From the NCBI GenBank assembly GCA_002049455.2, contig KV918831.1, positions 186,001 to 250,000 on the forward strand: DNA of 64,000 nt, given 5' to 3'. Both the position numbers and the translations under genes were made by a program. Source of the stretch: Porphyra umbilicalis (taxonomy: Eukaryota > Rhodophyta > Bangiophyceae > Bangiales > Bangiaceae). The notes under the pieces are model-generated. The model worked only from the letters and a program-made list of their open reading frames with translations. It had not been told where the DNA came from and made no database searches. The stretch's first letter is position 1, and each line of letters opens with the position of its first letter. Below, one piece after another: positions 1-64,000 of the stretch.

Positions 1-2316
1 TTCAAGCGTGCGACGGCGTGCGATAGACCGAGTGCCGGCTTGACTGGAACTCCCTGTTTGTGCACCTCGGCTTCTTGATTCTATGAGGCGTTCTTTGCCA
101 CCGTCCAATAGGTTTTTTGCACGAGGCTCTTCCTTTTTCGTGCGGGTTGCCCTTTTGTACGGCTTGTGGTGCGGGGTTTCTGTAGTGGACCGTTCAGGGC
201 TTCAAGACATTGTTTATTGTTCCAGTCAGTCGCTTCCACGGGCCCGCCGCTCTGTTTCGCGGGATGCTTGTAGTGAGAATGTGTGCGTCACACTGCCTTT
301 AAGAAGCAACAGTTACGTTCACAATCAGGGTCTTCCATGTCACTTAAAGTCGATCGCAGAGGCTTGGTGCGTGCGTGCGAGGGTTCAGAGCCCTATTTTA
401 CGCTTGCATTGTTGGGTCGCATGCTGTCTGTGGCGTATGTTGAACCAGGAGAGGTCCACAACCACTGTCTGTACGACGGAGGGGAGAAGACCAACACAGA
501 CGAGATACGAGATGCCCCTGGACGTCACGAGTCTTGAACATTCCACCTGCTGGTCTAAGGCTGGCGCATGCTGCTTCTTCGACCCCAGCAGCAGCAGGCA
601 CTTGAACTCACGGAGGCACCACAATCGTTCAGAACCGAACACTACTTATTTCGGTTGCGCCAGGCATGTTCGCCGACAAAGAGACAGGAGGACGACACAT
701 CGCAATAAAATACAGCTGACTCGGTCACAAAGAACCCCAGCCGAACTGATCGTCGTCGTCGTCTCCACACTCAACATTCGGACAACCAACCAAGGAAGAG
801 GAACACTTCGACCACTAGAAAATGATACTGCTTCAACACGGATCAAGCAGGAGGACGAATCTATCCGCACTGGCCCTCCATATTCCCGCAGGCAAGGTTC
901 TCGGACGTGACCACAACCACAGCGACCGCCCCTCATCCTGCATCTAAAGACACAGCCAAACACGCATCACAAGTGGTCTTAGGTGAGTCCCAAAACGTCC
1001 CAGACACTAAAGGCGCCAACAGATCAACTGTGGCCACGCCCATGGCACCGCCACGTACAAAAAAAAGAAAACACAAGGCGCTCTAGTGTCGAATCGTACC
1101 GGCGCTCTGTCAATCGGACGTCGTCGCACGCTTGAACGCGTGCGGCGCATTGCAACTGTCCAGATATGCATAGGAAGTAGTGTACGCGGATGAAAGCTGT
1201 GAGCGAAGAGGGGGATCAGGAAGGTGCCTCGACGGTCACCGTGTGCAGACGGTGAACGCCACGACGACGGTGGGTGCTTCTAGGATGGCGCAGACCGTTT
1301 CAGTGAGCAGGACGGGCACGGTGGCAGAAATGACGGGTTTCCACACCATCAGCGTCCATGTCTGGCATATCCTGACAATTCCTGCCTGAAGGGACGGGAG
1401 GGGGGCGGTCCGGCCGCGAGTTTACAGGGACCACGTTTACAGACAGTTGTTCTAGCATCTTGGCTGAGCTGGTGTGCCATCAGACGGTTTGTGTGGGGTG
1501 GTTGACACCGGGCCTCAAACCGATCGCTCCACAGGGCGTCGGCCAGTGGTGGCCCGCCGTGATGTGTACGTGGCGCTCGTCTGACTCCGACCGCGAGGGG
1601 CCGACGCATCTTTTTGTTGGCCCACTCTCCTGTTCACGTTGTGGCCGCCTGGCAGCTCTACGCTCACGTCACAAGAGAGGTTGTCAGGCACATGCCTACC
1701 TTTTCAGGAAAGAGGGTACGAATGAAGACGAGCGACCATTTTATTGGAGTGCCGGCCGCATCTTTGCCCGGCACGCGAGTTTTAGCCATCCCAGGTGCAG
1801 GTTTTCATGTCCTCGGTAGAAAATCGGTCAGCAAGAGCGAGCATCTGTCGCGTCTCAAGCACGTTCGTCCGTTTTGTCCGAGAGAAGGCGGGTGAGGGGG
1901 TGCAAAGGGGTGCTGACAGACGTGCGCGGCGGGATGGACCTGTGATTGAAGGGCGGCTTGTCATCGAACTGGATGCACCGTGCTTTGTATTGGGTGCACG
2001 GCAGGTTGTGTGGACGCCGTCATTGCGTTGGTTTGCCGTCTGTCGTTTTCTGGGCCATTGTGTGTGGGCGTCGGCCGGCCGCCACTGAACGCATCCGTTG
2101 CCTCTCCGATGACCTTTCGCCTCGCAGCACACAGGACACTGCGCCCTCGTTTCGAGTCGCAGAGTTCTGTTGTGGCCAGCACCCTCACCGCAGGAGACGC
2201 TGAGCAGCGCCGCGCTTCGATCGACGCATGCGTTCCTGCTCGCTTGTGTTGAGATTTTGCAAGTCAACACGGTGCCAGTGTGGACTCTGCAGCCGTCGGG
2301 ATTTGTTGCCGTCCAC
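1..2316. other. No recognisable gene
   Basis: Open frames occur on both strands, but none shows a recognisable domain, a compositional coding signature or a consistent start. The 275-codon frame at 83-910 reads as random, Ser/Arg/Cys-rich sequence. The last few hundred bases probably include the left flank of the transposase element that follows. I could not find a convincing terminal inverted repeat for it. Confidence 0.4.
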
Positions 2317-3501
2317 ATGACGTTTGTAGAGGACCGACGTGTGCTGGTCATATCCTGGCTTGTCGGTGGCAGGATGACCTGGGCAGAGGCGGCAGAGCTA
2401 GGGGGAGTGAGTGTGGCCATTGTGGGGCGGTGGTATCGGGTGTTTCGTAGGACAGGTGCTTTTTGGCCTGATGACGCCCTAGGTCAACAACATTACGACA
2501 ACGCCGTTTTCAACCCCAACTTCCTTGTCGCGGTGACGTCGCTCATTGTAGACTCCCCGGAGGCCTTTCTGGGTGAGATCTCAGAGACCTTGCAGCAACT
2601 CTCGGAGCTTCCAGGCTGGGAGGGGCTGCCGCACTCGCCTTCCACCGTGTCGCTCGTGCTGCGCGCCGTCGGGTACACCCACAAGCGCATCATGACGCAC
2701 TTCCGCCAGCGCTGTGCACATCGCCGACGCGAGTTCGCGCGAGAGATACGCCGCGTGCCCATCAAGTGCATCGTCAGCATGGACGAGGTGCACAAGGACG
2801 TTTCAACAAGCTATCGTCGGTACGGCTGGGCGCTGCGCGGTGTGCGAGATGAGGTCATGATTTCAGACCCCCGCAAGAGCCCCCGCTACTCCGTGATGGC
2901 AGCCGTGAGCATCGACGGCGTCGTTGAGACGATGACGTGCGCTGTACCTCCGTCCTACACGGCTCTCGACTACGCGCTCTTCATTCACGCCCTGGCGCCA
3001 TCCATGGGAAAGTGGAATCCGGACCTACCTACCGAGGAGTGGGAGGCGCAAGATTCCCGCTCCGTCCTCCTCATCGACAATGCCGCAATCCACTCCGATG
3101 AGGCCGACGACCTGGCGCGTCAGTACGGCATCCTGGTGCTCCGGCTTCCTCCGTACTCGCCGGATTTTGCCCCAGTGGAGGGCGTCTTCTCCATCCTGAA
3201 GCAGTGGATTGCGGCCGAGTCGGCACAAGACCGGCTGGCTGGTGTCGTGATGCCCAATGGAGAGCGCATGGGCAAGTACGTTGGTTTGATTGTAGATATA
3301 GGCTTGGCATCGTTGACTACGGCTCAGTGTGCTAGCCAGTTTGAGAGAGTTTATTGGGAGTGGCTTCGTCAAGACGCAGCGTATGTAGGCGCGGGCGGTG
3401 GTGAGAACGACGAGGGGGAAGAAGAGGGCGAGCACGAGCAAGGAGAGGGAGAAGGTGGTCATGATGAGGGAGCAGATGAGGATTTTATGGAAGAAAACTG
3501 A
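2317..3501 (+). CDS. Tc1/mariner-IS630-type DDE transposase
   Basis: This is a single open frame of 394 codons from the first in-frame ATG, ending in TGA. The N-terminus carries a helix-turn-helix-like segment (MTWAEAAELGGVSVAIVGRW, about residues 20-39). The catalytic core matches the DDE_3 superfamily: D156 in SMDEVH, D254 in LIDNAAIH, and E288 in PYSPDFAPVE, with 33 residues between the second Asp and the Glu. The motif around the Glu is the family hallmark. The enzyme would cut and paste its own element, normally at TA sites. The last ~35 residues are very acidic (Glu/Asp/Gly-rich), which is unusual for the family. The frame is intact with all three catalytic residues, so it may be recent or active. 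Terminal repeats were not located, so the element boundaries are unknown. Confidence 0.9.
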   Translation: MTFVEDRRVLVISWLVGGRMTWAEAAELGGVSVAIVGRWYRVFRRTGAFWPDDALGQQHYDNAVFNPNFLVAVTSLIVDSPEAFLGEISETLQQLSELPGWEGLPHSPSTVSLVLRAVGYTHKRIMTHFRQRCAHRRREFAREIRRVPIKCIVSMDEVHKDVSTSYRRYGWALRGVRDEVMISDPRKSPRYSVMAAVSIDGVVETMTCAVPPSYTALDYALFIHALAPSMGKWNPDLPTEEWEAQDSRSVLLIDNAAIHSDEADDLARQYGILVLRLPPYSPDFAPVEGVFSILKQWIAAESAQDRLAGVVMPNGERMGKYVGLIVDIGLASLTTAQCASQFERVYWEWLRQDAAYVGAGGGENDEGEEEGEHEQGEGEGGHDEGADEDFMEEN

Positions 3502-4714
3502 GCAAATGGGCAGAGAGAGTTCTGTTCATAGCGCCATGTTCGAAGTGCATCCGCTGCCGGTGTATGAGGAGGATCCGTACCAATGCGGATGGCGCATCGT
3601 CCCGTCGCCGGCTGAGTCCGCCGAGCCCGTGGCGGCGGGAGCGCGGCGGTGTATCTGCCGCAGCCCCACGGGTGTGTAATCTGGTCATATTTGACAAGGA
3701 CACGTCGTAATTTCCTACAGACGGTCGACCGTGAGTCGAACACATCATCAGCTGAGCGGCGGTCTGTGCTGAAGCGGCTGTGATTTATGGCGCCACTCGG
3801 AACAAACAACTGCACCTTGTCTTGCTTCTTTGTCTTTTTCCCATTTGTACGGCTTTTATGCAGCTTCATTTTTTTTCTCGGTTGCTTCTAGCGACTTCAG
3901 TCCGCCGCTGCACGAAGGGAATGCTCGTGGGCAAGACAGTTGTGCAGAAAATAAGGAATGGTCTGCTGCCCTGCAGCTTCATAGATATGAACAATGATGT
4001 GCTCGCAGGTGGAAAACCATCGACTGGGTTTTTGAGCCACTTTACGGGCACAGCACAAGAGGCCCATCTTCTGTGCAGCTTGTCTGAAAAGCAGCCAGCA
4101 AGGGAAGGAGGAGGAGCGGCTGTTAGCAAAGCAAAAGCAGCGAGTGCCACCATAAAGGCCGCCCGGCGAGGCCACCCGCGTGTGCCCTCCCCACTGAGAC
4201 AGCGCAACTCAAAGCGGCATGAGGCCGAGCCTGGGAAACAACGGCCAAGCATTATGGCGTCCACTTCTAGGAATATTACGCTGGAGGCTGTCTACCAGCC
4301 ATGCATGAGTGCAGCCGACGTGAGGATGGCATGGAGTCGATATAGCGGTGATGCTGAGGGAAAGGGGGCACCAAGCCATTGACAAAATGCGAGGAGCCCA
4401 CTGCATCATACTTGACAGTGCATGAATGGCTCACAGGCGTCCAAGAAACCTCTTGAGTGTCAGGAATTTGAAATGATAGGCTCACAGGCGTCCAAGAAAC
4501 ACAGCCTCTGCCACGGCTCTGGGTGGCGCCTCTTCTTGATGAAGCGCCGCAAGAGGCCTGACTCTGTGAGCTTTTGTCCGGCCTCAAATGCACGTTCCAA
4601 ATACGCGTCTATGACCAGAAGCCCGGCCTGACAGTGCACCATTGGCTGAGGAGCGTCCAAAAAACGCTTTGACTGGGGAACGATTGGCTCACAGGCATCC
4701 AAAAAACCTATTCA
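3502..4714. other. Intergenic, with four short repeats near its right end
   Basis: No coding sequence is supported. Four related copies of a short motif built on GGCTCACAGGCGTCCAAGAA lie at about 4426, 4477, 4642 and 4685. The last ends a few bases before the start codon of the next gene. Confidence 0.5.
4424..4710 (+). repeat. Four interspersed copies of a ~22-bp motif upstream of a gene
   Basis: Two copies read GGCTCACAGGCGTCCAAGAA exactly. The third and fourth are variants (GGCTGAGGAGCGTCCAAAAA and GGCTCACAGGCATCCAAAAA). The 1st and 3rd copies are preceded by a similar CAGTGCA(T/C) context, so the underlying unit is longer than the core. The position directly before the dioxygenase-like gene suggests either a promoter element cluster or a degraded tandem repeat. 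Confidence 0.55.
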
Positions 4715-6385
4715 ATGACAGAGCACTGGGCGGTCAGCGGTCCACTCGAAACAATTGTGAGACCAAGTGCTCCATGTGCGGATGAAGCGCACAGAGTCTC
4801 GATGAGCGACTTGGTCGCCAACCTGACCTGTCGTCATTCCGGTACACACGGTTGCCGACGAGACGTCATCCTCCGTTGTGCCGGTCACTTCCGGGGCATG
4901 AAGGGGGGACGACCACCTGCTGTGGCAGGCCTGAGTATGGACGAGAGGGCGGTCTGGGCCCGCACGTACAGCTCGGCGTACAAGCGGGCCTGGACCGCGG
5001 CTTCCAATGCCCGCAAGCTCACGCGCCGCCGGGAACTACGAGGTGAAGTCGTCGGCAGCTCTTCGGGTCTGCCTTTGATTCCGAAGGAAGTGGCCATGGC
5101 CGCGGCTCACGAAGAACTTTCCCGTTTTAGGGCGGCGCGTGACCCCTCCCCCTGCGCACCGACGGTGACTGCCACCACCCCTGCCGTCCCCCAACTTCCC
5201 CTTCCTTCCCCCCCGTATGTGGCACTTGTTGGTGTGACCGCTACACCTCTTCGGCCCCCGCCCGCGTCCCCATCTGCCTCCTCCCCCGACCCCCCCGATT
5301 CACGCTCGATTTTACCCCCATCGCCCCCCCTCTCGGACGGGGAGTCGCTCGACTTGGTGGATTTTGCATCGGTTTGCGGTGCGGGCGCCCCAACTTTACG
5401 ACGCGCCCTCGCAGTTTGTGGGCCAGTGGCGTGCCCCCAAGCGGTTTTAGTGCGGTCTGTCGACGCGGCTCTGGCGGCCTCTCGTGGCGTCGACGCCATG
5501 CGCGCGGGGACCTGGGCACTGGGCGGACCCCTGGACATGGTGCACAAGGCTCTCATGAAGGGCGGCGCCGGCTTCTGGGTGTTTGGCGGGGGGGTCGGTG
5601 TGGAGCGGGTGGCTATGGCGCTTGGGGAGGCAGCGGATATCGTGCGAGACCTGCTTGTCGTGATCTTCAACACGACGGTAGCGGCGGAGGCGACGGCGCG
5701 CGGCGCCGACGGCGACTGCGGTCGCCGCCAACTTGGGCTGGACGCGGGGTGTCTGGCGCGGCTTGGACTTGTGCCCGGGTTGCGGGCTGGTCTGCAGGCC
5801 ATGGACGGCATATGTTCGGTGCTGGCTCACATTTTTTCTGCACCCTACTTCTCGTACTCTCCTGTTTTACTTTTTTCGGAGCCAGGTGCCGCGCAGCAGC
5901 TCGCGCACACCGACGCCGCGCCCGTTTCGCTCGTCGGCGCGGGTGCTCCCCGGCTTCTGGGTGGCCTCTTGGCTATCCAGGAGGACACTCGGCTGCTTGC
6001 GTGGCCTGGGTTGCAGTTAACCACCGTGGAGAGTGAGGGGGAGACGTCGATGGGAGAGGACGCCGGGAGCGCGAGAGGGCGGGGGACGGGAGGGGCGAAG
6101 CGGGGGGGGAGAGCGCGGGGAAGGGTTGGGAGGACGCGGGGCAAGGGAAGAGCCCAGGTGGTAGCGCGTGTGGCTGATAACGAGGCGACGTGTGCTGCCA
6201 CTGAGGAGGACTTTTTCGTGTTGCGGGTGCCGGTGGGGTGCCTTGCTGTTTTCAGGGGCGACGCAGTTCATGCTGGTGCTGGGAATCCCTCCCAGGCACC
6301 TCACTGGAGAATGCATGTGTATCTGCTGTGTGAGGGTTTCTCCGAGCTTGAGTTGCTCAAGGACACCACCATTGTTGCCTGGTAA
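4715..6385 (+). CDS. Putative 2-oxoglutarate/Fe(II)-dependent dioxygenase with basic DNA-binding-like insert
   Basis: This 556-residue single-exon frame starts at ATG and ends TAA. The C-terminal half has the layout of a double-stranded beta-helix 2OG oxygenase: the H398-x-D400 iron-binding pair in AHTDAAP, a distal H519 in FRGDAVHAGAG, and R532 in HWRMHVYL, 13 residues after the distal His, where the 2OG-binding Arg is expected. Between the two iron motifs, at about 445-490, lies an Arg/Gly/Lys-rich insert (RGRVGRTRGKGRA) resembling AT-hook or RG-rich nucleic-acid-binding tails. The N-terminal ~130 residues contain Cys/His and many Arg/Lys, followed by a Pro/Ser-rich linker. Family placement is by motif only. 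It could be a nucleic-acid-modifying oxygenase (TET/JBP- or AlkB-like) or a prolyl/phytanoyl-type enzyme. The substrate is unknown. Confidence 0.6.
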   Translation: MTEHWAVSGPLETIVRPSAPCADEAHRVSMSDLVANLTCRHSGTHGCRRDVILRCAGHFRGMKGGRPPAVAGLSMDERAVWARTYSSAYKRAWTAASNARKLTRRRELRGEVVGSSSGLPLIPKEVAMAAAHEELSRFRAARDPSPCAPTVTATTPAVPQLPLPSPPYVALVGVTATPLRPPPASPSASSPDPPDSRSILPPSPPLSDGESLDLVDFASVCGAGAPTLRRALAVCGPVACPQAVLVRSVDAALAASRGVDAMRAGTWALGGPLDMVHKALMKGGAGFWVFGGGVGVERVAMALGEAADIVRDLLVVIFNTTVAAEATARGADGDCGRRQLGLDAGCLARLGLVPGLRAGLQAMDGICSVLAHIFSAPYFSYSPVLLFSEPGAAQQLAHTDAAPVSLVGAGAPRLLGGLLAIQEDTRLLAWPGLQLTTVESEGETSMGEDAGSARGRGTGGAKRGGRARGRVGRTRGKGRAQVVARVADNEATCAATEEDFFVLRVPVGCLAVFRGDAVHAGAGNPSQAPHWRMHVYLLCEGFSELELLKDTTIVAW

Positions 6386-7150
6386 AGGTCAGGGAGCAGA
6401 CGTCCTCTGTGTTCTTGTTCTCTACATGCTCCGCCCCACACACTCACCCATCTACCGCAGCTACCATGCCCGCGTCGACCACCCAGCTGTCCATGACGGC
6501 AAGGACAACGTCCAGCCCCCCAACCAGCAGCGGCCCCGCCCGGCGGGGGGGGGCCGCCGGCCAGCTGAGCCGACGGCGGCAGCGACGGGAGGGTGGGGCG
6601 TGGGCGGGTGGAACAGCTTCGGGGGGAGGGGCACGCCGCTTGCGGCCGTGCGGGGCGACGGGGGGGGGAGGTGACGCGACCGCCGCGGTAGCGGCGGCGA
6701 GCACCGCCGCGGACGCCGCGACGGCGACGGCGGAGGCTTCCTCGGCGGCGGCCACGACGGCCGCCGCCGCCGCTGCTGGCGCTGCCGCCACCAGCGACAC
6801 CGCCGACGCAGCCGACACCTCCTCCGCCGCCGCTTCCCACGCCGATGACGTGACTGCCGGCGGCAGGTGGGCGAGGTCCCGGCCGGTCAGGCCGCCGGGC
6901 GTCGGGGGGCTGCCGGAGGCGCCACTGCCGGGGGGGGCAGCGACCGTCGCCATAGGCGCGCGGCTGACCTGCCAAAGACCGGTTTTGTGTTGGGAGAGGG
7001 AGGCGGAGGAAGGGCCTCTCGGCAAGCGACGGGGCGACCGCGACGCTGCCGCCGTCGCCGCAGGGAGGCGGTGGGGGGAGGCGGGTGGGGGGGGGGGACA
7101 TACGAGCCAGGACTGGCCGGGGCGGGGCGGGGCAGACAGGATGCAGGCCA
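6386..7150. other. GC-rich transition to satellite DNA, no supported gene
   Basis: After the dioxygenase stop the sequence becomes dominated by GCC/GGC trinucleotides. Long open frames appear on both strands simply because stop codons are rare in such sequence. All are Ala/Arg/Pro/Gly-rich and none is supported. A frame starting at ATG 6466 is the least repetitive but has no recognisable domain. Confidence 0.5.
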
Positions 7151-9984
7151 AGCCCCCACCCCCTGCCGCCGCCGCCGCCTCCACCACCGCCCACGCCGGC
7201 CGCCCGTCCCCCGCTCGCACCGCATTGGCGGTGGTGGCCACTGGGCCGCCGCTAGCATAACCGCCTTCCCCCCCCCCCGCCATCGCTGTCGCGGCGGCGA
7301 TCGTGCCGTTGGCCGCACGGCCGCCGCCCCTCTCCACACAAGCTTGACGACCACCGCCGACGCCACCGCCACCGCCACCGCCGCTGCCGCCACCACGGCC
7401 CCCGCCCGGCGCTCATCCCCCAACTGTCCGGCATCGGCGGCGGTGGCCAGCGTGCCGCCGCCGGCACGGCCGTCCTCCCCCCCCCGCCATCGCGGTTGCG
7501 GCGGCGATCGTGCGGAAGGCCGCACGGCCACCGCCCCCCCCGACACAAGCTCAGCGTCCACCGCCGTCGCGACATCCACCTCCTCCGCGCGCCGCCCGTC
7601 CCCCGCCCGCCCCGTGCTTGCGGCGGCGGCGAACGTCCCGCCGGCGGCACGGTAACCCCCCGCCCCCGCCGCCATCGAGGCGGCGGCGGCCATTGTCCCG
7701 CCCGCACCGCGGCGACCGCGCCACCCACCGCCTGCGCGGCGACCGCCGCTGCCGCCACTGCCGCCGCCACGACCGCCACTGCCGCCGCCGTGGCCGTCAC
7801 CGCCCCCGCCGGCCGCCCGCCCCCCGCCCGCGCCGCGTCGGCGTCGGCAGCCGCCGTGCCGCCGGCAGCATGGCCGCTCCCCCCCCCGCCGCCGTCGCGG
7901 TGGCGGCGGCGAATGTGCGTTCGGCCGCACGGCTGCCCCCCCCCCCCTGCAAGCTCGGCAACCGCTGCCGTCGCCACCGCCACCGCCTCCGCCCGCCAGC
8001 TGTCACCCGCTCGCCCCGTGCTTGCGGCGGCGGCGACCGTCCTGCCGGCGGCACGGCAACCCCCCGCCGCAGCCGCCATCGCGGCGGCGGCGACCATCGT
8101 CCAGCCCGCAGCGCGGCGACCGCGCCACCCACCGCCTGCGCGGAGACCGCCGCTGCCGCCTGGTCCGCCGCCACTGCCGCCGCCGCGGCCACCACCGCCC
8201 CCGCCGGCCGCCCGTCCCCCGTTTGCGCCGCGTCAGCGTCGTCGGCCACCGTGCCGCCGGCAGCATGGCCGCCCCACCCCCCGCCGCCGTCGCGGTGGCG
8301 GCGGCTATTGTGCGTTCGGCCGCACGGCCGCCGCCCCCCCCCCTGAAAGCTCGGCAACCGCCGCCGCCAGCACCACCACCGCCTCCGCCCACCGGCCGTC
8401 CCCCGCCCGCCCCTTTTCGGGCGCGGCGGCGACCGTCCCGCCGGGTGGCGCGGCCGCGCCCCCCCCCGCCGCCATTGCGGCGGCGGTGGCTGTCGCAGGG
8501 TCGGGAGCGCAGCCACCGCGCCGCTCTCCGAGAACGCGGCGAACGCCGCCGTCACCGTCGCCGCCTACGCCGCCACCGCTGCCACGGCCATCACCGCCCC
8601 AGCCGGCCGCCCGTCCCTCGCTCGCCCCACGTCGGCGGCGGTGACCACCGTGCCTCCGCCGGCACGGCCGTCCCCCCCCCCTTCGCCATTGCGGTATTGG
8701 CGGCAATCGTGCCGTCTGCCGCACAGCTGCCGCCCCTCCCGCGACGTCGGCGACCGCCGCCGCCAGCACCATCACCGTCCCCGCCCATTGGCCGTCCCCC
8801 GCCCGCCCCTTGTCGGGCGCGGCGGCGACCGTCCCGCCGGGTGGCGCGACCGCGCCCCCCCCCCGCCGCCATTGCGGCGGCGGTGGCTGTCGCAGGGTCG
8901 GGAGCGCAGCCACCGCGCCGCTCCCCGAGAACGCGGCGACCGCCGCCGCCACCGTCGCCGCCTACGCCGCCACCGCTGCCGCGGCCATCACCGCCACAGC
9001 CGGCCGCCCGTCCTCCGCTCGCCCCACGTCGGCGGCGGTGACCGCCGTGTAGCCGCCGGCACGGCCGTCCTACCCCCCCCCGCCATCGCGGTTGCGGCGG
9101 CGATCGTGCGGAAGGCCGCACGGCCACCGCCCCCCCCGACACAAGCTCAGCGTCCACCGCCGGCGCGACATCCACCTCCTCCGCGCGCCGCCCGTCCCCC
9201 GCCCGCCCCGTGCTTGCGGAGGCGGCGACCGTCCTGCCGGCGGCACGGCAACCCCCCGCCCCCGCCGCCATCGCGGCGGCGGCGGCCATTGTCCAGCCCG
9301 CACCGCGGCGACCGCGCCACCCACCGCCTGCGCGGCGACCGCCGCTGCCGCCACTGCCGCCGCCACCGCCGCCACTGCCGCCGCCGTGGCCGTCACCGCC
9401 CCCGCCGGCCGCCTTCCCCCCGTCCGCGCCGCGTCAGCGTCGTCGGCCACTGTGCCGCCGGCAGCATGGCCGCCCCCCCCCCCGCCGCCGTGGCGGTGGC
9501 GGCGGCGAATGTGCGTTCGGCCGCACGGCCGCCGCCCCCCCCCCTGAAAGCTCGGCAACCGCCGCCGTCGCAACAACCACCGCCTTCGCCCATCGGCCGT
9601 CCCCCGCCCGCCCCTTGTCGGGCGCGGCGGCGACCGTCCCGCCGGGTGGCGCGGCCGCGCCCCCCCCCTGCCGCCATTGCGGCGGCGGTGGCAGTCGCAA
9701 GGTTGGGAGCGCGGCCGCCGCGCCGCTCCCCGATAGCGCGGCGACCACCACCGCCGCCGCCGCCGTCGACGCCGCCACCGCTGCCGCGGCAATCACCGCC
9801 CCGGCCGGCCGCCCGTCCCCGGCTTGCCCCACGTCGGCGGCGGTGACCGCCGTGTCGCCGCTGGCACGGCCATCCCCCCCCCCCCCGGCCATCGCGGTGG
9901 CGGCGGCGATCGTCCGGTCGGCCGCACGGTGGCCACTCCCCTACCCACAAGGTTGGCGACTGCACCCGCCGCAACCGCCGCTGC

Positions 9985-10017
<33 letters not shown>

Positions 10018-10200
10018 CACCGCCGCCGTCGCCGCCGTTGCCGCCGCCGCGCCCCCACCGCCGCCGCCGCCACCACAGCCCCCGCCGGCCGCCGGTTCGC
10101 CGCTCGCCCCACGTCAGGTGCGGTGGCCACCGTGCCGCCGCCGGCACGGCCGTTCCCCCCCCCCCGCCATCACGGTGGCGGTGGCGATCGTGCGGTCGGC
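7150..10200. repeat. GC-rich satellite array, ~200-bp unit with ~400-bp higher-order period
   Basis: A landmark, CCGGCCGCCCGTCC and variants, recurs at about 7802, 8200, 8595, 8999, 9403, 9803 and 10081, so spacing is near 400 bp, and half-unit landmarks give about 200 bp. A larger block around 7491-7900 is repeated almost unchanged around 9087-9500 (offset about 1.6 kb), and a block at 8789 is repeated at 9591. Each unit combines a poly-C run, a GCGGCGGCGATCGTGCG-like segment and GCC-rich DNA. Open frames on both strands are by-products. The array ends abruptly near 10205, where the composition falls to normal. Confidence 0.8.
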
Positions 10201-10204
10201 GGCA

Positions 10205-12160
10205 CTGATAACTACAAAAATCGTACTCAGCACACCAATTGCTCGTAGTTTGCGTAGGAATTTGATTTATTATCTCTCCGTCGTGGCGACCATCCTGGTC
10301 TGGGCGTCCTCCTCTTCCAGCTCGATCGCCGATGAAAACGTCCACCCACCCTCCCGCCGACTGCTCGGCGCATGGACAACGCCATCACAGGCAGCCATCG
10401 ATACGAACAGGGCTTTCACTCAGTTTCTGGATCTGGATCACACGGTGTGGATTTGGATCCTTTGATCTGAGACTTGCAATCGCGATCCTTCGCTCGATCA
10501 TCGGCCACTTTGAGCCTCTCGTGCATCCCAGCGGGTGGGTGTGCCCAGGCGGGAAGGGCGGGGGAGCGGGTGGCGGGCAAGGGAGTGATGGCTGGGGGCA
10601 ATGGGGGCGGCTGGAAGGGGGGCGGATGGCGGGGGGGACGGCTGAGGGGGGGGGGCGGTGGCAGGGGCGGGAAAGGGTGGCAGCGGGGGGGTAGGGGTGG
10701 CAGGAGGGGGGGGGGGGTCGTTACGCTGGCTGTCCATTCTGCGACCGCGTAGGGGGCGGGGGGGGCACTTGGGCCCAGCCGGCTACGGAGAGAGGTGGGG
10801 TAGCGCGTCGTGCTTCAGGCAAAGAAGAGGGGAGGGTGGACTCTGAACGTGCCGAGTGCCGAGAGGGGAGGCAAGGTGGGCGCTTGGGAATGAGCGAGAC
10901 GGCGCGCGGCAGGCACTGCAGAGACCTCCGACGCGGAAAAGCCTTTCGCAGCAGTTTCGTGCGCCCGTATTCTCACGGGGGGGGGGTGTGCGTCCCCTTC
11001 AGGTGGCCTCTGGGAGATGGCTGATGACGGCTGGTGATATTAGGGAGGGGAAACGGTGGGGGGAAGGAGGACAACGAGCGACCCGCAGACTCCGCTTCAC
11101 AGCACAGCAGGTGCAGCAAAGCCAGCCCATTCATTGGCCAACGTGGCACCAAGCAATGTGCTCGAATGTCCGCACGAGCGACTCCTGAAGAAGTTACTTC
11201 CATCGAAGCATGCTGTGAGTTGCTGTGGGATTCCACAGCAACCCACAGCATCCCTGAGCAGGGAAGATGAAACACGAGGCACGAGCCTGGCCAATCACGG
11301 GTCCACGATTGCAGCCGATTCGGAAGATGTCGACGAACGGCTGATCACAGCAAGGCACAGCAGACAACAGCGTCCCATAGCAAATCTGAACAAGCCGGAA
11401 AACCTGTCTCCGCCGCAGCACCCGTCATCTGTCGGATCAACAAACTGTTCACCGTCCTCACATGTGGCCAGATCCTGCAGCGTTGCAGAGATCTAGAGTC
11501 ACCATGCAACTACAGCCAATCACATGTTTGGGAAAGTGCTGACAGAGGATGGAATTATGTACAAGCTTGCTGTGACTTGCTGTGAGCGTTTCTCGGATCC
11601 GATCATTCTTAGGCGACGCGCCATACGTCCTGTAGTCCAGGAGTGTCTTGAAGCGGCTATTAGCCGGGTGGATCACTTTGATCCTATCGGCTTTTTCAAG
11701 TCGCTCCTTCCGTTTGGTGGTTGTGGCCGTCGGTGGTCTTACAGTTGGAAGGGGCGTGGCCTCTCAGCTGTGGATAGCACACCCCCGGGGGCCGTCCCAA
11801 AATATCCCGATCCGGGCCAGCAAGGGAATGACCTGTCCAGATCTCGGGGAGATTGGATTCGGTCGGGGGCGGGGCTTTTCCACAGTGGTTCTCCCAGCCC
11901 CCCTACTACTTGTCTGAAATTTTCGCTTTGGAGGGATTTATCGGTTTGGCGCATTTGGGGTGGCTACTTTGGCCACCGGCGTTCGGGTTTGGGAGGGGTT
12001 TATCGAGAGTGGGGACGCCGTCCCCGTTGCCGTTTGAAAAAACCAACTGTGCTTTGGGCTACGATTCCCCCCTGGGCTTTGCCGTGATCCTCTCCTCCCG
12101 TTGGGGGAAGGCTGGGCTGTGGGTCGATTTCCGAAGCAGTTCCTTCGACGGATCGAGCTG
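10205..12160. other. Intergenic, no supported gene
   Basis: The interval has G-rich stretches (10540-10760) and then mixed-composition DNA. A strong hairpin lies at 11211-11250. The open frame at 11524-12087 has no recognisable domain or coding signature. Confidence 0.4.
11211..11250. other. Long hairpin
   Basis: Left arm 11211-11228 (TGCTGTGAGTTGCTGTGG) and right arm 11233-11250 are complementary at 17 of 18 positions around a 4-base GATT loop. No gene is adjacent, so this is either a cruciform-forming palindrome or a remnant of a foldback element. Confidence 0.7.
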
Positions 12161-12161
12161 A

Positions 12162-12809
12162 TCAAGAGGTCACTTCGGCAAGACGACGAACCAACGTGGT
12201 GGTGCTTAGAACTGCTACAGTGGTGGTGGGGGTAGCGGGGCGCTCGCGCGCGGCCGCGTCCGACTCGCTCGAGCTGTCGCTCGGCGAGGACCCACTTGGG
12301 GGCGACGGCGGGCCTGGCGGCCCGTGGCCATCGTCCGAAGAGGACGTGTCCGTCGCATTCGAGTTGTCGTCGTCTGACGACGTCGGGCTTGACCCAGAGG
12401 CAGAATCATCGGAAGATGAGGAAGGCGCAGCGTTAGCCGGATCGTCCTTGCGGACGAACTTGTCTTTAGTCACCTTGCTTGTCTTCTTGACATTTTTGGT
12501 CTTGTCGCCCGACTGGCGGCGAGACTTAGCCACACGGCGTTCCTCCTCGTGGGAGTCGACCTTGCGCAGGGCCTCGGCGTCGTCGACCAAATTGTCGTTG
12601 GCTCGCGCCAGAGACTCATTATTCTATTCTTGGGCCGTTAGGCGTCGCTGAAGTGCTTCAAAGGCCGCCTTCAGGCTCTCCACCGCCTGCATCTGCCCGG
12701 AGGCGGCTTGATCCGCAGGGATGGGAGGAGTAGGAGCACCGTCCGTTGCGGCGTCGGAGGCGGCGGGAGTGCCTTGTCCCACGCCCGGCGGCCGGTGGCC
12801 AGCGGGCAA
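12162..12809 (-). pseudogene. Broken gag-like coiled-coil/Ser-Asp-rich frame
   Basis: Reading the minus strand, one frame runs from about 12809 to 12162 and is interrupted by a single TAG at 12626-12624. The peptide before the stop (AAFEALQRRLTAQE) and after it (NNESLARANDNLVDDAEALR) read as one continuous amphipathic helix, so the stop looks like a nonsense change in a once-continuous protein. Downstream are a Lys/Arg-rich patch, a Ser/Asp-rich stretch and a GPPGPPSPP segment. That order is seen in structural (gag-like) proteins of Ty3-type retroelements, but also in unrelated disordered proteins. No protease, reverse transcriptase or integrase frame is visible nearby, so this is at best a fragment. 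Confidence 0.35.
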
Positions 12810-12874
12810 CTTGCCGTTTCTGGCTCACCGAGAGCCGCCGGTACCACCAGTAGACATACTGGGACCTGAACAAA

Positions 12875-15740
12875 GTGTTCCGACTTGGCTAACGCCCTGC
12901 GCGCCAACGTCGAAGATCTCAACCGTGATGCCCGCGGCACCACGCCCACAAGTCGATGGCTTACGCCCCGCGCGCCAAGCGACCATATCGACACCGTCAC
13001 AATGCCACGAGGCAGCGAGAGAGTTCTGAGAAATACCGTGCCGCGAGGCACGATGAAGGCGAGGGTAACCCCCTGCTGCTCCACCAAATGTGGTATTAAT
13101 AACGTTAGTGCAACTACCAGTGTACTGAGACCGAACGTAGCCAAGCAATAAAGCGAGTTCTATCGCCGTCGCGGCGAGGAAGAAAGACCTTTTGTTGGAG
13201 GGCATCCGATGGGGAGCCGGGTGGTGCCCACGACGGCGACACCGGACCCATGGTGGTTTAATATAAGCGAGGGCACTGGTCGATCGACCGTCCGATCACA
13301 AGCGATCGTAATGAGTTCCGGCAGACAGATACGACAGGCAAGCAAACGAACAATAAAAAATGAACAATGCGAAAGTGACCCCCCAAAGGGCGTGCCACAG
13401 GCTAATTTCCACAATACATCGGCTTTGGCCCGTCAAGGAGGCTACTTGTGGCCAATTGCCAATTGGGAGCAGAGATATGCTACACTGGTGCTTAAAGCAG
13501 TGCCCTGGCACTGGCAGTGCGTCAGACGCCTCGAGCCAAGCTGAGGTACCCACGGTTGTCTGTCGTGCAGGGCGAGCGCGTCGGGCGGGCGCGACAGCCT
13601 GCGAAAATGCGCGGTTAAAACGCACCGCCTCAAAAACATGCCCCGTCGAGGTTCCCCCCCCTCTCCTCCTCTGGCGTCTCACCCAGGTGCTCCCCTTGCG
13701 CGCTTCCTCTCTCCGAGACGCACCGGGAGCCCGTCACCAGCGCGCCAAACGACATCTCGGGTTGAAGCACTACCGCCGGGCGTGGTGCTGCCCCGTTGGA
13801 AAGCGAGGCGGCGGCCTCCAAAGAGTGGCGCGTGGCCGAGGCGGCGCTCGGGTGGCGCTCGTGCGCCGCCGTGGAGCGGTCCACGGATTACCAGTGGCGG
13901 AGGCCGGACGTGGCTTCTGTGGCCCTCTTGCTACCGCATTGCACAATCAAATGGCCATCGTGAATCGCAACGTAGGAAACAAGTACAACCTGACATTACC
14001 ATCAGGAACAAGTACGCAATATGCGAATCGACCTGCTCTGGCGTAAAGATACCACCAGCACGACAGCGCAAGGAAAACGGTAGCAAGACACACACTACTT
14101 CAAAGAATACCTCTTGGGTGGCGAGCTCTCCCGCTTGCGGCGATACCCACTTGGCGGCGCCCCTTCACCGATGGAAGCAGCCGCTGTCCCGCCTACCCCG
14201 ACCAGAGCTAGACGTTTTCGATCCGGACGGCCGTCGTTGGCAGTACTCTGGCGCCCGCGCTTACCGACGGACAACATGGGAGCGACTGCGGCGCCCGCCG
14301 ATGGGTCGAAATCAGCCGGGAACCCTGCACTCTTAGGGGAGAAAGCGAGGTCCAAGAACTCAAGGGGCCAAGCCATCGTCGTGCTCTTGAGTACGGTCAT
14401 CGCGTCCATCGAGCTGTCACGCCCCATGGAGCGCATCAACGCGCCCGCGGTGTTGGGGGTACGTCCTTTTGCACGATCAGGCACCGCATGGGGCAGATGT
14501 CGACCCCTTGAACGTCGGTCTTTCCGTGCAGTGGACGCTGCCAGGCTGTGGCCGCGCGCGAAGTTCCCCGGATAAGCATTCGCGGCGGACGACGGGGTAC
14601 GGCAAGGTCTTCGCGATAGCTCGTCTTGCCGGGCGGACGAGGCAGCTCGGCTCCGACGAGGTCCACGGCGTGAGGATGAATCCCTCAACGTCTTGGCGTC
14701 TTGACGGTCAGCAGACGCGGCGCGACTGCGCGCAGCAGCGGCGGCAGAGACAAAGCGAGCCGACCGCCTGGGTGTGCTCAAGCGGCGGGATGCAGCGTCC
14801 GCAGCTGCAGCAATGCGAAATGACCGCCGTAGTGCTCCGGAAGTGGAAGGACATGAGCCCGCAGCACCCGCCCCAGGGCTGGTAGCAGTCGGAGGATCAG
14901 AGACAAGTGCGGCACTCGACGGTACGCTTTGGCGCCGGCGTGGAACTACAGCCCGCGACGCGCTCATCCAGCTGGTGCCCGTGACGAGAGTCGCATGGGA
15001 GACGCTACTAGTGATCATAGCGGTGGTGGCGTCCGCAGCAGATGCCGTTTTGGGCGAGTCCGATAGGGCGTGTGCAGCACTGTGGGCGCGCACGTAAGCC
15101 GTAGTCGGCATCCACAGCCGCGGCGCGCAGGTCACCGGATTGTGTGAGGAAAGGTGCGCACGGTGGTTAACACTACTACTAGGCGTCGCGCTCACGTCGG
15201 CGGCTTGGGCTCCCAGATGAGGCCACCACTACCGGAGGAGCAGCAGCCCTTTTGTCAATATGTGTTGAGACAAAAAACGGTGTTTAGCGCATCCGTGTAA
15301 AGCCGCCCAGTGAGTCCGCAAGCCCCCGTGCGTCTCCTGGCCTGCGTCTGGCTCAGCGTGGCCGGCGCGTTGGAGCTGTCTCTGACGCGCCGGGTGGCCA
15401 AGACGAGAACATGCTGTCTCGCAGGCCTTCGCAGGCTCGCTTCTTAGTCCGCACGCGCCCCGTTGCCGGCAGACGAAGCAGAGCGATGCGACCCGTCCAA
15501 CGTCGTTCATGCAACGCGGGGGCATGAAATTCGTACAGCAAAATTACGATGAAGACTTGAAATTCAATCGGAAGGGCGCCAAGAAAGAGCGTATTGCGCC
15601 TGCAGGGGGAGGACCGCCCCGTCAGACGCGGTCGTGTGCCTCTGTGCCCCGCTCGAGGCACTGAGGGCCGGTCCTGAGCTCGTTGCGCACGAGGAGGGAG
15701 GGAGCTGCCACTCGTCGGTGGTCACCTCGCACGTCACTGC
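12875..15740. other. No recognisable gene
   Basis: Several open frames overlap. The longest (14095-15195, minus) is Ser/Ala/Arg-rich and has no recognisable domain. Its last third has a more protein-like composition and basic clusters, so it could be a divergent or decayed coding exon, but I cannot support a gene. Confidence 0.4.
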
Positions 15741-16830
15741 TGCGGGGGACGTGACGGGCTCGAGGCCAGGCTGGTCGGCCCCACCGCCCGCAGACGTTGC
15801 GGAATCCTCGCCGTCCACTGTCACTGGCGCGTTGCTTGTCGCTGTCGCTGAGACAAATTTCGCCGCCCACGCAAACGCGTCGTGAGCCGCAGCCACCGAG
15901 GCGGCGTCGGCCGACAACTACGACTGGGTCGAAAGCGGCCACGGGCGCCGGTGCGTTTGCTCAACGGCTGAGACACGGAGGTCCGGGGACCCGCATCCGA
16001 CGTGGGAGCGGCGGCTGGGGCCACCGACGCGCTTTCGGCCGCCGCAGCCGACGGTGCGACCAACGGCCACGTCCACTGGCGCTTGTCGCGCTCCAATTTG
16101 GGGGAGGGAGCAGGGAGGAGCGACAGCCACTCGGGCGGTGCCCGCCGCCGCCGATACACTGTTGGACGTTGTCCCTGTGGCTTCGTCTGCCTTTGGATTC
16201 GACGGCGACGGGGGCCGAAGAGATTGGCGGGGTGGAGCCGGTCGCCGACGCTGACGCGTCTTCGGTGACCGCTACGGACCGCGACACCGATGGGCAAGGT
16301 AGTCGGTGCTTTCCTCCATCGGCTGGCGCGCGGCGGTCCGGGGACGTGCAACGGACGTGGAAGCGGTGGTCGCAGCCTCTGACGCGCTCTTGGTCGGTGC
16401 AGCTAACGGTGTAGCCACTAGCCACGTCGTCTCGCCCGGGTACCGCGCGCATTTGACGTCGGGCAGGGGGACAGGCGACCTTCACACCCCTGGTGACTGC
16501 CGCCGCCGCAGCCCTAGTCGGACGCGGTCAACCAGCTACCTTTGGCAGCTGAGCCTAACGGCGCAGTGGTTGAAGCGCCGGTGCTGGTCGTCGCCGGCTG
16601 CGGCACCCGGGAGGTGCGGTGTCCCACTTGCTGACACCTCGTTGGCGGCCGTCGCCGACGGTGCGAGGAGCGACGTTCTCCACTTTTGCTTGGTGGCGGT
16701 GACCTTTCCACTGGGGAGAACGGGCGGCACTCTGCCAAGCTGACGGTGGCCGTCGACGCCGAGACGTTGTCGGCGGCCACCACGGACGCGTCATCGAGGG
16801 CCACTGCGGACACTCGTTGGCGAGGAACTC
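15740..16830. repeat. Degenerate ~350-bp repeat region
   Basis: Blocks sharing a core such as GGTCCGGGGAC...GACGTGG, followed by GACGCGCT and GCCAC-GTC segments, occur at about 15990-16070 and 16330-16430, with weaker relatives near 15780-15870 and 16740-16830. Translated, the copies give Ala-rich peptides such as DALSAAAADGATNGHV and DALLVGAANGVATSHV in different frames. It lies directly upstream of the KDZ/Plavaka-like transposase and may be a subterminal repeat region of that element. Confidence 0.45.
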
Positions 16831-17053
16831 GGACACCTCGTCGGATGCCGACCACGTCGCGTGGTCGGCACCGACACAGACGTGTTGTAGGCCGCCGAAG
16901 CTCATGCGTGCCCGGATTCCCGCTCTGCCGGGCCGTTGCAGGCGGCTTCATCTCCAGTGTGCCCTTGCCGCTTTGTTTTGTGCTTCGGCGGAGGTGGGTA
17001 GCGGCCGTCGACCGGGCAATTAGTGGAGGCGCGACGTGCTCCGTGCGTACGTC

Positions 17054-20000
17054 ATGTCTGAGTTGTCGGCTTGGTCGTCGCACCCATCGCCCGCACCCTC
17101 GTCTGGCTCGTCTCCTAGACCGTATTCGTCTTCAAGGGCAGCATGCGCGGCTGTTGGGGATTTTCCGTGCCCTTTTTGCACGACGACGCTGCCTTTTGAT
17201 GCCAACCTGGCGCGGCACGTCTCGCTCTTCCACTCTGGGCAGGTACCAATTGTCGCATCGGCTGCGCGGACGGGTCCGGAAGGCGACCGAGCGGCCCCTC
17301 TCGCTATCGGCCGCGACGCGCATGTGCCTCGTCAGGGCATTGGCCGCGTGCCGCATGGCGCCGGTGCCAGCGGTGCTGATGCGCACGCTTCGGCAGTGTT
17401 GCTGTCCGCCCATCACGGCGGCGTCGTGGGAGATGATGCGTGTTCGCGCCACAGTGACGACCACCACACAGGAGGCGAAACGAGTGACGATGCCGTAGTT
17501 GTGCGAGGCTCTGTGAGTGCCAGGCCATTGCGTCTTTCGCGCGAGCGACAGGTCTTCCAGGGCACGACAGCGGCCCTGGTCTACCGCTACTTCTTCGGTA
17601 TGGGGGACATTACGCGAGCCCAGCCGCTGATACCATTGCACCGGCAAGGCCGCCCAACTGCGTTCGTGACGGAGGAGCTCAAGGCCATCCGCTTGTTTGC
17701 TCTGTCGACTGGCGGCAAGGGCATGTCCGAAAAGGCGCGCGTGGACTACAATAATTCGGTGGCGAGGGCTGAGGCGATGACGCCCTCAACTGCTGAAAAG
17801 GTCGTTGAGGAGGTGGAGCATGAGCTTGCGAACTCGTCGGGTGCGTCCAGCAGCAGCATCTGCAGCAACGGCAGCATCAAGACCGACGCGGCGGGTGGCT
17901 CGTGGACGTCCGCACAGCCAAGGTCAAAACGGCAAAGCCTGCGGAAACGCCTGCGCAAGGCTATTGCCATCGCAAAGTGCAAGCTGCGTTCATCTCTTCC
18001 TTAAAGGTCTAGCAGGACAGGTGCTTGTCCGACATGAAATGGCAAGTGACAAGTATTGTCGACGGGGTCGCGTTTGAGTTCTTCTTCCGTGACATCATGG
18101 ACGTGGCGCATGAAGCCTTTGGTAAGGTGCAGAAGGTACAGCTCCGGGGGCAGCGACACACTGCCGCGGACGGCACCATCCTGAGGTCCAATTCCTTCGA
18201 CAGTGACGTTTACCTGCAGCAAGAAGCCGACGTGCTCAAGATCCACGCCAACGCGGTGCACAACGGCAAGAGGATCGAGCCTTTTGCGATGGCGGTGCAG
18301 TTCTTCTCAGATGCGACGCTGCTTTCCTGGAACGGAAGTAAGTTTATTTCTGCCTGTATTTGTGTGTCATGTGGGTGAGGTGGGTGGTGGTGCTTGGCGT
18401 TGGGCATTTTTTGCGTGCCCGGCTCGCGTCCACAGTTCATGGCACTAACTTGGACATGTGAATTATTGCTGCTGTCTTGGTTCTCGACAGGCAATTACGC
18501 CTACCCCATCCGCATCAGGTTCCCCAACATTATCACCGGAAAAGTGCAGTGGCTTACCATCGGGTACATCCCGATCATCAAGTCGGACAGCGAGGACGCC
18601 GCCAAGAAGGCTCGTGTGCGGGTGCTGAAGGACGCCGTATTCCAGTGGTGCCTGGCGGTTCTCATGCACCGCTTTGTACCCACCAGCCAGTACGGCGAAC
18701 CGATGACCGTACCTGGCCACGACGAGCCTGTTTTGGCAGTACTTCTTGTCGTTCTGTACGCCACGGGTCAGCCAGAAGAGCGCCGTGTCCTCGGATTTAA
18801 ACTGAGTGGCTGCAAGCGGCCGTGCTCGCAATGTCAGGTTTTCAAAAATGAGGCCGCCTGCCGCGGCCCCAAGGCATGTGTGAGGGACGTGCTGGAGCAC
18901 GTCAACTTGCAGCTGGACGATGCAGAAGCCCTAGAGGAGAATGCCGGTACGGCGAGTATGGCCCAGATCGAGGGCGACTCTTCTATAGTGCCCATCGTCC
19001 CCGCACTCGCTGCGGTTCATGGCTTGGCCACTGGACCGCGCTGCCTCCACCAGATCTTTGGGTTCGACTTGATACATGCAGGTTGGCAGCCTTCATTCTC
19101 TTTTCCAGCATGTGCTATGTTCGTGCACTCGGAGTGGCGAGCCTGTTGCTTTTAGGAGACCTGCTCATGGATGTGATACTGACGCTCCCATGCTGCTGTA
19201 TTTTTCCGGACTGCTCCACTCGGTCGTCGCCTTGTTTCTCATCCTATCTGTGCGTGAAAATACAGGTGATGAAGTTGGGCGTGCTGAGCGTTATCGCTCA
19301 AATGATACTTGCCCTCCTCAAGGTTCTCTGCAAGGGAGGTCTCGCGCGGTATGAGTCTGTTGCCAAGACGATTGTGGCGATGAACGAGCGCATTCGAAAC
19401 TTCGGGCGCCTGATTATGGCATCTCTCGAGTCACCTGGGTACGGGCTATCCTTTTTTTGCTGTTCTTTTTTTGCTCGTGTCTTGCTTCCTTCTTGGTTCC
19501 TTCATCCTGAGCAAGTCTCATTCTGACGCTGTCTTTGATTTTTATGCGAACTGCTGCTTGGTGTGTGCACATTTCGTGCAGATATCTTGTGCGCAAAAGC
19601 GTCATCCAGGCGGCTTTGAAGGGTCTACAATGGCGACATGGAGTGGTCGTGTGGGCTTTCATGGTTGCTGGCCTGCTTGGCCGTCGGTTACCCGGCTCCG
19701 TCCACCAGTGTTTTGAATCCCAACGGCGACGTCGGCGCCGAGACGCGAGATCTTCCCCTGGAAGGCGCAGCGCATCTACCAGCGGCGCGCAGCTCACTGC
19801 GGACGGCGACGGCAGTGGCGAGGAGTTTGAGACCAAAAGCGACGTTGACAGTAAGATGAGTCACGAGGACCGCGGCGGTCGTGCATTGAGCGACGTGAGT
19901 ACCGACGAAACCATGCCATGCGTGGAGGAGCGCGCAGAAGACGCCCCGGTGCAGCATGCTGCTGAGTCGTCCGAAGCGTACAAGGTGCTGTTGGGTGGAC

Positions 20001-21574
20001 GCCCAACTCATGAGGCGGTGCTGCAGGTCATCTGCCTCACGGCGCAGCTGATGGGGAAGCTATGTGGCGACAACATGAGCGGCGATGGGCGCATGTCCGA
20101 GGGCGCTGAGCTGGCGTTGCAGCGCGAGACATACGACCTCGTGTGCCACTACGTCGCCGAGCTGTTTGGACCCATCAACAGGACAAAGATGCATGCGCTC
20201 GCCTTCCACCTCATGGACGAGCTCCTCAACCGCGGCAACCTCGTCGAGGCCGACACAAGCGTGAACGAGGCGCTCCACGGCCAGTTAAAGGCCATATTTG
20301 AGATCACCAACAAGCATACTACATCTTTCGCTGTTCAGATGCTGCGCTGTGATCAGACTTTGGCTCACATTGTCGCTGAGGATACCGACGGTAAGACGCG
20401 GGCGGCCTCTGTGTTGCCATCCGCTTCCCGAGAGCCAGTCAGGGGCGCTGAAGTTGGTGATTCGTTCACCCAGAAGCGACACCACCCCGCGGCCCGGCAT
20501 CTTCCAGACGAGAACGAGAATTCGTGCACCAGCGTCGACGGGGCCGCGGAGGACGCCGACAACCAGGCCGACAACGACGGTGAGCGCCCTGCGAAGCGAT
20601 CGCGGACGGCCGCGAGCAGCGGGCGCCGGCGTCGACGGAGGCGAGTGCGCGTGCGTGGCCATCGTGTGGCGCTGGAGGACCTTCTGACCAGGGACGGTTG
20701 GCGGCTACAGGAGATAGCGGAGCTTCTCGGTGCCAGCAACCAGCAACACCAGATAGTTGCAAAATCGCTCAAGTTTGATGCCGTTCTTGGCTGGCGCACT
20801 GAGCGACTGGACCAGCACATCCGTGCCGCTCCCGACTTGTACCGCAAGCCGTGGTACGACCATATCGTCTACCGCGATGCTGCATGTCCTGGGCAGCCGC
20901 AGGTGGGGCTCGTTCGCCTCATCGTCCGCGCGGTCGGCGGCACCCGCCGGGACGCCATCATCGTGCAGCGGATGCGGACCGCCGAGCCCCAAAATGGTTG
21001 CGTGTTGAGTAGTTTTGGGTGCCGACGGTTAAAGTGGGCGGTCAACGACAAGACGGGCTTCCCGAGTCTGGCCATTGTCAACCTCATTGACGTGGAGCGC
21101 CTCGAGCACGTGGTGCCGGACTTTGAGGACTTGTGCGAGCGTCACGGCCTCCGGGGTACTCCGACCACTATCCCTGATACGCCACGGGAGCGCCTGTTGC
21201 AGCGCTACTTCTTCAACATCTTCTTTTCATGGACAAGCAATAGCATTGACGAAATGCCTGGATACGGGCTGTCTTCAATACATGAAGTGTTTCCGCTGCT
21301 TCTTTCTTGTAGCCTACAATCATTGTTGTCCTCGCTCATCTCTTCATGCCGTCCTAGCTGTACATTCGAACAACTGCCGTACGCGAGAACGGCGGCGGGA
21401 CGACGGCGTCATCGGCGTCGTCGGGGTAATGCGTCCTGGAGACGGTGCAGCGCGGGCGGCACTATTTCTATGACCGCATCCCCGCCGCCGCCGCCCCGAG
21501 TGCCGCCGAATCCGTGGGGTCCACATCGTCCACCACTGCTGGGGGCTGAGCGGTCCGCCCCCGCCAGGGGTTGA
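17054..21574 (+). CDS. KDZ/Plavaka-like (CACTA-related) transposase, five predicted exons
   Basis: Predicted exons are 17054-17922, 18021-18337, 18491-19077, 19266-19438 and 19582-21574 (3939 nt, 1312 codons, in phase). Intron 2 has a clear GTAAGT donor and GACAG acceptor, intron 3 is best read as GC-AG, and intron 4 as GTACGG...GCAG. The first intron is the least certain. The N-terminus carries one C2H2 zinc finger (CPFCTTTLPFDANLARH). The middle has the order typical of these transposases: SNYAYPIRIRFPNI, then a Cys-rich GCKRPCSQC knuckle, then FDLIH, VMKLGVLSV and a helical block. A conserved C-terminal block follows (KMHALAFHLMDELLNRGNL, DTSVNEALHGQLK). The last ~300 residues resemble a BAH/RNase-H-flanking domain. 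The true stop may be earlier, because the last ~110 codons (after about 21240) read as intron or low-complexity sequence. Terminal repeats were not found. Confidence 0.7.
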
Positions 21575-23334
21575 GCACCTCCGCCGCGCCGGCTGCAGTG
21601 GGCATTGCCGCCGCCACCCGCGCCCGGTCGAGGAGCTCTGTGGCGGCGCAAAGTTGTTTGCGCTGCCGCAGTCGCCGCCGCATCCTGAGTCGCCGCCGCC
21701 GACGCCTCGCCACGGCAGTTTGTGCCGCACGGCGGCGGCGACGAGGGCCGCGGCCGAGCAGCGGCGACTTTTTCAGGTGCGACAAGGTCTCCGCGACGAC
21801 AGCGTCGTCGGCGGCGGTGCGCAACAGTTCCAAGCGGGGCGGACGTCGGGGTGGGAGGCGGTGGTGGACCGCAGGCGACGGTCGGCTTCGGAGGTGGCCG
21901 ACACAGCAAGCACTCAGATGGCACCCAACACGTCCTGACGCTTAACAGCATCAATAGCTGACCAATCAGATCGCGTAGCACAACGAAGCGGACCGGGCAT
22001 GGCTACTTATGTTGTCTGGAGACAACCCTCCTTTCCGGGCGCTTGAGGACCCCAAACAATCCGTGTGCTCGGGGCCGGGAACCCCGCTGCCTGGTGCTGT
22101 GGGCCACCTTCTCCCCAGGCCCTGTTTCGAGGGGTGACGACCCCCAGACGAAAGCGACTTTCGTTGGGTTGTCATTGATGTGACGAAAGACAAACGCTTT
22201 TGAATTGAACGACCGCGTTTCGCAACGATTACCTCCGTTCTGCCTTCGTTCGGTGGACCACACTTTCTGACGATCGACCGCCGGCGTGACGGTGACAGAG
22301 CGGGGTGGGGCGCGCAACGCCGGGAATTCACCTCAAGCGTACCTTCGAGTGGGTGAAATCACCGGGTAGCGTACTTCCTTGTGTGCTGCGAAAGTCAAGC
22401 GTTCGGATATTTACCCGACAAAAGTACGCACGAATACGCTTAAGGAAAAGTACGCTCGAAGACCCCTGACCGAGTCCAATCTAGGGACGTCCAATCTCAA
22501 TATCTTTTGTGAAGCGGGCTTGGCTTGGACGCGTGCACTTCCACTTTACAGAGCATGCAGGCGTCACGCGGCGAGATGATCTCCATAATTGGTAGCGACA
22601 GCACCCTCCCTTTCCAATGCTGCTGGGCCACCCCCCCCCCTGTCAGGGTGCGCTCGAGAGCCACACCCTGACGACGCTTGCGCCTGCCTGATCCGCGGAC
22701 CCCCTCCAACACACCCAAAAACGCCGACTGTCACGCGCGTGCCCCCCCACCGGCGCGCTTGGCCGCCACAGTAGCGCGTGCCGGCGGGCCGGTCGGCGGG
22801 GGGTCCGCCGCCCGGCCGTGGCGCGCTCGCCGTCTGTGGCGGCGGCGGCCACTGCCACTGCCTCCACCCGCGCGCGCGCGCGCGCGCCGGCCACGGTGGG
22901 AGGAGGAGGGGTGCGAGCGGACCCCAGCCAAAAGGGAGTTTTGTGCCCCGTGCCGACGTGACGCCAACCCCAGGTGGGTCCCGTTGTTGGTTGCGGCACC
23001 CGCCCGGCCGCCCCCTTGGCCACCAGCGGCTCCGCATGCGACGTCGACGTCGCGTCGGGGCGTGTGTCCCCTTGGGCGCCCGAAGTATCCAGTGGCCACG
23101 CTCTTCCTCCCACTTCCCGTCTCCGCCGGCGCTTCACGTGGCGGTACCACCGGGTGGCGACCGCCGCCGCAGCGTCTCACAGCGGCTGTCAAGCCGTGTC
23201 TCGCTCGCCACGCTCCACGCCGTCCCGCTCCCACTAGTGGGGTCGAACAGCGCGGTAGAGCCATCGCATACATTCCGGTTGCATCCCCTTGCTTTTCTCT
23301 CCGCTTCATCCCCCCGCCCCCCCTCCTTCCCCTC
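21575..23334. other. Intergenic, no supported gene
   Basis: This stretch contains a perfect 16-base palindrome (GTTGTCTGGAGACAAC, 22013-22028). A segment at 22330-22480 has repeated TACGCTY motifs related to sequence at 42170-42270. Open frames are GC-driven. Confidence 0.4.
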
Positions 23335-25086
23335 ATGGTTAAGTGCATCTGCGTTGCGGCCGGCTGCCGCTGCCGGTCGCACGCCCTCCCGGTGCTGCCC
23401 ACGTCGTCTGGGCGGCGCCCCCCCCCAGGGGCGGCCAACCCTTCCCACGTGTGCCCGAACGCGGCCTTTTTCCACGTCCCTGTCCCCGCTGCGGAGCGTG
23501 CGGCCTGGTGCGATGCGCTCAATGTGCCGCCGGCGCGGCGCGGCGTGCTCGACATCCGCGTGTGTGGGTGCCATTTTGGCGACTCGGCGTTGACAGTCAG
23601 CGGGCGGGGTGTGCCGCGCAAGCGGTTGGTGCGCGGCGCTCGCCCGCTGTTGGTGTTGCCGCCGGGGGAGAAGGCGGCGATGGTCGCCGCCGCCGCCGCG
23701 GAAAAGCGAGAAGTAGAGGAGAAGGTGGAGGCTGGGAGTGCAAGGGTTGTGCGGGGAGGCGGGGCCGAAGGCGACGAAAACGCGTGGGCGGGTAAGATCG
23801 AGGCGGCTGCAGGCGGAAGAGGCGCCGCTATTGGACCCGCGGATGGCGCAGCGGGGTACCCTCAGGGTGGAAAGGCGGATGTGGGAGTGGCCGCCGCCAT
23901 GTCCGTCATGGGCGGGTCGGGTCAGGGGGGTGGGCCGTCGGCCCTTCCACCCCTGAGCCCAACCTCGTCGCTGGCCATAGGAACTGGCGGTGGAAGCGCT
24001 GGCGGCGGTGGCGGCGGTGGCGGTGGCAGCGGCAGCGGCAGCGGTCACGTCGGCGTCGGCGCTGGTCCCAGCCACCCCGCTGCGTATGTGCCCCCGGTCG
24101 GGTTGACGCACGTGGCGAAGCGGCCGCGCCTGCCGCAGCCTGGAGACCCTCGGGGTTACGGCGGCCACGGGGGCGTGAGTTTCATGGAACCCAACGGCTC
24201 GGTTTTGGGGGGGAGCACCGTCCCCACTGGGTCGAGCGGTGGCGGCCGCGGCGGTGGTGGCGGCGGTGGTGGCGGCGGTGGTGGCGGCGGTGGTGGCGGC
24301 GGTGGTGGCGGCGGTGGTGGCGGCGGCGGCGTTGGCGGTGGTGGCGGCCAGCGGCAGCTGATGCCAGGCAGTGCGCAAGCACATGCACAAGCACGCGCGT
24401 TTGCGCATGCACACGCACACGCACACGCGCATGTGCACGCGCACGGCCGCGGGTACAATAATGTCCACGACCACGCGCACGCGCCTGGCGGGGCCGACCT
24501 GGCGCCCCGGAGCTACACTCCCTCCATGGCCGCCGCGGGCGGCATCGACGTCCTTCACGGCCACGGTCACAACCACGACCACGCACCTGCCCTGCCGCCC
24601 TACACGGCGCACCCGCACGGCGCCCACCGGTTAGCGGCGGGGCCACCCGGACACGGACACGGACACAGGCGCGGGCACGTGCCCGCCCAGCCAGGTCCAT
24701 CGCCGGGCACAGCCGCCTCGTCGGCTGCGGTCGAGGCCGCCGAAGCGGGCTTGTCAAACGCCCTGGCCAAATTGTCAGCCCACTCGCGGGTCATGGAGCA
24801 AGTCAAGGCAGCGGCGGCCAAGGCGGCGGCGGCGGTTTCCACGTGCAAGGGCGTCGTTGAGACGTCGGCGGCTGGGGTGATTGCCGCGCGGGCGGTGTTA
24901 GAAGCCGCGAAAACCGCGCACGCGGGGGGGGGGGTGCGCGGCGAGGCGGGTCAGGGGGCGGTTGACGGCGCGCGGTGTGACGACGTGCGGCGGGGGTGGA
25001 TGGGTGTACGCCTTTCCATGCGACTACCTTTTTGGTTTCTTCCCGTCGTGCTGTGGTCCATCCACTGCTGCGCGGTCGGCCGGTGA
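23335..25086 (+). CDS. THAP-type zinc-finger protein with poly-Gly and His/Ala repeats
   Basis: The start is the ATG at 23335, because the first residues (MVKCICVAAGC) form the opening of a THAP finger; the frame stays open further upstream but is uninformative. The C2CH ligands are C6 (or C4), C11, C77 and H80 (VCGCHF), with the invariant Trp at W58 (AAWCDAL) and aromatic FFH at 45-47. That matches the ~85-residue THAP domain, a sequence-specific DNA binder also found in P-element-type transposases. The usual AVPTIF box is not obvious; RGVPRKRL is the nearest candidate. The rest of the 583 residues is low complexity: a Gly run (about 300-340), alternating His-Ala dipeptides (about 345-370), then an Ala-rich helical segment near 465-530. 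No transposase core is present, so this is more likely a transcriptional regulator. The extreme C-terminus may be read-through of an intron. Confidence 0.7.
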   Translation: MVKCICVAAGCRCRSHALPVLPTSSGRRPPPGAANPSHVCPNAAFFHVPVPAAERAAWCDALNVPPARRGVLDIRVCGCHFGDSALTVSGRGVPRKRLVRGARPLLVLPPGEKAAMVAAAAAEKREVEEKVEAGSARVVRGGGAEGDENAWAGKIEAAAGGRGAAIGPADGAAGYPQGGKADVGVAAAMSVMGGSGQGGGPSALPPLSPTSSLAIGTGGGSAGGGGGGGGGSGSGSGHVGVGAGPSHPAAYVPPVGLTHVAKRPRLPQPGDPRGYGGHGGVSFMEPNGSVLGGSTVPTGSSGGGRGGGGGGGGGGGGGGGGGGGGGGGGGGGVGGGGGQRQLMPGSAQAHAQARAFAHAHAHAHAHVHAHGRGYNNVHDHAHAPGGADLAPRSYTPSMAAAGGIDVLHGHGHNHDHAPALPPYTAHPHGAHRLAAGPPGHGHGHRRGHVPAQPGPSPGTAASSAAVEAAEAGLSNALAKLSAHSRVMEQVKAAAAKAAAAVSTCKGVVETSAAGVIAARAVLEAAKTAHAGGGVRGEAGQGAVDGARCDDVRRGWMGVRLSMRLPFWFLPVVLWSIHCCAVGR

Positions 25087-25748
25087 CCGGCACCGTTCCA
25101 AGGTGTGCTTGGGTGCGGCCTCGAACCTGTTCCGTTCGCGGCGACCCCCGCGTGGTGGTTACGTCAGGGCGGCGCCCGCCGAGCCCCGCCCAGACATAGC
25201 AAATCCATGGCCTGGAGAAAAAGGACCCCTGAGGTGCTCTGCCGTAGCAAGTGCTGCACGAGGCGCTGCGAGGTTGGGCGAGGTGAGGTGGTGCAGCATG
25301 CGCGCGACCGCGCAGCCTAAACGCTTTAGCGCGCCCTCTCCTCTGTACTGGCAGTTGCCTCGTCTCGGGATAGCGGCCTTCTGGGATGTCCAGCTGGGAG
25401 GTCGTCTCGAAGGCTGCCAAGCTTTGTGGCGGAACTGAAGCGAGTACCGGGAGTACGACACGGTAGGACCCGCAACTGTTGCTACCCTTCACTTGGCAGC
25501 CGGCGCTGAGCACACGCCTGCCCGCCACCCCCTGCCGTTTTCCCATGTCCTTCCTGAGTTCCGACCCACAGAGGTGAAGAAGAAGGAAATAACAGGGAGT
25601 AAGAACACAAGATGGAAAACGCCCCCCCCCCTCAGGTGGATGGTCCAAAAAGTAAGTACCGGCCGAACCCCTCGGCCGACCCACACGGCCACAGCCCACA
25701 GCCCTACCCCCTCCGCGTACGCGTCCCGCCACTCAAAAAAAAAGACGG
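25087..25748. other. Intergenic between convergent genes
   Basis: A short gap separates the THAP gene (plus) and the PP2C-like gene (minus), which converge. No RNA gene or further coding sequence was recognised. Confidence 0.4.
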
Positions 25749-27389
25749 TCACCACCGCGAGTGTAGCACGGCCACGGTAGCATCGTCTACCTGCCCGCCC
25801 GCCCCCCACACGAGACGACCAATGCCCTCGGCGGCCGCGCGAACGCCGTCGCCAGAGCGGCCCTTCCCTCCCCGCCCCTTCGTCGCGGCGGTCGCGACGA
25901 CGGCGCCGAGGCACCCCGTCACGTTGCCGCCCTCCACCCCTGCCCAGCCGCCCACGTCCGACGCGACGACGAGGACGCGGACGCCACCACCCGCCGAGCC
26001 AGCCACGCGTCCCACGGGTACGGCTGTCACGTCGGGCAGTTGGGTGACACCCCCCGCCCGCAGGGCCGACGCGCCGAGCAGACGGGAAACGTTGATGGCG
26101 CCGCCGCCGCGGTCCGCCAACACGTGGCCACGGCGGATGCGCCCGCCCGCTGTCACAATCCGCGTACGTTCGCCGGGGCACTCGGGCGTGTGTGACGCAC
26201 TGACCGTGTGCACCGTGTGCGGGGTGCCGGCTGACGAAGACGCCCCTGGCGGTGTGGCGAGGAAGCAGGTGATGGCGCCAACGTTACCTACAGTCACGTG
26301 ACCGCCGCGGACGATGGCGAGGGTGGCCGCCGCGCCCGATGCGGCCGAGCCCGGCAGCCCGTCGACGGCCAGCGAGGCGTCAACAAATGCAGAGTGGACG
26401 GCAGCCGACACGGATGCCGCAGACGTCGTCGGGGGGAAGGGGCGGGGAAGCGGCCCGTCGGCCCGCGACCGCGGCGATTCGCCCACCTGGGGGGCCTGCG
26501 TCGATACGCCTCCGCTGCCGCCGCCGTCGCTGTCCGTGCCCCCTTTGGGAGGCAACCGCAAGTGCCGCTGCACGGCCGCGATAAGCACCGCCGCAGCGCT
26601 CGCCGCTGCCGCCGCCCCCGTCGGCCCATAGCCGCGCGTGACGACCACCGCCGCAAAATCTTCCGCCGGTCGGAGGACCACCGCGTGGCGATCGAGGGAG
26701 CCGAGACCCCGCAGCGAGTGGAGGAGGCCCGCCCGCACTGCGACACCCGCGGCTTGTTGCCGCGGCAGCGTGCCAGCGGGGATGCCGGCCACCCCACCGG
26801 CGGCGGTGGGTGCTGCCGGTGGCCGGTTGAGCCGCAACTCTCCGCTGCTCGATGGGCTGCTGCCGCCGGCAGAGGGCGCGACTTTGCCGGCCCCACCGCC
26901 CGACAGCGATGCCAACGACGCGAGCGACGGGAGGGAGGCAAAGGTACGCGACGTCGGCGGACGCCGCCGCCGCGCCACCGCCACCGACGTGCGGGCAGTC
27001 TCGGGGAGGGGTACGGTGCCCGGAGCGCCGCCCGTCGCGCCCACACCCGCACTCCCACTGCCGCTGCCGGTAGCGGCCGTGGAGGCAGCTGACGACGACG
27101 ACGCTGCCGACGCAAAGGAGCTGCGGGGCCATGTGGAGGGCGCTCCATCGGGGCTACCCCGTGACCGCGCCGACGCTGGGATACCCGCGTCTAGCTCCTC
27201 CGTGCTGACACTGCTGCCACAGTCGCTGAGGCCGCTGCCCAACCCGTCATCCTCGCTAAGCCGCCGGCCGTGGGCGGGGCCCCGCGCCGAAGACGCCGCC
27301 ATGGGGCCGTCGACGACGGACCAACGCACCACCGTCATGACGCCGAGCGTGGCTTCATCGGCCACATCCATCCCCCCAGACGCGTCCAT
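25749..27389 (-). CDS. PP2C-fold (PPM family) protein, probably catalytically degenerate
   Basis: The conservative start is the ATG at 27389 (546 residues). The frame is open further upstream and 5' exons are likely. The C-terminal ~330 residues follow the PP2C order: a segment equivalent to the first core strand and helix (DFAAVVVTRGYGPTGAAAAA), then SGAAATLAIVRGGHVTVGNVG (family: SGsTAv..v....l.vaNvGDSR), HTPECPGERTRI (family: HkP....E..RI), then VLVVASDVGGWAGV (family: ilAsDGlWD), and finally VDDATVAVL (family: DNiTvivv). The DGHGG motif that supplies a metal-binding Asp is replaced by TRGYGPTG, and the GD after N is lost, so this is probably a pseudophosphatase or regulatory domain. The N-terminal ~200 residues are Ser/Pro/Ala-rich. 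Confidence 0.65.
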   Translation of the reverse strand: MDASGGMDVADEATLGVMTVVRWSVVDGPMAASSARGPAHGRRLSEDDGLGSGLSDCGSSVSTEELDAGIPASARSRGSPDGAPSTWPRSSFASAASSSSAASTAATGSGSGSAGVGATGGAPGTVPLPETARTSVAVARRRRPPTSRTFASLPSLASLASLSGGGAGKVAPSAGGSSPSSSGELRLNRPPAAPTAAGGVAGIPAGTLPRQQAAGVAVRAGLLHSLRGLGSLDRHAVVLRPAEDFAAVVVTRGYGPTGAAAAASAAAVLIAAVQRHLRLPPKGGTDSDGGGSGGVSTQAPQVGESPRSRADGPLPRPFPPTTSAASVSAAVHSAFVDASLAVDGLPGSAASGAAATLAIVRGGHVTVGNVGAITCFLATPPGASSSAGTPHTVHTVSASHTPECPGERTRIVTAGGRIRRGHVLADRGGGAINVSRLLGASALRAGGVTQLPDVTAVPVGRVAGSAGGGVRVLVVASDVGGWAGVEGGNVTGCLGAVVATAATKGRGGKGRSGDGVRAAAEGIGRLVWGAGGQVDDATVAVLHSRW

Positions 27390-28508
27390 ACACACCCGCA
27401 CAGGCGCTCCCTTCAGCCCCCCCACGCACCCGGCAGCAGCAGCGTCCGCGACCGGGACCAGTGCGATGCGCGTCGCGGTCGTGCTGTCACCAATGGAGCG
27501 GCAGCGGCAAGATGAGGCGCTGCCGTGGGCACCCCCCCCGCCCAAAAGCGATGGCGTGCGCACAGCCGGGACTGGCGGGTGCGATGAGCAACGACTCCCA
27601 GCGTGCCGACGCGTCGGCGTGCAGTGCGTATTGACCCCACCCCGACAATGGTGCCTCCGCACCACAAGCAGGCAGGGCGTGCAGCAGCAACGGAGGGGGG
27701 AGGCAGGCGCCCGCGCGGGTGCCACGTGTGCCGGGACGCTGCAGCGGCCCCACCACACGCCAGAGAGGAGACGTGCCGACGGCGCGCCGACGGCACGGGC
27801 GGGAAGAGGCAATGGGGGTGGCGGCACGCGTGCGCGTTCTAGCCCCCCGACGGCGCCCGGCACCAAGTGGAAGCGTCCTCCGCCGCAGACACGCGCGCGT
27901 CGCCCGCGCCCCGTCGCCTGGCGTCGGGGGCGGCCGACGGCTCACGTGGCGGCGGGCGCGCAGCGCCGCCGACAGCGCCACACGTACAGTACCCCCGGTG
28001 GCAGCGCGGCGCACGCGGCCGCGCGCCGCGCAAACGGGTCGTGGGCGCGGGGCGGCGGCGCGCGGAACGCGGCGCGGTCTCGATGCCAGCCAGCACCCCC
28101 GCCGTCGGTCGCGGTGCCACGGTGGCCGTGGCGGCCGACTGTGCCACTGTTGGTGGGCGCCCACCACGCCGAAACGCGCACGCGAGGCGCCGCAGCCGCA
28201 GCCACGGCAGCGCCGTCAATCGAGAAAATGGGCCCAGCGTCGAGCAACTTCAAGGGGTCGATGCGGACGCGATCCAGGCGAGGTCGAACTGGCCGAAACT
28301 GGGTCGCCGGCGTACACAGCGGGGATGAGAGGTCCAAATGGACTGCGCCAGCAAGGACCGGGACGTCCGACCGCCACGACGGGCCCCCGGTTTGCCGACA
28401 GCGGTGGCGGACACGCGGTCGTGGTGGCGCCGCGGCAGCGGTGGCGCTCGCGGCCTGCGCCACCGATCCTGACCGACCACCAAACTTGACAGCGGGCAGC
28501 GTCGCCAA
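27390..28508 (-). other. Probable 5' exon(s) of the PP2C-like gene
   Basis: Upstream of the PP2C frame on the minus strand, a frame beginning at ATG 28508 (MATLPAVKFGGRSGSV...) has protein-like segments (RVRIDPLKLLDAGPIFSIDG, VRVSAWWAPTNSGTV). A later segment in a different frame (WGQYALHADASARWESLLIA, around 27570-27640) also looks coding. A CAG acceptor lies just before the codons TTATRIALVPVADAAA. These pieces suggest two or three exons spliced into the downstream frame, but I cannot fix the joins. Confidence 0.35.
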
Positions 28509-29591
28509 ACGGGTCCGAACGGGGCACCAGCGTTGCAGGTTGTGTCGGTTTGGCGTTGTACGCTGTCCAGCACTCCTCTCCGCGCGGGGCCCTCGGCAAC
28601 TGATTCACTGCCGGTGGTCGAGCATTGTAGAGTTCATGGTTCCAGTACTGTACATTCAATTGATCCCATTGGGTCAAATTGTCCCTTTCCTAGAACGGGA
28701 CGGGCAAGTGCCGACTGTATTATGTTTTGGCCTCTGCTGCCGAGCCACAACAGCTCGCGCTTTTCACGCCGCGTGCTCTGCGCTGAGCCCGCCCTCGCCC
28801 GATGGATGCAGCGTTGCCGTCCCCGGGGATTCTCCGGGAACGGAGAACTGCCGCCACCCGTGGGGGATCGCGGCGCGCCCCGCCGTTCGAGCGCCTTGAG
28901 CGGCGCGTGGTGGGGGTACTGTACTGTACGTGCTTCTTCCATGCGCTACTGATGGTGCCAAATGGGTGCTCGCTCGGCGCGGGCGCAACGCACGGGCGTC
29001 TGGGCAGTGTGCGTATCGCCGTCGACGACGAGGATGGCGATTTCTGTCGGCCGTGTCCGATGGAGCGACGTGGTCGTGGCCACTCTGCCGGTGGCTCTCG
29101 TGCGGGGTGGCTGAGTTCGCGCCAGTCTCTGTTTTCTACCTTAGGTGGCTGCCGACTGCGGCGGTCGGTGGACCGCCGCCGCTGGGTGTGCGAGTGCCGC
29201 CCTCGGGGTTTACGCCTGATGCCCTGGCGTGAGTGTGTGCGGCGCTGACGTCGCTGGCGGCGGCGGCCTCGCCCGTCGTGCCCATCTAGCATGGCTACGC
29301 GGTAACACGCCGATATATGGGGAGCCGGCGTGTGTGCGTGTGGAGCGCCCAGACCGTCCTTGGCGTTACGTGTTGCGGGGAACTCGGCTTGTGACTGTTG
29401 GCCGCGGACGCGGGGTGGGTGTCGTTAATTGGGGTGGGCCTATAACGCGGGCTCGCCGACGGTTGGCGGGCAGTTCGGCGCTTGGACTCCACCGCCACCT
29501 GCGTCACGTGCCTTTTCGTGTGCCCTCTCTCCACCATTGTCGGACGATCGTGTTCCATACTGCTGTACGCCCGCTCTCCTAGGGCGACGCC
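28509..29591. other. Intergenic between divergent genes, no supported gene
   Basis: This stretch lies between the minus-strand PP2C-like locus and the plus-strand secreted-protein gene and should hold both promoters. No clear core promoter motif was recognised. Confidence 0.4.
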
Positions 29592-30323
29592 ATGAATCTT
29601 ACCGTCGCTCTTGCGGCGGCGTGCGTCGCGGGCGCGTTTGTGGCCTACCGCGCGAATGCGCAGGTGCCGGGTGTCACGCTGCCTCAAAGTGCCACGCTCG
29701 CGCTGGTCGAGGGCGTGGTGATGGCCACGCGCGGCACCGACCCAGACGCCCCGTCGTGTGAGCTGACGGTCATGGAGGGGGAAGTCCCGCACCCGCCCCT
29801 GCCGGCGACGGCGGAGCTGGTGAACGAGGGTGAGCTGCTCATGGCGTCGGCGATCATTGGCAAGGTGGCGTCGTGCGAGCTGGACCCGGCCTCCGAGCCG
29901 GCGCCGGCGCCTGACGCCACGGCCACGATCACGGTGACGGAGGGAGTGGTGACGGCGTCGTACGGTGCCGAGTCGGCTTGTGAGCTGGCGGTGATTATAG
30001 GCGAGCCGACGCCAAAGCAGCGCTCGTTTGAGCGCCTCGAGGTGAAGGAGGGCGTCGTCGTGGTGACGCAAGTCGTCTCAGACCGCTTCGCGTGTGAGAT
30101 GGGTGAGGCGGACCCTGCTCTGGCGCCGCCGACGCCATTTGTGCCACTGCCGGTGCTGCCGCCCCAGGTGGGACCTGGCGGGGCGGTTTTCGCGACTTGG
30201 GCCCGGCCGCCCTGTTTATCGGCACAAAGGCTGTGCTGTCAAGATTTTGCTGGTCACACAATGGACGACCCCTGCGTTCCCGTTCACGCCCCCAGAGCCG
30301 ACCCGGGTGCTGCGCGCTTTTGA
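29592..30323 (+). CDS. Secreted protein with four CEL-type internal repeats
   Basis: A 243-residue frame starts at ATG. Residues 1-23 (MNLTVALAAACVAGAFVAYR...) form a convincing signal peptide with cleavage near ANA-QV. Four diverged repeats of about 35-45 residues follow, each with the pattern [TL]xVxEGVVxAS...xCEL: VEGVVMATRG...SCEL, NEGELLMASA...SCEL, TEGVVTASYG...ACEL and KEGVVVVTQV...ACEM. The single conserved Cys per repeat suggests disulphide-linked or multimerising units. A good splice donor (CAG-GTGGGA, at 30177/30178) lies after the Pro-rich PLPVLPPQ, so the last ~45 residues, which read less like protein, may be intronic. I do not recognise the family. A cell-surface or extracellular role is inferred from the signal peptide. 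Confidence 0.65.
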   Translation: MNLTVALAAACVAGAFVAYRANAQVPGVTLPQSATLALVEGVVMATRGTDPDAPSCELTVMEGEVPHPPLPATAELVNEGELLMASAIIGKVASCELDPASEPAPAPDATATITVTEGVVTASYGAESACELAVIIGEPTPKQRSFERLEVKEGVVVVTQVVSDRFACEMGEADPALAPPTPFVPLPVLPPQVGPGGAVFATWARPPCLSAQRLCCQDFAGHTMDDPCVPVHAPRADPGAARF

Positions 30324-30484
30324 GTCACGCCCAAGCATACCCGAGACGCATGGTGCCACGCGGGGCGCCCGCACCAGCACCCCTGCAGCGCCACCGCAGT
30401 CCCTCGCTCCCAGAAAAGGGCCGCCGGCGATTGACGTGTAAAGCGAAAAAAAAAAATGGACACGCACTGCAACCGCCGAGCGCC

Positions 30485-32143
30485 TCAAACCGCGCCGCCA
30501 ATGCTATACGTGGAGCTCGACCCAGAGAGCGGCGTGCCGACGGCGTTGAAGCTCGCGCTGCTGGCGCCGCTGCGGCCGCTCTGCTTGAGGAGGAACACGG
30601 CTTGCTCCTTGTCCTCAATGGCGGTCGCCAGCTGCACCTTGATGACCTTGAGCTGCTCGACGACCTTTAGGAACTCGGGCTCCCGCCCGAGCTTCTGCGT
30701 CAGGTCTTGGATCTCCGACACCAGCGCCGCGTTCTTCTGGTTGAGCCGCTCAATAGCCGACGCGCTCGACGCGTCCTCATCGTCTGCGCAGCGCTCCTCA
30801 ATCTCCTCAAGCAAGCCCGCGTTCTCGAGCGTGAGCGTGTGCACCTCCCGTTGCAGGGCCTTGATGGTGTCTTTTTGCTTCTTGGCCTCGGCCGCGGCCT
30901 TGGACCCGGTTACCTCTGACGTGGTCGCCGCCTCCAGCTCGGCTTGGAGCGCGTCCATCTCCGTGTTGGCGTCCTTGAGGTCAATCTGCAGCCGCCCATT
31001 GGCCTTTTCGAGCGTCGTGATGCGCTTGCGGAGCTCTGCCACCAGCGGCGCCGAGTCCTTCTCGGCGTGTGCCCGCACATTGTCCGAGGAGGCGACCGCA
31101 GAAGTGCCCGAGCCGCCGTCGGCCATCGCTCCCGCCGCCGCCGCCGCTGACGCCGCCGCTGCTGCACTCTTCTTCGACTTTTTCTCAATGCCGGCGATGC
31201 TTCCGCTCCTCTCGGATTTCTTGGCTATCTTGGAGAGGATCCGCTTGGACGACGACTTGGTCGGGCCCTCGCCCTTGTCGCTGGCGGCCTCTTTGGCGGC
31301 CTCCTTGGCCTCCTTGGCGGCCGCCTTGGACGACTCCTTGGCCGCCTTGGCCGCCTTCTTCTTGTCCTTCCGCTCCTCCTTTTTAGACGACGGCGATTCT
31401 GCAGACGCAGAGGCACTAAGGGAGGACAAGGACGGCGACGCGGCGCCACTGGCGGAGCCGGTAGGGGATGGCGGGACGGCGGTGCCCTTGCCGGCGGCCG
31501 CACGGGCCGTCTCCTCCAAGTCGTTGAGGTCGTCCAAGTCGCCGTCGTCAAAGATGGAATCGTCATCACCAATGGAGCTGTCCACGTCGTTGAGCCCCCC
31601 AGAGCCCGTGGTCATGGCCGACATCTTGGAGCTCGCCCCGTCGCCGCCGCCCTTGCCCTTCCCCGAGGAGAGGAGGGTGGCCTCCACCTTGGACGCCATG
31701 GTCATCCCGTTGGACAGCTTCACGTCAGCAAACATCGCGCCTGACGTGCCCTGCACGTAGTCGGCGAGGTTGAGGTGCACTTTGGCCAGCGTCTTGCCGT
31801 CCGCGTCGTTTTTCTTGAGCGCAAACTTGGCCTTCTTCTCATCAAACTTGGGGCCGTCCCCGCCGCCGTCGGCGCGGCGAAAGAGGGTCACCTGCAGCGC
31901 CATATTCTCCCGAAAGACCGCCTTGCCGTCCTTGGCCATCACCGCCTTGGTCACCAGCGTCGTGTCCCGCCGCTCATACACGACGCACACCCCATCGTCA
32001 CAGCTGACGCCGTCGACGTACTGGACGAAAAAATCGATGCGGAACTTGGAGGGGGTGCTCCCAATGTGGGCGATGGAGCCCTTGCCGGCGCCGAGCTTGG
32101 AGGAACTCCGCTTGATGACGCCCTTGATGGACGCGGAGGGCAT
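30485..32143 (-). CDS. EEIG1/EHBP1-type NT-C2 domain protein with C-terminal coiled coil
   Basis: 552 residues from the ATG at 32143 (MPSASIKGVIKR) to TGA. The frame continues upstream without a better start. Residues ~30-160 match the N-terminal C2 (NT-C2) domain: KFRIDFFVQYVDGV, RRDTTLVTKAVMAKDGKAVF, NMALQVTLFRR, KVHLNLADYVQ. These give the expected beta-sandwich with the conserved NLA(D/E)Y segment near the end. NT-C2 domains bind membranes or cytoskeletal and endosomal partners. A disordered Ser/Asp and Lys/Ala-rich middle follows (including an EERKDKKKAAKAAKESSKAA-type charged stretch). The last ~160 residues are a strong coiled coil (LRKRITTLEKANGRLQIDLK..., LNQKNAALVSEIQDLTQKLG). The layout (NT-C2, linker, coiled coil) fits plant PMI/EEIG1-type adaptors acting in membrane or organelle positioning. 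It is on the same strand as the TIR-kinase gene. Confidence 0.85.
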   Translation of the reverse strand: MPSASIKGVIKRSSSKLGAGKGSIAHIGSTPSKFRIDFFVQYVDGVSCDDGVCVVYERRDTTLVTKAVMAKDGKAVFRENMALQVTLFRRADGGGDGPKFDEKKAKFALKKNDADGKTLAKVHLNLADYVQGTSGAMFADVKLSNGMTMASKVEATLLSSGKGKGGGDGASSKMSAMTTGSGGLNDVDSSIGDDDSIFDDGDLDDLNDLEETARAAAGKGTAVPPSPTGSASGAASPSLSSLSASASAESPSSKKEERKDKKKAAKAAKESSKAAAKEAKEAAKEAASDKGEGPTKSSSKRILSKIAKKSERSGSIAGIEKKSKKSAAAAASAAAAAGAMADGGSGTSAVASSDNVRAHAEKDSAPLVAELRKRITTLEKANGRLQIDLKDANTEMDALQAELEAATTSEVTGSKAAAEAKKQKDTIKALQREVHTLTLENAGLLEEIEERCADDEDASSASAIERLNQKNAALVSEIQDLTQKLGREPEFLKVVEQLKVIKVQLATAIEDKEQAVFLLKQSGRSGASSASFNAVGTPLSGSSSTYSIGGAV

Positions 32144-33967
32144 GGTGACGGACCGCCCCCACTCGGGCGCGGGGCGCCGCGGCACGCACGGGCGGTACAG
32201 CCGCAACTCACCGTACGACCGTCCTGCAACGGCGGGGGTGTAGACAGCGACGGTGCCCACGTCCGAACGCGCCCCCGCCGATGGCAGCCACCACCACCCC
32301 ACGACGCGGGGGACCGAGCGCGCGGCACCGACCCGCCGCCGGGGAGGGCGAGCGCGGTGCCGGACAGACGCGGCTCGCGTGTCGCCGCGGGACAAAGGGG
32401 CGTACCCCGCCGCCGCCACCGTCGCCGGCCGTCACCACCCCCACCGACGGACCGCCAGGTGCCGTCAGGGAGGCGCGCCGACGCCCCCCGCCCGTGGCGG
32501 CTGCGCCCAGCAGACGGCGTCCCGGCACCCGCCGGGGGCGCGGGGGCAAGAGCACGCGCGGTCGCCCGTGACCCTGCCCGTGACCCTGCCGCCGCACCTG
32601 CGTCTGCCGGCGCGCTCGCCTGCTTGTGCGAGCAAAAAAAAAAAAAGAAAGAAAGAAACAAGCAGCGCACGGGGGAAAGCGCCGCCGCAGGCCGAGGGAC
32701 GTCCCGCCCCCATCGTCGGGTGAAATGCGGGCAGCCGGCCGTCTGGCAAATGCATGCACGGCAGGCGTGCTCTTCAATAGGAGTCGTTGGGGAGTCGTTG
32801 CAGAGTCGTTAAGAGTCGTTGGAGAGTCGTTGGCGCGGCCGCTTGCCGCAGACAACCACAAGGACCCCTCAGACAGCGGCGGCACGGCCCCAGGCCGTGG
32901 TGGGCCGACGCCCGTCCTGCTGGCGGGGACGCACCGTCGGGGTCAGACGACCATCGCCGCGACCCCCGCCCCATCGCCCCGTGCATTCACGTCGCGAGTG
33001 GGTGAGGAGCAGCGAGTTGCCACGCAAGCGCGTTCAACGGACATTCTGAGGCACCCCATCGGGACTTGAAAGCCGCTGATTATTTTGATCATTTTTTCCA
33101 TTGTATGTTAGTATCAAACATGCTATACTTTGTCTAAATACGCACATTGCTCGGGAGACAGCACGACCAAATGAAAAGGTCAGCACAAAGCAGTTCAAAT
33201 GTGCTCTCCGCTACACACAACCAGAAGGCACACCTTTATCGCGGTGTCCAACAGGCTCATGGGCCGTGCATCAGGAAAACAGTACTGCATCGAGCCCTGT
33301 GACAACGCGTGAACAGCCCTCGGACGACTCGTATGTATCACGGTCCACATCCGTACCCGGGTCGGCATTGCATCGGGCTGCGGAGACATGCGCTCGGTAC
33401 GGATTTCGAGCTTGGCGGCCCCCGCGCCCAGCGTTCGTCAGAGGGCTGCGTTGCAGTCCAACGCCTGAGCCACTCCATTGCAGGTGTCGTTCGGGAAAGT
33501 GCATGACGTGCATGAGCAAGAGCCGGCGGCGGACCGACTGGCCCTACAGGCGGCCGGGATTGCATCTTAAAGGGATCCCTGACCTCATCGTCACCTGCAG
33601 AGCTGCTCGAGCACCGATGCCCACAACTCTGATCCGACCGCCGCGGGCAGGTTGCCGCCAGCCAATCGTGTGCTGGGGGATGCTCCGACCCGCCTGCCGG
33701 AGCTTCCGTGGTTGGTACACTCGCAAGGTTCATCAACTGGCTGGCTGCGACATGCCTCGCGGAAACAAGTGGCGCTCTGCTCAGTCCAGAGCCGGGGCGG
33801 AGTCACGCCAGCGCAAAGCCAGGAGGGATAAACAGTCGTGAAGCAACGACGACAGCATCTAGTCACAGACAGGCAAACGACAAAGGCAAGAAGAAAAGCA
33901 ACAGATCGGCTCCCACAGAAAAAAAAACCGCCGGCCAGCACACACGGCTGCGCAATAAATACAAGCC
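32144..33967. other. Intergenic between two minus-strand genes
   Basis: This contains the upstream region of the NT-C2 gene and the 3' region of the TIR-kinase gene. A phased GAGTCGTT array lies at 32781-32831 and an AT-rich patch at about 33070-33140. Open frames are unsupported. Confidence 0.45.
32781..32831. promoter_or_regulatory. Five helically phased GAGTCGTT (AACGACTC) motifs
   Basis: GAGTCGTT occurs at 32781, 32792, 32803, 32813 and 32824, so starts are 11, 11, 10 and 11 bp apart, about one DNA turn. Spacer bases vary while the octamer is invariant, which argues for selection on the octamer rather than simple slippage. The cluster lies 638-688 bp upstream of the NT-C2 gene start. It may be a multi-site transcription-factor platform, with all sites on one face of the helix. 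Confidence 0.5.
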
Positions 33968-36900
33968 CTAGCGCTCCTGATGACACAAGGTGCCCAGGGT
34001 CTGCACCAGCTCGGAGAACCGCGGCCGCTTGTCGGGCACGTCCGCAAAGCAGATGCCGATAAGCTGGCGGAGCTGTTGCAACGCTGGTGGACACCCCGGC
34101 TCCGCAGGCGGGAGCTCCAGCTTCTCGTTCCTGCTGCCGACCTTGAAGACCACCTGCATTGGATGATCATCGCGCCACGGCTTCTCGCACATGACCAGCT
34201 CCCACAGGATGACGCCAAAGGAAAAGACGTCGCTCTGCTCATCAAACGGATCTTGGCGCAGTAGCTCCGGCGCCATCCATTCCGGCGTCCCGCCCGGCCC
34301 CGTATTGACGTAGGTGGCCACGCGTAGGCGGGAGAGGCCAAAGTCCGTAATCTTGACCTCGCGCACGTTCGTGCCCAGCAGGATGTTGGGCGACTTGAGA
34401 TCCCGATGGATGACGACAGGGTACTGCGCGTGCAGGTACTCCATGCCCTTCGCCACCCCGAAGGCAATCCACAGCGACTTGAGCAGTGGGAAGGGACCGA
34501 GATTGTTTCGCCGCCGCCTGTGGATGGCGCGGTACAGCGAGCCGCCCGGCATGAACTCAAGGATGATCGCCAGGGAGGGGGCCTGGATGCTGGCCCCCAA
34601 GAAGGACACGACGTTGGGGTGACTCAGCTTGCTCATCAGCTTCATCTCCACCATAAACTCGGCCATGACCGCCTGCGGGTCGTCGTCCTCCACCTTCTGC
34701 AGGGTCTTGACCGCCACCATCTGATTCTCCCACTTGCACTTGTACACCTCCCCAAAGCCGCCAGCACCGATGCGGGGCCCAAACACGATCGACGAGAAGC
34801 CCATCGCCCATTCCTCGCGCCAAACCTTGTCAAAGAACATATTCTCGACAGAGTCCTCTGCCGACTGCACTGCCGGTGCGGCTGCCGCTGCCGCGTCCGC
34901 CGCCGCCGCCACCGTGGCCTCGTCCTCATCCTCACGGAACATGGTGCGGTTGTTGCCATTCTCCTTTTTCATCAGCAGCTTGTCGGCAAGCAGCAGCTTG
35001 CCTCCACCCGCCGCCCCGGCCGCGCCCGGCCCGGCGCTGGAGCTGTCGGTACCCTCAGCAAAGGCGTCTGGCTCCGCCGCATCGGCAGGCCCGGCCGACA
35101 GGCCCGACAGCGCCGACAAGATCTCGTCAAGTAGCATCGTCGCCGACTCAAAGGCCGCCTCGCGACAATCCACACCCTCCGTGGCGACCAGCCGACGCGC
35201 GAGCGGCGTCAAGTCGCAGCTCCGCCAGAAGAGGGGGATAATGAAGTTACCCTGCGACTCGAAATCCCGGCAATAGGCAAGAGAAAAGGCCTCTGTACAC
35301 TCCACCGAATGGAAGTAGTCGTCCGACAGCAGCGACAGGAAGATGCGCGACGTATTGAGCGCGCCCATAGCAGCCTCGTTGACAACCCCCCGAGCACGCA
35401 CGGAAACCTCACGCGGCTCCGCGTCGTACACCCGGATGTTCTCGTTCTTGGACCGCAGGTACGCCATCATCTGCTGCGCCGACGGTCGGTCCGCCTCGGC
35501 GTACGAGAAGAAGACGTCGTGGCGGATCTCCATCGAAGCCGCCGCCGCCGCCGCCGCCGCAGCGGCGGTCTTTGACTTGACCTTGGCAAACGTCTCAATG
35601 TCCTTACTGATATCCGTCTCTGGCAGCAGGATCTTGACCGTCTTGAGCGGCAGGCCCATCTGCATCCAGCCGACCGACACATCCACCGCCGCCTTCACAA
35701 AGTGCTTTCGGAGGCTCGGGCTCAGCAGCGCACCCGACAGCGGCAGCAAGACCGAGCTGATCTGCACATCACCACCTAGCACAGTCGTCAAACACTTCAT
35801 GATGTCGAGCACAATGTTGTCGTCGCGCGTCAGCTCCTCACCCGGGTCTTCGTAGACCAGCAGGCGCTTGAACTCAAAACCACGGGGGCGGGGCTTGGGC
35901 AGCGGCCGGCTCAACCAGCAGTGGTAGTGCCGGCGGTAACTGGGCTGCGGCTTGGTCTCCTTCTCCAGCTGCGCGAGCGACAGGCCCGAGCGGTTCAGGG
36001 CGGCCAGCGCAGAGTCACGGTTGCCCTTGTATACGCCGCGCTCGCGCAAGTACACTACCATCAGGTCCGTCTCGTCCTCGGGGGCGAGGCCCTCCACCGA
36101 CCCCTGCATCAGCTCAATCCGGCCCGTAAAGTCCTTACGGTGGACGTTGATGAAGTCGAGCCGCTTCAGGCCGAGCTTCTCTGGCGGCGAGTACTTGCCA
36201 GAGGCAGTGCCCTCGCCGGCGGCAGCAGCTGCAGCACCCCCAGCAACAGCTACAGCGCTGCTGCCAGCCGCCTCAACGACGGCCTTCGGGACGCTACCCG
36301 CTGGCGGCACCTCGGGCGTCTTGGATGAGCCGATCGCACCCGCCGAGCCACGGCGCGCAGAGCGGCCAGACATGGCACGCTGGAGGAGCCCCTTCGGCGC
36401 GGTGCCCGTGCTCGACACGTTGCCCGCCGCTCCGTTGCCAACGCTGCTGTTGGTCGATGTCGGGCCGGCCTTGCTGCTCCCGGCAGAGGACAAAGGCACT
36501 GTGCTGCTGCTGTCCGGCGAAGACATGGGCGGCGATGACGACGGCGAGCTCGACGCCGGCGACACACTCGAGCCAGTCGCGTCCGACGCAGCAGCAGCAG
36601 CTGCTGCTTTTCTATTCGACCGCTCCGACCGAATCTTCACGCGCTTGTCTGAACCAAGAGAAAAACAGAGAGGAAGAGGGCGGTAGATAGATGAAATCAC
36701 CGGGCAGGGAGGCAAGCAAGAATCAACATATCGATACAAGCGACCCAACAAGTCAGTATATGCACCTCCATGTGGCACGAACGGCCAATGCCGCCGCACC
36801 AAGCCAGCGACCGCTCACAGCGGGCTAACTCAACCAGGCGGGACGCCTCGCGGGACACCTTCGGGTTAGCCGCGACCGTTGCGCCTTTCCCACCCTGCCT

Positions 36901-37101
36901 CCCACCTTGTAGATCTCCGAGGCACTCAAGAATTGCAGGCAAGGAGAGGGACTGCAAACAACCAGCAGCATGCAAGAACCATCCGCATCAACTGCAGCAC
37001 TTGCCCGCTTCACCCACCCACTCCCCGCCCCAGGATCGAAATCGGTGCACCACCAACGTACCTCGCACCTTGTCCACCACCGAGGACTGATTGGCACCCA
37101 T
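33968..37101 (-). CDS. Myristoylation signal - macro-like - TIR - TKL protein kinase fusion
   Basis: Two exons are predicted: 37101-37062 and 36648-33968, with a 413-nt GTACGT...TTCAG intron in phase 1, giving 906 residues ending in TAG. Exon 1 encodes MGANQSSVVDKVR: Gly2 and Ser6 fit the N-myristoylation consensus. Residues 11-27 are strongly basic (KVRDKRVKIRSERSNRK), so myristate plus a polybasic patch should place it at a membrane. A low-complexity stretch leads to a domain at ~180-355 (RIELMQGSVEGL..., VQISSVLLPLSGA..., LPLKTVKILLPE) that follows macro-domain order. A TIR domain follows at ~390-528 (HDVFFSYAEADR, SRIFLSLLSDDYFHSVECTEAF), with a Glu where NADase TIRs have theirs. A TKL kinase occupies ~630-900: GAGGFGEVYKC, VAVK with K661, HRDLKSPN at 761-768, DFG at 782-784, and GTPEWMAPE. 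All catalytic kinase residues are present. Confidence 0.85.
36649..37061 (-). other. Intron of the TIR-kinase gene
   Basis: The donor is GAG-GTACGT and the acceptor is a pyrimidine-rich tract ending TTGGTTCAG. Splicing joins CGA G to AC AAG, giving Arg-Asp-Lys. The intron is phase 1. It separates the 40-nt first exon, which carries the myristoylation signal, from the rest. Confidence 0.7.
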
Positions 37102-39900
37102 AGTGCCTCTGGTCCGGCCACGCGCCGCAGCAGCTCCTGCCTGTCACAGCTGCCGACAGGTCGGCAGTACCGCCTACAAGTCGTGAGGTGCGAGGGCGTC
37201 TCGCTCACACCCTCCCAACGTCGTCCGCCGCCTACAGTCACACTGGCCAGGCGAGAACGGATAGCCCCCCCGTGCACACCGCGGCGATACCCACCGTGTC
37301 GCGTCCGACAACGCGGCCGTGCTCGCCCACAGTCGCACTCACAAGCACCACGGCGTCTTCTGCCGGCGCGTCACGCGGCGGTCGTCCGCACCACCTGCCC
37401 CGCGGCGTCAACACACCCGACGTCGGCGGCGCGGCAACAACGACAGCGCGGCGACGGAGCGGTCGACGGGGCGGCCGGCGGTTGCGAAAGTAAGGGTATG
37501 CCGCCGACACCCCCGCGCGACCGAGTGGTCGGAAAGCAACCGACGCGCCGGCCGCGTGACACGAGACGTCAGCACACTGCCACACAGGTCAATGACGGAA
37601 GGGGGGGCGCTCTAGGGGAGCACAATTAGGGCCACGCCGGAGGAGCAACGAGCACGGCGAGAGCGCACAGCAGCACGCGCACGGGGCAGGTGGCAGGCAT
37701 GCAGAGCAGTCGGCGACGGCACGGCCGCTTGCTGCCTCCACACGACACACGGGCAATCGCCGTCGGTCCCCCCGCCGCGACCGGCCGCTGGCTGGTATGG
37801 CGGCCTGTACTGCAGCGCACAGGGCGCAGCGCCAGTCAGCACTTCCCTTCCCCCCGCCTGTCGGGCGCGTTATCAGTCGTGGTAACAGGAGGGTAGCGGA
37901 AGAGTCGGGGGGAGCGAGGGGGAAGGAGGTAGAGGAGACAAGCAACGGACGAGAAAAAGCCACGCCGCGTCGGCTGCAGGCGCCTACGCCACGACCCGGT
38001 GACCGACGGCCGCTCGTACGAGCGGACCAAGGTAGCAGCAACGACCGCCAGGCCCTGCCGTCAGGGACGACCGAGCCGTGACACCACGGTCCAATTCGAG
38101 GGGGGGCCGACCGGGGCGGCGCTAAAGATTGGGAGCGTACCCGATTCACGCCGTGCACCACGCGTCGCGGCGATCGGCTGCGGGTCGTCGCCGCGCAGGC
38201 GCGGGCGCGCCCGCCACCGTCGCACGTGTTGGTGACAAAGGCACACCGGGCGCCAAATAAAGGCACCCCCGCCCTGCCCAGCGTCTAGAAGGCGGGACGA
38301 CAGCGTGGGACGCCACTCTGGCTGCGAAAGCGGAGAATGGGGTCGGCAGCGCCGCTCCGTGCAGGGTCGCGGTGGGAGGAGGGCAGGACGGGATTCGAAG
38401 GTCCGCCAACCGCCAGGTCCTGGCCCAGACTGAACAGAGAACGCGCTCGACGCCTCGCTGAGCACCAGGTGTCCCGCCCGTGGCCCTCTGTCCGCGTGTG
38501 TCGCTGCGTGCCCGCCCCAGCGTACAGACCGTGTCGGCGTTGCCTCAATGGGGCCGCCGCACCGAGGTCGCCGACGACAGTAACAGCCACCAGGGCCTTC
38601 CCGTGGCACGGTCCTGCTCCTTCAAGCCCCCACCGGGTGCCCCCTGCCTCACCTCCCAGGGGCGGGTCGGCGGCGCTGACCGGGTTTCTTTCGAGCGCGG
38701 ACGGCCCGTCAGTCGGCAGGTACAGGAGATGAAAGCAGGAGTGCCGGGCTCGTCCACCCGTGCGGAGGCCACGCGCAGTCCGGCCAAGGGCGCCTGGGAG
38801 AGTCAGCCGAGTGGCGCACGACACCCCCTCTGAGCACCGCCTGGCGCGGAACAACAGGGAGACAATAATTCCACAAAGATCCTTGCACAAGACACGCCCG
38901 CACAGCTGAACAGAGCGGGTGCCCACAAGCGCGGGTTCGAGGCGGGTTCTGCTTTTCCCGCGCCCCAGTGACCAGCACGACACCAAATGGTGGCGCGGTT
39001 GACTGCCACGACCGCCCTTGCCGAATGGGAGAGCGGGGGGCAGCCGTGCTCGGGGCAGCAAACGCGGCTGCCGTGCTCATCACTCGTGGCGGCCGCACAG
39101 CCAATCCAGTTGCAGGCGGTACCGGGCCTCAGTGAGCGAGCGAGTCGTGGCCTTCTGGCGTGGCGCCCCAGGTCAGGGCCACCCGATAGGCTCGATCGCC
39201 GGTTTTTTCAGTTGCCATTTCTCGCAGTCGTCAAAGACGCTGGACAGTAACCCCGGATCTGACAACGCGGATCAAGCAATCCGCTGATCCAGGAGGTGAT
39301 TTCGTTGCTTACAGAAAGCTCCACAGTCAACGGTGCTGACTGTGCCCACCCAGGCTCTCTGAAAACGACGCGCCGGGGCCATCTTCCGCAACCATCCTCT
39401 GAACTACAAAGGAAGGCGTATGTAGCGTCGTACGGTATAGCCTTCTCTGTGCTCCGCGATGCTCCCTGCCGTGAAGTCCACTTTCTGTTGCTATTCTGAC
39501 GCACCACAAACGTCGTTCTTTGTCGACTGCAGAGAGAGCAGGGAGAGATGAAGGCCTCACCAAGAGATGTTCCATTGGCCATTGCCAGGTACAGTGAGTC
39601 CCCGCCAAGACAATGGGGGAAAGGGGCTAATGATCCTGCGAAGAACAGCAAAAAAATCTCCATGCCGACAAGAAAACACCGGCAAGTATACAACTACATT
39701 GTGCCAGCCAATCTAACTGATGAACTCACAATATTCCCGGGAATGTGAAAAAGTACTTTTTGACAGTTACGCAACACTCGTTGGGTGTCCAGGGACAGGG
39801 TAGTTGCATACTGCATGGCACAGGCCTTGATACAGTACTGCACGCATGTGCACTTGTGAATACAAAAGTCTGGCCACCGTCAGCCAGAGCGTCAACCTGG
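37102..39900. other. No recognisable gene
   Basis: This begins with the upstream region of the TIR-kinase gene. Several Arg/Pro/Ala-rich open frames on both strands (such as 37589-38266 minus and 38285-39061 minus) have no recognisable domain. The 39208-39693 minus frame has a hydrophobic N-terminus but otherwise no coding signature. Confidence 0.4.
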
Positions 39901-39922
39901 CGCACGGTGTGATGGGGGGCCT

Positions 39923-40056
39923 TATTGTGCTTTTCACAAAAACTGGATCCGCAACATCCGCTTCAGCATCATTTACCGCACCCTGAGCCAATGAAACAGT
40001 GATTTTGCAACGGAAGCTGATGCACCGAGGTCCAGTTTTTTTGAGAAGCACAATAA
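39923..40056. mobile_element. Small MITE-like inverted-repeat element
   Basis: Left arm 39923-39948 (TTATTGTGCTTTTCACAAAA...) and right arm 40031-40056 are complementary at about 24 of 26 positions. Partial complementarity continues inwards (GCTTCAGCATC against GAAGCTGATGC). It is short, non-coding and hairpin-forming, as expected of a miniature inverted-repeat element. The outer boundaries are uncertain. Confidence 0.5.
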
Positions 40057-40381
40057 CGGTGGCCAATGAGAAGCCGCGGCGGTGTGGTGCGACCGCGCGC
40101 GGAGCTCGATTGGCTGGATTGAGTGCTGGTGGGCCGGGCGGCCCCACGTTTCTGTTGTGGTATGATATGAAATTTCGCACCTGGAAAGTCTGCGTGGCAG
40201 GTCCATATATGCCATGCGAGGAAAACATGTCGACTCCTGACGTCCGAGGACACAAGGATGACAAGGTTGAGAGGGGATAACTATAGTCGGATGAATACAG
40301 CTGAAATTTTCACTGTATTATTGCAAACCGTGGATCGGCAGACTATAATTATGCAACGTGTACACCACGTTTTTCTAAACG

Positions 40382-41350
40382 CGAAAAAGACACCCATGTA
40401 GCCCCACGTGAGGAAAACACGATTTGGGACACCCCTCATCGAAGCTCCAGTGAGCACATGAGCTTTGGCGTTGCAAACCTTTATGGTGCGTGTCCCAAAA
40501 ATGAGACATGCGCGTTTTCTGAAGGACTGACACATCACTACACGGGGGCAGGCGGCGTGGGGTACGAGAAATTTCTCGACTGGCCTCCATGGAAAGAGCC
40601 TCTCCCGACGCGTGCTTGGCTGACAACTCCTTAATACCCGCCTGTGGGCCCTGTTCTGTGGACCTCTCAGATAGCCCCGATCTTGGAGCCAGTCTTTGTC
40701 AGGTTCTTGGGGTTAACGGTTTGCAACGCCAAAGCGCATGTGCTAACTGGAGCTTCGATGAGGGGTGTCCCAAATCGTGTTTTCCTCACAGGGGGCTACA
40801 TGGGTGTCTTTTTCACGTTTTTATTGGTAAGGTGGTGCCCTTTTCTTGGTGCACAGATTGTCAGCACATGCCTGCTCTAGTATCTGTGCATTTGATTGGG
40901 CCGCGTGATCGTCGTCACCTGTCGAAGTTGCAATGAATGACACTTTCCCCCATGACACGTCAGGATGTGCCGCCTCTGCTAACACTGTCAGGGGCTGTTC
41001 TGGAAGCATAGTGGGACCGAGTGGGTCACATTACATTATCGGACCGTTGCAGAAGGCCAGTGGGCCGGGAAAATAAGAAAAAACCGCCATGTCTCATTTT
41101 TGGGACACGCACTATACTCCCAAGAACCTGACAAAGACTGGCTCCAAGATCGGGGCTATCTGAGAGGTCCACAGAACAGGGCCCACAGGCGGGTACAGTA
41201 TTAAGGAGTTGTCAGCCAAGCACGCGTCGGGAGAGGCTCTTTCCATGGCGGCCAGTCGAGAAATTTCTCGTACCCCACGCCGCCTGCCCCCGTGCAGTGA
41301 TGTGTCAGTCCTTCAGAAAACGCGCATGTCTCATCTTCGGGACACGCACC
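40382..41350. mobile_element. Nested foldback structure (A-B-A'-spacer-B')
   Basis: Segment A (40382-40479) is the near-complement of A' (40718-40817). Segment B (40486-40711) is the near-complement of B' (41119-41350). B therefore sits in the loop of the A/A' hairpin and is itself repeated in reverse 400 bp downstream. B' is bounded by direct copies of CATGTCTCATTTTTGGGACA and its variant (about 41089 and 41325). No transposase is encoded. The arrangement fits foldback elements or MITEs inserted into each other and then rearranged. Confidence 0.7.
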
Positions 41351-41396
41351 GTAACTTAAATATATCAGAAAAGTCCAATGTGCCAACCTTTAACTA

Positions 41397-42099
41397 ATTC
41401 CAGGCACCTACGTGCAATACCCTGGCCTTCAGGGCGGTGGCGCGCTCGGCGACGCATAGATACCGGGAAGCCGGCCGGCTCCATGGCCGCGAGCACGCAC
41501 GGGGGCACGTGCAGCCACGTTGCCGTGGCGGGGGGGGTGTGGGGCGGGGAAAGGGGTGCCGCCGCCGCCGCCGCGACGGCGGTGGCCCGCCGGCGTGGTG
41601 CAACGCCTACGGACGGGGCCGTCACCCCGCCGCGCAGCGCACCTGCGCGCGGCCGAGATGGCGCACGGGCGGGCGGATTCGATCGACCACCGCGCGACGG
41701 GGCGCCTCTAACCGTGCCGCGAGATGGCGTTAGAAACCGCCGACGTGCCGCCGCCACAGAAGCCGGCGCGCAGGCACGATCACCCGCGGGTCATCGCGGG
41801 CTCGTCGAACCCCGGAAGTCGCTGCACGTGGTCGCCGCGCGCAACTCGGGGCGGTGGGGGGGGGCAGGGGGGCAGGCGCCGTCTGGGCCCTGTGACCCTT
41901 GTGGCAGGACAGTCCTTCTCAGCCGGGTAACTCTATTCGCTTTTAGCGTCATCGCGACCCTTCCAACGCTGACACGCCCTCAGATCCCTGAGGACATGAA
42001 TGCAGACTGCCACCTCTGAAACGGAGAGCAAGTCCCTGTATCTAAGTATATGTGTGCATCACTACACTTTGAGAGCACCCTGTCCTAAAGGCCAGGGAA
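41397..42099 (+). repeat. 700-bp dispersed repeat, copy A
   Basis: This is a member of a family with four near full-length copies here. It begins (A)ATTCCAGGCAC, has a conserved ATACCCTGGCCTTCAGGGCG near the left end and a GC-rich centre. A conserved ~200-bp right part (GACAGTCCTTCTCAGCC..., CACTACACTTTGAGAGCACC) ends AAAGGCCAGGGAA. The right end inverted (TTCCCTGGCCTTTAGGAC) resembles the left-hand CCCTGGCCTTCAGGGC, so the copies have imperfect terminal inverted repeats. No protein is encoded consistently across copies. It is probably a non-autonomous DNA transposon. Confidence 0.75.
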
Positions 42100-43292
42100 C
42101 TCTGGTACCTGAACGGTACCCAGATTTGCCAATACGCGTACTCACACTTCAGCCCTGTTCTGGCTGGAAAGTACGCTTGAACCTGACCTCTCGCGCTCGA
42201 CATGCACCGTTGCTGCCATGGAACGTTCCGAATACTCGGGCGCTATTCTAAAAAGGGTACGCTTGGAGACCCCTGGTTTGAAAGCACGACATTAAAACCG
42301 GCCTGATCAGACAAGATTGACGTACAGATGTTTGAAGTCGTCGAGTATTGATCCATTCTGTCTGAAACATATGATCCTGTATTTCGTAAATAGTTCTCTT
42401 CAATATACTTGTACTTGTATTGGATCATGTATTCCCGGCCCAATGGGATGGCGTCGATTTTTTTCGCGTGGCCAAAGTGCGATGACATTCCTATGCACAA
42501 CGTTGCAAAGCAGACGATGGAGGACCCCCGCGTCCGCAGCTGCGCAGCTGCTGCTGCTTCGCAGCTGCCAACCTGCGCAGTGGGGCTTAGACCGTGTACC
42601 TTACAGATCTGCGAATCCTCTGCAATGGCGTGTTGCAGACTGCTTGTACAGTAGGTCTGGAAAAGCGGCCGCGTGAGCCACGAGTAGCATGATTTCCTGC
42701 AGCAGAGATCTGCCGAGCAGCTCATTGTCGTGCATTTATGCACAAAAAAACGGAGGACCGGTGCTTTTCTTTCATGAAAAGCACCGTGACGGTGCCGAGA
42801 CCTTGTGCCAAAAAGGTCCAGCGTGTTCCCCCGTTCTGTTTCTGCCCACGACAAGCCTTTATTGTTTTTGACCTGCAGGAAATCTGCTGTTAAAATGTTG
42901 CAGGTCGCTGCCGGACCCCTGTTGCAGCGCACATTTTCTGCGCCGGATCTGTGGAAACATGCCACTGGGCTGCACTTGCAGCGCATGTATTCAGCATCAA
43001 GTCTGCCGCAGAATGACGATAACGGCTTCCTATTGGTGAAAATGAGATAACTCCGCGCCTCCTAGGAGTTATACTAGCGCACAGCAGAAGAACGGCACGA
43101 GCTGAGCATAATCTCAGCATTTAGAAGATCTAGTCAAGCAGCGAAAGAGAAGAAAACATGCGTGCCGATCTGCCAGTTATCTGTTGAGCCAGCAGGCTGC
43201 CAGCACAAAATGGCCCGACCTGCAGCCATTTGGCAGACTGTGGAGATCCTGCAACAGCCTGCAACATGGAATCAGCAGATCCGTAAGGTAGA
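42100..43292. other. Non-coding stretch between repeat copies
   Basis: No gene is supported. It contains a short perfect hairpin at 42762-42787 (GGTGCTTTTC / GAAAAGCACC) and the 24-base segment at 42575-42598 that recurs inverted at the right end of copy B. Confidence 0.4.
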
Positions 43293-44033
43293 ATTCCAGG
43301 CACGTGCGTGCAATACCCTTGCCTTAAGGGCTGTAGCGCGCTTGGCGACGCATCGACACCGGGCACGCCGGCCGGCTCCATAGCCGCGAGCGCGCCCGGG
43401 GGCACGTACAGCCACGCTGCCGTGACGGGGAGAACGTGGGGCGGAGAAAGGGGTTCCGCCGCCGCCACCGCAGCGGCGGCGGCCCGCCGGCGTCGCGCGA
43501 CGCCCACAGGAGGGGCCGTCACTCCGCCGCGCAGCGCACCTGCGCACGGCGGGCAGGGCGGCCGACACGGCACACGGGCGGGCGGGTGGGACTGATCGCC
43601 GCGCGACGGGGCACCTCTAAACGCGCCGCTAGATGGCGTCAGCAACCGCCGACGTGCCGCCGCAACAGAAGACGGCGCGCAGGCACGATCACCCGCGGGT
43701 CATTGTGGGCGCGTCGAACCCCGGAAGGCGCTGCGCGCGGTCGCCGCGCGCGACTCGGGGCGGTGGGGGGGATCAGAGGGGCAGACGCCGTCCGGGCCCT
43801 GTGACCCCTGTGGCAGGACAGTCCTTCTCAGCCACGTAACTCTATTCGCTTTTTAGCGTAATCGCGACCCTTCCAACGCTGACACGCCCTCAGATGCCTG
43901 AGGACACGAATGCAGACTGCCACCTCTGAAACGGAGATCAAGTCCCGTTATATAAGTATATGTGTGCATCACTACACTTTGAGAGCACCCTGTCTTAAAG
44001 GCCAGGGAATACACGGTCTAAGCCCCACTGCGC
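42575..44033. repeat. 24-bp perfect inverted repeat framing copy B
   Basis: The segment 42575-42598 (GCGCAGTGGGGCTTAGACCG + TGTA) is the exact complement of 44010-44033, which abuts the right end of repeat copy B. The arms are 1.4 kb apart. Perfect identity over 24 bases implies a recent duplication or inversion. Confidence 0.75.
43293..44009 (+). repeat. 700-bp dispersed repeat, copy B
   Basis: Same structure and orientation as copy A and closely similar throughout, with a 717-bp span ending AAAGGCCAGGGAA. Differences are mostly single-base changes in the GC-rich centre, consistent with methylation-type decay or independent drift. Confidence 0.75.
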
Positions 44034-44702
44034 CGCCACAACGATCGCGCCGTTATGTGCAGCGCGGGGCCCTCATGCGCACCGCGCGTCGCATGTCATG
44101 AGTGGGCGAGCTGGACGTCAGCAACTTTGACAGTGAGACGGACGGAATCACCAACGTGACGACGTTGTTGCCGCGGTGCTGTCTTGAGGGACCGCTCAAT
44201 GGCGAATACAGTACCGTCTGCCAGGACGCCACGGAGCGGTGGCAGCGGCCCAGCGTTGCTCAGGTAGCCATGCGGCTCCTGTCGGACAGACAGGTGCTTG
44301 CACAATCCTTCAATATCCTACAGCGGGTCAGGGTGGGCTCGTCGCCTGCCCGGGGTCCATTGTTTCAAGGGGTTCCGAGTACTGTAATGTGGCGTGGCAG
44401 GGCGGACCCGTCGCCTACCCCGGGTTCATTGTTGAGCATATGGCGTCGCCATGGGTCGCTCTGGCCGCGCGCCCTCTTGCAATGAAGCATGGCGACGGAA
44501 GCCAGTCTAATTCATGCGCTTCCCCGGGTGGCCGTGCTCGACAGCATTGGGGTCCACCGCTCCCGCCCCACTCGCTCCTCACCGTCTCCAAGCCGCCCCC
44601 CCCCGTTGTTTCCACCGGCTGCCGGCATCCATCTGTTCGTCTTCGTGCTGTTGGCTGCTACCCATCCGAACACCCCGTGGCTCGCGACAGACGCTAGCAG
44701 CA
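44010..44702. other. Upstream region of the membrane-protein gene
   Basis: No further gene is recognised between repeat copy B and the next start codon. An upstream in-frame extension of the following gene (to about 44514) is open but has no conserved features. Confidence 0.4.
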
Positions 44703-46424
44703 ATGTTGGTGGCTTTGTGGTCGCCCCGTTTGCGGCGCGGTGCGAAGCGCTGCCAGCAATCCGCCGCCGTGGCCGTTGCCCTTGCCATTGTCATTTTTTG
44801 TTTCGTTGCGGCACTCGGCTCGGTTGGCGCACTCGTGGACGACCACCGCGCCTCGCCCGCACCGACCGTCCGCCAGGTGGTGATCCCCCCGCGGATGCCC
44901 TCGGCCGATGACGTGCCGGCCAAGTACCGGCTGTTGAACGTTAGCGCTGCAACCGCCGCGTGCCCCGCAAGGTTCTCCATGAACTACCACGAAACGTACA
45001 TTGGGACGCCCCGCGCGTGGAGCGGCATGATCGACTCCTTCCCGTCGTCGCTAGAAGGATTACAAGACGGGCTGGACATGTGTGTGTCGTCTCAATACTA
45101 CCTTACCCCCGCCGTCGCCAATGACAGCGAGCCAACAGACCACACGAGCGATGTGTACGCCACGTTTCGGGCAGCCCGTGCCGCGTCGGCGCCCGCGCAG
45201 GCGGCGCAGGCCGCCCTCTTCGCCGCCGACTTGACGCCCACTGTTGTCACTGGTTGGCTCGACGAGGAGCTCATCTACCTTCATCCCGGCTGCCGCGAGT
45301 GGGCGCCGGCGAACACGACCTTTTTCTGGTTCTTCATTGCTGGCACGGCGCCCGTGCCGCTGGCGGATGGCAACGTTGCGCTCGGCACGGTGCCGGCGGG
45401 CGCCAAGGCGGCGATCTTTGCGTCTGGGCGCGACGTGTTGTGTACGTACGCGGCGGGTGGCGCAGCGACGCCAACGCCAACGCCAACGCCGAGGCCGACG
45501 CCGACGCCCTCACCGACGCCGCCCGAGCGGTCCCCGCCGCCATCGCCGCCACCGTCGTCGAGCGGCACCTCACCGTCGGCGGGCGCGTCGGCCGACGGCG
45601 GCCACGACGACTCGTCGCAGCGCCCGCCGCGTCGCTCCCGGCGGGGCTTGGCCATTGGCCTCGGCGTCGGCCTGACGGCGGCGGCGGTCGTGGCGGGGGT
45701 GGCGGTCGCCGCACGCCGCCGCCGCACGGTGGGGGCGTCGCGTGACGGGGGGGGCGGCGGCGGCGCAGGGAGCTGGGACGGTGGCGGCAGCACCGGGGGG
45801 AGCACCTTTGACGGCGACGGTGGCGACGCGGGCGCCCCTGACGACAGAGGCGCCGGCGGCGGCGGCGGGGCGGGGGGAGCCCCGACCGGCGCTGCCGCCG
45901 ACGGCGACGGTGGCGACGCGGGCGCCCCTGACGACAGAGGCGCCGGCGGCGGCGGCGGGGCGGGGGGAGCCCCGACCGGCGCTGCCGCCGACGGCGACCG
46001 CGTCGACGCGCCCGCCGTGGCGGCGACCGACGCCCCTGCAGGCGCCGCCGCCGCGTGCGCCGCCCCCGCGCCCCCGCCACCGCTGCCGCACGTGCTGGCG
46101 CACCCCGCGGGCGCCGACGGCGGGTGGGGCGTCGTCGGCGCCGCCGGCGGCGCCACCGCCTCGGCCGGCGCCGGCAGCGGCGGCGGCGGCGCGACGCCGA
46201 CCATGTTTGGCAGCCTCTCCGACGCGCTGACGGTGGACGGACTGTTTGCGTCGGCCTTCATGCCGACGCACCCCGGTGGCAGCGGCGGCAGCGGCGGTGG
46301 CGGCACGGGCGGTGCGGGCGCGGCGGCCGCCGCGCCGCCGAGCCCCGCGTCGACCCTGTCAGACCACATGGACGTCGACGGCTTGGTGCGGGAGGCGCTG
46401 GAGCTGCCCCCGGCGCCCCTGTGA
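44703..46424 (+). CDS. Type I-like membrane protein with Cys-containing ectodomain, Thr/Pro stalk and Gly/Ala-rich tail
   Basis: 573 residues from the ATG at 44703 (MLVALWSPRLRR), chosen because it places a hydrophobic signal or anchor (VAVALAIVIFCFVAALG) at about 22-42. The ectodomain (~45-255) has several Cys and N-glycosylation sequons (NVSA, NTTF), and reads as well-conserved folded protein: YHETYIGTPRAWSGMIDSFP and YLHPGCREWAPANTTFFWFF. A (TP)n/Pro-Ser stalk follows (~258-300), then a transmembrane helix at ~315-338 (GLAIGLGVGLTAAAVVAGVA) and a stop-transfer ARRRR. The cytoplasmic tail includes a 30-residue unit duplicated in tandem (90-bp period from 45810) and two acidic motifs, SDALTVDGLF and SDHMDVDGLV, near its end. 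I do not recognise the ectodomain. A surface receptor or adhesion role is inferred. Confidence 0.7.
   Translation: MLVALWSPRLRRGAKRCQQSAAVAVALAIVIFCFVAALGSVGALVDDHRASPAPTVRQVVIPPRMPSADDVPAKYRLLNVSAATAACPARFSMNYHETYIGTPRAWSGMIDSFPSSLEGLQDGLDMCVSSQYYLTPAVANDSEPTDHTSDVYATFRAARAASAPAQAAQAALFAADLTPTVVTGWLDEELIYLHPGCREWAPANTTFFWFFIAGTAPVPLADGNVALGTVPAGAKAAIFASGRDVLCTYAAGGAATPTPTPTPRPTPTPSPTPPERSPPPSPPPSSSGTSPSAGASADGGHDDSSQRPPRRSRRGLAIGLGVGLTAAAVVAGVAVAARRRRTVGASRDGGGGGGAGSWDGGGSTGGSTFDGDGGDAGAPDDRGAGGGGGAGGAPTGAAADGDGGDAGAPDDRGAGGGGGAGGAPTGAAADGDRVDAPAVAATDAPAGAAAACAAPAPPPPLPHVLAHPAGADGGWGVVGAAGGATASAGAGSGGGGATPTMFGSLSDALTVDGLFASAFMPTHPGGSGGSGGGGTGGAGAAAAAPPSPASTLSDHMDVDGLVREALELPPAPL
45810..45999 (+). 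repeat. 90-bp coding tandem duplication
   Basis: The 90-bp unit starting at 45810 (GACGGCGACGGTGGCGACGC...) is repeated from 45900 without visible change, followed by a short partial third copy. It encodes 30 residues of the cytoplasmic tail of the membrane protein. Confidence 0.85.
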
Positions 46425-49276
46425 CGGGCGGGTGGCGGTGGCAGCGTGGCTGTGGGGTGAGGGGGGCGGCGGGTCGGCGCCACCACGTGAGCGTTTGGGG
46501 CAGAGAGGGTGGGCGGTGCGGGGGGATGCCAACGTGGCCATGGTCGCTGCGGAGAGGGGGGGGAGTCAACGAGCGCCTGACAGCCACGTGTCAGCCCACG
46601 CCGTGGTCTCGCGACCGCCGCGGCCGCGGTGTCCCCCGGCGGCGCCGCCGTCGCACGGACAGCGCCCGCCGCCACGCGGCGGCAGACTCTGCCGTCTCAG
46701 ACGGCCGGGCAGAGGCCCCGGGCAGCGACGCCCCGCCAGAGTCACTCCCACCGCCTGCGCCTGCGCACGCCACAGCAATCCATGGCCGCGTCCATCCGTC
46801 CGCGCATGGCTGCCTCCCCCACCCCGCCGCCCCGGGGCACGGTCGTTTCTTTGTTCTTGGCTTGGGTCCCCCGGGGGCCCCTCGGGGACCCAAGCCAGAA
46901 AAAAAACAAAAAAAAACCGCCTTGCCCCCCCCCCCCACCTCTGCGCTCCCGTCCGGTCACAGCCCGCCTAGCAGCGGCACCGTCTTGGCATTCGCAGACA
47001 CGGACGGCGGCGGCGGCCGCGCCGACACCGCCTGCCCCACGAGTCGGACGGGCGGCGGGCGCGCAGGCTGCGTCGGCGCGCGCGTTGCCCGCGGGCGGCG
47101 AGGGTACCGTCGGCGGCAGCGGCGGCGGCGGCGGCGGCCACCCCCGCGGCGGCGGCCGGCGGCGGCCCGTGGGGCGGCCGGGCGGCAGGCCCGGCTGCCG
47201 GCCACGTCGGCCCGCGACGTCGGCCGTCCCCGCGCCGCGGCGGTCGGGGGGGCGGCGCGTCCGCGGCGGGGGGGGCGCCACCGTCCGCGCTGTGTGCGGG
47301 ATGTCGGGCGGGGGCGCGCGGCCCATGGCGGGGGGGGGGGGGGGGGGGGAGCGGGGGGGGGCGGGTCCCGACTGCGTGCCGGCGGCGGTGCCGCTGTGCC
47401 GTCGCGGCGGGGATGCGGACCCCCGCCCGTGGTACCGACGGCGGCCGCGGGCGGGCGGCCACCCCGTCGACGACCGGCCACAGGGGCCAGCCGCGGCGGT
47501 GACCGCGGCCCGCGACGAGCGGCCGACGGCCGGCGGTCGCCCGGCGGGTGGCAGCCGCCGTCGACGCTGCCGCCGCCGCACCGGCGCAGAGACGCACGGA
47601 TGGCCGTGCCCGCTGCGCGTGGCGGGGGTGCGACGGCAGAAGGGCGGCGGAGGGTGGCGGGGGGGGGGGGGGCGCCCACGGCCCCCGCCTCGACACGCTC
47701 GGCGGTTGCGCCGCCGGCACCGTCGGGCGGACCGGGGGCGTGGGGCCCACAACCACCCGCGCGCCAGAAGGCCGCCGGTGGGGACTTTCCCCTCCCCCCC
47801 CCCCGAGACGCCCACCCCCTCCCCCCCCCGCGCCAACAGCGGCGGCCGACGGTGCGGCGGTGCCGGTCGGTGCCCCCCGCCGTCACTGCCGCCGCCGCCG
47901 GCACCGCGCCGCCCCGTGCCCGTCGAGGAGGGGGTGGGGGGGACGTGGCGCCCGCACGGTGGCATGGCGCCGCGCGGAGCGGGTCGGCACACCCCCCCCT
48001 GTGGCCGCACCGACCGCCCCGCCCGACCCGCAGACGGGCAACGGCAGCAGTGGCGGCGGCGGCGGCGTCGGCGGCGGTGGGGTGCCGCCACCCCCCCCCC
48101 GCCCGCCCGCGACCGGCGGCGGGTGGCAACGGCGGCGGCGGCGGCAGCGCGTCGGCGCCGTCGCCGCACGGGGCCGCCAGTATCACGACAGTGGCGGGGG
48201 TGGCGCCGCCCCCCGCGACGCACGGTCGCCGGGCGTGAAGGCGGCGCGCCGGGCGGCGGCGGCGGCGCGACGGGGCGGCGGCTGTCGGCGGCGCCGGCAG
48301 GTGCCACGGCCGCGCGCCGCACCGGGGGGCGGGAGGACCAGGCGACGACCGCGCCGTTGGCGTCGCGCCGCTGCGCCGGCGGTCGGGGCGCTGCGCGCAC
48401 ACGCCGCCCGCCGCGGCGGCGTGCCCGCCGCGCTGCGCGGCGCCACCGCCGCGCGGCGGGGACGGCGCCGCCGCCGACGGGTGGGGACGGCGCTTGCCGC
48501 CGCCGCGGACGATTTGGGGGGGGGGGGGGGGGGGTACCGCCGCCCACAGTGGACCAGCGTGGGGGTGGCCACGCCGGCGGCGGCGGCGATCATTGCAGCC
48601 CCGTGTGGGCGGCGCCCGGCCGGCTGCCGCTGGCATTGGTCGGCCACCCCTGCTTTGACGCCAGCCGTCGGCGGCGGGCGGCGGCGGCGCTGCGTGACCA
48701 ACCGCCCGTCGTTGGCGGTGCGGCGGGCGGGTGTCTGGCTGGCGGCGACCGACGGGCGGCGAGGGGGGGCAGCAGGGGGACGGAGGGCCCACCGCCCACG
48801 CGCGGACCGGCGGCGGTGCCGACGCCAGGCCCAGCGGCGCGCCCGCGTGCGCCCGTGGCCACGGCGGGGGCGACGACCGGCGCGGGCGGCCGGCGGTGGT
48901 GGTCCCCACGGCCGACGCCCGCCGGCGGCGGCGCGGCGCATGGCGAGCGCCGCCGCTGGTGCTGCCGCCGGCGTCGGCGCCGCGGCAGGGGGGCGCTGTG
49001 CCGGGCGCACCCGCCGTGTGTGGCGGGGGGGTGTCGGCGGCTGGAAGTGGGACAGCGGCGGGGGTGAACGGCGCCGTGGCCCGTGCGCCGCTTTGCGGGT
49101 GCGCCTCGCGGCCGCCCCTGTTAGGCGGCGATAGCTCCGCGGGCGGGTGGCAGAAGAAGAATGAAAGGGAAAAAAGCCGACGCTTGAACTCGACTATGTA
49201 CATGCAAACACCCCGGGCTGCCTACAACACAGTTTGTGTTTGCCGCGCTTCGTTTGGCGTGCATCCGTCGATGCGT
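46425..49276. other. Extremely GC-rich region open in several frames, gene not resolved
   Basis: Open frames of 500-800 codons overlap on both strands because stop codons are rare in sequence of this composition. All are Arg/Pro/Gly/Ala-rich. The frame ending near 49137 on the plus strand (…SAAGSGTAAGVNGAVARAPL…) has the most protein-like composition, but no domain is visible. A 13-bp hairpin lies at 46859-46896. Confidence 0.4.
46859..46896. other. Perfect 13-bp hairpin next to A-rich tract
   Basis: GGCTTGGGTCCCC (46859-46871) pairs perfectly with GGGGACCCAAGCC (46884-46896) around a 12-base loop. It is followed by AGAAAAAAAACAAAAAAAAA on the plus strand. It could be a 3'-end processing or terminator-like structure, or a foldback remnant. 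Confidence 0.55.
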
Positions 49277-49735
49277 CTATTGGAGCCCCGGCAGCTGCTG
49301 GGTCACGGGCACCAGCTGCGGCTGGCCCGCCTGGGTCAGCCCCGACACCAGCTGGATGCCGCCCTTGTTGCCCTCCATCTTCTCCTTCTTGACGTCCACG
49401 TTGATCTTGACGTTGACCTCCTTGTCGTCGCCCTTCTTGTGCCCGTACTCGGGGTTCTCCTCCTCCTCCTTTTCAATCTCCACGTTGATCTCCACATTGA
49501 CCTTCTTGTCGTCCCCGCGCTTGTTGTCAAAGCTCGTGACCACGTTGCGGGGCACGACCACCACCTGGGACCCGCCGCCGGGCGCGGCCACCAGCTGGGA
49601 TCCGCCACCAACCGCCTGGCGGGCGGCAGCGTCCAACGATGCCGCCGCACGCGCGGGGGCCGCGGTGGCGCCCTGGGCGGCCGCCACCAGCGCAAGGGCG
49701 GCCGCGGCGGCCGACACGATGGTCTTGAATGCCAT
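49277..49735 (-). CDS. Small secreted protein with a duplicated charged block
   Basis: 152 residues from the ATG at 49735 to TAG. Residues 1-26 (MAFKTIVSAAAAALALVAAA...) form a strong signal peptide, with probable cleavage after ATA or AAP. The mature part has a duplicated block: (K)RGDDKKVNVEINVEIEKEE followed by (K)KGDDKEVNVKINVDVKKEK. The pattern of alternating hydrophobic and charged residues (VNVEINVEIE) predicts beta-strands. Both halves are flanked by GGGSQLV/GGGSQVV and GGIQLVSG motifs, suggesting an older three-part repeat. Third codon positions are almost all G/C, as in the other genes. The family is not recognised. An extracellular or cell-wall role is possible. Confidence 0.7.
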   Translation of the reverse strand: MAFKTIVSAAAAALALVAAAQGATAAPARAAASLDAAARQAVGGGSQLVAAPGGGSQVVVVPRNVVTSFDNKRGDDKKVNVEINVEIEKEEEENPEYGHKKGDDKEVNVKINVDVKKEKMEGNKGGIQLVSGLTQAGQPQLVPVTQQLPGLQ

Positions 49736-50724
49736 GGCGAGCGAGGTAGGAACGGAGCGAGAAGGGGGGGAGGGCAGGTGTGGGAGCAAAGTTGAGGAGG
49801 GCGGAGCGGGTGGTGAGGAACAAGTAGGCGAGGGAAGAGCAGCGGATGCCGAGCGTGAAGAGGGTGGGTGTGTGTAGCGAGGGTGAGGACAGCGGAGTGA
49901 AAGAAGCTGTTGGTGCGATGGGCTGGCCCGGTCGCTCCCCCAGGCCGACGCGGGCCCCCCTTTTACGTTCAAGTGGCGGCACAGCGGGGGCACGACCGCA
50001 CCGAACCGGGGGCACAATCGCAACCACCCTCACTGCGAGGCACCACCCCACGTCGCCGCAGGGCGTCAGCGAGGGGCGACGCGGCAGCCGGAATTTCTCC
50101 CCCCCTCCCCTCCCCCGCACCTCCCACGCACGCCCACCAGCACACGGCGGGCCGTCCGTGCCGACCCTCTCTGTGGTACACGCGCCCCCCTCCCCCTCCC
50201 CCCCGCGCCCCCTCCTGCACTTCCATCCTGGCATCCGCACCCTGACGGGTGTACCCCGCCCACCCCGCCCCCCCCCACCAGCCCCCTCGCCCCCCGACCT
50301 GCCTCCTGCCCGCCCACCCACCGTGCAAAGTTCAAAAAGGACACACGGGTGTCGTGGCGGGCGCAGGGGATGTCGACACTCTCCGTGTCCGGCGTGGAGG
50401 GGGAGGAGTACAGCACACGCGGGCAGGGTTTGTCAGGAGGGGGGGGGGGGGGTGCGGCGGCGCGGTTGACACGGGGTGGCAGGTGTGGGCGAGGAAAGGG
50501 GAAGGCGGGGCTGAGCCTCAGCGAGGCAGGCACGGCTGACGCCCGTGCCTCGCTGACGCCGGGGCAGAGTGCCACGGCGCCACGCCTGCCCTCGGGGGGA
50601 AGCCTCCCTCACCCGACCTCCCGCGCGCCGCCACGCGGATCCCATCCACTCACCGTGCGCCACCATCGCGCCGCCCAATCATTGGCACGATGCGAACGCG
50701 CCGCCCGCGGCACCGGGCCGTGGC
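49736..50724. other. Upstream region of the small secreted protein gene
   Basis: No further gene is supported. Pro/Arg-rich frames on both strands reflect C-rich composition. Confidence 0.4.
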
Positions 50725-50834
50725 GGTGCCGCCCCGTTTCATGTGAAACGGGGCGGCGCCGGGTGATCCCCTCTGTGGGGATCATTGGTGGCGGGATTTG
50801 GGCCGTCATACAGCCATTCTCCCAAAAATCCCGC
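50725..50834. other. Cluster of three hairpins
   Basis: The first is a 17-bp stem with one G-T pair and a 2-base loop (50725-50741 with 50744-50760). The second is TGATCCCC/GGGGATCA (50764-50771 with 50777-50784). The third is GCGGGATTTGGG against CCCAAAAATCCCGC (50791-50802 with 50821-50834). They lie side by side next to repeat copy C. Such packed palindromes are typical of element termini or foldback DNA. Confidence 0.65.
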
Positions 50835-51558
50835 ACTCCAACTGTTGCAAAAGAGTTCCCTGGCCTTTAGGACAGGGTGCTCTCAAAGTGTAGTGATGCA
50901 CACATATACTTAGATCAAGAGACTTGCTCTCCGTTTCAGAGGTGGCAGTCTGCATTCGTGTCCTCAGGGATCTGAGGGCGTGTCAGTGTTGGAAGGGTCG
51001 CGATGACGCTAAAAGCGAATAGAGTTACGTGGCTGAGAAGGACTGTCCTGCCACAGGGGTCACAGGGCCCGGACGGTGCCTGCCCCCCTATCACCCCCCA
51101 CCGCCCCGAGTTGGGCGCGGCGACCGCGCGCAGCGACTACGGGGGTTGAACGCGCCCGCGATGACCCGCTGGTGATCGTGCCTGCGCACCGGCTTCTGTT
51201 GCGGCGGCCCGTCGGCCTGCCATCTAGCGGCGCGTTTAGAGGTGCGCTGCGCGGCGGAGTGAAGGCCCCGCCCGTCGGCGTCGCGCGACGCCGGCGAGCC
51301 GCCGCCGTTACGGTGCCGGCGGCGGCACCCTTTTCCCCGCCCCACGTTTCCCCCGCCACGGCAACGTGGCTGTGCGTGCCCCCATGCGCGCTCGCGGCTA
51401 TGGAGTCGGCCGGCGTGCCCGGTGTCGATGCGTCGCCAAGCGCGCCACCGCCCTGAAGGCCAGGGTATTGCACGCACGTGCCTGGAATTCCAAATCGGCC
51501 TCTGCGGGGTCGTAGAGGCCGATTTAGAACTCTTTTTCGACAGTTGGAGTGCGGGATT
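50827..51558. repeat. 31-bp inverted repeat flanking copy C
   Basis: 50827-50857 and 51528-51558 are inverted copies identical at 29 of 31 positions (AATCCCGCACTCCAACTGT...). One arm abuts the right end of copy C and the other abuts the right end of copy D. Between C and D there is also an 11-bp hairpin (AAATCGGCCTC 51492-51502 with 51515-51525). Confidence 0.75.
50856..51489 (-). repeat. 700-bp dispersed repeat, copy C (internal deletion)
   Basis: Reverse orientation relative to copies A and B. Both family ends are present (CCAGGCACGTGCG left end at 51489, AAGGCCAGGGAA right end at 50856), but the span is only 634 bp, so about 80 bp of the GC-rich centre is missing relative to the other copies. 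Confidence 0.75.
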
Positions 51559-52274
51559 TTCCCTGGCCTTTAGGACAGGGTGCTCTCAAAGTGTAGTGAT
51601 GCACACATATACTTAGATCAAGGGACTTGCTCTCCGTTTCAGAGGTGGCAGTCTGCATTCGCGTCCTCAGGGATCTGAGGGCGTGTCAGTGTTGGAAGGG
51701 TCGCGATGACGCTAAAAGCGAATAGAGCTACGTGGCTGAGAAGGACTGTCCTGCCACAGGGGTCACTGGGCCCGGACGGCGCCTGCCCCCGTGCCCCCTC
51801 TACCGCCCCGAGTTTCGCGCGGTGACCGCGCGCAGCGACTTCCGGGGTTCGACGCGCCCACGATGACCCGCGGGTGATCGTGCCTGCGCGCCGTCTTCTG
51901 TTGCGGCGGCGCGTCGGCGGTCGCTGACGCCATCTAGCGGCGCGGTTTCAGGCGCCTCGTCGCGCGGCGATCAGTCCCACCCGCCCGCCCGTGCGCCGTC
52001 TTGGCCGCCCTGCCCGCCGTGCGCAGGTGCGCTGCGCGGCGGAGTGACGGCCTCGCCCGTGGGCGCCGGGCGACGCCGGCGGGCCGCCGCCGCTGCGGTG
52101 GCGGAGGCGGCACCTCTTTCCCCGCCCGAAGCCCCCCCCACCACGGCAACGTGGCTGTACGTGCCCCCGTGCGCGCTCGCGGCCATAGAGCCGGCCGGCG
52201 TGCCCGGTGTCAATGCGTCGCCGAGCGCGCCACCGCCCTGAAGGCCAGGGTATTGCACGCACGTGCCTGGAATT
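51559..52274 (-). repeat. 700-bp dispersed repeat, copy D
   Basis: Near full-length (716 bp), same orientation as copy C and only ~70 bp away from it. Both ends are preserved. Confidence 0.75.
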
Positions 52275-53558
52275 TGGGAGAACTGCTGTACGTCTGAATA
52301 TAGTCCAGTCAATCCGCACGCCGCCGCGAGGGCTCCATCAGGAGCGTCAATTGCAGACAGTAGTGGTGTGAGCAGGCAAAGGGGCGGGCGGGCCCGCTGA
52401 TGACGGTTGGCGGTTCCACCAGCGTTGATGACACAGCGGTAAGCGCCGATGCTGGCGCAATACAGTGAAGCGGACACCGCCTCTGCCACCTCTGCAATCG
52501 CCGCGGGAGGACCGCCAAGAGGAGCGTGGATGCCACCCCACGCCGCCACGCCGCCGCGCGCAGGCAACCAACGAAGGCCACACCGACGCGTAGAAACGCA
52601 CGCAGCACAGCTACAGGGTCGGTGTCGCCGCCCCCCCCACGTACTCGCAACAGCGGCGGCGGGAAGAGACGGGCGCCAGCTCCTTCACAGCAACGGCCGA
52701 TACGTCGGCCTTCCTCGGCGGGCTTCGTTGCCGAGGAAGGCCGACGTGTAGATGTTGGTCCTGCGGGGAGATGAAACCCATCTGACACCAATCTATAACC
52801 ATCGGCGCGGTACCATACTGTACTGTGCATTTTCCACAGTGTTTACAAAATCGAGTCATTTTCTCTGTTTTTCTATATCATGCTGCGATGCATAGGTGCA
52901 CCCGCCTCCTCATTGCCTGCCTCACACCACGAATGTATCTATTTGACGGACCTGATGGCGCCCTCGCGGCGGCGCCTGGATTGCATTGTTGCTGCTCAGC
53001 AGTGACATCGGGGCCTACCACCTCGCGCGGATGACCACTGTAGTCAGCGCCGTGGGCGGCTGGCGGGTGCCGCTATTCGTGAACGGGGAGAGCTACGGAA
53101 CGCCGCCCTTTGCGAGCGTGAGAAAGGGAGGTGGTGTTTCTTGCCCGGTGATAGACGCGTGGGTGAGGCTTGCTCTCCATCGTCTACTTCGGACTTCTTC
53201 CCATCGGGAGACAGGATCTGGTCATCGGGTGGGCTTTTCGATGGACATCGTCTTTCCCCGGCCAATTTGCATCGAACCCCTATTTTCGACGCATCTCGAT
53301 AGTCGTCGATGCCCGTATCGAAACCGGTTTTCGTCGCACGTTGATACGAGAGCGGGCGATCGAGGCGTCAATGGGGCGGAAATGGTATTTTGATGGCTGC
53401 TTACAGCCCTGCCTGAACCGGGCGTGGGATAAAACAGAGAGACACGTGTCGTGTTGAGAATGAAGGTTTGTTTTTTTGCCTCCTGCGACCGCTACAACTG
53501 CGGCCGTAAAAAGACCCAAACTTCTCTCTGGCTCACGCCAACACATCAAAGCACACCC
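52275..53558. other. Intergenic, no supported gene
   Basis: This contains a perfect long hairpin at 52702-52747. Open frames on either strand show no recognisable domain. Confidence 0.4.
52702..52747. other. Perfect 18-bp hairpin
   Basis: ACGTCGGCCTTCCTCGGC (52702-52719) is exactly complementary to 52730-52747, with a 10-base loop. No gene overlaps it convincingly. Confidence 0.7.
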
Positions 53559-53560
53559 TA

Positions 53561-54622
53561 GTGTCTATTCTACCAGATAGCTCAATTGAGTCGCCAAGAC
53601 TCAATTGAGTCGCATTTTGAGAGGTCTCTCGTGAACGAACAGTTCGTCAGACGCCGATTCTGACGACGGCAATAGACTCAGCGGTGGCTGTTTAGTCTTG
53701 GGCGAACGACCCGAGCTTTAACTCACAGTCAATTTTCCTCAGGACGCATGGAAGCGTCAACTTTTTCCGCGTCCGGGGCGTCCGCCTTGAGGGCAGCAGG
53801 CTGTCTCCAGTTCGTCGCTTTCTGCTGTGCCCCCGTCCCTGAAGCTCGGAAACACTCCAGGCAGACTCACGGACCACGCAGCATCTACAGATGAGCCTGT
53901 TTCCCACATCTTCTCAACCTCCTACGTGGTGGTTTCCCTTCCAGGGGCAGCGAGCACGAATGCAGGCAGGGGGGGGACAGGTGGTCCTAAAAGGCGAGCA
54001 ACACCATGAGAGCGGTCTGAGAGCCCCAGAGACAAGAGATTGGGAACACAAGGGGAGGTAATATACGGTGAGGGGAGAGGGGCGGAGCGGGACGAAGGCT
54101 GGCCTGTGGCGTCCACCACCCTCTGTTTTAGGGCCACTCAATCCACCACTGGTCGAGGTGCTGCCAGTTCCTGTGGTGTTCAGAGTATCAGCAGGGTGTA
54201 CCAACAGCCGTCCAAGCCCGCGGTGGCCATTATCCACTGCAGGGAGCGAGAGCAAAGGGTCACCGGCGAGGTCGACAGGGCTCGGTGCACTGGCATTTGC
54301 AAGATGAAATCGCCGTTTTCTCGCCATCTGGTGGGGGGGGGGGAGCGGAGGGTCGACGTCGGACCCATCAAAATAGGCTTTTCTGGTGCGTTCAAGACTG
54401 TTTCTTTCTGTAGACATCGGGCTGAGGGGGTTGCCCTTCCGTGGAGCTGGAGCCGGTGGTTTGGCACCCCCTAGTTTTCTCTGGAAGCGCATCGACGTCA
54501 GTTCGTAGGCACCAAATCGGCCATTCTCATATGTAGGAACGCTGGGATCGACGATTTCTGTTGAGACTCAAATGAGTCAAAGGGATGGCTCAATTGAGTC
54601 GCACTCATGGTAGAATAGACAC
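53561..54622. mobile_element. Non-autonomous DNA transposon, TA target site, 15-bp TIRs
   Basis: GTGTCTATTCTACCA at 53561-53575 is the exact complement of 54608-54622, and both ends are flanked by TA (53559-53560 and 54623-54624), as in Tc1/mariner insertions. Subterminal copies of the palindromic CTCAATTGAGTC lie inside both ends (two near 53581-53612, one near 54587 and a variant near 54566). No transposase is encoded. The 192-codon minus frame at 53914-54492 has a somewhat protein-like stretch but no domain, so this is a MITE or a cargo-carrying deletion derivative of about 1.06 kb. Confidence 0.8.
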
Positions 54623-54624
54623 TA

Positions 54625-55853
54625 GCACTCGAGAAGATTCTCCCGCAAGCCAGATGCACGGGCCTGCATCACCCGACTCACACGCCACCCCGCCTGGTTC
54701 CCCTGCATGTCTCCGAGTGGCTACAACACACCCGCCCACTCGGCCAGCTGCCAACACGCAGTCAGTGGTGAAACTCAAACCGCGCTTGCCGAGCATCGAC
54801 CCTGCGAAGGACCTTACCAAGAAAGAGAAAGAAAGGCATCCAGATAAATACAGTTGAAAGAGAGTAACAGTACACATTGAGATGAGTAGCGCACAAGTGA
54901 ACGGGGATGAGCTGGAGAGGGAGGGGGGGGAGGGGGGCAAGAAAAGCAACGACCACTGCAACAAAAACACGTACACTGCAACGTACGAGTGAGTGAAAAG
55001 AAATCCAAGGCCCAGAGTGCAAGACAACAAGTAAGCGGCCACTGCACAACCGCACGACCGCACGACCAGCCCAAAGCAGCTGTGGACGCCTGGGCCAAAG
55101 GCGCAGGAGGTGCAAACAATAAAGAAAAATGGCAGCACAACTCACCTTCAAGAGAGACTAGAAGTAGGGCGTGTATGATGCACGGCGCAGGAGCTGTGAG
55201 CACGCCTAGTCAAGGTGGTTCTTTTGGATTTGGAAAGCAAGATGCCAGTACAGAAGTTGCCTGAAAGCGCCGCGATTCTGGTGTGGCCTCCAGTGGCTCT
55301 GATCGACACTCTCGTGTCGGAGCGGCGATTTGGCAGCCGTCTTCCTCGCCGCCACGTCTGCCCGTCGCCGGATCATCCCGCACCGTGATTTTGATCGCTG
55401 TGCCGCCATCCTGCCGCCTCTTCTTTCGCCCCTTACCTTGAGGGCCGGCCCTGGACGTCAACAACTATATGGTAAAGGAGGGTCCGCATACAACCATGAT
55501 GTGCGGTCAGCAGGGCCGGGCAACACGAGCTCTGCCGTCAACGAAGGCAACCCAAATACTCTGGGTTCGTTTGTTGATAGTCTTGGGTGGACCGTATTTT
55601 TTGACATCATCGTGATCAGCGCTCTGACTTGAATCCAATGGTATGAAAAGAACCCATCCGACCGCTATCGGCTCGGGCAGTAAACTGCATCTTCTTCGAA
55701 CTGGGCTCGTCGGATGTCATGACTTGCGCATGAGAGCCGAAGACAGATCAGAGACTTGCCTTCAAACTGGGAGTGGACTCAAGGGCATCTCGCCTGTTGA
55801 GTAGGTGTCATGAGCTGATTGGCCCACATCCACTTCCTCAGGAAAAACCGAGG
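54625..55853. other. Intergenic, no supported gene
   Basis: No recognisable gene. Short frames such as 54585-54857 (plus) and 54605-55138 (minus, Cys/Leu/Phe-rich) have no support. Confidence 0.4.
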
Positions 55854-55892
55854 ACTACACTTTGAGAGCACTTTGTCTTATAGGCCAGAGAA
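55854..55892 (+). repeat. Truncated fifth copy of the 700-bp repeat (right end only)
   Basis: ACTACACTTTGAGAGCACTT continuing to TAGGCCAGAGAA matches the last ~39 bases of copies A-D with a few changes. The rest of the element is absent. Confidence 0.65.
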
Positions 55893-55974
55893 TTCAATTC
55901 AGCTGAATCTGAATAAAAGTGGCCTACACAGTCTAGCATGGAAGACTCGCGACTAAAGTCTGTCTCACTCTATT

Positions 55975-56374
55975 ATTGCTGATCCCCGAATTTTGTCCTG
56001 GGGGACAGAGACAGAGACTGACTGTGAATAACAGCACTCCATTGGGCTAAAACGACAGTAAGAAGTATTCGAAGCCAATAGAAAGCCCGCATTCGGTGCC
56101 AGGACCTTGCATCCAGCAGAACGCACTGTTGTTGCCGCTTGATCTGATTTTCTTGGCACGGAGCAAGCTGCCCACGCGAGATCTTAAGATTTTCTACAGT
56201 CTCCTTGCCAGAAGTGCAGAAAAAAAGAGGAGCTGATGTTGATTTCCAGGCTGTATGGGCACATGCAAGCAATCAGGAGCACCAAGTCAGTCCCAGGGGC
56301 GCATCTGATTGGTGGAGAGAGTCGGTCCGCAAGTCAGTCTCTGTCCACCAGGACAAAATTCGGGGATCAGCAAT
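55975..56374. mobile_element. 400-bp MITE with 25-bp perfect terminal inverted repeats
   Basis: The 25 bases at 55975-55999 (ATTGCTGATCCCCGAATTTT...) are the exact complement of 56350-56374. Imperfect pairing continues inwards for another ~20 bp (GACAGAGACTGACT). Both ends are flanked by ATT, a possible 3-bp target duplication. No coding capacity. A partial, diverged copy of the end sequence follows directly (56375-56400). Confidence 0.75.
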
Positions 56375-56497
56375 ATTGCCGATCCCGCAATTTTGTGAGG
56401 TGGAAACCACAGCGTTCGATGTACGGTAGCAGTACATCGAAGGCACGTGGCCGCACATCGAAGGGTGATGGGCCAATCAGCGATGATGTTCCGAGCT

Positions 56498-56600
56498 GTC
56501 TTGGGAATGTGTTTCGTTTGCAATTGGCCCCCCAGCTATCTGGGAAATGTGCTTCGTATGCATTTAGCCCCCCAGCTTTCTGGGAAGTTCACTTCGTGCA
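56498..56600 (+). repeat. Short tandem repeat upstream of glycine-rich gene
   Basis: Two full and one partial copies of a ~41-45-bp unit built on CTGGGAAATGTGCTTCG... and GGCCCCCCAGCT lie 330-430 bp before the next start codon. Confidence 0.55.
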
Positions 56601-56931
56601 GCAGCCTTTGCCTCTGCATGTCTGCATCAGGCGGATGCGCCGCGCGACTTGCGCCCGGGACAAGGTCGCTGCCCGCGCTTCGTCTGTGTGGCGTGGCCCG
56701 ACCTCCCCCGCATGACGATTGTGTGCCCTTTGGCTTGGTGGCGTGGCGCCCCCCCCGCCCCCCCCTCCGCGGGTCTCTGCGCACCCGCTGTACCTTGTGA
56801 GTCCGTGTGCCGCCGTGTGCCGCCGTGTGCCACCAGCACCTGTGCCGGCGCGCGAGTTCCGAGGGCCGCCGTGTGGTCTGCCGTGAGCCTTTGTGCGCCG
56901 CCGAGTGTGCCCACGCGACGCTCCCGCTGCC

Positions 56932-58599
56932 ATGCCTTTTTTGGCTGCTGACCTGCGTGCGATTGCCAGGGTGGTGAGATGCTCGCTGAAGCAACTAGAC
57001 GAGGTCAGCGGCGAGCGCTACACCTATGTGTGTTGCGCCAGACGCGCAGACGGGCAGCATGCCCTCGTGTACGCCTCTGGTTTTCAGTCGAGCAGCGTGG
57101 TGAGAAGCACTGCTGCACATGGTATGAAGCTTCTGTTTGACGGTGTGGTGCACGCTGGCCCCTCGGCGCCACAGGGCTCCATCGGCTCGGCTGGCAGCCA
57201 TGTGATGGCCCTAGGGGGGACGGCAGGGGGGGGAGGCTCGCAGACACCAGGTGGTTCCTCCCTCGATGGAGACGCCCTCGCAATGAACGTCTCCGTGGCG
57301 AGCGCTGGTGGTGGTCTCCCTTCCGCTGCTTCTCTCCGTGCCGGTTCATCTCCTGCTCCCGACCCCCTCATGCCCCCCAATGCGCCTCCCACCCTTCCCC
57401 GCGCGGCTTCATTACCTCCCCGTGCGGCCGACCTGCGCTCGGGATCGCCTCTGCCGTCTGTCGCGCCCCCTCCCCTTGAGCATGCAACGTCACAAGATCT
57501 CCCTCCTCTTCCCGATGGTGTCTCTCTGCCGGCCATGGTCGGGTCCGGCTTGACCGCAGGCGATGACCCTGTCGGCGACGGGCCACTGTCGAGAATCCAA
57601 CGAGACGCGCGAGTCGAAGCGGTCGCGGCTCATCGTGCGCGCCTCGCGTCGCTCACCTCGTCACAAACGGGCGAGGTGCACGTCCCGGAAGGGCTGGTCG
57701 CCGACGTCGGGCGGCAGCTTTGCGGTGGCGAGGAGAGGCGGGTGCTGCTGGCAGACATCCTCGGGTTCTATGAGCTCATGGCGTACTACTGCAAGAAGCA
57801 ACTCAACATCACGCAGGTCGTGTACGAGCAGCTCGCCCCCGTCGCCACGCTCGGCGTCACGCTGCGGAGGGACGTGCTGGCTGCTCGCTCGCGCAAGACT
57901 AACGTCATCCTCACACCGCTTAAGATGGCCAACCGGTCCCACCTCCGCATCGCCCCAGGCCTGGCCGTCATCGTGTTCATGGTTCACCTCAAAGACAAGT
58001 TCTACGACTTCCTACTCAAGCAGTACAGTGAAGGAAGGCGTGCTCCTTCTAAAAGGAAGCCCGGCAAGGTGCCAATGGGCCCTGTCCTTGCCGCTGAAAA
58101 TGCGGAAGACGGAGGAGGGGGCGACGGCGGAGGGGGTGACGGTGGAGGGGGTGACGGCGGAGGGGGTGACGGCGGAGGGGGGGACGACGGAGGGGGTGAC
58201 GACGGAGGGGGTGACGGCGGAGGGGGTGCCGGCGGAGGGGGTGACGGCGGAGGAGGTGACGGAGGAGGGGGTGACGGTGGAGGGGGTGACGGAGGAGGGG
58301 GTGACGGCGGAGGGGGTGACGTCGGTGGGAGTGACGCCGCTGCGGGCGACGGTGATGGGGGCACCGATGGTGCTAGACCTGCCATTGGCCCTGCTGGCGC
58401 GCGTCCCGCGAGACGTGAGGGCGCGGATGGCGGGGAAGGCACTGGTAGTGCACGCGCCGGTCGCGATGCGGATGGCAACCTACTCGGTGACACACTGACG
58501 ACGGCTGAGTCGAGCAGAAATCGACCGGGAGCCGTTCTGCAACCGGCGCCCCGGCAAGATGGCGGTGGCTTCCGGGGAGGAGATGAAGGTGGGGGGTAG
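56932..58599 (+). CDS. Unknown protein with conserved N-terminal region and DGGGG repeats
   Basis: 555 codons from the ATG at 56932 (MPFLAADLRAIARVVRC) to a TAG at 58597-58599. The first ~60 residues read as folded protein (RYTYVCCARRADGQHALVYASG). A Pro/Ser/Gly linker follows, then a second folded region at ~225-365 (GEERRVLLADILGFYELMAY, RSHLRIAPGLAVIVFMVHLK). At 58110-58335 a 15-bp minisatellite encodes about 15 DGGGG-type units. The same frame stays open after the TAG for another 2.4 kb, so this stop is probably a nonsense change, or part of an intron (GGGG-GTAGGT could serve as a donor). I do not recognise the family. It converges with the PIF1 helicase gene downstream. Confidence 0.5.
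   Translation: MPFLAADLRAIARVVRCSLKQLDEVSGERYTYVCCARRADGQHALVYASGFQSSSVVRSTAAHGMKLLFDGVVHAGPSAPQGSIGSAGSHVMALGGTAGGGGSQTPGGSSLDGDALAMNVSVASAGGGLPSAASLRAGSSPAPDPLMPPNAPPTLPRAASLPPRAADLRSGSPLPSVAPPPLEHATSQDLPPLPDGVSLPAMVGSGLTAGDDPVGDGPLSRIQRDARVEAVAAHRARLASLTSSQTGEVHVPEGLVADVGRQLCGGEERRVLLADILGFYELMAYYCKKQLNITQVVYEQLAPVATLGVTLRRDVLAARSRKTNVILTPLKMANRSHLRIAPGLAVIVFMVHLKDKFYDFLLKQYSEGRRAPSKRKPGKVPMGPVLAAENAEDGGGGDGGGGDGGGGDGGGGDGGGGDDGGGDDGGGDGGGGAGGGGDGGGGDGGGGDGGGGDGGGGDGGGGDVGGSDAAAGDGDGGTDGARPAIGPAGARPARREGADGGEGTGSARAGRDADGNLLGDTLTTAESSRNRPGAVLQPAPRQDGGGFRGGDEGGG
58110..58335 (+). repeat. 15-bp coding minisatellite (GACGGCGGAGGGGGT)
   Basis: About 15 copies of a 15-bp unit with minor substitutions, in frame, encoding Asp-Gly-Gly-Gly-Gly repeats. 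Confidence 0.85.
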
Positions 58600-60290
58600 G
58601 TGGGCGGGGTGCCGGTGCGCCACCCCCCCCCAAGGCGGCGGCGGCCTCGGTCGTGGCGGCGGCGGCGGGGGCGTCGGTCGGTCCAGAACCGGACTGCCAC
58701 CGGCGCCCCCGCAAGATGGTGGTGGCCTCGGTGGAGGAGATGGCGGTGGGGGAGTCGGTGGGCGGGGCGCCGGTGCGCCACCCCCCCCCAAGGCGGCGGC
58801 GGCCTCGGTCGTGGCGGCGGCGGCGGGGGCGTCGGTCGGTCCAGAACCGGACTGCCACCGGCGCCCCCGCAAGATGGTGATGGCCGTGGGGGAGGAGATG
58901 GCGGTGGGGGAGTAGATGGGCTGGGCGCCGGTGCGCCACCCCCCCCCAAGGCGGCGGCTGTCTTGGTCGGGGCAATAGCGGTGGGGGAGAAGGTGGGCGG
59001 GGCGCCGGTGCGCCACCCCCCCCCAAGGCGGCGGCGGCCTCGGTCGTGGCGGCGGCGGTGGGGGCGTCGGTCGGCCCAGAGCCGGTCTACCACCCCTTCT
59101 CTTATGCGGCGGCGGCCTTGGCCGTGGCGGTGGTATTGGGGGCGTGGGTGGGGGGGTCGTCGGTGCGCCACCCCCCCCCAAGGCGGCGGCGGCCTCGGTC
59201 GTGGCGGCGGCGGTGGGGGCGTCGGTGGATCCAGAGCCGGTCTGCCACCTCCGCCCCAAAGCGGAGGCAGCCTTGGCCGTGGCGGTGGAAGTGGGGGTGG
59301 GGGTGGGGAGGGCGCCGGTCTGCCACCCCCGCTCGTAAGCGGCGGCGGCCTTGGCCGTGGCGGTGGGAGTGGGGGCGTTGGTGGGGGGGGCATCGGTGCG
59401 CCACCCCACCCCCAAGGCGGCGGCGGCCTCGGTCGTGGCGGCGGCGGTGGGGGCGTCGGTGCGTCGAGAGCCGGTCTGCCACCTCCGCCCCAAAGCGGAG
59501 GCAGCCTTGGCCGTGGCGGTGGAAGTGGGGGTGGGGGTGGGGAGGGCGCCGGTTTGCCACCCCCGCTCGTAAGCGGCGGCGGCCTTGGCCGTGGCGGTGG
59601 GAGTGAGGGCGTTGGTGGGGGGGGCATTGGTGCGCCACCCCACCCCCAAGGCGGCGGCGGCCTCGGTCGTGGCGGCGGCGGTTGGGGTGTCGGTGGGTCC
59701 AGAGCCGTTCTGCCACCTCCGCCCCAAAGCGGAGGCAGCCTTGGCCGTGGCGGTGGAAGTGGGGGTCGGGGTGGGGGGGGCGCCGGTCTGCCACCCCGGC
59801 TCGTAAGCGGCGGCGGCCTTGGCCGTGGCGGTGGGAGTGGGGGCGTGGGTGGGGGGAGCGCCGGTGTGCCACCCCCACGCCCACGCGGCGGCGGCCTCGT
59901 TCGGGGCAATGGCGGTGGGGGCGTGGGTGGGAGGGGCGCGGGTGCGCCACCCGCGCCCCAAGGCGGCGACGGTCTCGGTCGTGGCGGCGGCGGTGGGGGC
60001 GTCGGTGGGCAGAGCGCCGGCGTGCCACCGCCGCCCCATGGCGGTAACGGCCTAGGTCGTGGCGGAGGCGGTGGGGGCGTAGGTGGGGGGGGCGCCGGTT
60101 TGCCACCCCCGCCCCAAAACGGCGACGGCCTCGGTCGGTGCGGTGGCGGTGGGGGCGCAGGTGGGCGGAGTGCCGGTCTGCCGTCCCCCCCTCACGGTGG
60201 CGGTGGCTTTGGCCGTTGCGGTGTCGGTGGCGGTGGAGGTGGGCGGGGCGTCGGTCTGCCACTCTCATTTCAAGGTGGCGGAGGCCTCGG
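58590..60290 (+). repeat. 78-bp repeat array with 234-bp higher-order period
   Basis: Units containing GGCGGCGGCCT(C/T)GG(T/C)CGTGGCGG alternate in sets of three. Near-identical 234-bp blocks begin around 59220, 59455 and 59690. It is coding in one frame (Gly/Pro-rich) and, as often in such arrays, also open on the other strand. Confidence 0.8.
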
Positions 60291-61023
60291 TCGTGAGGGT
60301 GGTGCACGGCCGGGCTCCCCGCGGTTTTCATTGGGTCATCCGCGGTGGAGGCCGCCGTCGACGAGCCCCTCGTCTTCCTCGTTTCGGAGCGGCGCGGGAT
60401 CGGCCTCCCCTGCGGCGGGACAAACAGGTGCGCGTGGAGCACAAGCTCGTCGGGGTGAGGGAGATTCTGATGTGGCTGCTGCCCTGGGTCGCTCCCGCCC
60501 CCGCCGCATTCGTCGAATGGAAGGGGATGGCAGCTTCTCTGACGCGGCTGCCTCTCCCCCCCCCGCTGGCGGCCCGTACGTGAACCAGTGCTTCCTTGAA
60601 CTCGTGGCGCAAGCTGAGGACGTTTCCGAGTCTTCGTTTGGCGGCCGCGCGCACAACTGGCCTTCCCCCGGGGACGTTGTGTACGAGTGTCCACCCTGCC
60701 AAGAACTGTACCATGACGGCCGCGTGGCTGCTCGTGGGGTTGCTGACGTCGACTGCACCTTGGTGCCTTCGGCTGTGCTTCCTTCTCGCTTTGTTGCGGT
60801 GCAACTGCGCTCGCTGGGCGCCGACCCGGACACCGTGCCGTGCTGGGCGTGGGGTGACGGCGTGTTGACCGAGACCATGCTCAACGTTGTTTCACTCCAC
60901 ACGTTGGTTTGGCAGACGCGGATGACGGGGTACGCCGTGTCCTTCTTAGAGGGCTCTTTGGTGCGGCTGTTCCTGGTGCGCCGTTTAGGATTGTTTCTTA
61001 CTCGACTTCCGCTCTGCGCTTGA
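58600..61023 (+). CDS. In-frame continuation: Gly-rich 26-residue repeats and conserved C-terminal region
   Basis: This frame is the same as that of the preceding 56932-58599 frame. Residues ~1-550 are ~26-residue repeats of the type GLPPPPQSGGSLGRGGGSGG, arranged in higher-order units of three (78 residues, 234 bp). The C-terminal ~130 residues change to normal protein (VNQCFLELVAQAEDVSESSF, AVQLRSLGADPDTVPCWAWG, MLNVVSLHTLVWQTRMTGYA). This half has no ATG of its own near the start, supporting one gene with the frame before it. After about 60957 the reading becomes intron-like. A further exon, in another frame, probably starts near 61091 (TEAKMLGMAAVHKVAAPS...) and ends with a stop at 61375. 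No family was recognised. Confidence 0.45.
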   Translation: MGGVPVRHPPPRRRRPRSWRRRRGRRSVQNRTATGAPARWWWPRWRRWRWGSRWAGRRCATPPQGGGGLGRGGGGGGVGRSRTGLPPAPPQDGDGRGGGDGGGGVDGLGAGAPPPPKAAAVLVGAIAVGEKVGGAPVRHPPPRRRRPRSWRRRWGRRSAQSRSTTPSLMRRRPWPWRWYWGRGWGGRRCATPPQGGGGLGRGGGGGGVGGSRAGLPPPPQSGGSLGRGGGSGGGGGEGAGLPPPLVSGGGLGRGGGSGGVGGGGIGAPPHPQGGGGLGRGGGGGGVGASRAGLPPPPQSGGSLGRGGGSGGGGGEGAGLPPPLVSGGGLGRGGGSEGVGGGGIGAPPHPQGGGGLGRGGGGWGVGGSRAVLPPPPQSGGSLGRGGGSGGRGGGGAGLPPRLVSGGGLGRGGGSGGVGGGSAGVPPPRPRGGGLVRGNGGGGVGGRGAGAPPAPQGGDGLGRGGGGGGVGGQSAGVPPPPHGGNGLGRGGGGGGVGGGGAGLPPPPQNGDGLGRCGGGGGAGGRSAGLPSPPHGGGGFGRCGVGGGGGGRGVGLPLSFQGGGGLGREGGARPGSPRFSLGHPRWRPPSTSPSSSSFRSGAGSASPAAGQTGARGAQARRGEGDSDVAAALGRSRPRRIRRMEGDGSFSDAAASPPPAGGPYVNQCFLELVAQAEDVSESSFGGRAHNWPSPGDVVYECPPCQELYHDGRVAARGVADVDCTLVPSAVLPSRFVAVQLRSLGADPDTVPCWAWGDGVLTETMLNVVSLHTLVWQTRMTGYAVSFLEGSLVRLFLVRRLGLFLTRLPLCA

Positions 61024-61090
61024 TGCTCCTGGCCGTGCTGGTTGTGCTCGATTCAGACCGCGCATATGCCTTTGGGATCGCTCCCCAAGC

Positions 61091-61375
61091 ACCGAGGCCA
61101 AGATGTTGGGCATGGCAGCTGTCCACAAGGTGGCGGCTCCCTCTGCTTCCCTTGGGAAAATGGGGGAGCTCGTCACGCGGCACATGCCCGCCCTGACCGT
61201 GTACGGCGTGGAGGTGCACGACGGATGCATGCAGCACGACTACCCGGCAATGGAGCTGCTGTACATGACGGACGCGTACGACTACTTGCTGCAATCCCAC
61301 TTTGTGGCCAAGGCCGTATACTTCCCCAAGACGATGCGTCGCCTGCAAGAGGGAGAGAATGGTGAGCATCGTTGA
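61091..61375 (+). CDS. Probable 3' exon of the glycine-rich gene
   Basis: This 95-codon segment reads as conserved folded protein (KMGELVTRHMPALTVYGVEV, MELLYMTDAYDYLLQSHFVA) and lacks a convincing start of its own, although ATG 61103 is in frame. It is probably spliced to the preceding exon ending near 60957. A GTGAGC donor-like sequence near 61360 leaves open a further short exon. Function unknown. Confidence 0.4.
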   Translation, partial: TEAKMLGMAAVHKVAAPSASLGKMGELVTRHMPALTVYGVEVHDGCMQHDYPAMELLYMTDAYDYLLQSHFVAKAVYFPKTMRRLQEGENGEHR

Positions 61376-61556
61376 CTGCACGTGCTATGGAATGCGCATT
61401 TCGTTTCTGCAGCGTAAAGTATCAACATGCTAGTGTTTTTTTCCACGTTGCTTGCCGCCAAGCTCCCTATTCTTCGTACGAACCTGGTCCATTTGCTGTC
61501 CTGATGAGTCGAGGACACGCATTTACTACACCAAAGAGAGAGAAAAGAGACAAGCT

Positions 61557-63158
61557 CTATACCACCAATGCAGTACCAGTACCCACGGACGACTCAATCG
61601 GTGGCCGCCCGTCTTCCGCCGGGTCGATGTTGCCCTCCTCGAGCTGCTTCGCATAGTAGGCCACGGCGGAGCGGCTAGCATGTATCAGGTCGCGACGCAG
61701 TCCCTGCACGCGCAGACAAGAAAAGGAGCGCGCCCGAGAGAGCGCGGTGTAGACGAGCCCAGCCGTCGACCACGAGTCGAGCTGAAAGTCGATCTCCACC
61801 GCATCCAGCGTCAGGCCCTGCGCGCGGTGCACCGTAATGGCCCACCCCAGTAGCAGCGGGATTTGCTCGCAGAATGCCAGCTCCGTCCCGGTCGAGTCGT
61901 ACGCCGAGAAGCGTGAGCGGCCGACGATGATCAGCTCCCCGTCAAAGTCACACTCCACTTCCGTGACCGTGTCCACCCCCTGGTCCCCCGCCACGATGAA
62001 GCGCTTGACGACGCCGCGCGCGCCCGGCGCGACGTTTCCCAGCTTCCGCGTCAAAATCACAAGCGACTCCAGCTTCAAGACGACCGAAAGGTCGACGCAC
62101 GACCGCAGCGAGGCCACCGCCTCGTCAGCCAGCGACAGGTCCGCCGTCAAGATCACGTCCTCTGCCGAGAACTCCACCAAGGGCGACGCAATGCGTGCGA
62201 GGCGCTCCTTGTTCATGGCCTGCACGGCGACCTTCTTAATGCGAAGGCGGGTCACCGGGCCCAAGACGTCGTTGGACGATGTGCTGTTGAGCCGGTTGAC
62301 GTCCTGTGCGCCCGCGCGCCCCCAGCGTACCCTGTCGAGCATTCTTTGGAAGTCTGCATCTTGCGCCTGCCTGTGGTTGCCGGTGAGGCATAAGACCTTC
62401 CCCGCAGCGCCGCCAAACGTGGACCGCCACGCGGCGCAGTCGAACACCATTCGGTCCAGGGAGGTGTCCGACACGCCGACGGGCACAATCTGGAGTGGAT
62501 CCCCCGCAGCTGTACACAACAAGAGGAATGAGAAGGCCTTAAAAAGAGAAGCATAAAACGGAAAACCAGGCTCGCACCAGTCAGTTGCCTGGCACATTGC
62601 ACACTGAAAAAAACCATCAACGGTGGGCACCATGAGTTGAACAAAGAACAGGCAGCCATACAGAAGGGCAAGAGGGACGGGAGGCCACATACCGACCAGT
62701 TGACAACCCCCAAATGGTAGGTGCTGCATGTGCGGTGGGGCCACCCGCCGCATCACGTACGCCAGCCGAGAAAAAAGAGACGACGATACCGTACACACCT
62801 CGTCAACAAAAACAACCCGTAGCTGGTTCAGTCGCCGGCAAACGTCAGGACGTCGCAGCGTCTCGCGCAGCCACGCTTCGCGTGACAACGGCCGGGTGTC
62901 CATGGAAAACAAAGAGTGGAGCGTCTGGCCACCGATTATGAACGCCACCGACCCCGCCAATGCCGTGATGGCGATGGCCTCCCGACCGTAGGACGCAACG
63001 GCGCTGGCCACCATGCGCCGCAGCACCTCACTCTTGCCACATCCCGCCCGCCCAAACAGAGCAACATTGGAGCGACTCTCAAACAGCTCCACCGCTCGCT
63101 GCTGCGACGCATCCAAGGTGATTGCGGCACCGGCCTGCACTCCACCGCGTGCGTCCAT
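61557..63158 (-). CDS. PIF1/RecD-like superfamily 1B DNA helicase
   Basis: Two exons, 63158-62693 and 62509-61557, joined across a 183-nt GTATGT...TACAG intron, give 472 residues ending in TAG. Removing the intron restores helicase motif III as QLVAAGDPLQIVPV, which fixes both splice sites. Other SF1B motifs are present: Walker A GRAGCGKS (36-43), Walker B FVDE (117-120), the LTGNHRQ segment, GWAITVHRAQGLTLD, and VYTALSRARS near the C-terminus (motif VI). The enzyme should be a 5'-3' DNA helicase, acting in replication, telomere or mitochondrial DNA maintenance, though expanded PIF1-like copies in protists are often mobile-element cargo. The start at 63158 is the first ATG before the conserved ITLDASQQRAV region. 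The frame is open further upstream, but that part reads as non-coding. Confidence 0.85.
   Translation of the reverse strand: MDARGGVQAGAAITLDASQQRAVELFESRSNVALFGRAGCGKSEVLRRMVASAVASYGREAIAITALAGSVAFIIGGQTLHSLFSMDTRPLSREAWLRETLRRPDVCRRLNQLRVVFVDEVCTVSSSLFSRLAYVMRRVAPPHMQHLPFGGCQLVGMWPPVPLALLYGCLFFVQLMVPTVDGFFQCAMCQATDWCEPGFPFYASLFKAFSFLLLCTAAGDPLQIVPVGVSDTSLDRMVFDCAAWRSTFGGAAGKVLCLTGNHRQAQDADFQRMLDRVRWGRAGAQDVNRLNSTSSNDVLGPVTRLRIKKVAVQAMNKERLARIASPLVEFSAEDVILTADLSLADEAVASLRSCVDLSVVLKLESLVILTRKLGNVAPGARGVVKRFIVAGDQGVDTVTEVECDFDGELIIVGRSRFSAYDSTGTELAFCEQIPLLLGWAITVHRAQGLTLDAVEIDFQLDSWSTAGLVYTALSRARSFSCLRVQGLRRDLIHASRSAVAYYAKQLEEGNIDPAEDGRPPIESSVGTGTALVV
62510..62692 (-). other. Intron of the PIF1-like helicase gene
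   Basis: Phase 1, GTATGT donor, TTGTACAG-type acceptor, 183 nt. Its length is a multiple of three and it has no in-frame stop, so retention would leave the protein in frame with 61 extra residues, including a hydrophobic stretch. Confidence 0.8.
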
Positions 63159-64000
63159 TCCAGTCCGCAAAACGAGGGGAACAAAGAGGTGGCAGATAGG
63201 AGCAGGGGCCAAGGACGTGGCCAAGAAACGAGAGCAGGACGGGCCGTCAGTCGCGCGCGCCGGCTCATCGGCCACATGCATAGGCAACAGTCATCAAATG
63301 GCTGCTTGAAGTCCGCGCCGTGCCATGGGCAAGCCCGAGTCAGCCATCAAGCCCCAGTGTGACATGCGGTCCCAAGCCGATGCCCCCCAGGATCGTTGAA
63401 CGGCATCTTACCTTCGCATGGCGACCGTCAGGAGCCAAACGTCCTGTTCCCCCACCCTGTTGCGAGTCGTTCTAGGCCACTGACAGCTCGCCTGATCGTC
63501 AGCCATGCATACGTCAACGTTGCTCACAAAAGCGGCAGCAACGTCGCGGCTCGGCGCCGTGAAGTGTTGGCCGCGATGGTGATACGTGGCATGTCGTCTA
63601 ATAATAGAAGACCCGGAGATCGGCAATTCGTTCGGATTTATCATAGAATTGGTCATCATTGGGCAGAATGAGTCTCACATGCATACTTGACAGGCCGACG
63701 TTGCCATGCTTCTCCATGTCCCTTTGGAGCTCGGGGCAGACGAGATATAGCGTCAGCGCCTCGTACTCGCTCCCGAGAAGCGGCAACTGATGACACAAAC
63801 GAAGAGTGAGAGTATTCGACAGAGGACCTCTATGCTTTCTTAACATGCGCCAGCAGATGGATGCGCGGCGCCATGGACCACCTTTCCGTGCAGGCTCGCA
63901 GGTACGTACACATTGGACGACCTGGAGACTGGCATACTCATTTCTAGAGCTATTGTCTGGTGGTACGTGCGTACTTCTGAATGTGTTGAACCGTTGACCA
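63159..64000. other. Upstream of PIF1 helicase, no recognisable gene
   Basis: No coding sequence is recognised. The promoter of the helicase gene should lie here. Short frames on both strands are unsupported, and the window ends inside this stretch. Confidence 0.4.

Follow-up and report, generated by a model that had tools for sequence, protein, structure and literature searches.

Two genes of the red alga Porphyra umbilicalis join a TIR domain and a CTR1/Raf-like kinase in one chain

The gene described here lies on the minus strand of a 64,000-nucleotide stretch of the Porphyra umbilicalis genome (assembly GCA_002049455.2, contig KV918831.1, positions 186,001 to 250,000 of the forward strand), which we call the window and in whose coordinates all positions below are given unless another locus is named. 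On this strand positions 33968-36814 form one open frame, 948 codons long from stop to stop, in which Pfam places a TIR domain (TIR_2, ORF residues 434-551, E = 9.1e-11, 42.7 bits against a cut-off of 28) ahead of a protein kinase domain (PK_Tyr_Ser-Thr, ORF residues 678-940, E = 2.4e-57). Searched alone, the TIR domain matches TIR_2 at E = 2.6e-12 (47.7 bits, cut-off 28). The linkers between the domains are of low complexity. The fusion of TIR and kinase in one chain, which the initial annotation had read from the DNA, is real. Because the ORF has no Met ahead of the basic stretch encoded in exon 2, we predict that a short upstream exon supplies the natural start; the frame of this exon runs into a stop codon when it is read on through the predicted intron, and the predicted splice joins it to exon 2 in phase to give a protein of 906 residues. 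The features of the spliced model are listed here, with residues numbered in the 906-residue protein, a numbering that agrees with the initial annotation.

37062..37101, minus strand: predicted exon 1, 40 nt, with the ATG at 37101 and a GT donor, read directly as MGANQSSVVDKVR
36649..37061, minus strand: predicted intron of 413 nt, GTACGT...TTCAG, with GT-AG ends and the phase kept
33968..36648, minus strand: exon 2, open frame encoding the rest of the 906-residue protein of the spliced model, with the stop codon
35576..36175, minus strand: conserved middle domain, residues 172-371, called 'macro-like' in the initial annotation; 82% identity to the paralog
35162..35515, minus strand: TIR domain, residues 392-509 (Pfam TIR_2)
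33995..34783, minus strand: CTR1/Raf-like protein kinase domain, residues 636-898 (PK_Tyr_Ser-Thr)

The predicted protein begins MGANQSS, which fits MGxxxS, the pattern of N-myristoylation starts, and basic residues follow across the exon junction. The membrane-anchor signal proposed earlier thus stands as a motif (MGxxxS plus a basic stretch) that belongs in part to a predicted exon, and from this motif we infer that the TIR-kinase protein would carry an N-terminal lipid anchor.

Ten ORFs of the window were scanned for neighboring functions. An ORF for an NT-C2 protein of the EEIG1/EHBP1 type adjoins the gene on the same strand (30485-32431, minus; PF10358, E = 1.3e-10). Two further ORFs, one for a DDE_3 endonuclease-like protein (2113-3498, plus; 4.7e-17) and one for a PIF1-like helicase (61557-63290, minus; 1.4e-13), possibly belong to mobile elements. 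The window also holds GC-rich tandem-repeat arrays at 58588-60302, 7165-7596 and 45810-46010–for example, a 78-bp unit in 22 copies–and its GC content reaches 85% at 47-49 kb.

The kinase domain has a complete set of catalytic motifs (GAGGFG, VAVK, HRDLKSPN, DFG and APE), as the initial annotation had stated in calling it TKL-type. Its nearest relative among PDB kinases is CTR1 (E = 2.4e-64), with a match that spans ORF residues 656-942 and so covers the kinase only; CTR1 itself is not known to have a TIR domain. In the PDB ranking an EGFR-labelled chain comes third and is followed mostly by MLK and Raf kinases (best 60 of 2,672 matches). Kinship with IRAK/Pelle was not seen: CTR1 is the nearest relative, and the names given for the best 60 of the 2,672 include neither an IRAK nor a receptor-like kinase. 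By its motifs and nearest relatives the domain is a TKL kinase of the CTR1/Raf-like type, and plant CTR1/Raf-like MAPKKKs are its closest known counterparts by kinase-domain sequence. Matches to the protein in phages are confined to the kinase among the 20 of 31 records listed.

Searching the genome (83.8 Mb in 665 contigs) with the protein as query gave at least 43 matches, from 48 scored out of 1,508 first-look candidates. They comprise the gene itself, three pieces on another contig, C187, and 39 kinase-only matches. The C187 pieces correspond to the middle, TIR and kinase parts, which lie in the same order in one frame of 1,059 codons and are respectively 82%, 75% and 78% identical to ours, so that of the three parts the middle domain has diverged least. 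Most differences between the copies fall at third codon positions, where the differing fractions in the three parts are 0.48, 0.47 and 0.45, compared with 0.12-0.22 at positions 1 and 2. The kinase of the paralog keeps the catalytic motifs, with VAAK and HRDCK. Paralogy with a kept domain order and constraint-like divergence suggests that the architecture is more than chance. On the 5' side of the paralog a start of the form MGTVLS with basic residues, MGTVLSTVRTRSSTRRRTR, lies upstream in another frame, with a run of G between; the change of frame would follow from an error in the length of a homopolymer or from a short intron. An MGxxxS start is therefore found at both genes. The two window proteins that we tried as queries, NT-C2 and PIF1, have no match in 9.9 kb of the paralog locus.

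The genome was also searched with both TIR profiles, reading exon by exon. TIR_2 gave two matches, which are these two kinase genes (a TIR split by an intron could be missed in such a reading), and PF01582 gave one, the paralog, below the cut-off, and so added none. NB-ARC domains form a large repertoire, with 41 places, none of them on the contig of the window or on C187. Two NB-ARC proteins that we inspected, of more than 1,200 residues each, combine NB-ARC with WD40, and no TIR domain is among the families shown for them. Because TIR_2 was found only in the two kinases and NB-ARC elsewhere, TIR_2 in this genome appears to be tied to the kinase and not to the NLR-like proteins.

Some unrelated loci were noted in the same genome. 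Ten of the 11 phycobilisome matches, which mark the host as a red alga, are on one contig of 185,000 bp, and one phycobilisome protein encoded there is ApcD-like and matches allophycocyanin chains that we take to be those of Porphyridium and Griffithsia. There are ten light-harvesting matches, two of which have PDB 7y5e, presumably from Porphyridium, in first or second place (in one case behind 9vfj), followed by cryptophyte-type chains. An SSU rRNA gene copy on contig C62 contains a MITE-like insert of about 630 bp with 37-nt inverted repeats at its ends (positions 570-1201 of locus L028). A second rDNA-like locus (L029, C23:427520-430539) shows the SSU 3' motif, in which one position is mismatched, and matches 5.8S at 59.9 bits (cut-off 42), with no SSU match at the gathering threshold; it is either a degenerate rDNA copy or another organism's.

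TIR domains of the NADase type have a Glu in helix alpha-C, and we judged this position from alignments. In the printed HMMER alignments to Cat1, RUN1, RPS4 and MyD88 the Glu column is Ala in our protein, and this Ala faces Glu in Cat1 and RPS4, Gln in MyD88, and Ala in the RUN1 chain, which we take to be the E100A mutant. When the domain was aligned by MAFFT with seven bacterial TIRs, the Glu common to all seven, presumably the catalytic one, faced Phe. The two kinds of alignment set the Glu column one residue apart, and in neither does it hold the Glu of our protein, which both copies keep and which sits one or two positions N-terminal to the canonical column. The Glu that the initial annotation had assigned to NADase-type TIRs is thus off-register. 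In three of the seven bacterial TIRs the position of our protein's Glu is likewise occupied by a Glu, in addition to the one that all seven share, and a locally shifted catalytic site, offset by about one helical step, is possible. Judged on these columns, the domain looks non-enzymatic and probably cannot cut NAD.

Other relatives of the TIR domain are distant. PADLOC gives a weak match to ThsB (0.0014) and FxsC TIR-like proteins a weak one below the cut-off (1.9e-5). In two PDB profile searches the best TIR matches are weak (0.016 and 0.021), with the MyD88 TIR among the profile matches at 0.03-0.15; a designed helical-repeat protein heads both searches (0.00014 and 0.013), apparently as an artefact. 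Scans with two short peptide patterns each confirmed no TIR relatives in viral or prokaryote contigs, and plasmids gave two weak places.

The middle domain reaches the cut-off of no family in PADLOC, Pfam, PDB sequences, NCBIfam or PHROGs. Pfam gives it no macro match at E-values up to 10, and the sole thing that the Pfam scan of the ORF sees in it is a sub-threshold ArfA (0.045, 13.7 bits against 25.5); a true Pfam macrodomain is present elsewhere in the genome. Profile searches with the models named in the initial annotation recovered TIR_2 and the kinase, a weak PF01582 and no macro. We also compared the domain by hhalign with nine macrodomains, eight from named bacterial or archaeal records and one from this genome, using a query profile of two close sequences, which has low power. 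The probability was 0.42%, compared with 0.48% for the kinase and 0.09% for the TIR domain as negative controls. The real profile scores above the shuffle mean, but in three settings 11, 10 and 5 of 100 column shuffles did as well in local alignment, and 98 of 100 did so in global alignment. Reversing the profile lowers the score in local mode and raises it in global mode. The local match, 'SVLLPLSG', is the segment expected in advance. Inspected by eye, the domain has a succession of beta strands and alpha helices reminiscent of a macrodomain, but the macro binding motifs (the GDI Asp, NAAN, GGGVD and GxxG) are absent. No relatives of the middle domain were confirmed in viral contigs, and no YmdB relatives were found there. 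The macro identity proposed earlier is thus without statistical support from the library scans, hhalign or the shuffles, and stands unproven, not disproved.

Proteins of this general class are already known. In the red alga Pyropia yezoensis, Table 1 of PMC6928737 lists two TIR genes, py01330.t1 and py08661.t1, both labelled 'TIR+Pkinase'. They resemble the Porphyra pair in coming from a red alga, in being two, in having a kinase in both, and in occurring alongside NB-ARC+WD40 genes, a likeness of domain list and count alone. The Pyropia search used PF01582 at 1e-5 (PMC6928737), a profile that matches the two genes here weakly (0.039, 0.00013 and 0.0134 across scans) and at that threshold neither of them; the Pyropia TIR genes may therefore differ from ours, which weakens the link. 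What PMC6928737 gives for them is a domain list, and the parts of it that treat these genes contain no analysis of a middle domain, a lipid signal or a catalytic site. The text of that paper speaks of 23 R-domain transcripts and its Table 1 has 24 rows by our count; its statement of 'no fusion events' for the candidates also seems at odds with its own 'TIR+Pkinase' label.

Choanoflagellates have 'Kinase TIRs' and 'Kinase TLRs' (PMC6040629). Their Kinase TIRs, a class that lacks a transmembrane segment, likewise hold TIR and kinase in one chain, for which a bypass of adaptor recruitment was proposed, but they are written in the order Pkinase, TIR, and the study describes them as restricted, within its data set, to choanoflagellates (PMC6040629). 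Compared by description, our protein comes from a red alga and differs in that the TIR precedes the kinase, that an orphan domain is present and that the start is of the myristoylation type. A TIR-NBARC-WD40 protein is mentioned for Chondrus (PMC9806590), and a term search of the main text of a eukaryote-wide TIR atlas (PMC13142454) returned neither 'kinase' nor 'red alga'. Among the matches listed in the open-licence literature we found no account of a middle domain or a lipid signal in a TIR-kinase protein. The architecture, of which the initial annotation knew no example, is therefore in print as a class (PMC6928737, PMC6040629), and what appears to be new here is the lipid signal (as a motif), the orphan domain and the degenerate TIR site.

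The explanation that we favor, at somewhat less than even confidence, is that the gene encodes a red-algal membrane-tethered protein whose TIR is a scaffold that clusters and activates its own Raf-like kinase, probably in defense. A myristoyl group at the N terminus, together with the basic patch, would keep the protein on a membrane. The TIR would be an assembly surface and not an NADase, making contacts with itself, with the paralog or with another partner, and TIR-TIR contacts would gather kinase domains for trans-phosphorylation. The activated kinase would then start a MAPK-type cascade, probably in defense, and the conserved middle domain would be a regulatory or sensing part. Such a protein would work like the MyD88-to-IRAK step in one chain, outside that pathway and with a Raf-like kinase. 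In animals MyD88 and IRAK are separate proteins joined via death domains. The likeness lies in a non-enzymatic-looking TIR, with Gln in the Glu column of MyD88, and a TKL-group kinase; the differences are that the kinase here is CTR1/Raf-like and that no death domain is among the Pfam hits.

The strongest alternative, possible though in our view rather unlikely, is a Raf-like MAPKKK with a house-keeping, developmental or abiotic stress role, in which the TIR would be a dimerisation module with no immune role. The TIR domains of plants and animals are mostly immune, which argues against such a role, whereas CTR1, the closest kinase of solved structure, acts in the ethylene pathway. The Pyropia expression data point both ways: in red rot py01330 rises 1.51-fold in slight and 1.59-fold in severe infection and passes the paper's 1.5-fold mark at both stages, but py08661 is not induced (1.0 and 1.27, respectively; PMC6928737). 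The red-rot induction of one Pyropia gene counts for the membrane-tethered scaffold in defense, and its small size, with one of two genes passing, counts against it.

A good deal less probable is the model of the initial annotation, in which the TIR cleaves NAD+, a macro middle domain binds an ADP-ribose product of the cleavage, and the kinase passes the signal on at the membrane. The TIR_2 fold is common to NADase TIRs, there are the weak ThsB and FxsC matches, and a conserved Glu adjoins the canonical place, but the canonical column itself is Ala or Phe. For the middle domain, the macrodomain-like order seen by eye, the short hhalign match in the expected register and a score above the reversal (local mode) and the shuffle mean have to be set against five libraries with no macro match, shuffles that equal the real score, a kinase control that scores slightly higher, and missing binding motifs. 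NAD+/ADP-ribose signaling is thus supported neither by the Glu column nor by the macro statistics. That the fusion is an artefact of the gene model, with TIR and kinase belonging to two different genes, is very improbable, because although low-complexity linkers part the domains and the transcript is a predicted one, the frame is uninterrupted and is found twice, in the same order on two contigs, and Pyropia has 'TIR+Pkinase' transcripts (PMC6928737).

A wider proposition is more doubtful than the membrane-tethered scaffold on which it builds: that red algae, independently of animals, have evolved a one-chain counterpart of MyD88-IRAK, in which a lipid-anchored dead TIR switches its own Raf-like kinase, together with a new regulatory domain family and NLR-like NB-ARC-WD40 proteins that lack a TIR. 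If the favored reading is true, animals and choanoflagellates are not the only organisms in which a TIR is coupled directly to a TKL-group kinase: the arrangement also occurs in a group of algae with food crops among its members, about whose immune signaling little is known. The gene would then offer a single-gene system for asking whether a TIR can be a pure assembly switch for a kinase, and the TIR-kinase genes would point to an uncharacterised conserved domain.
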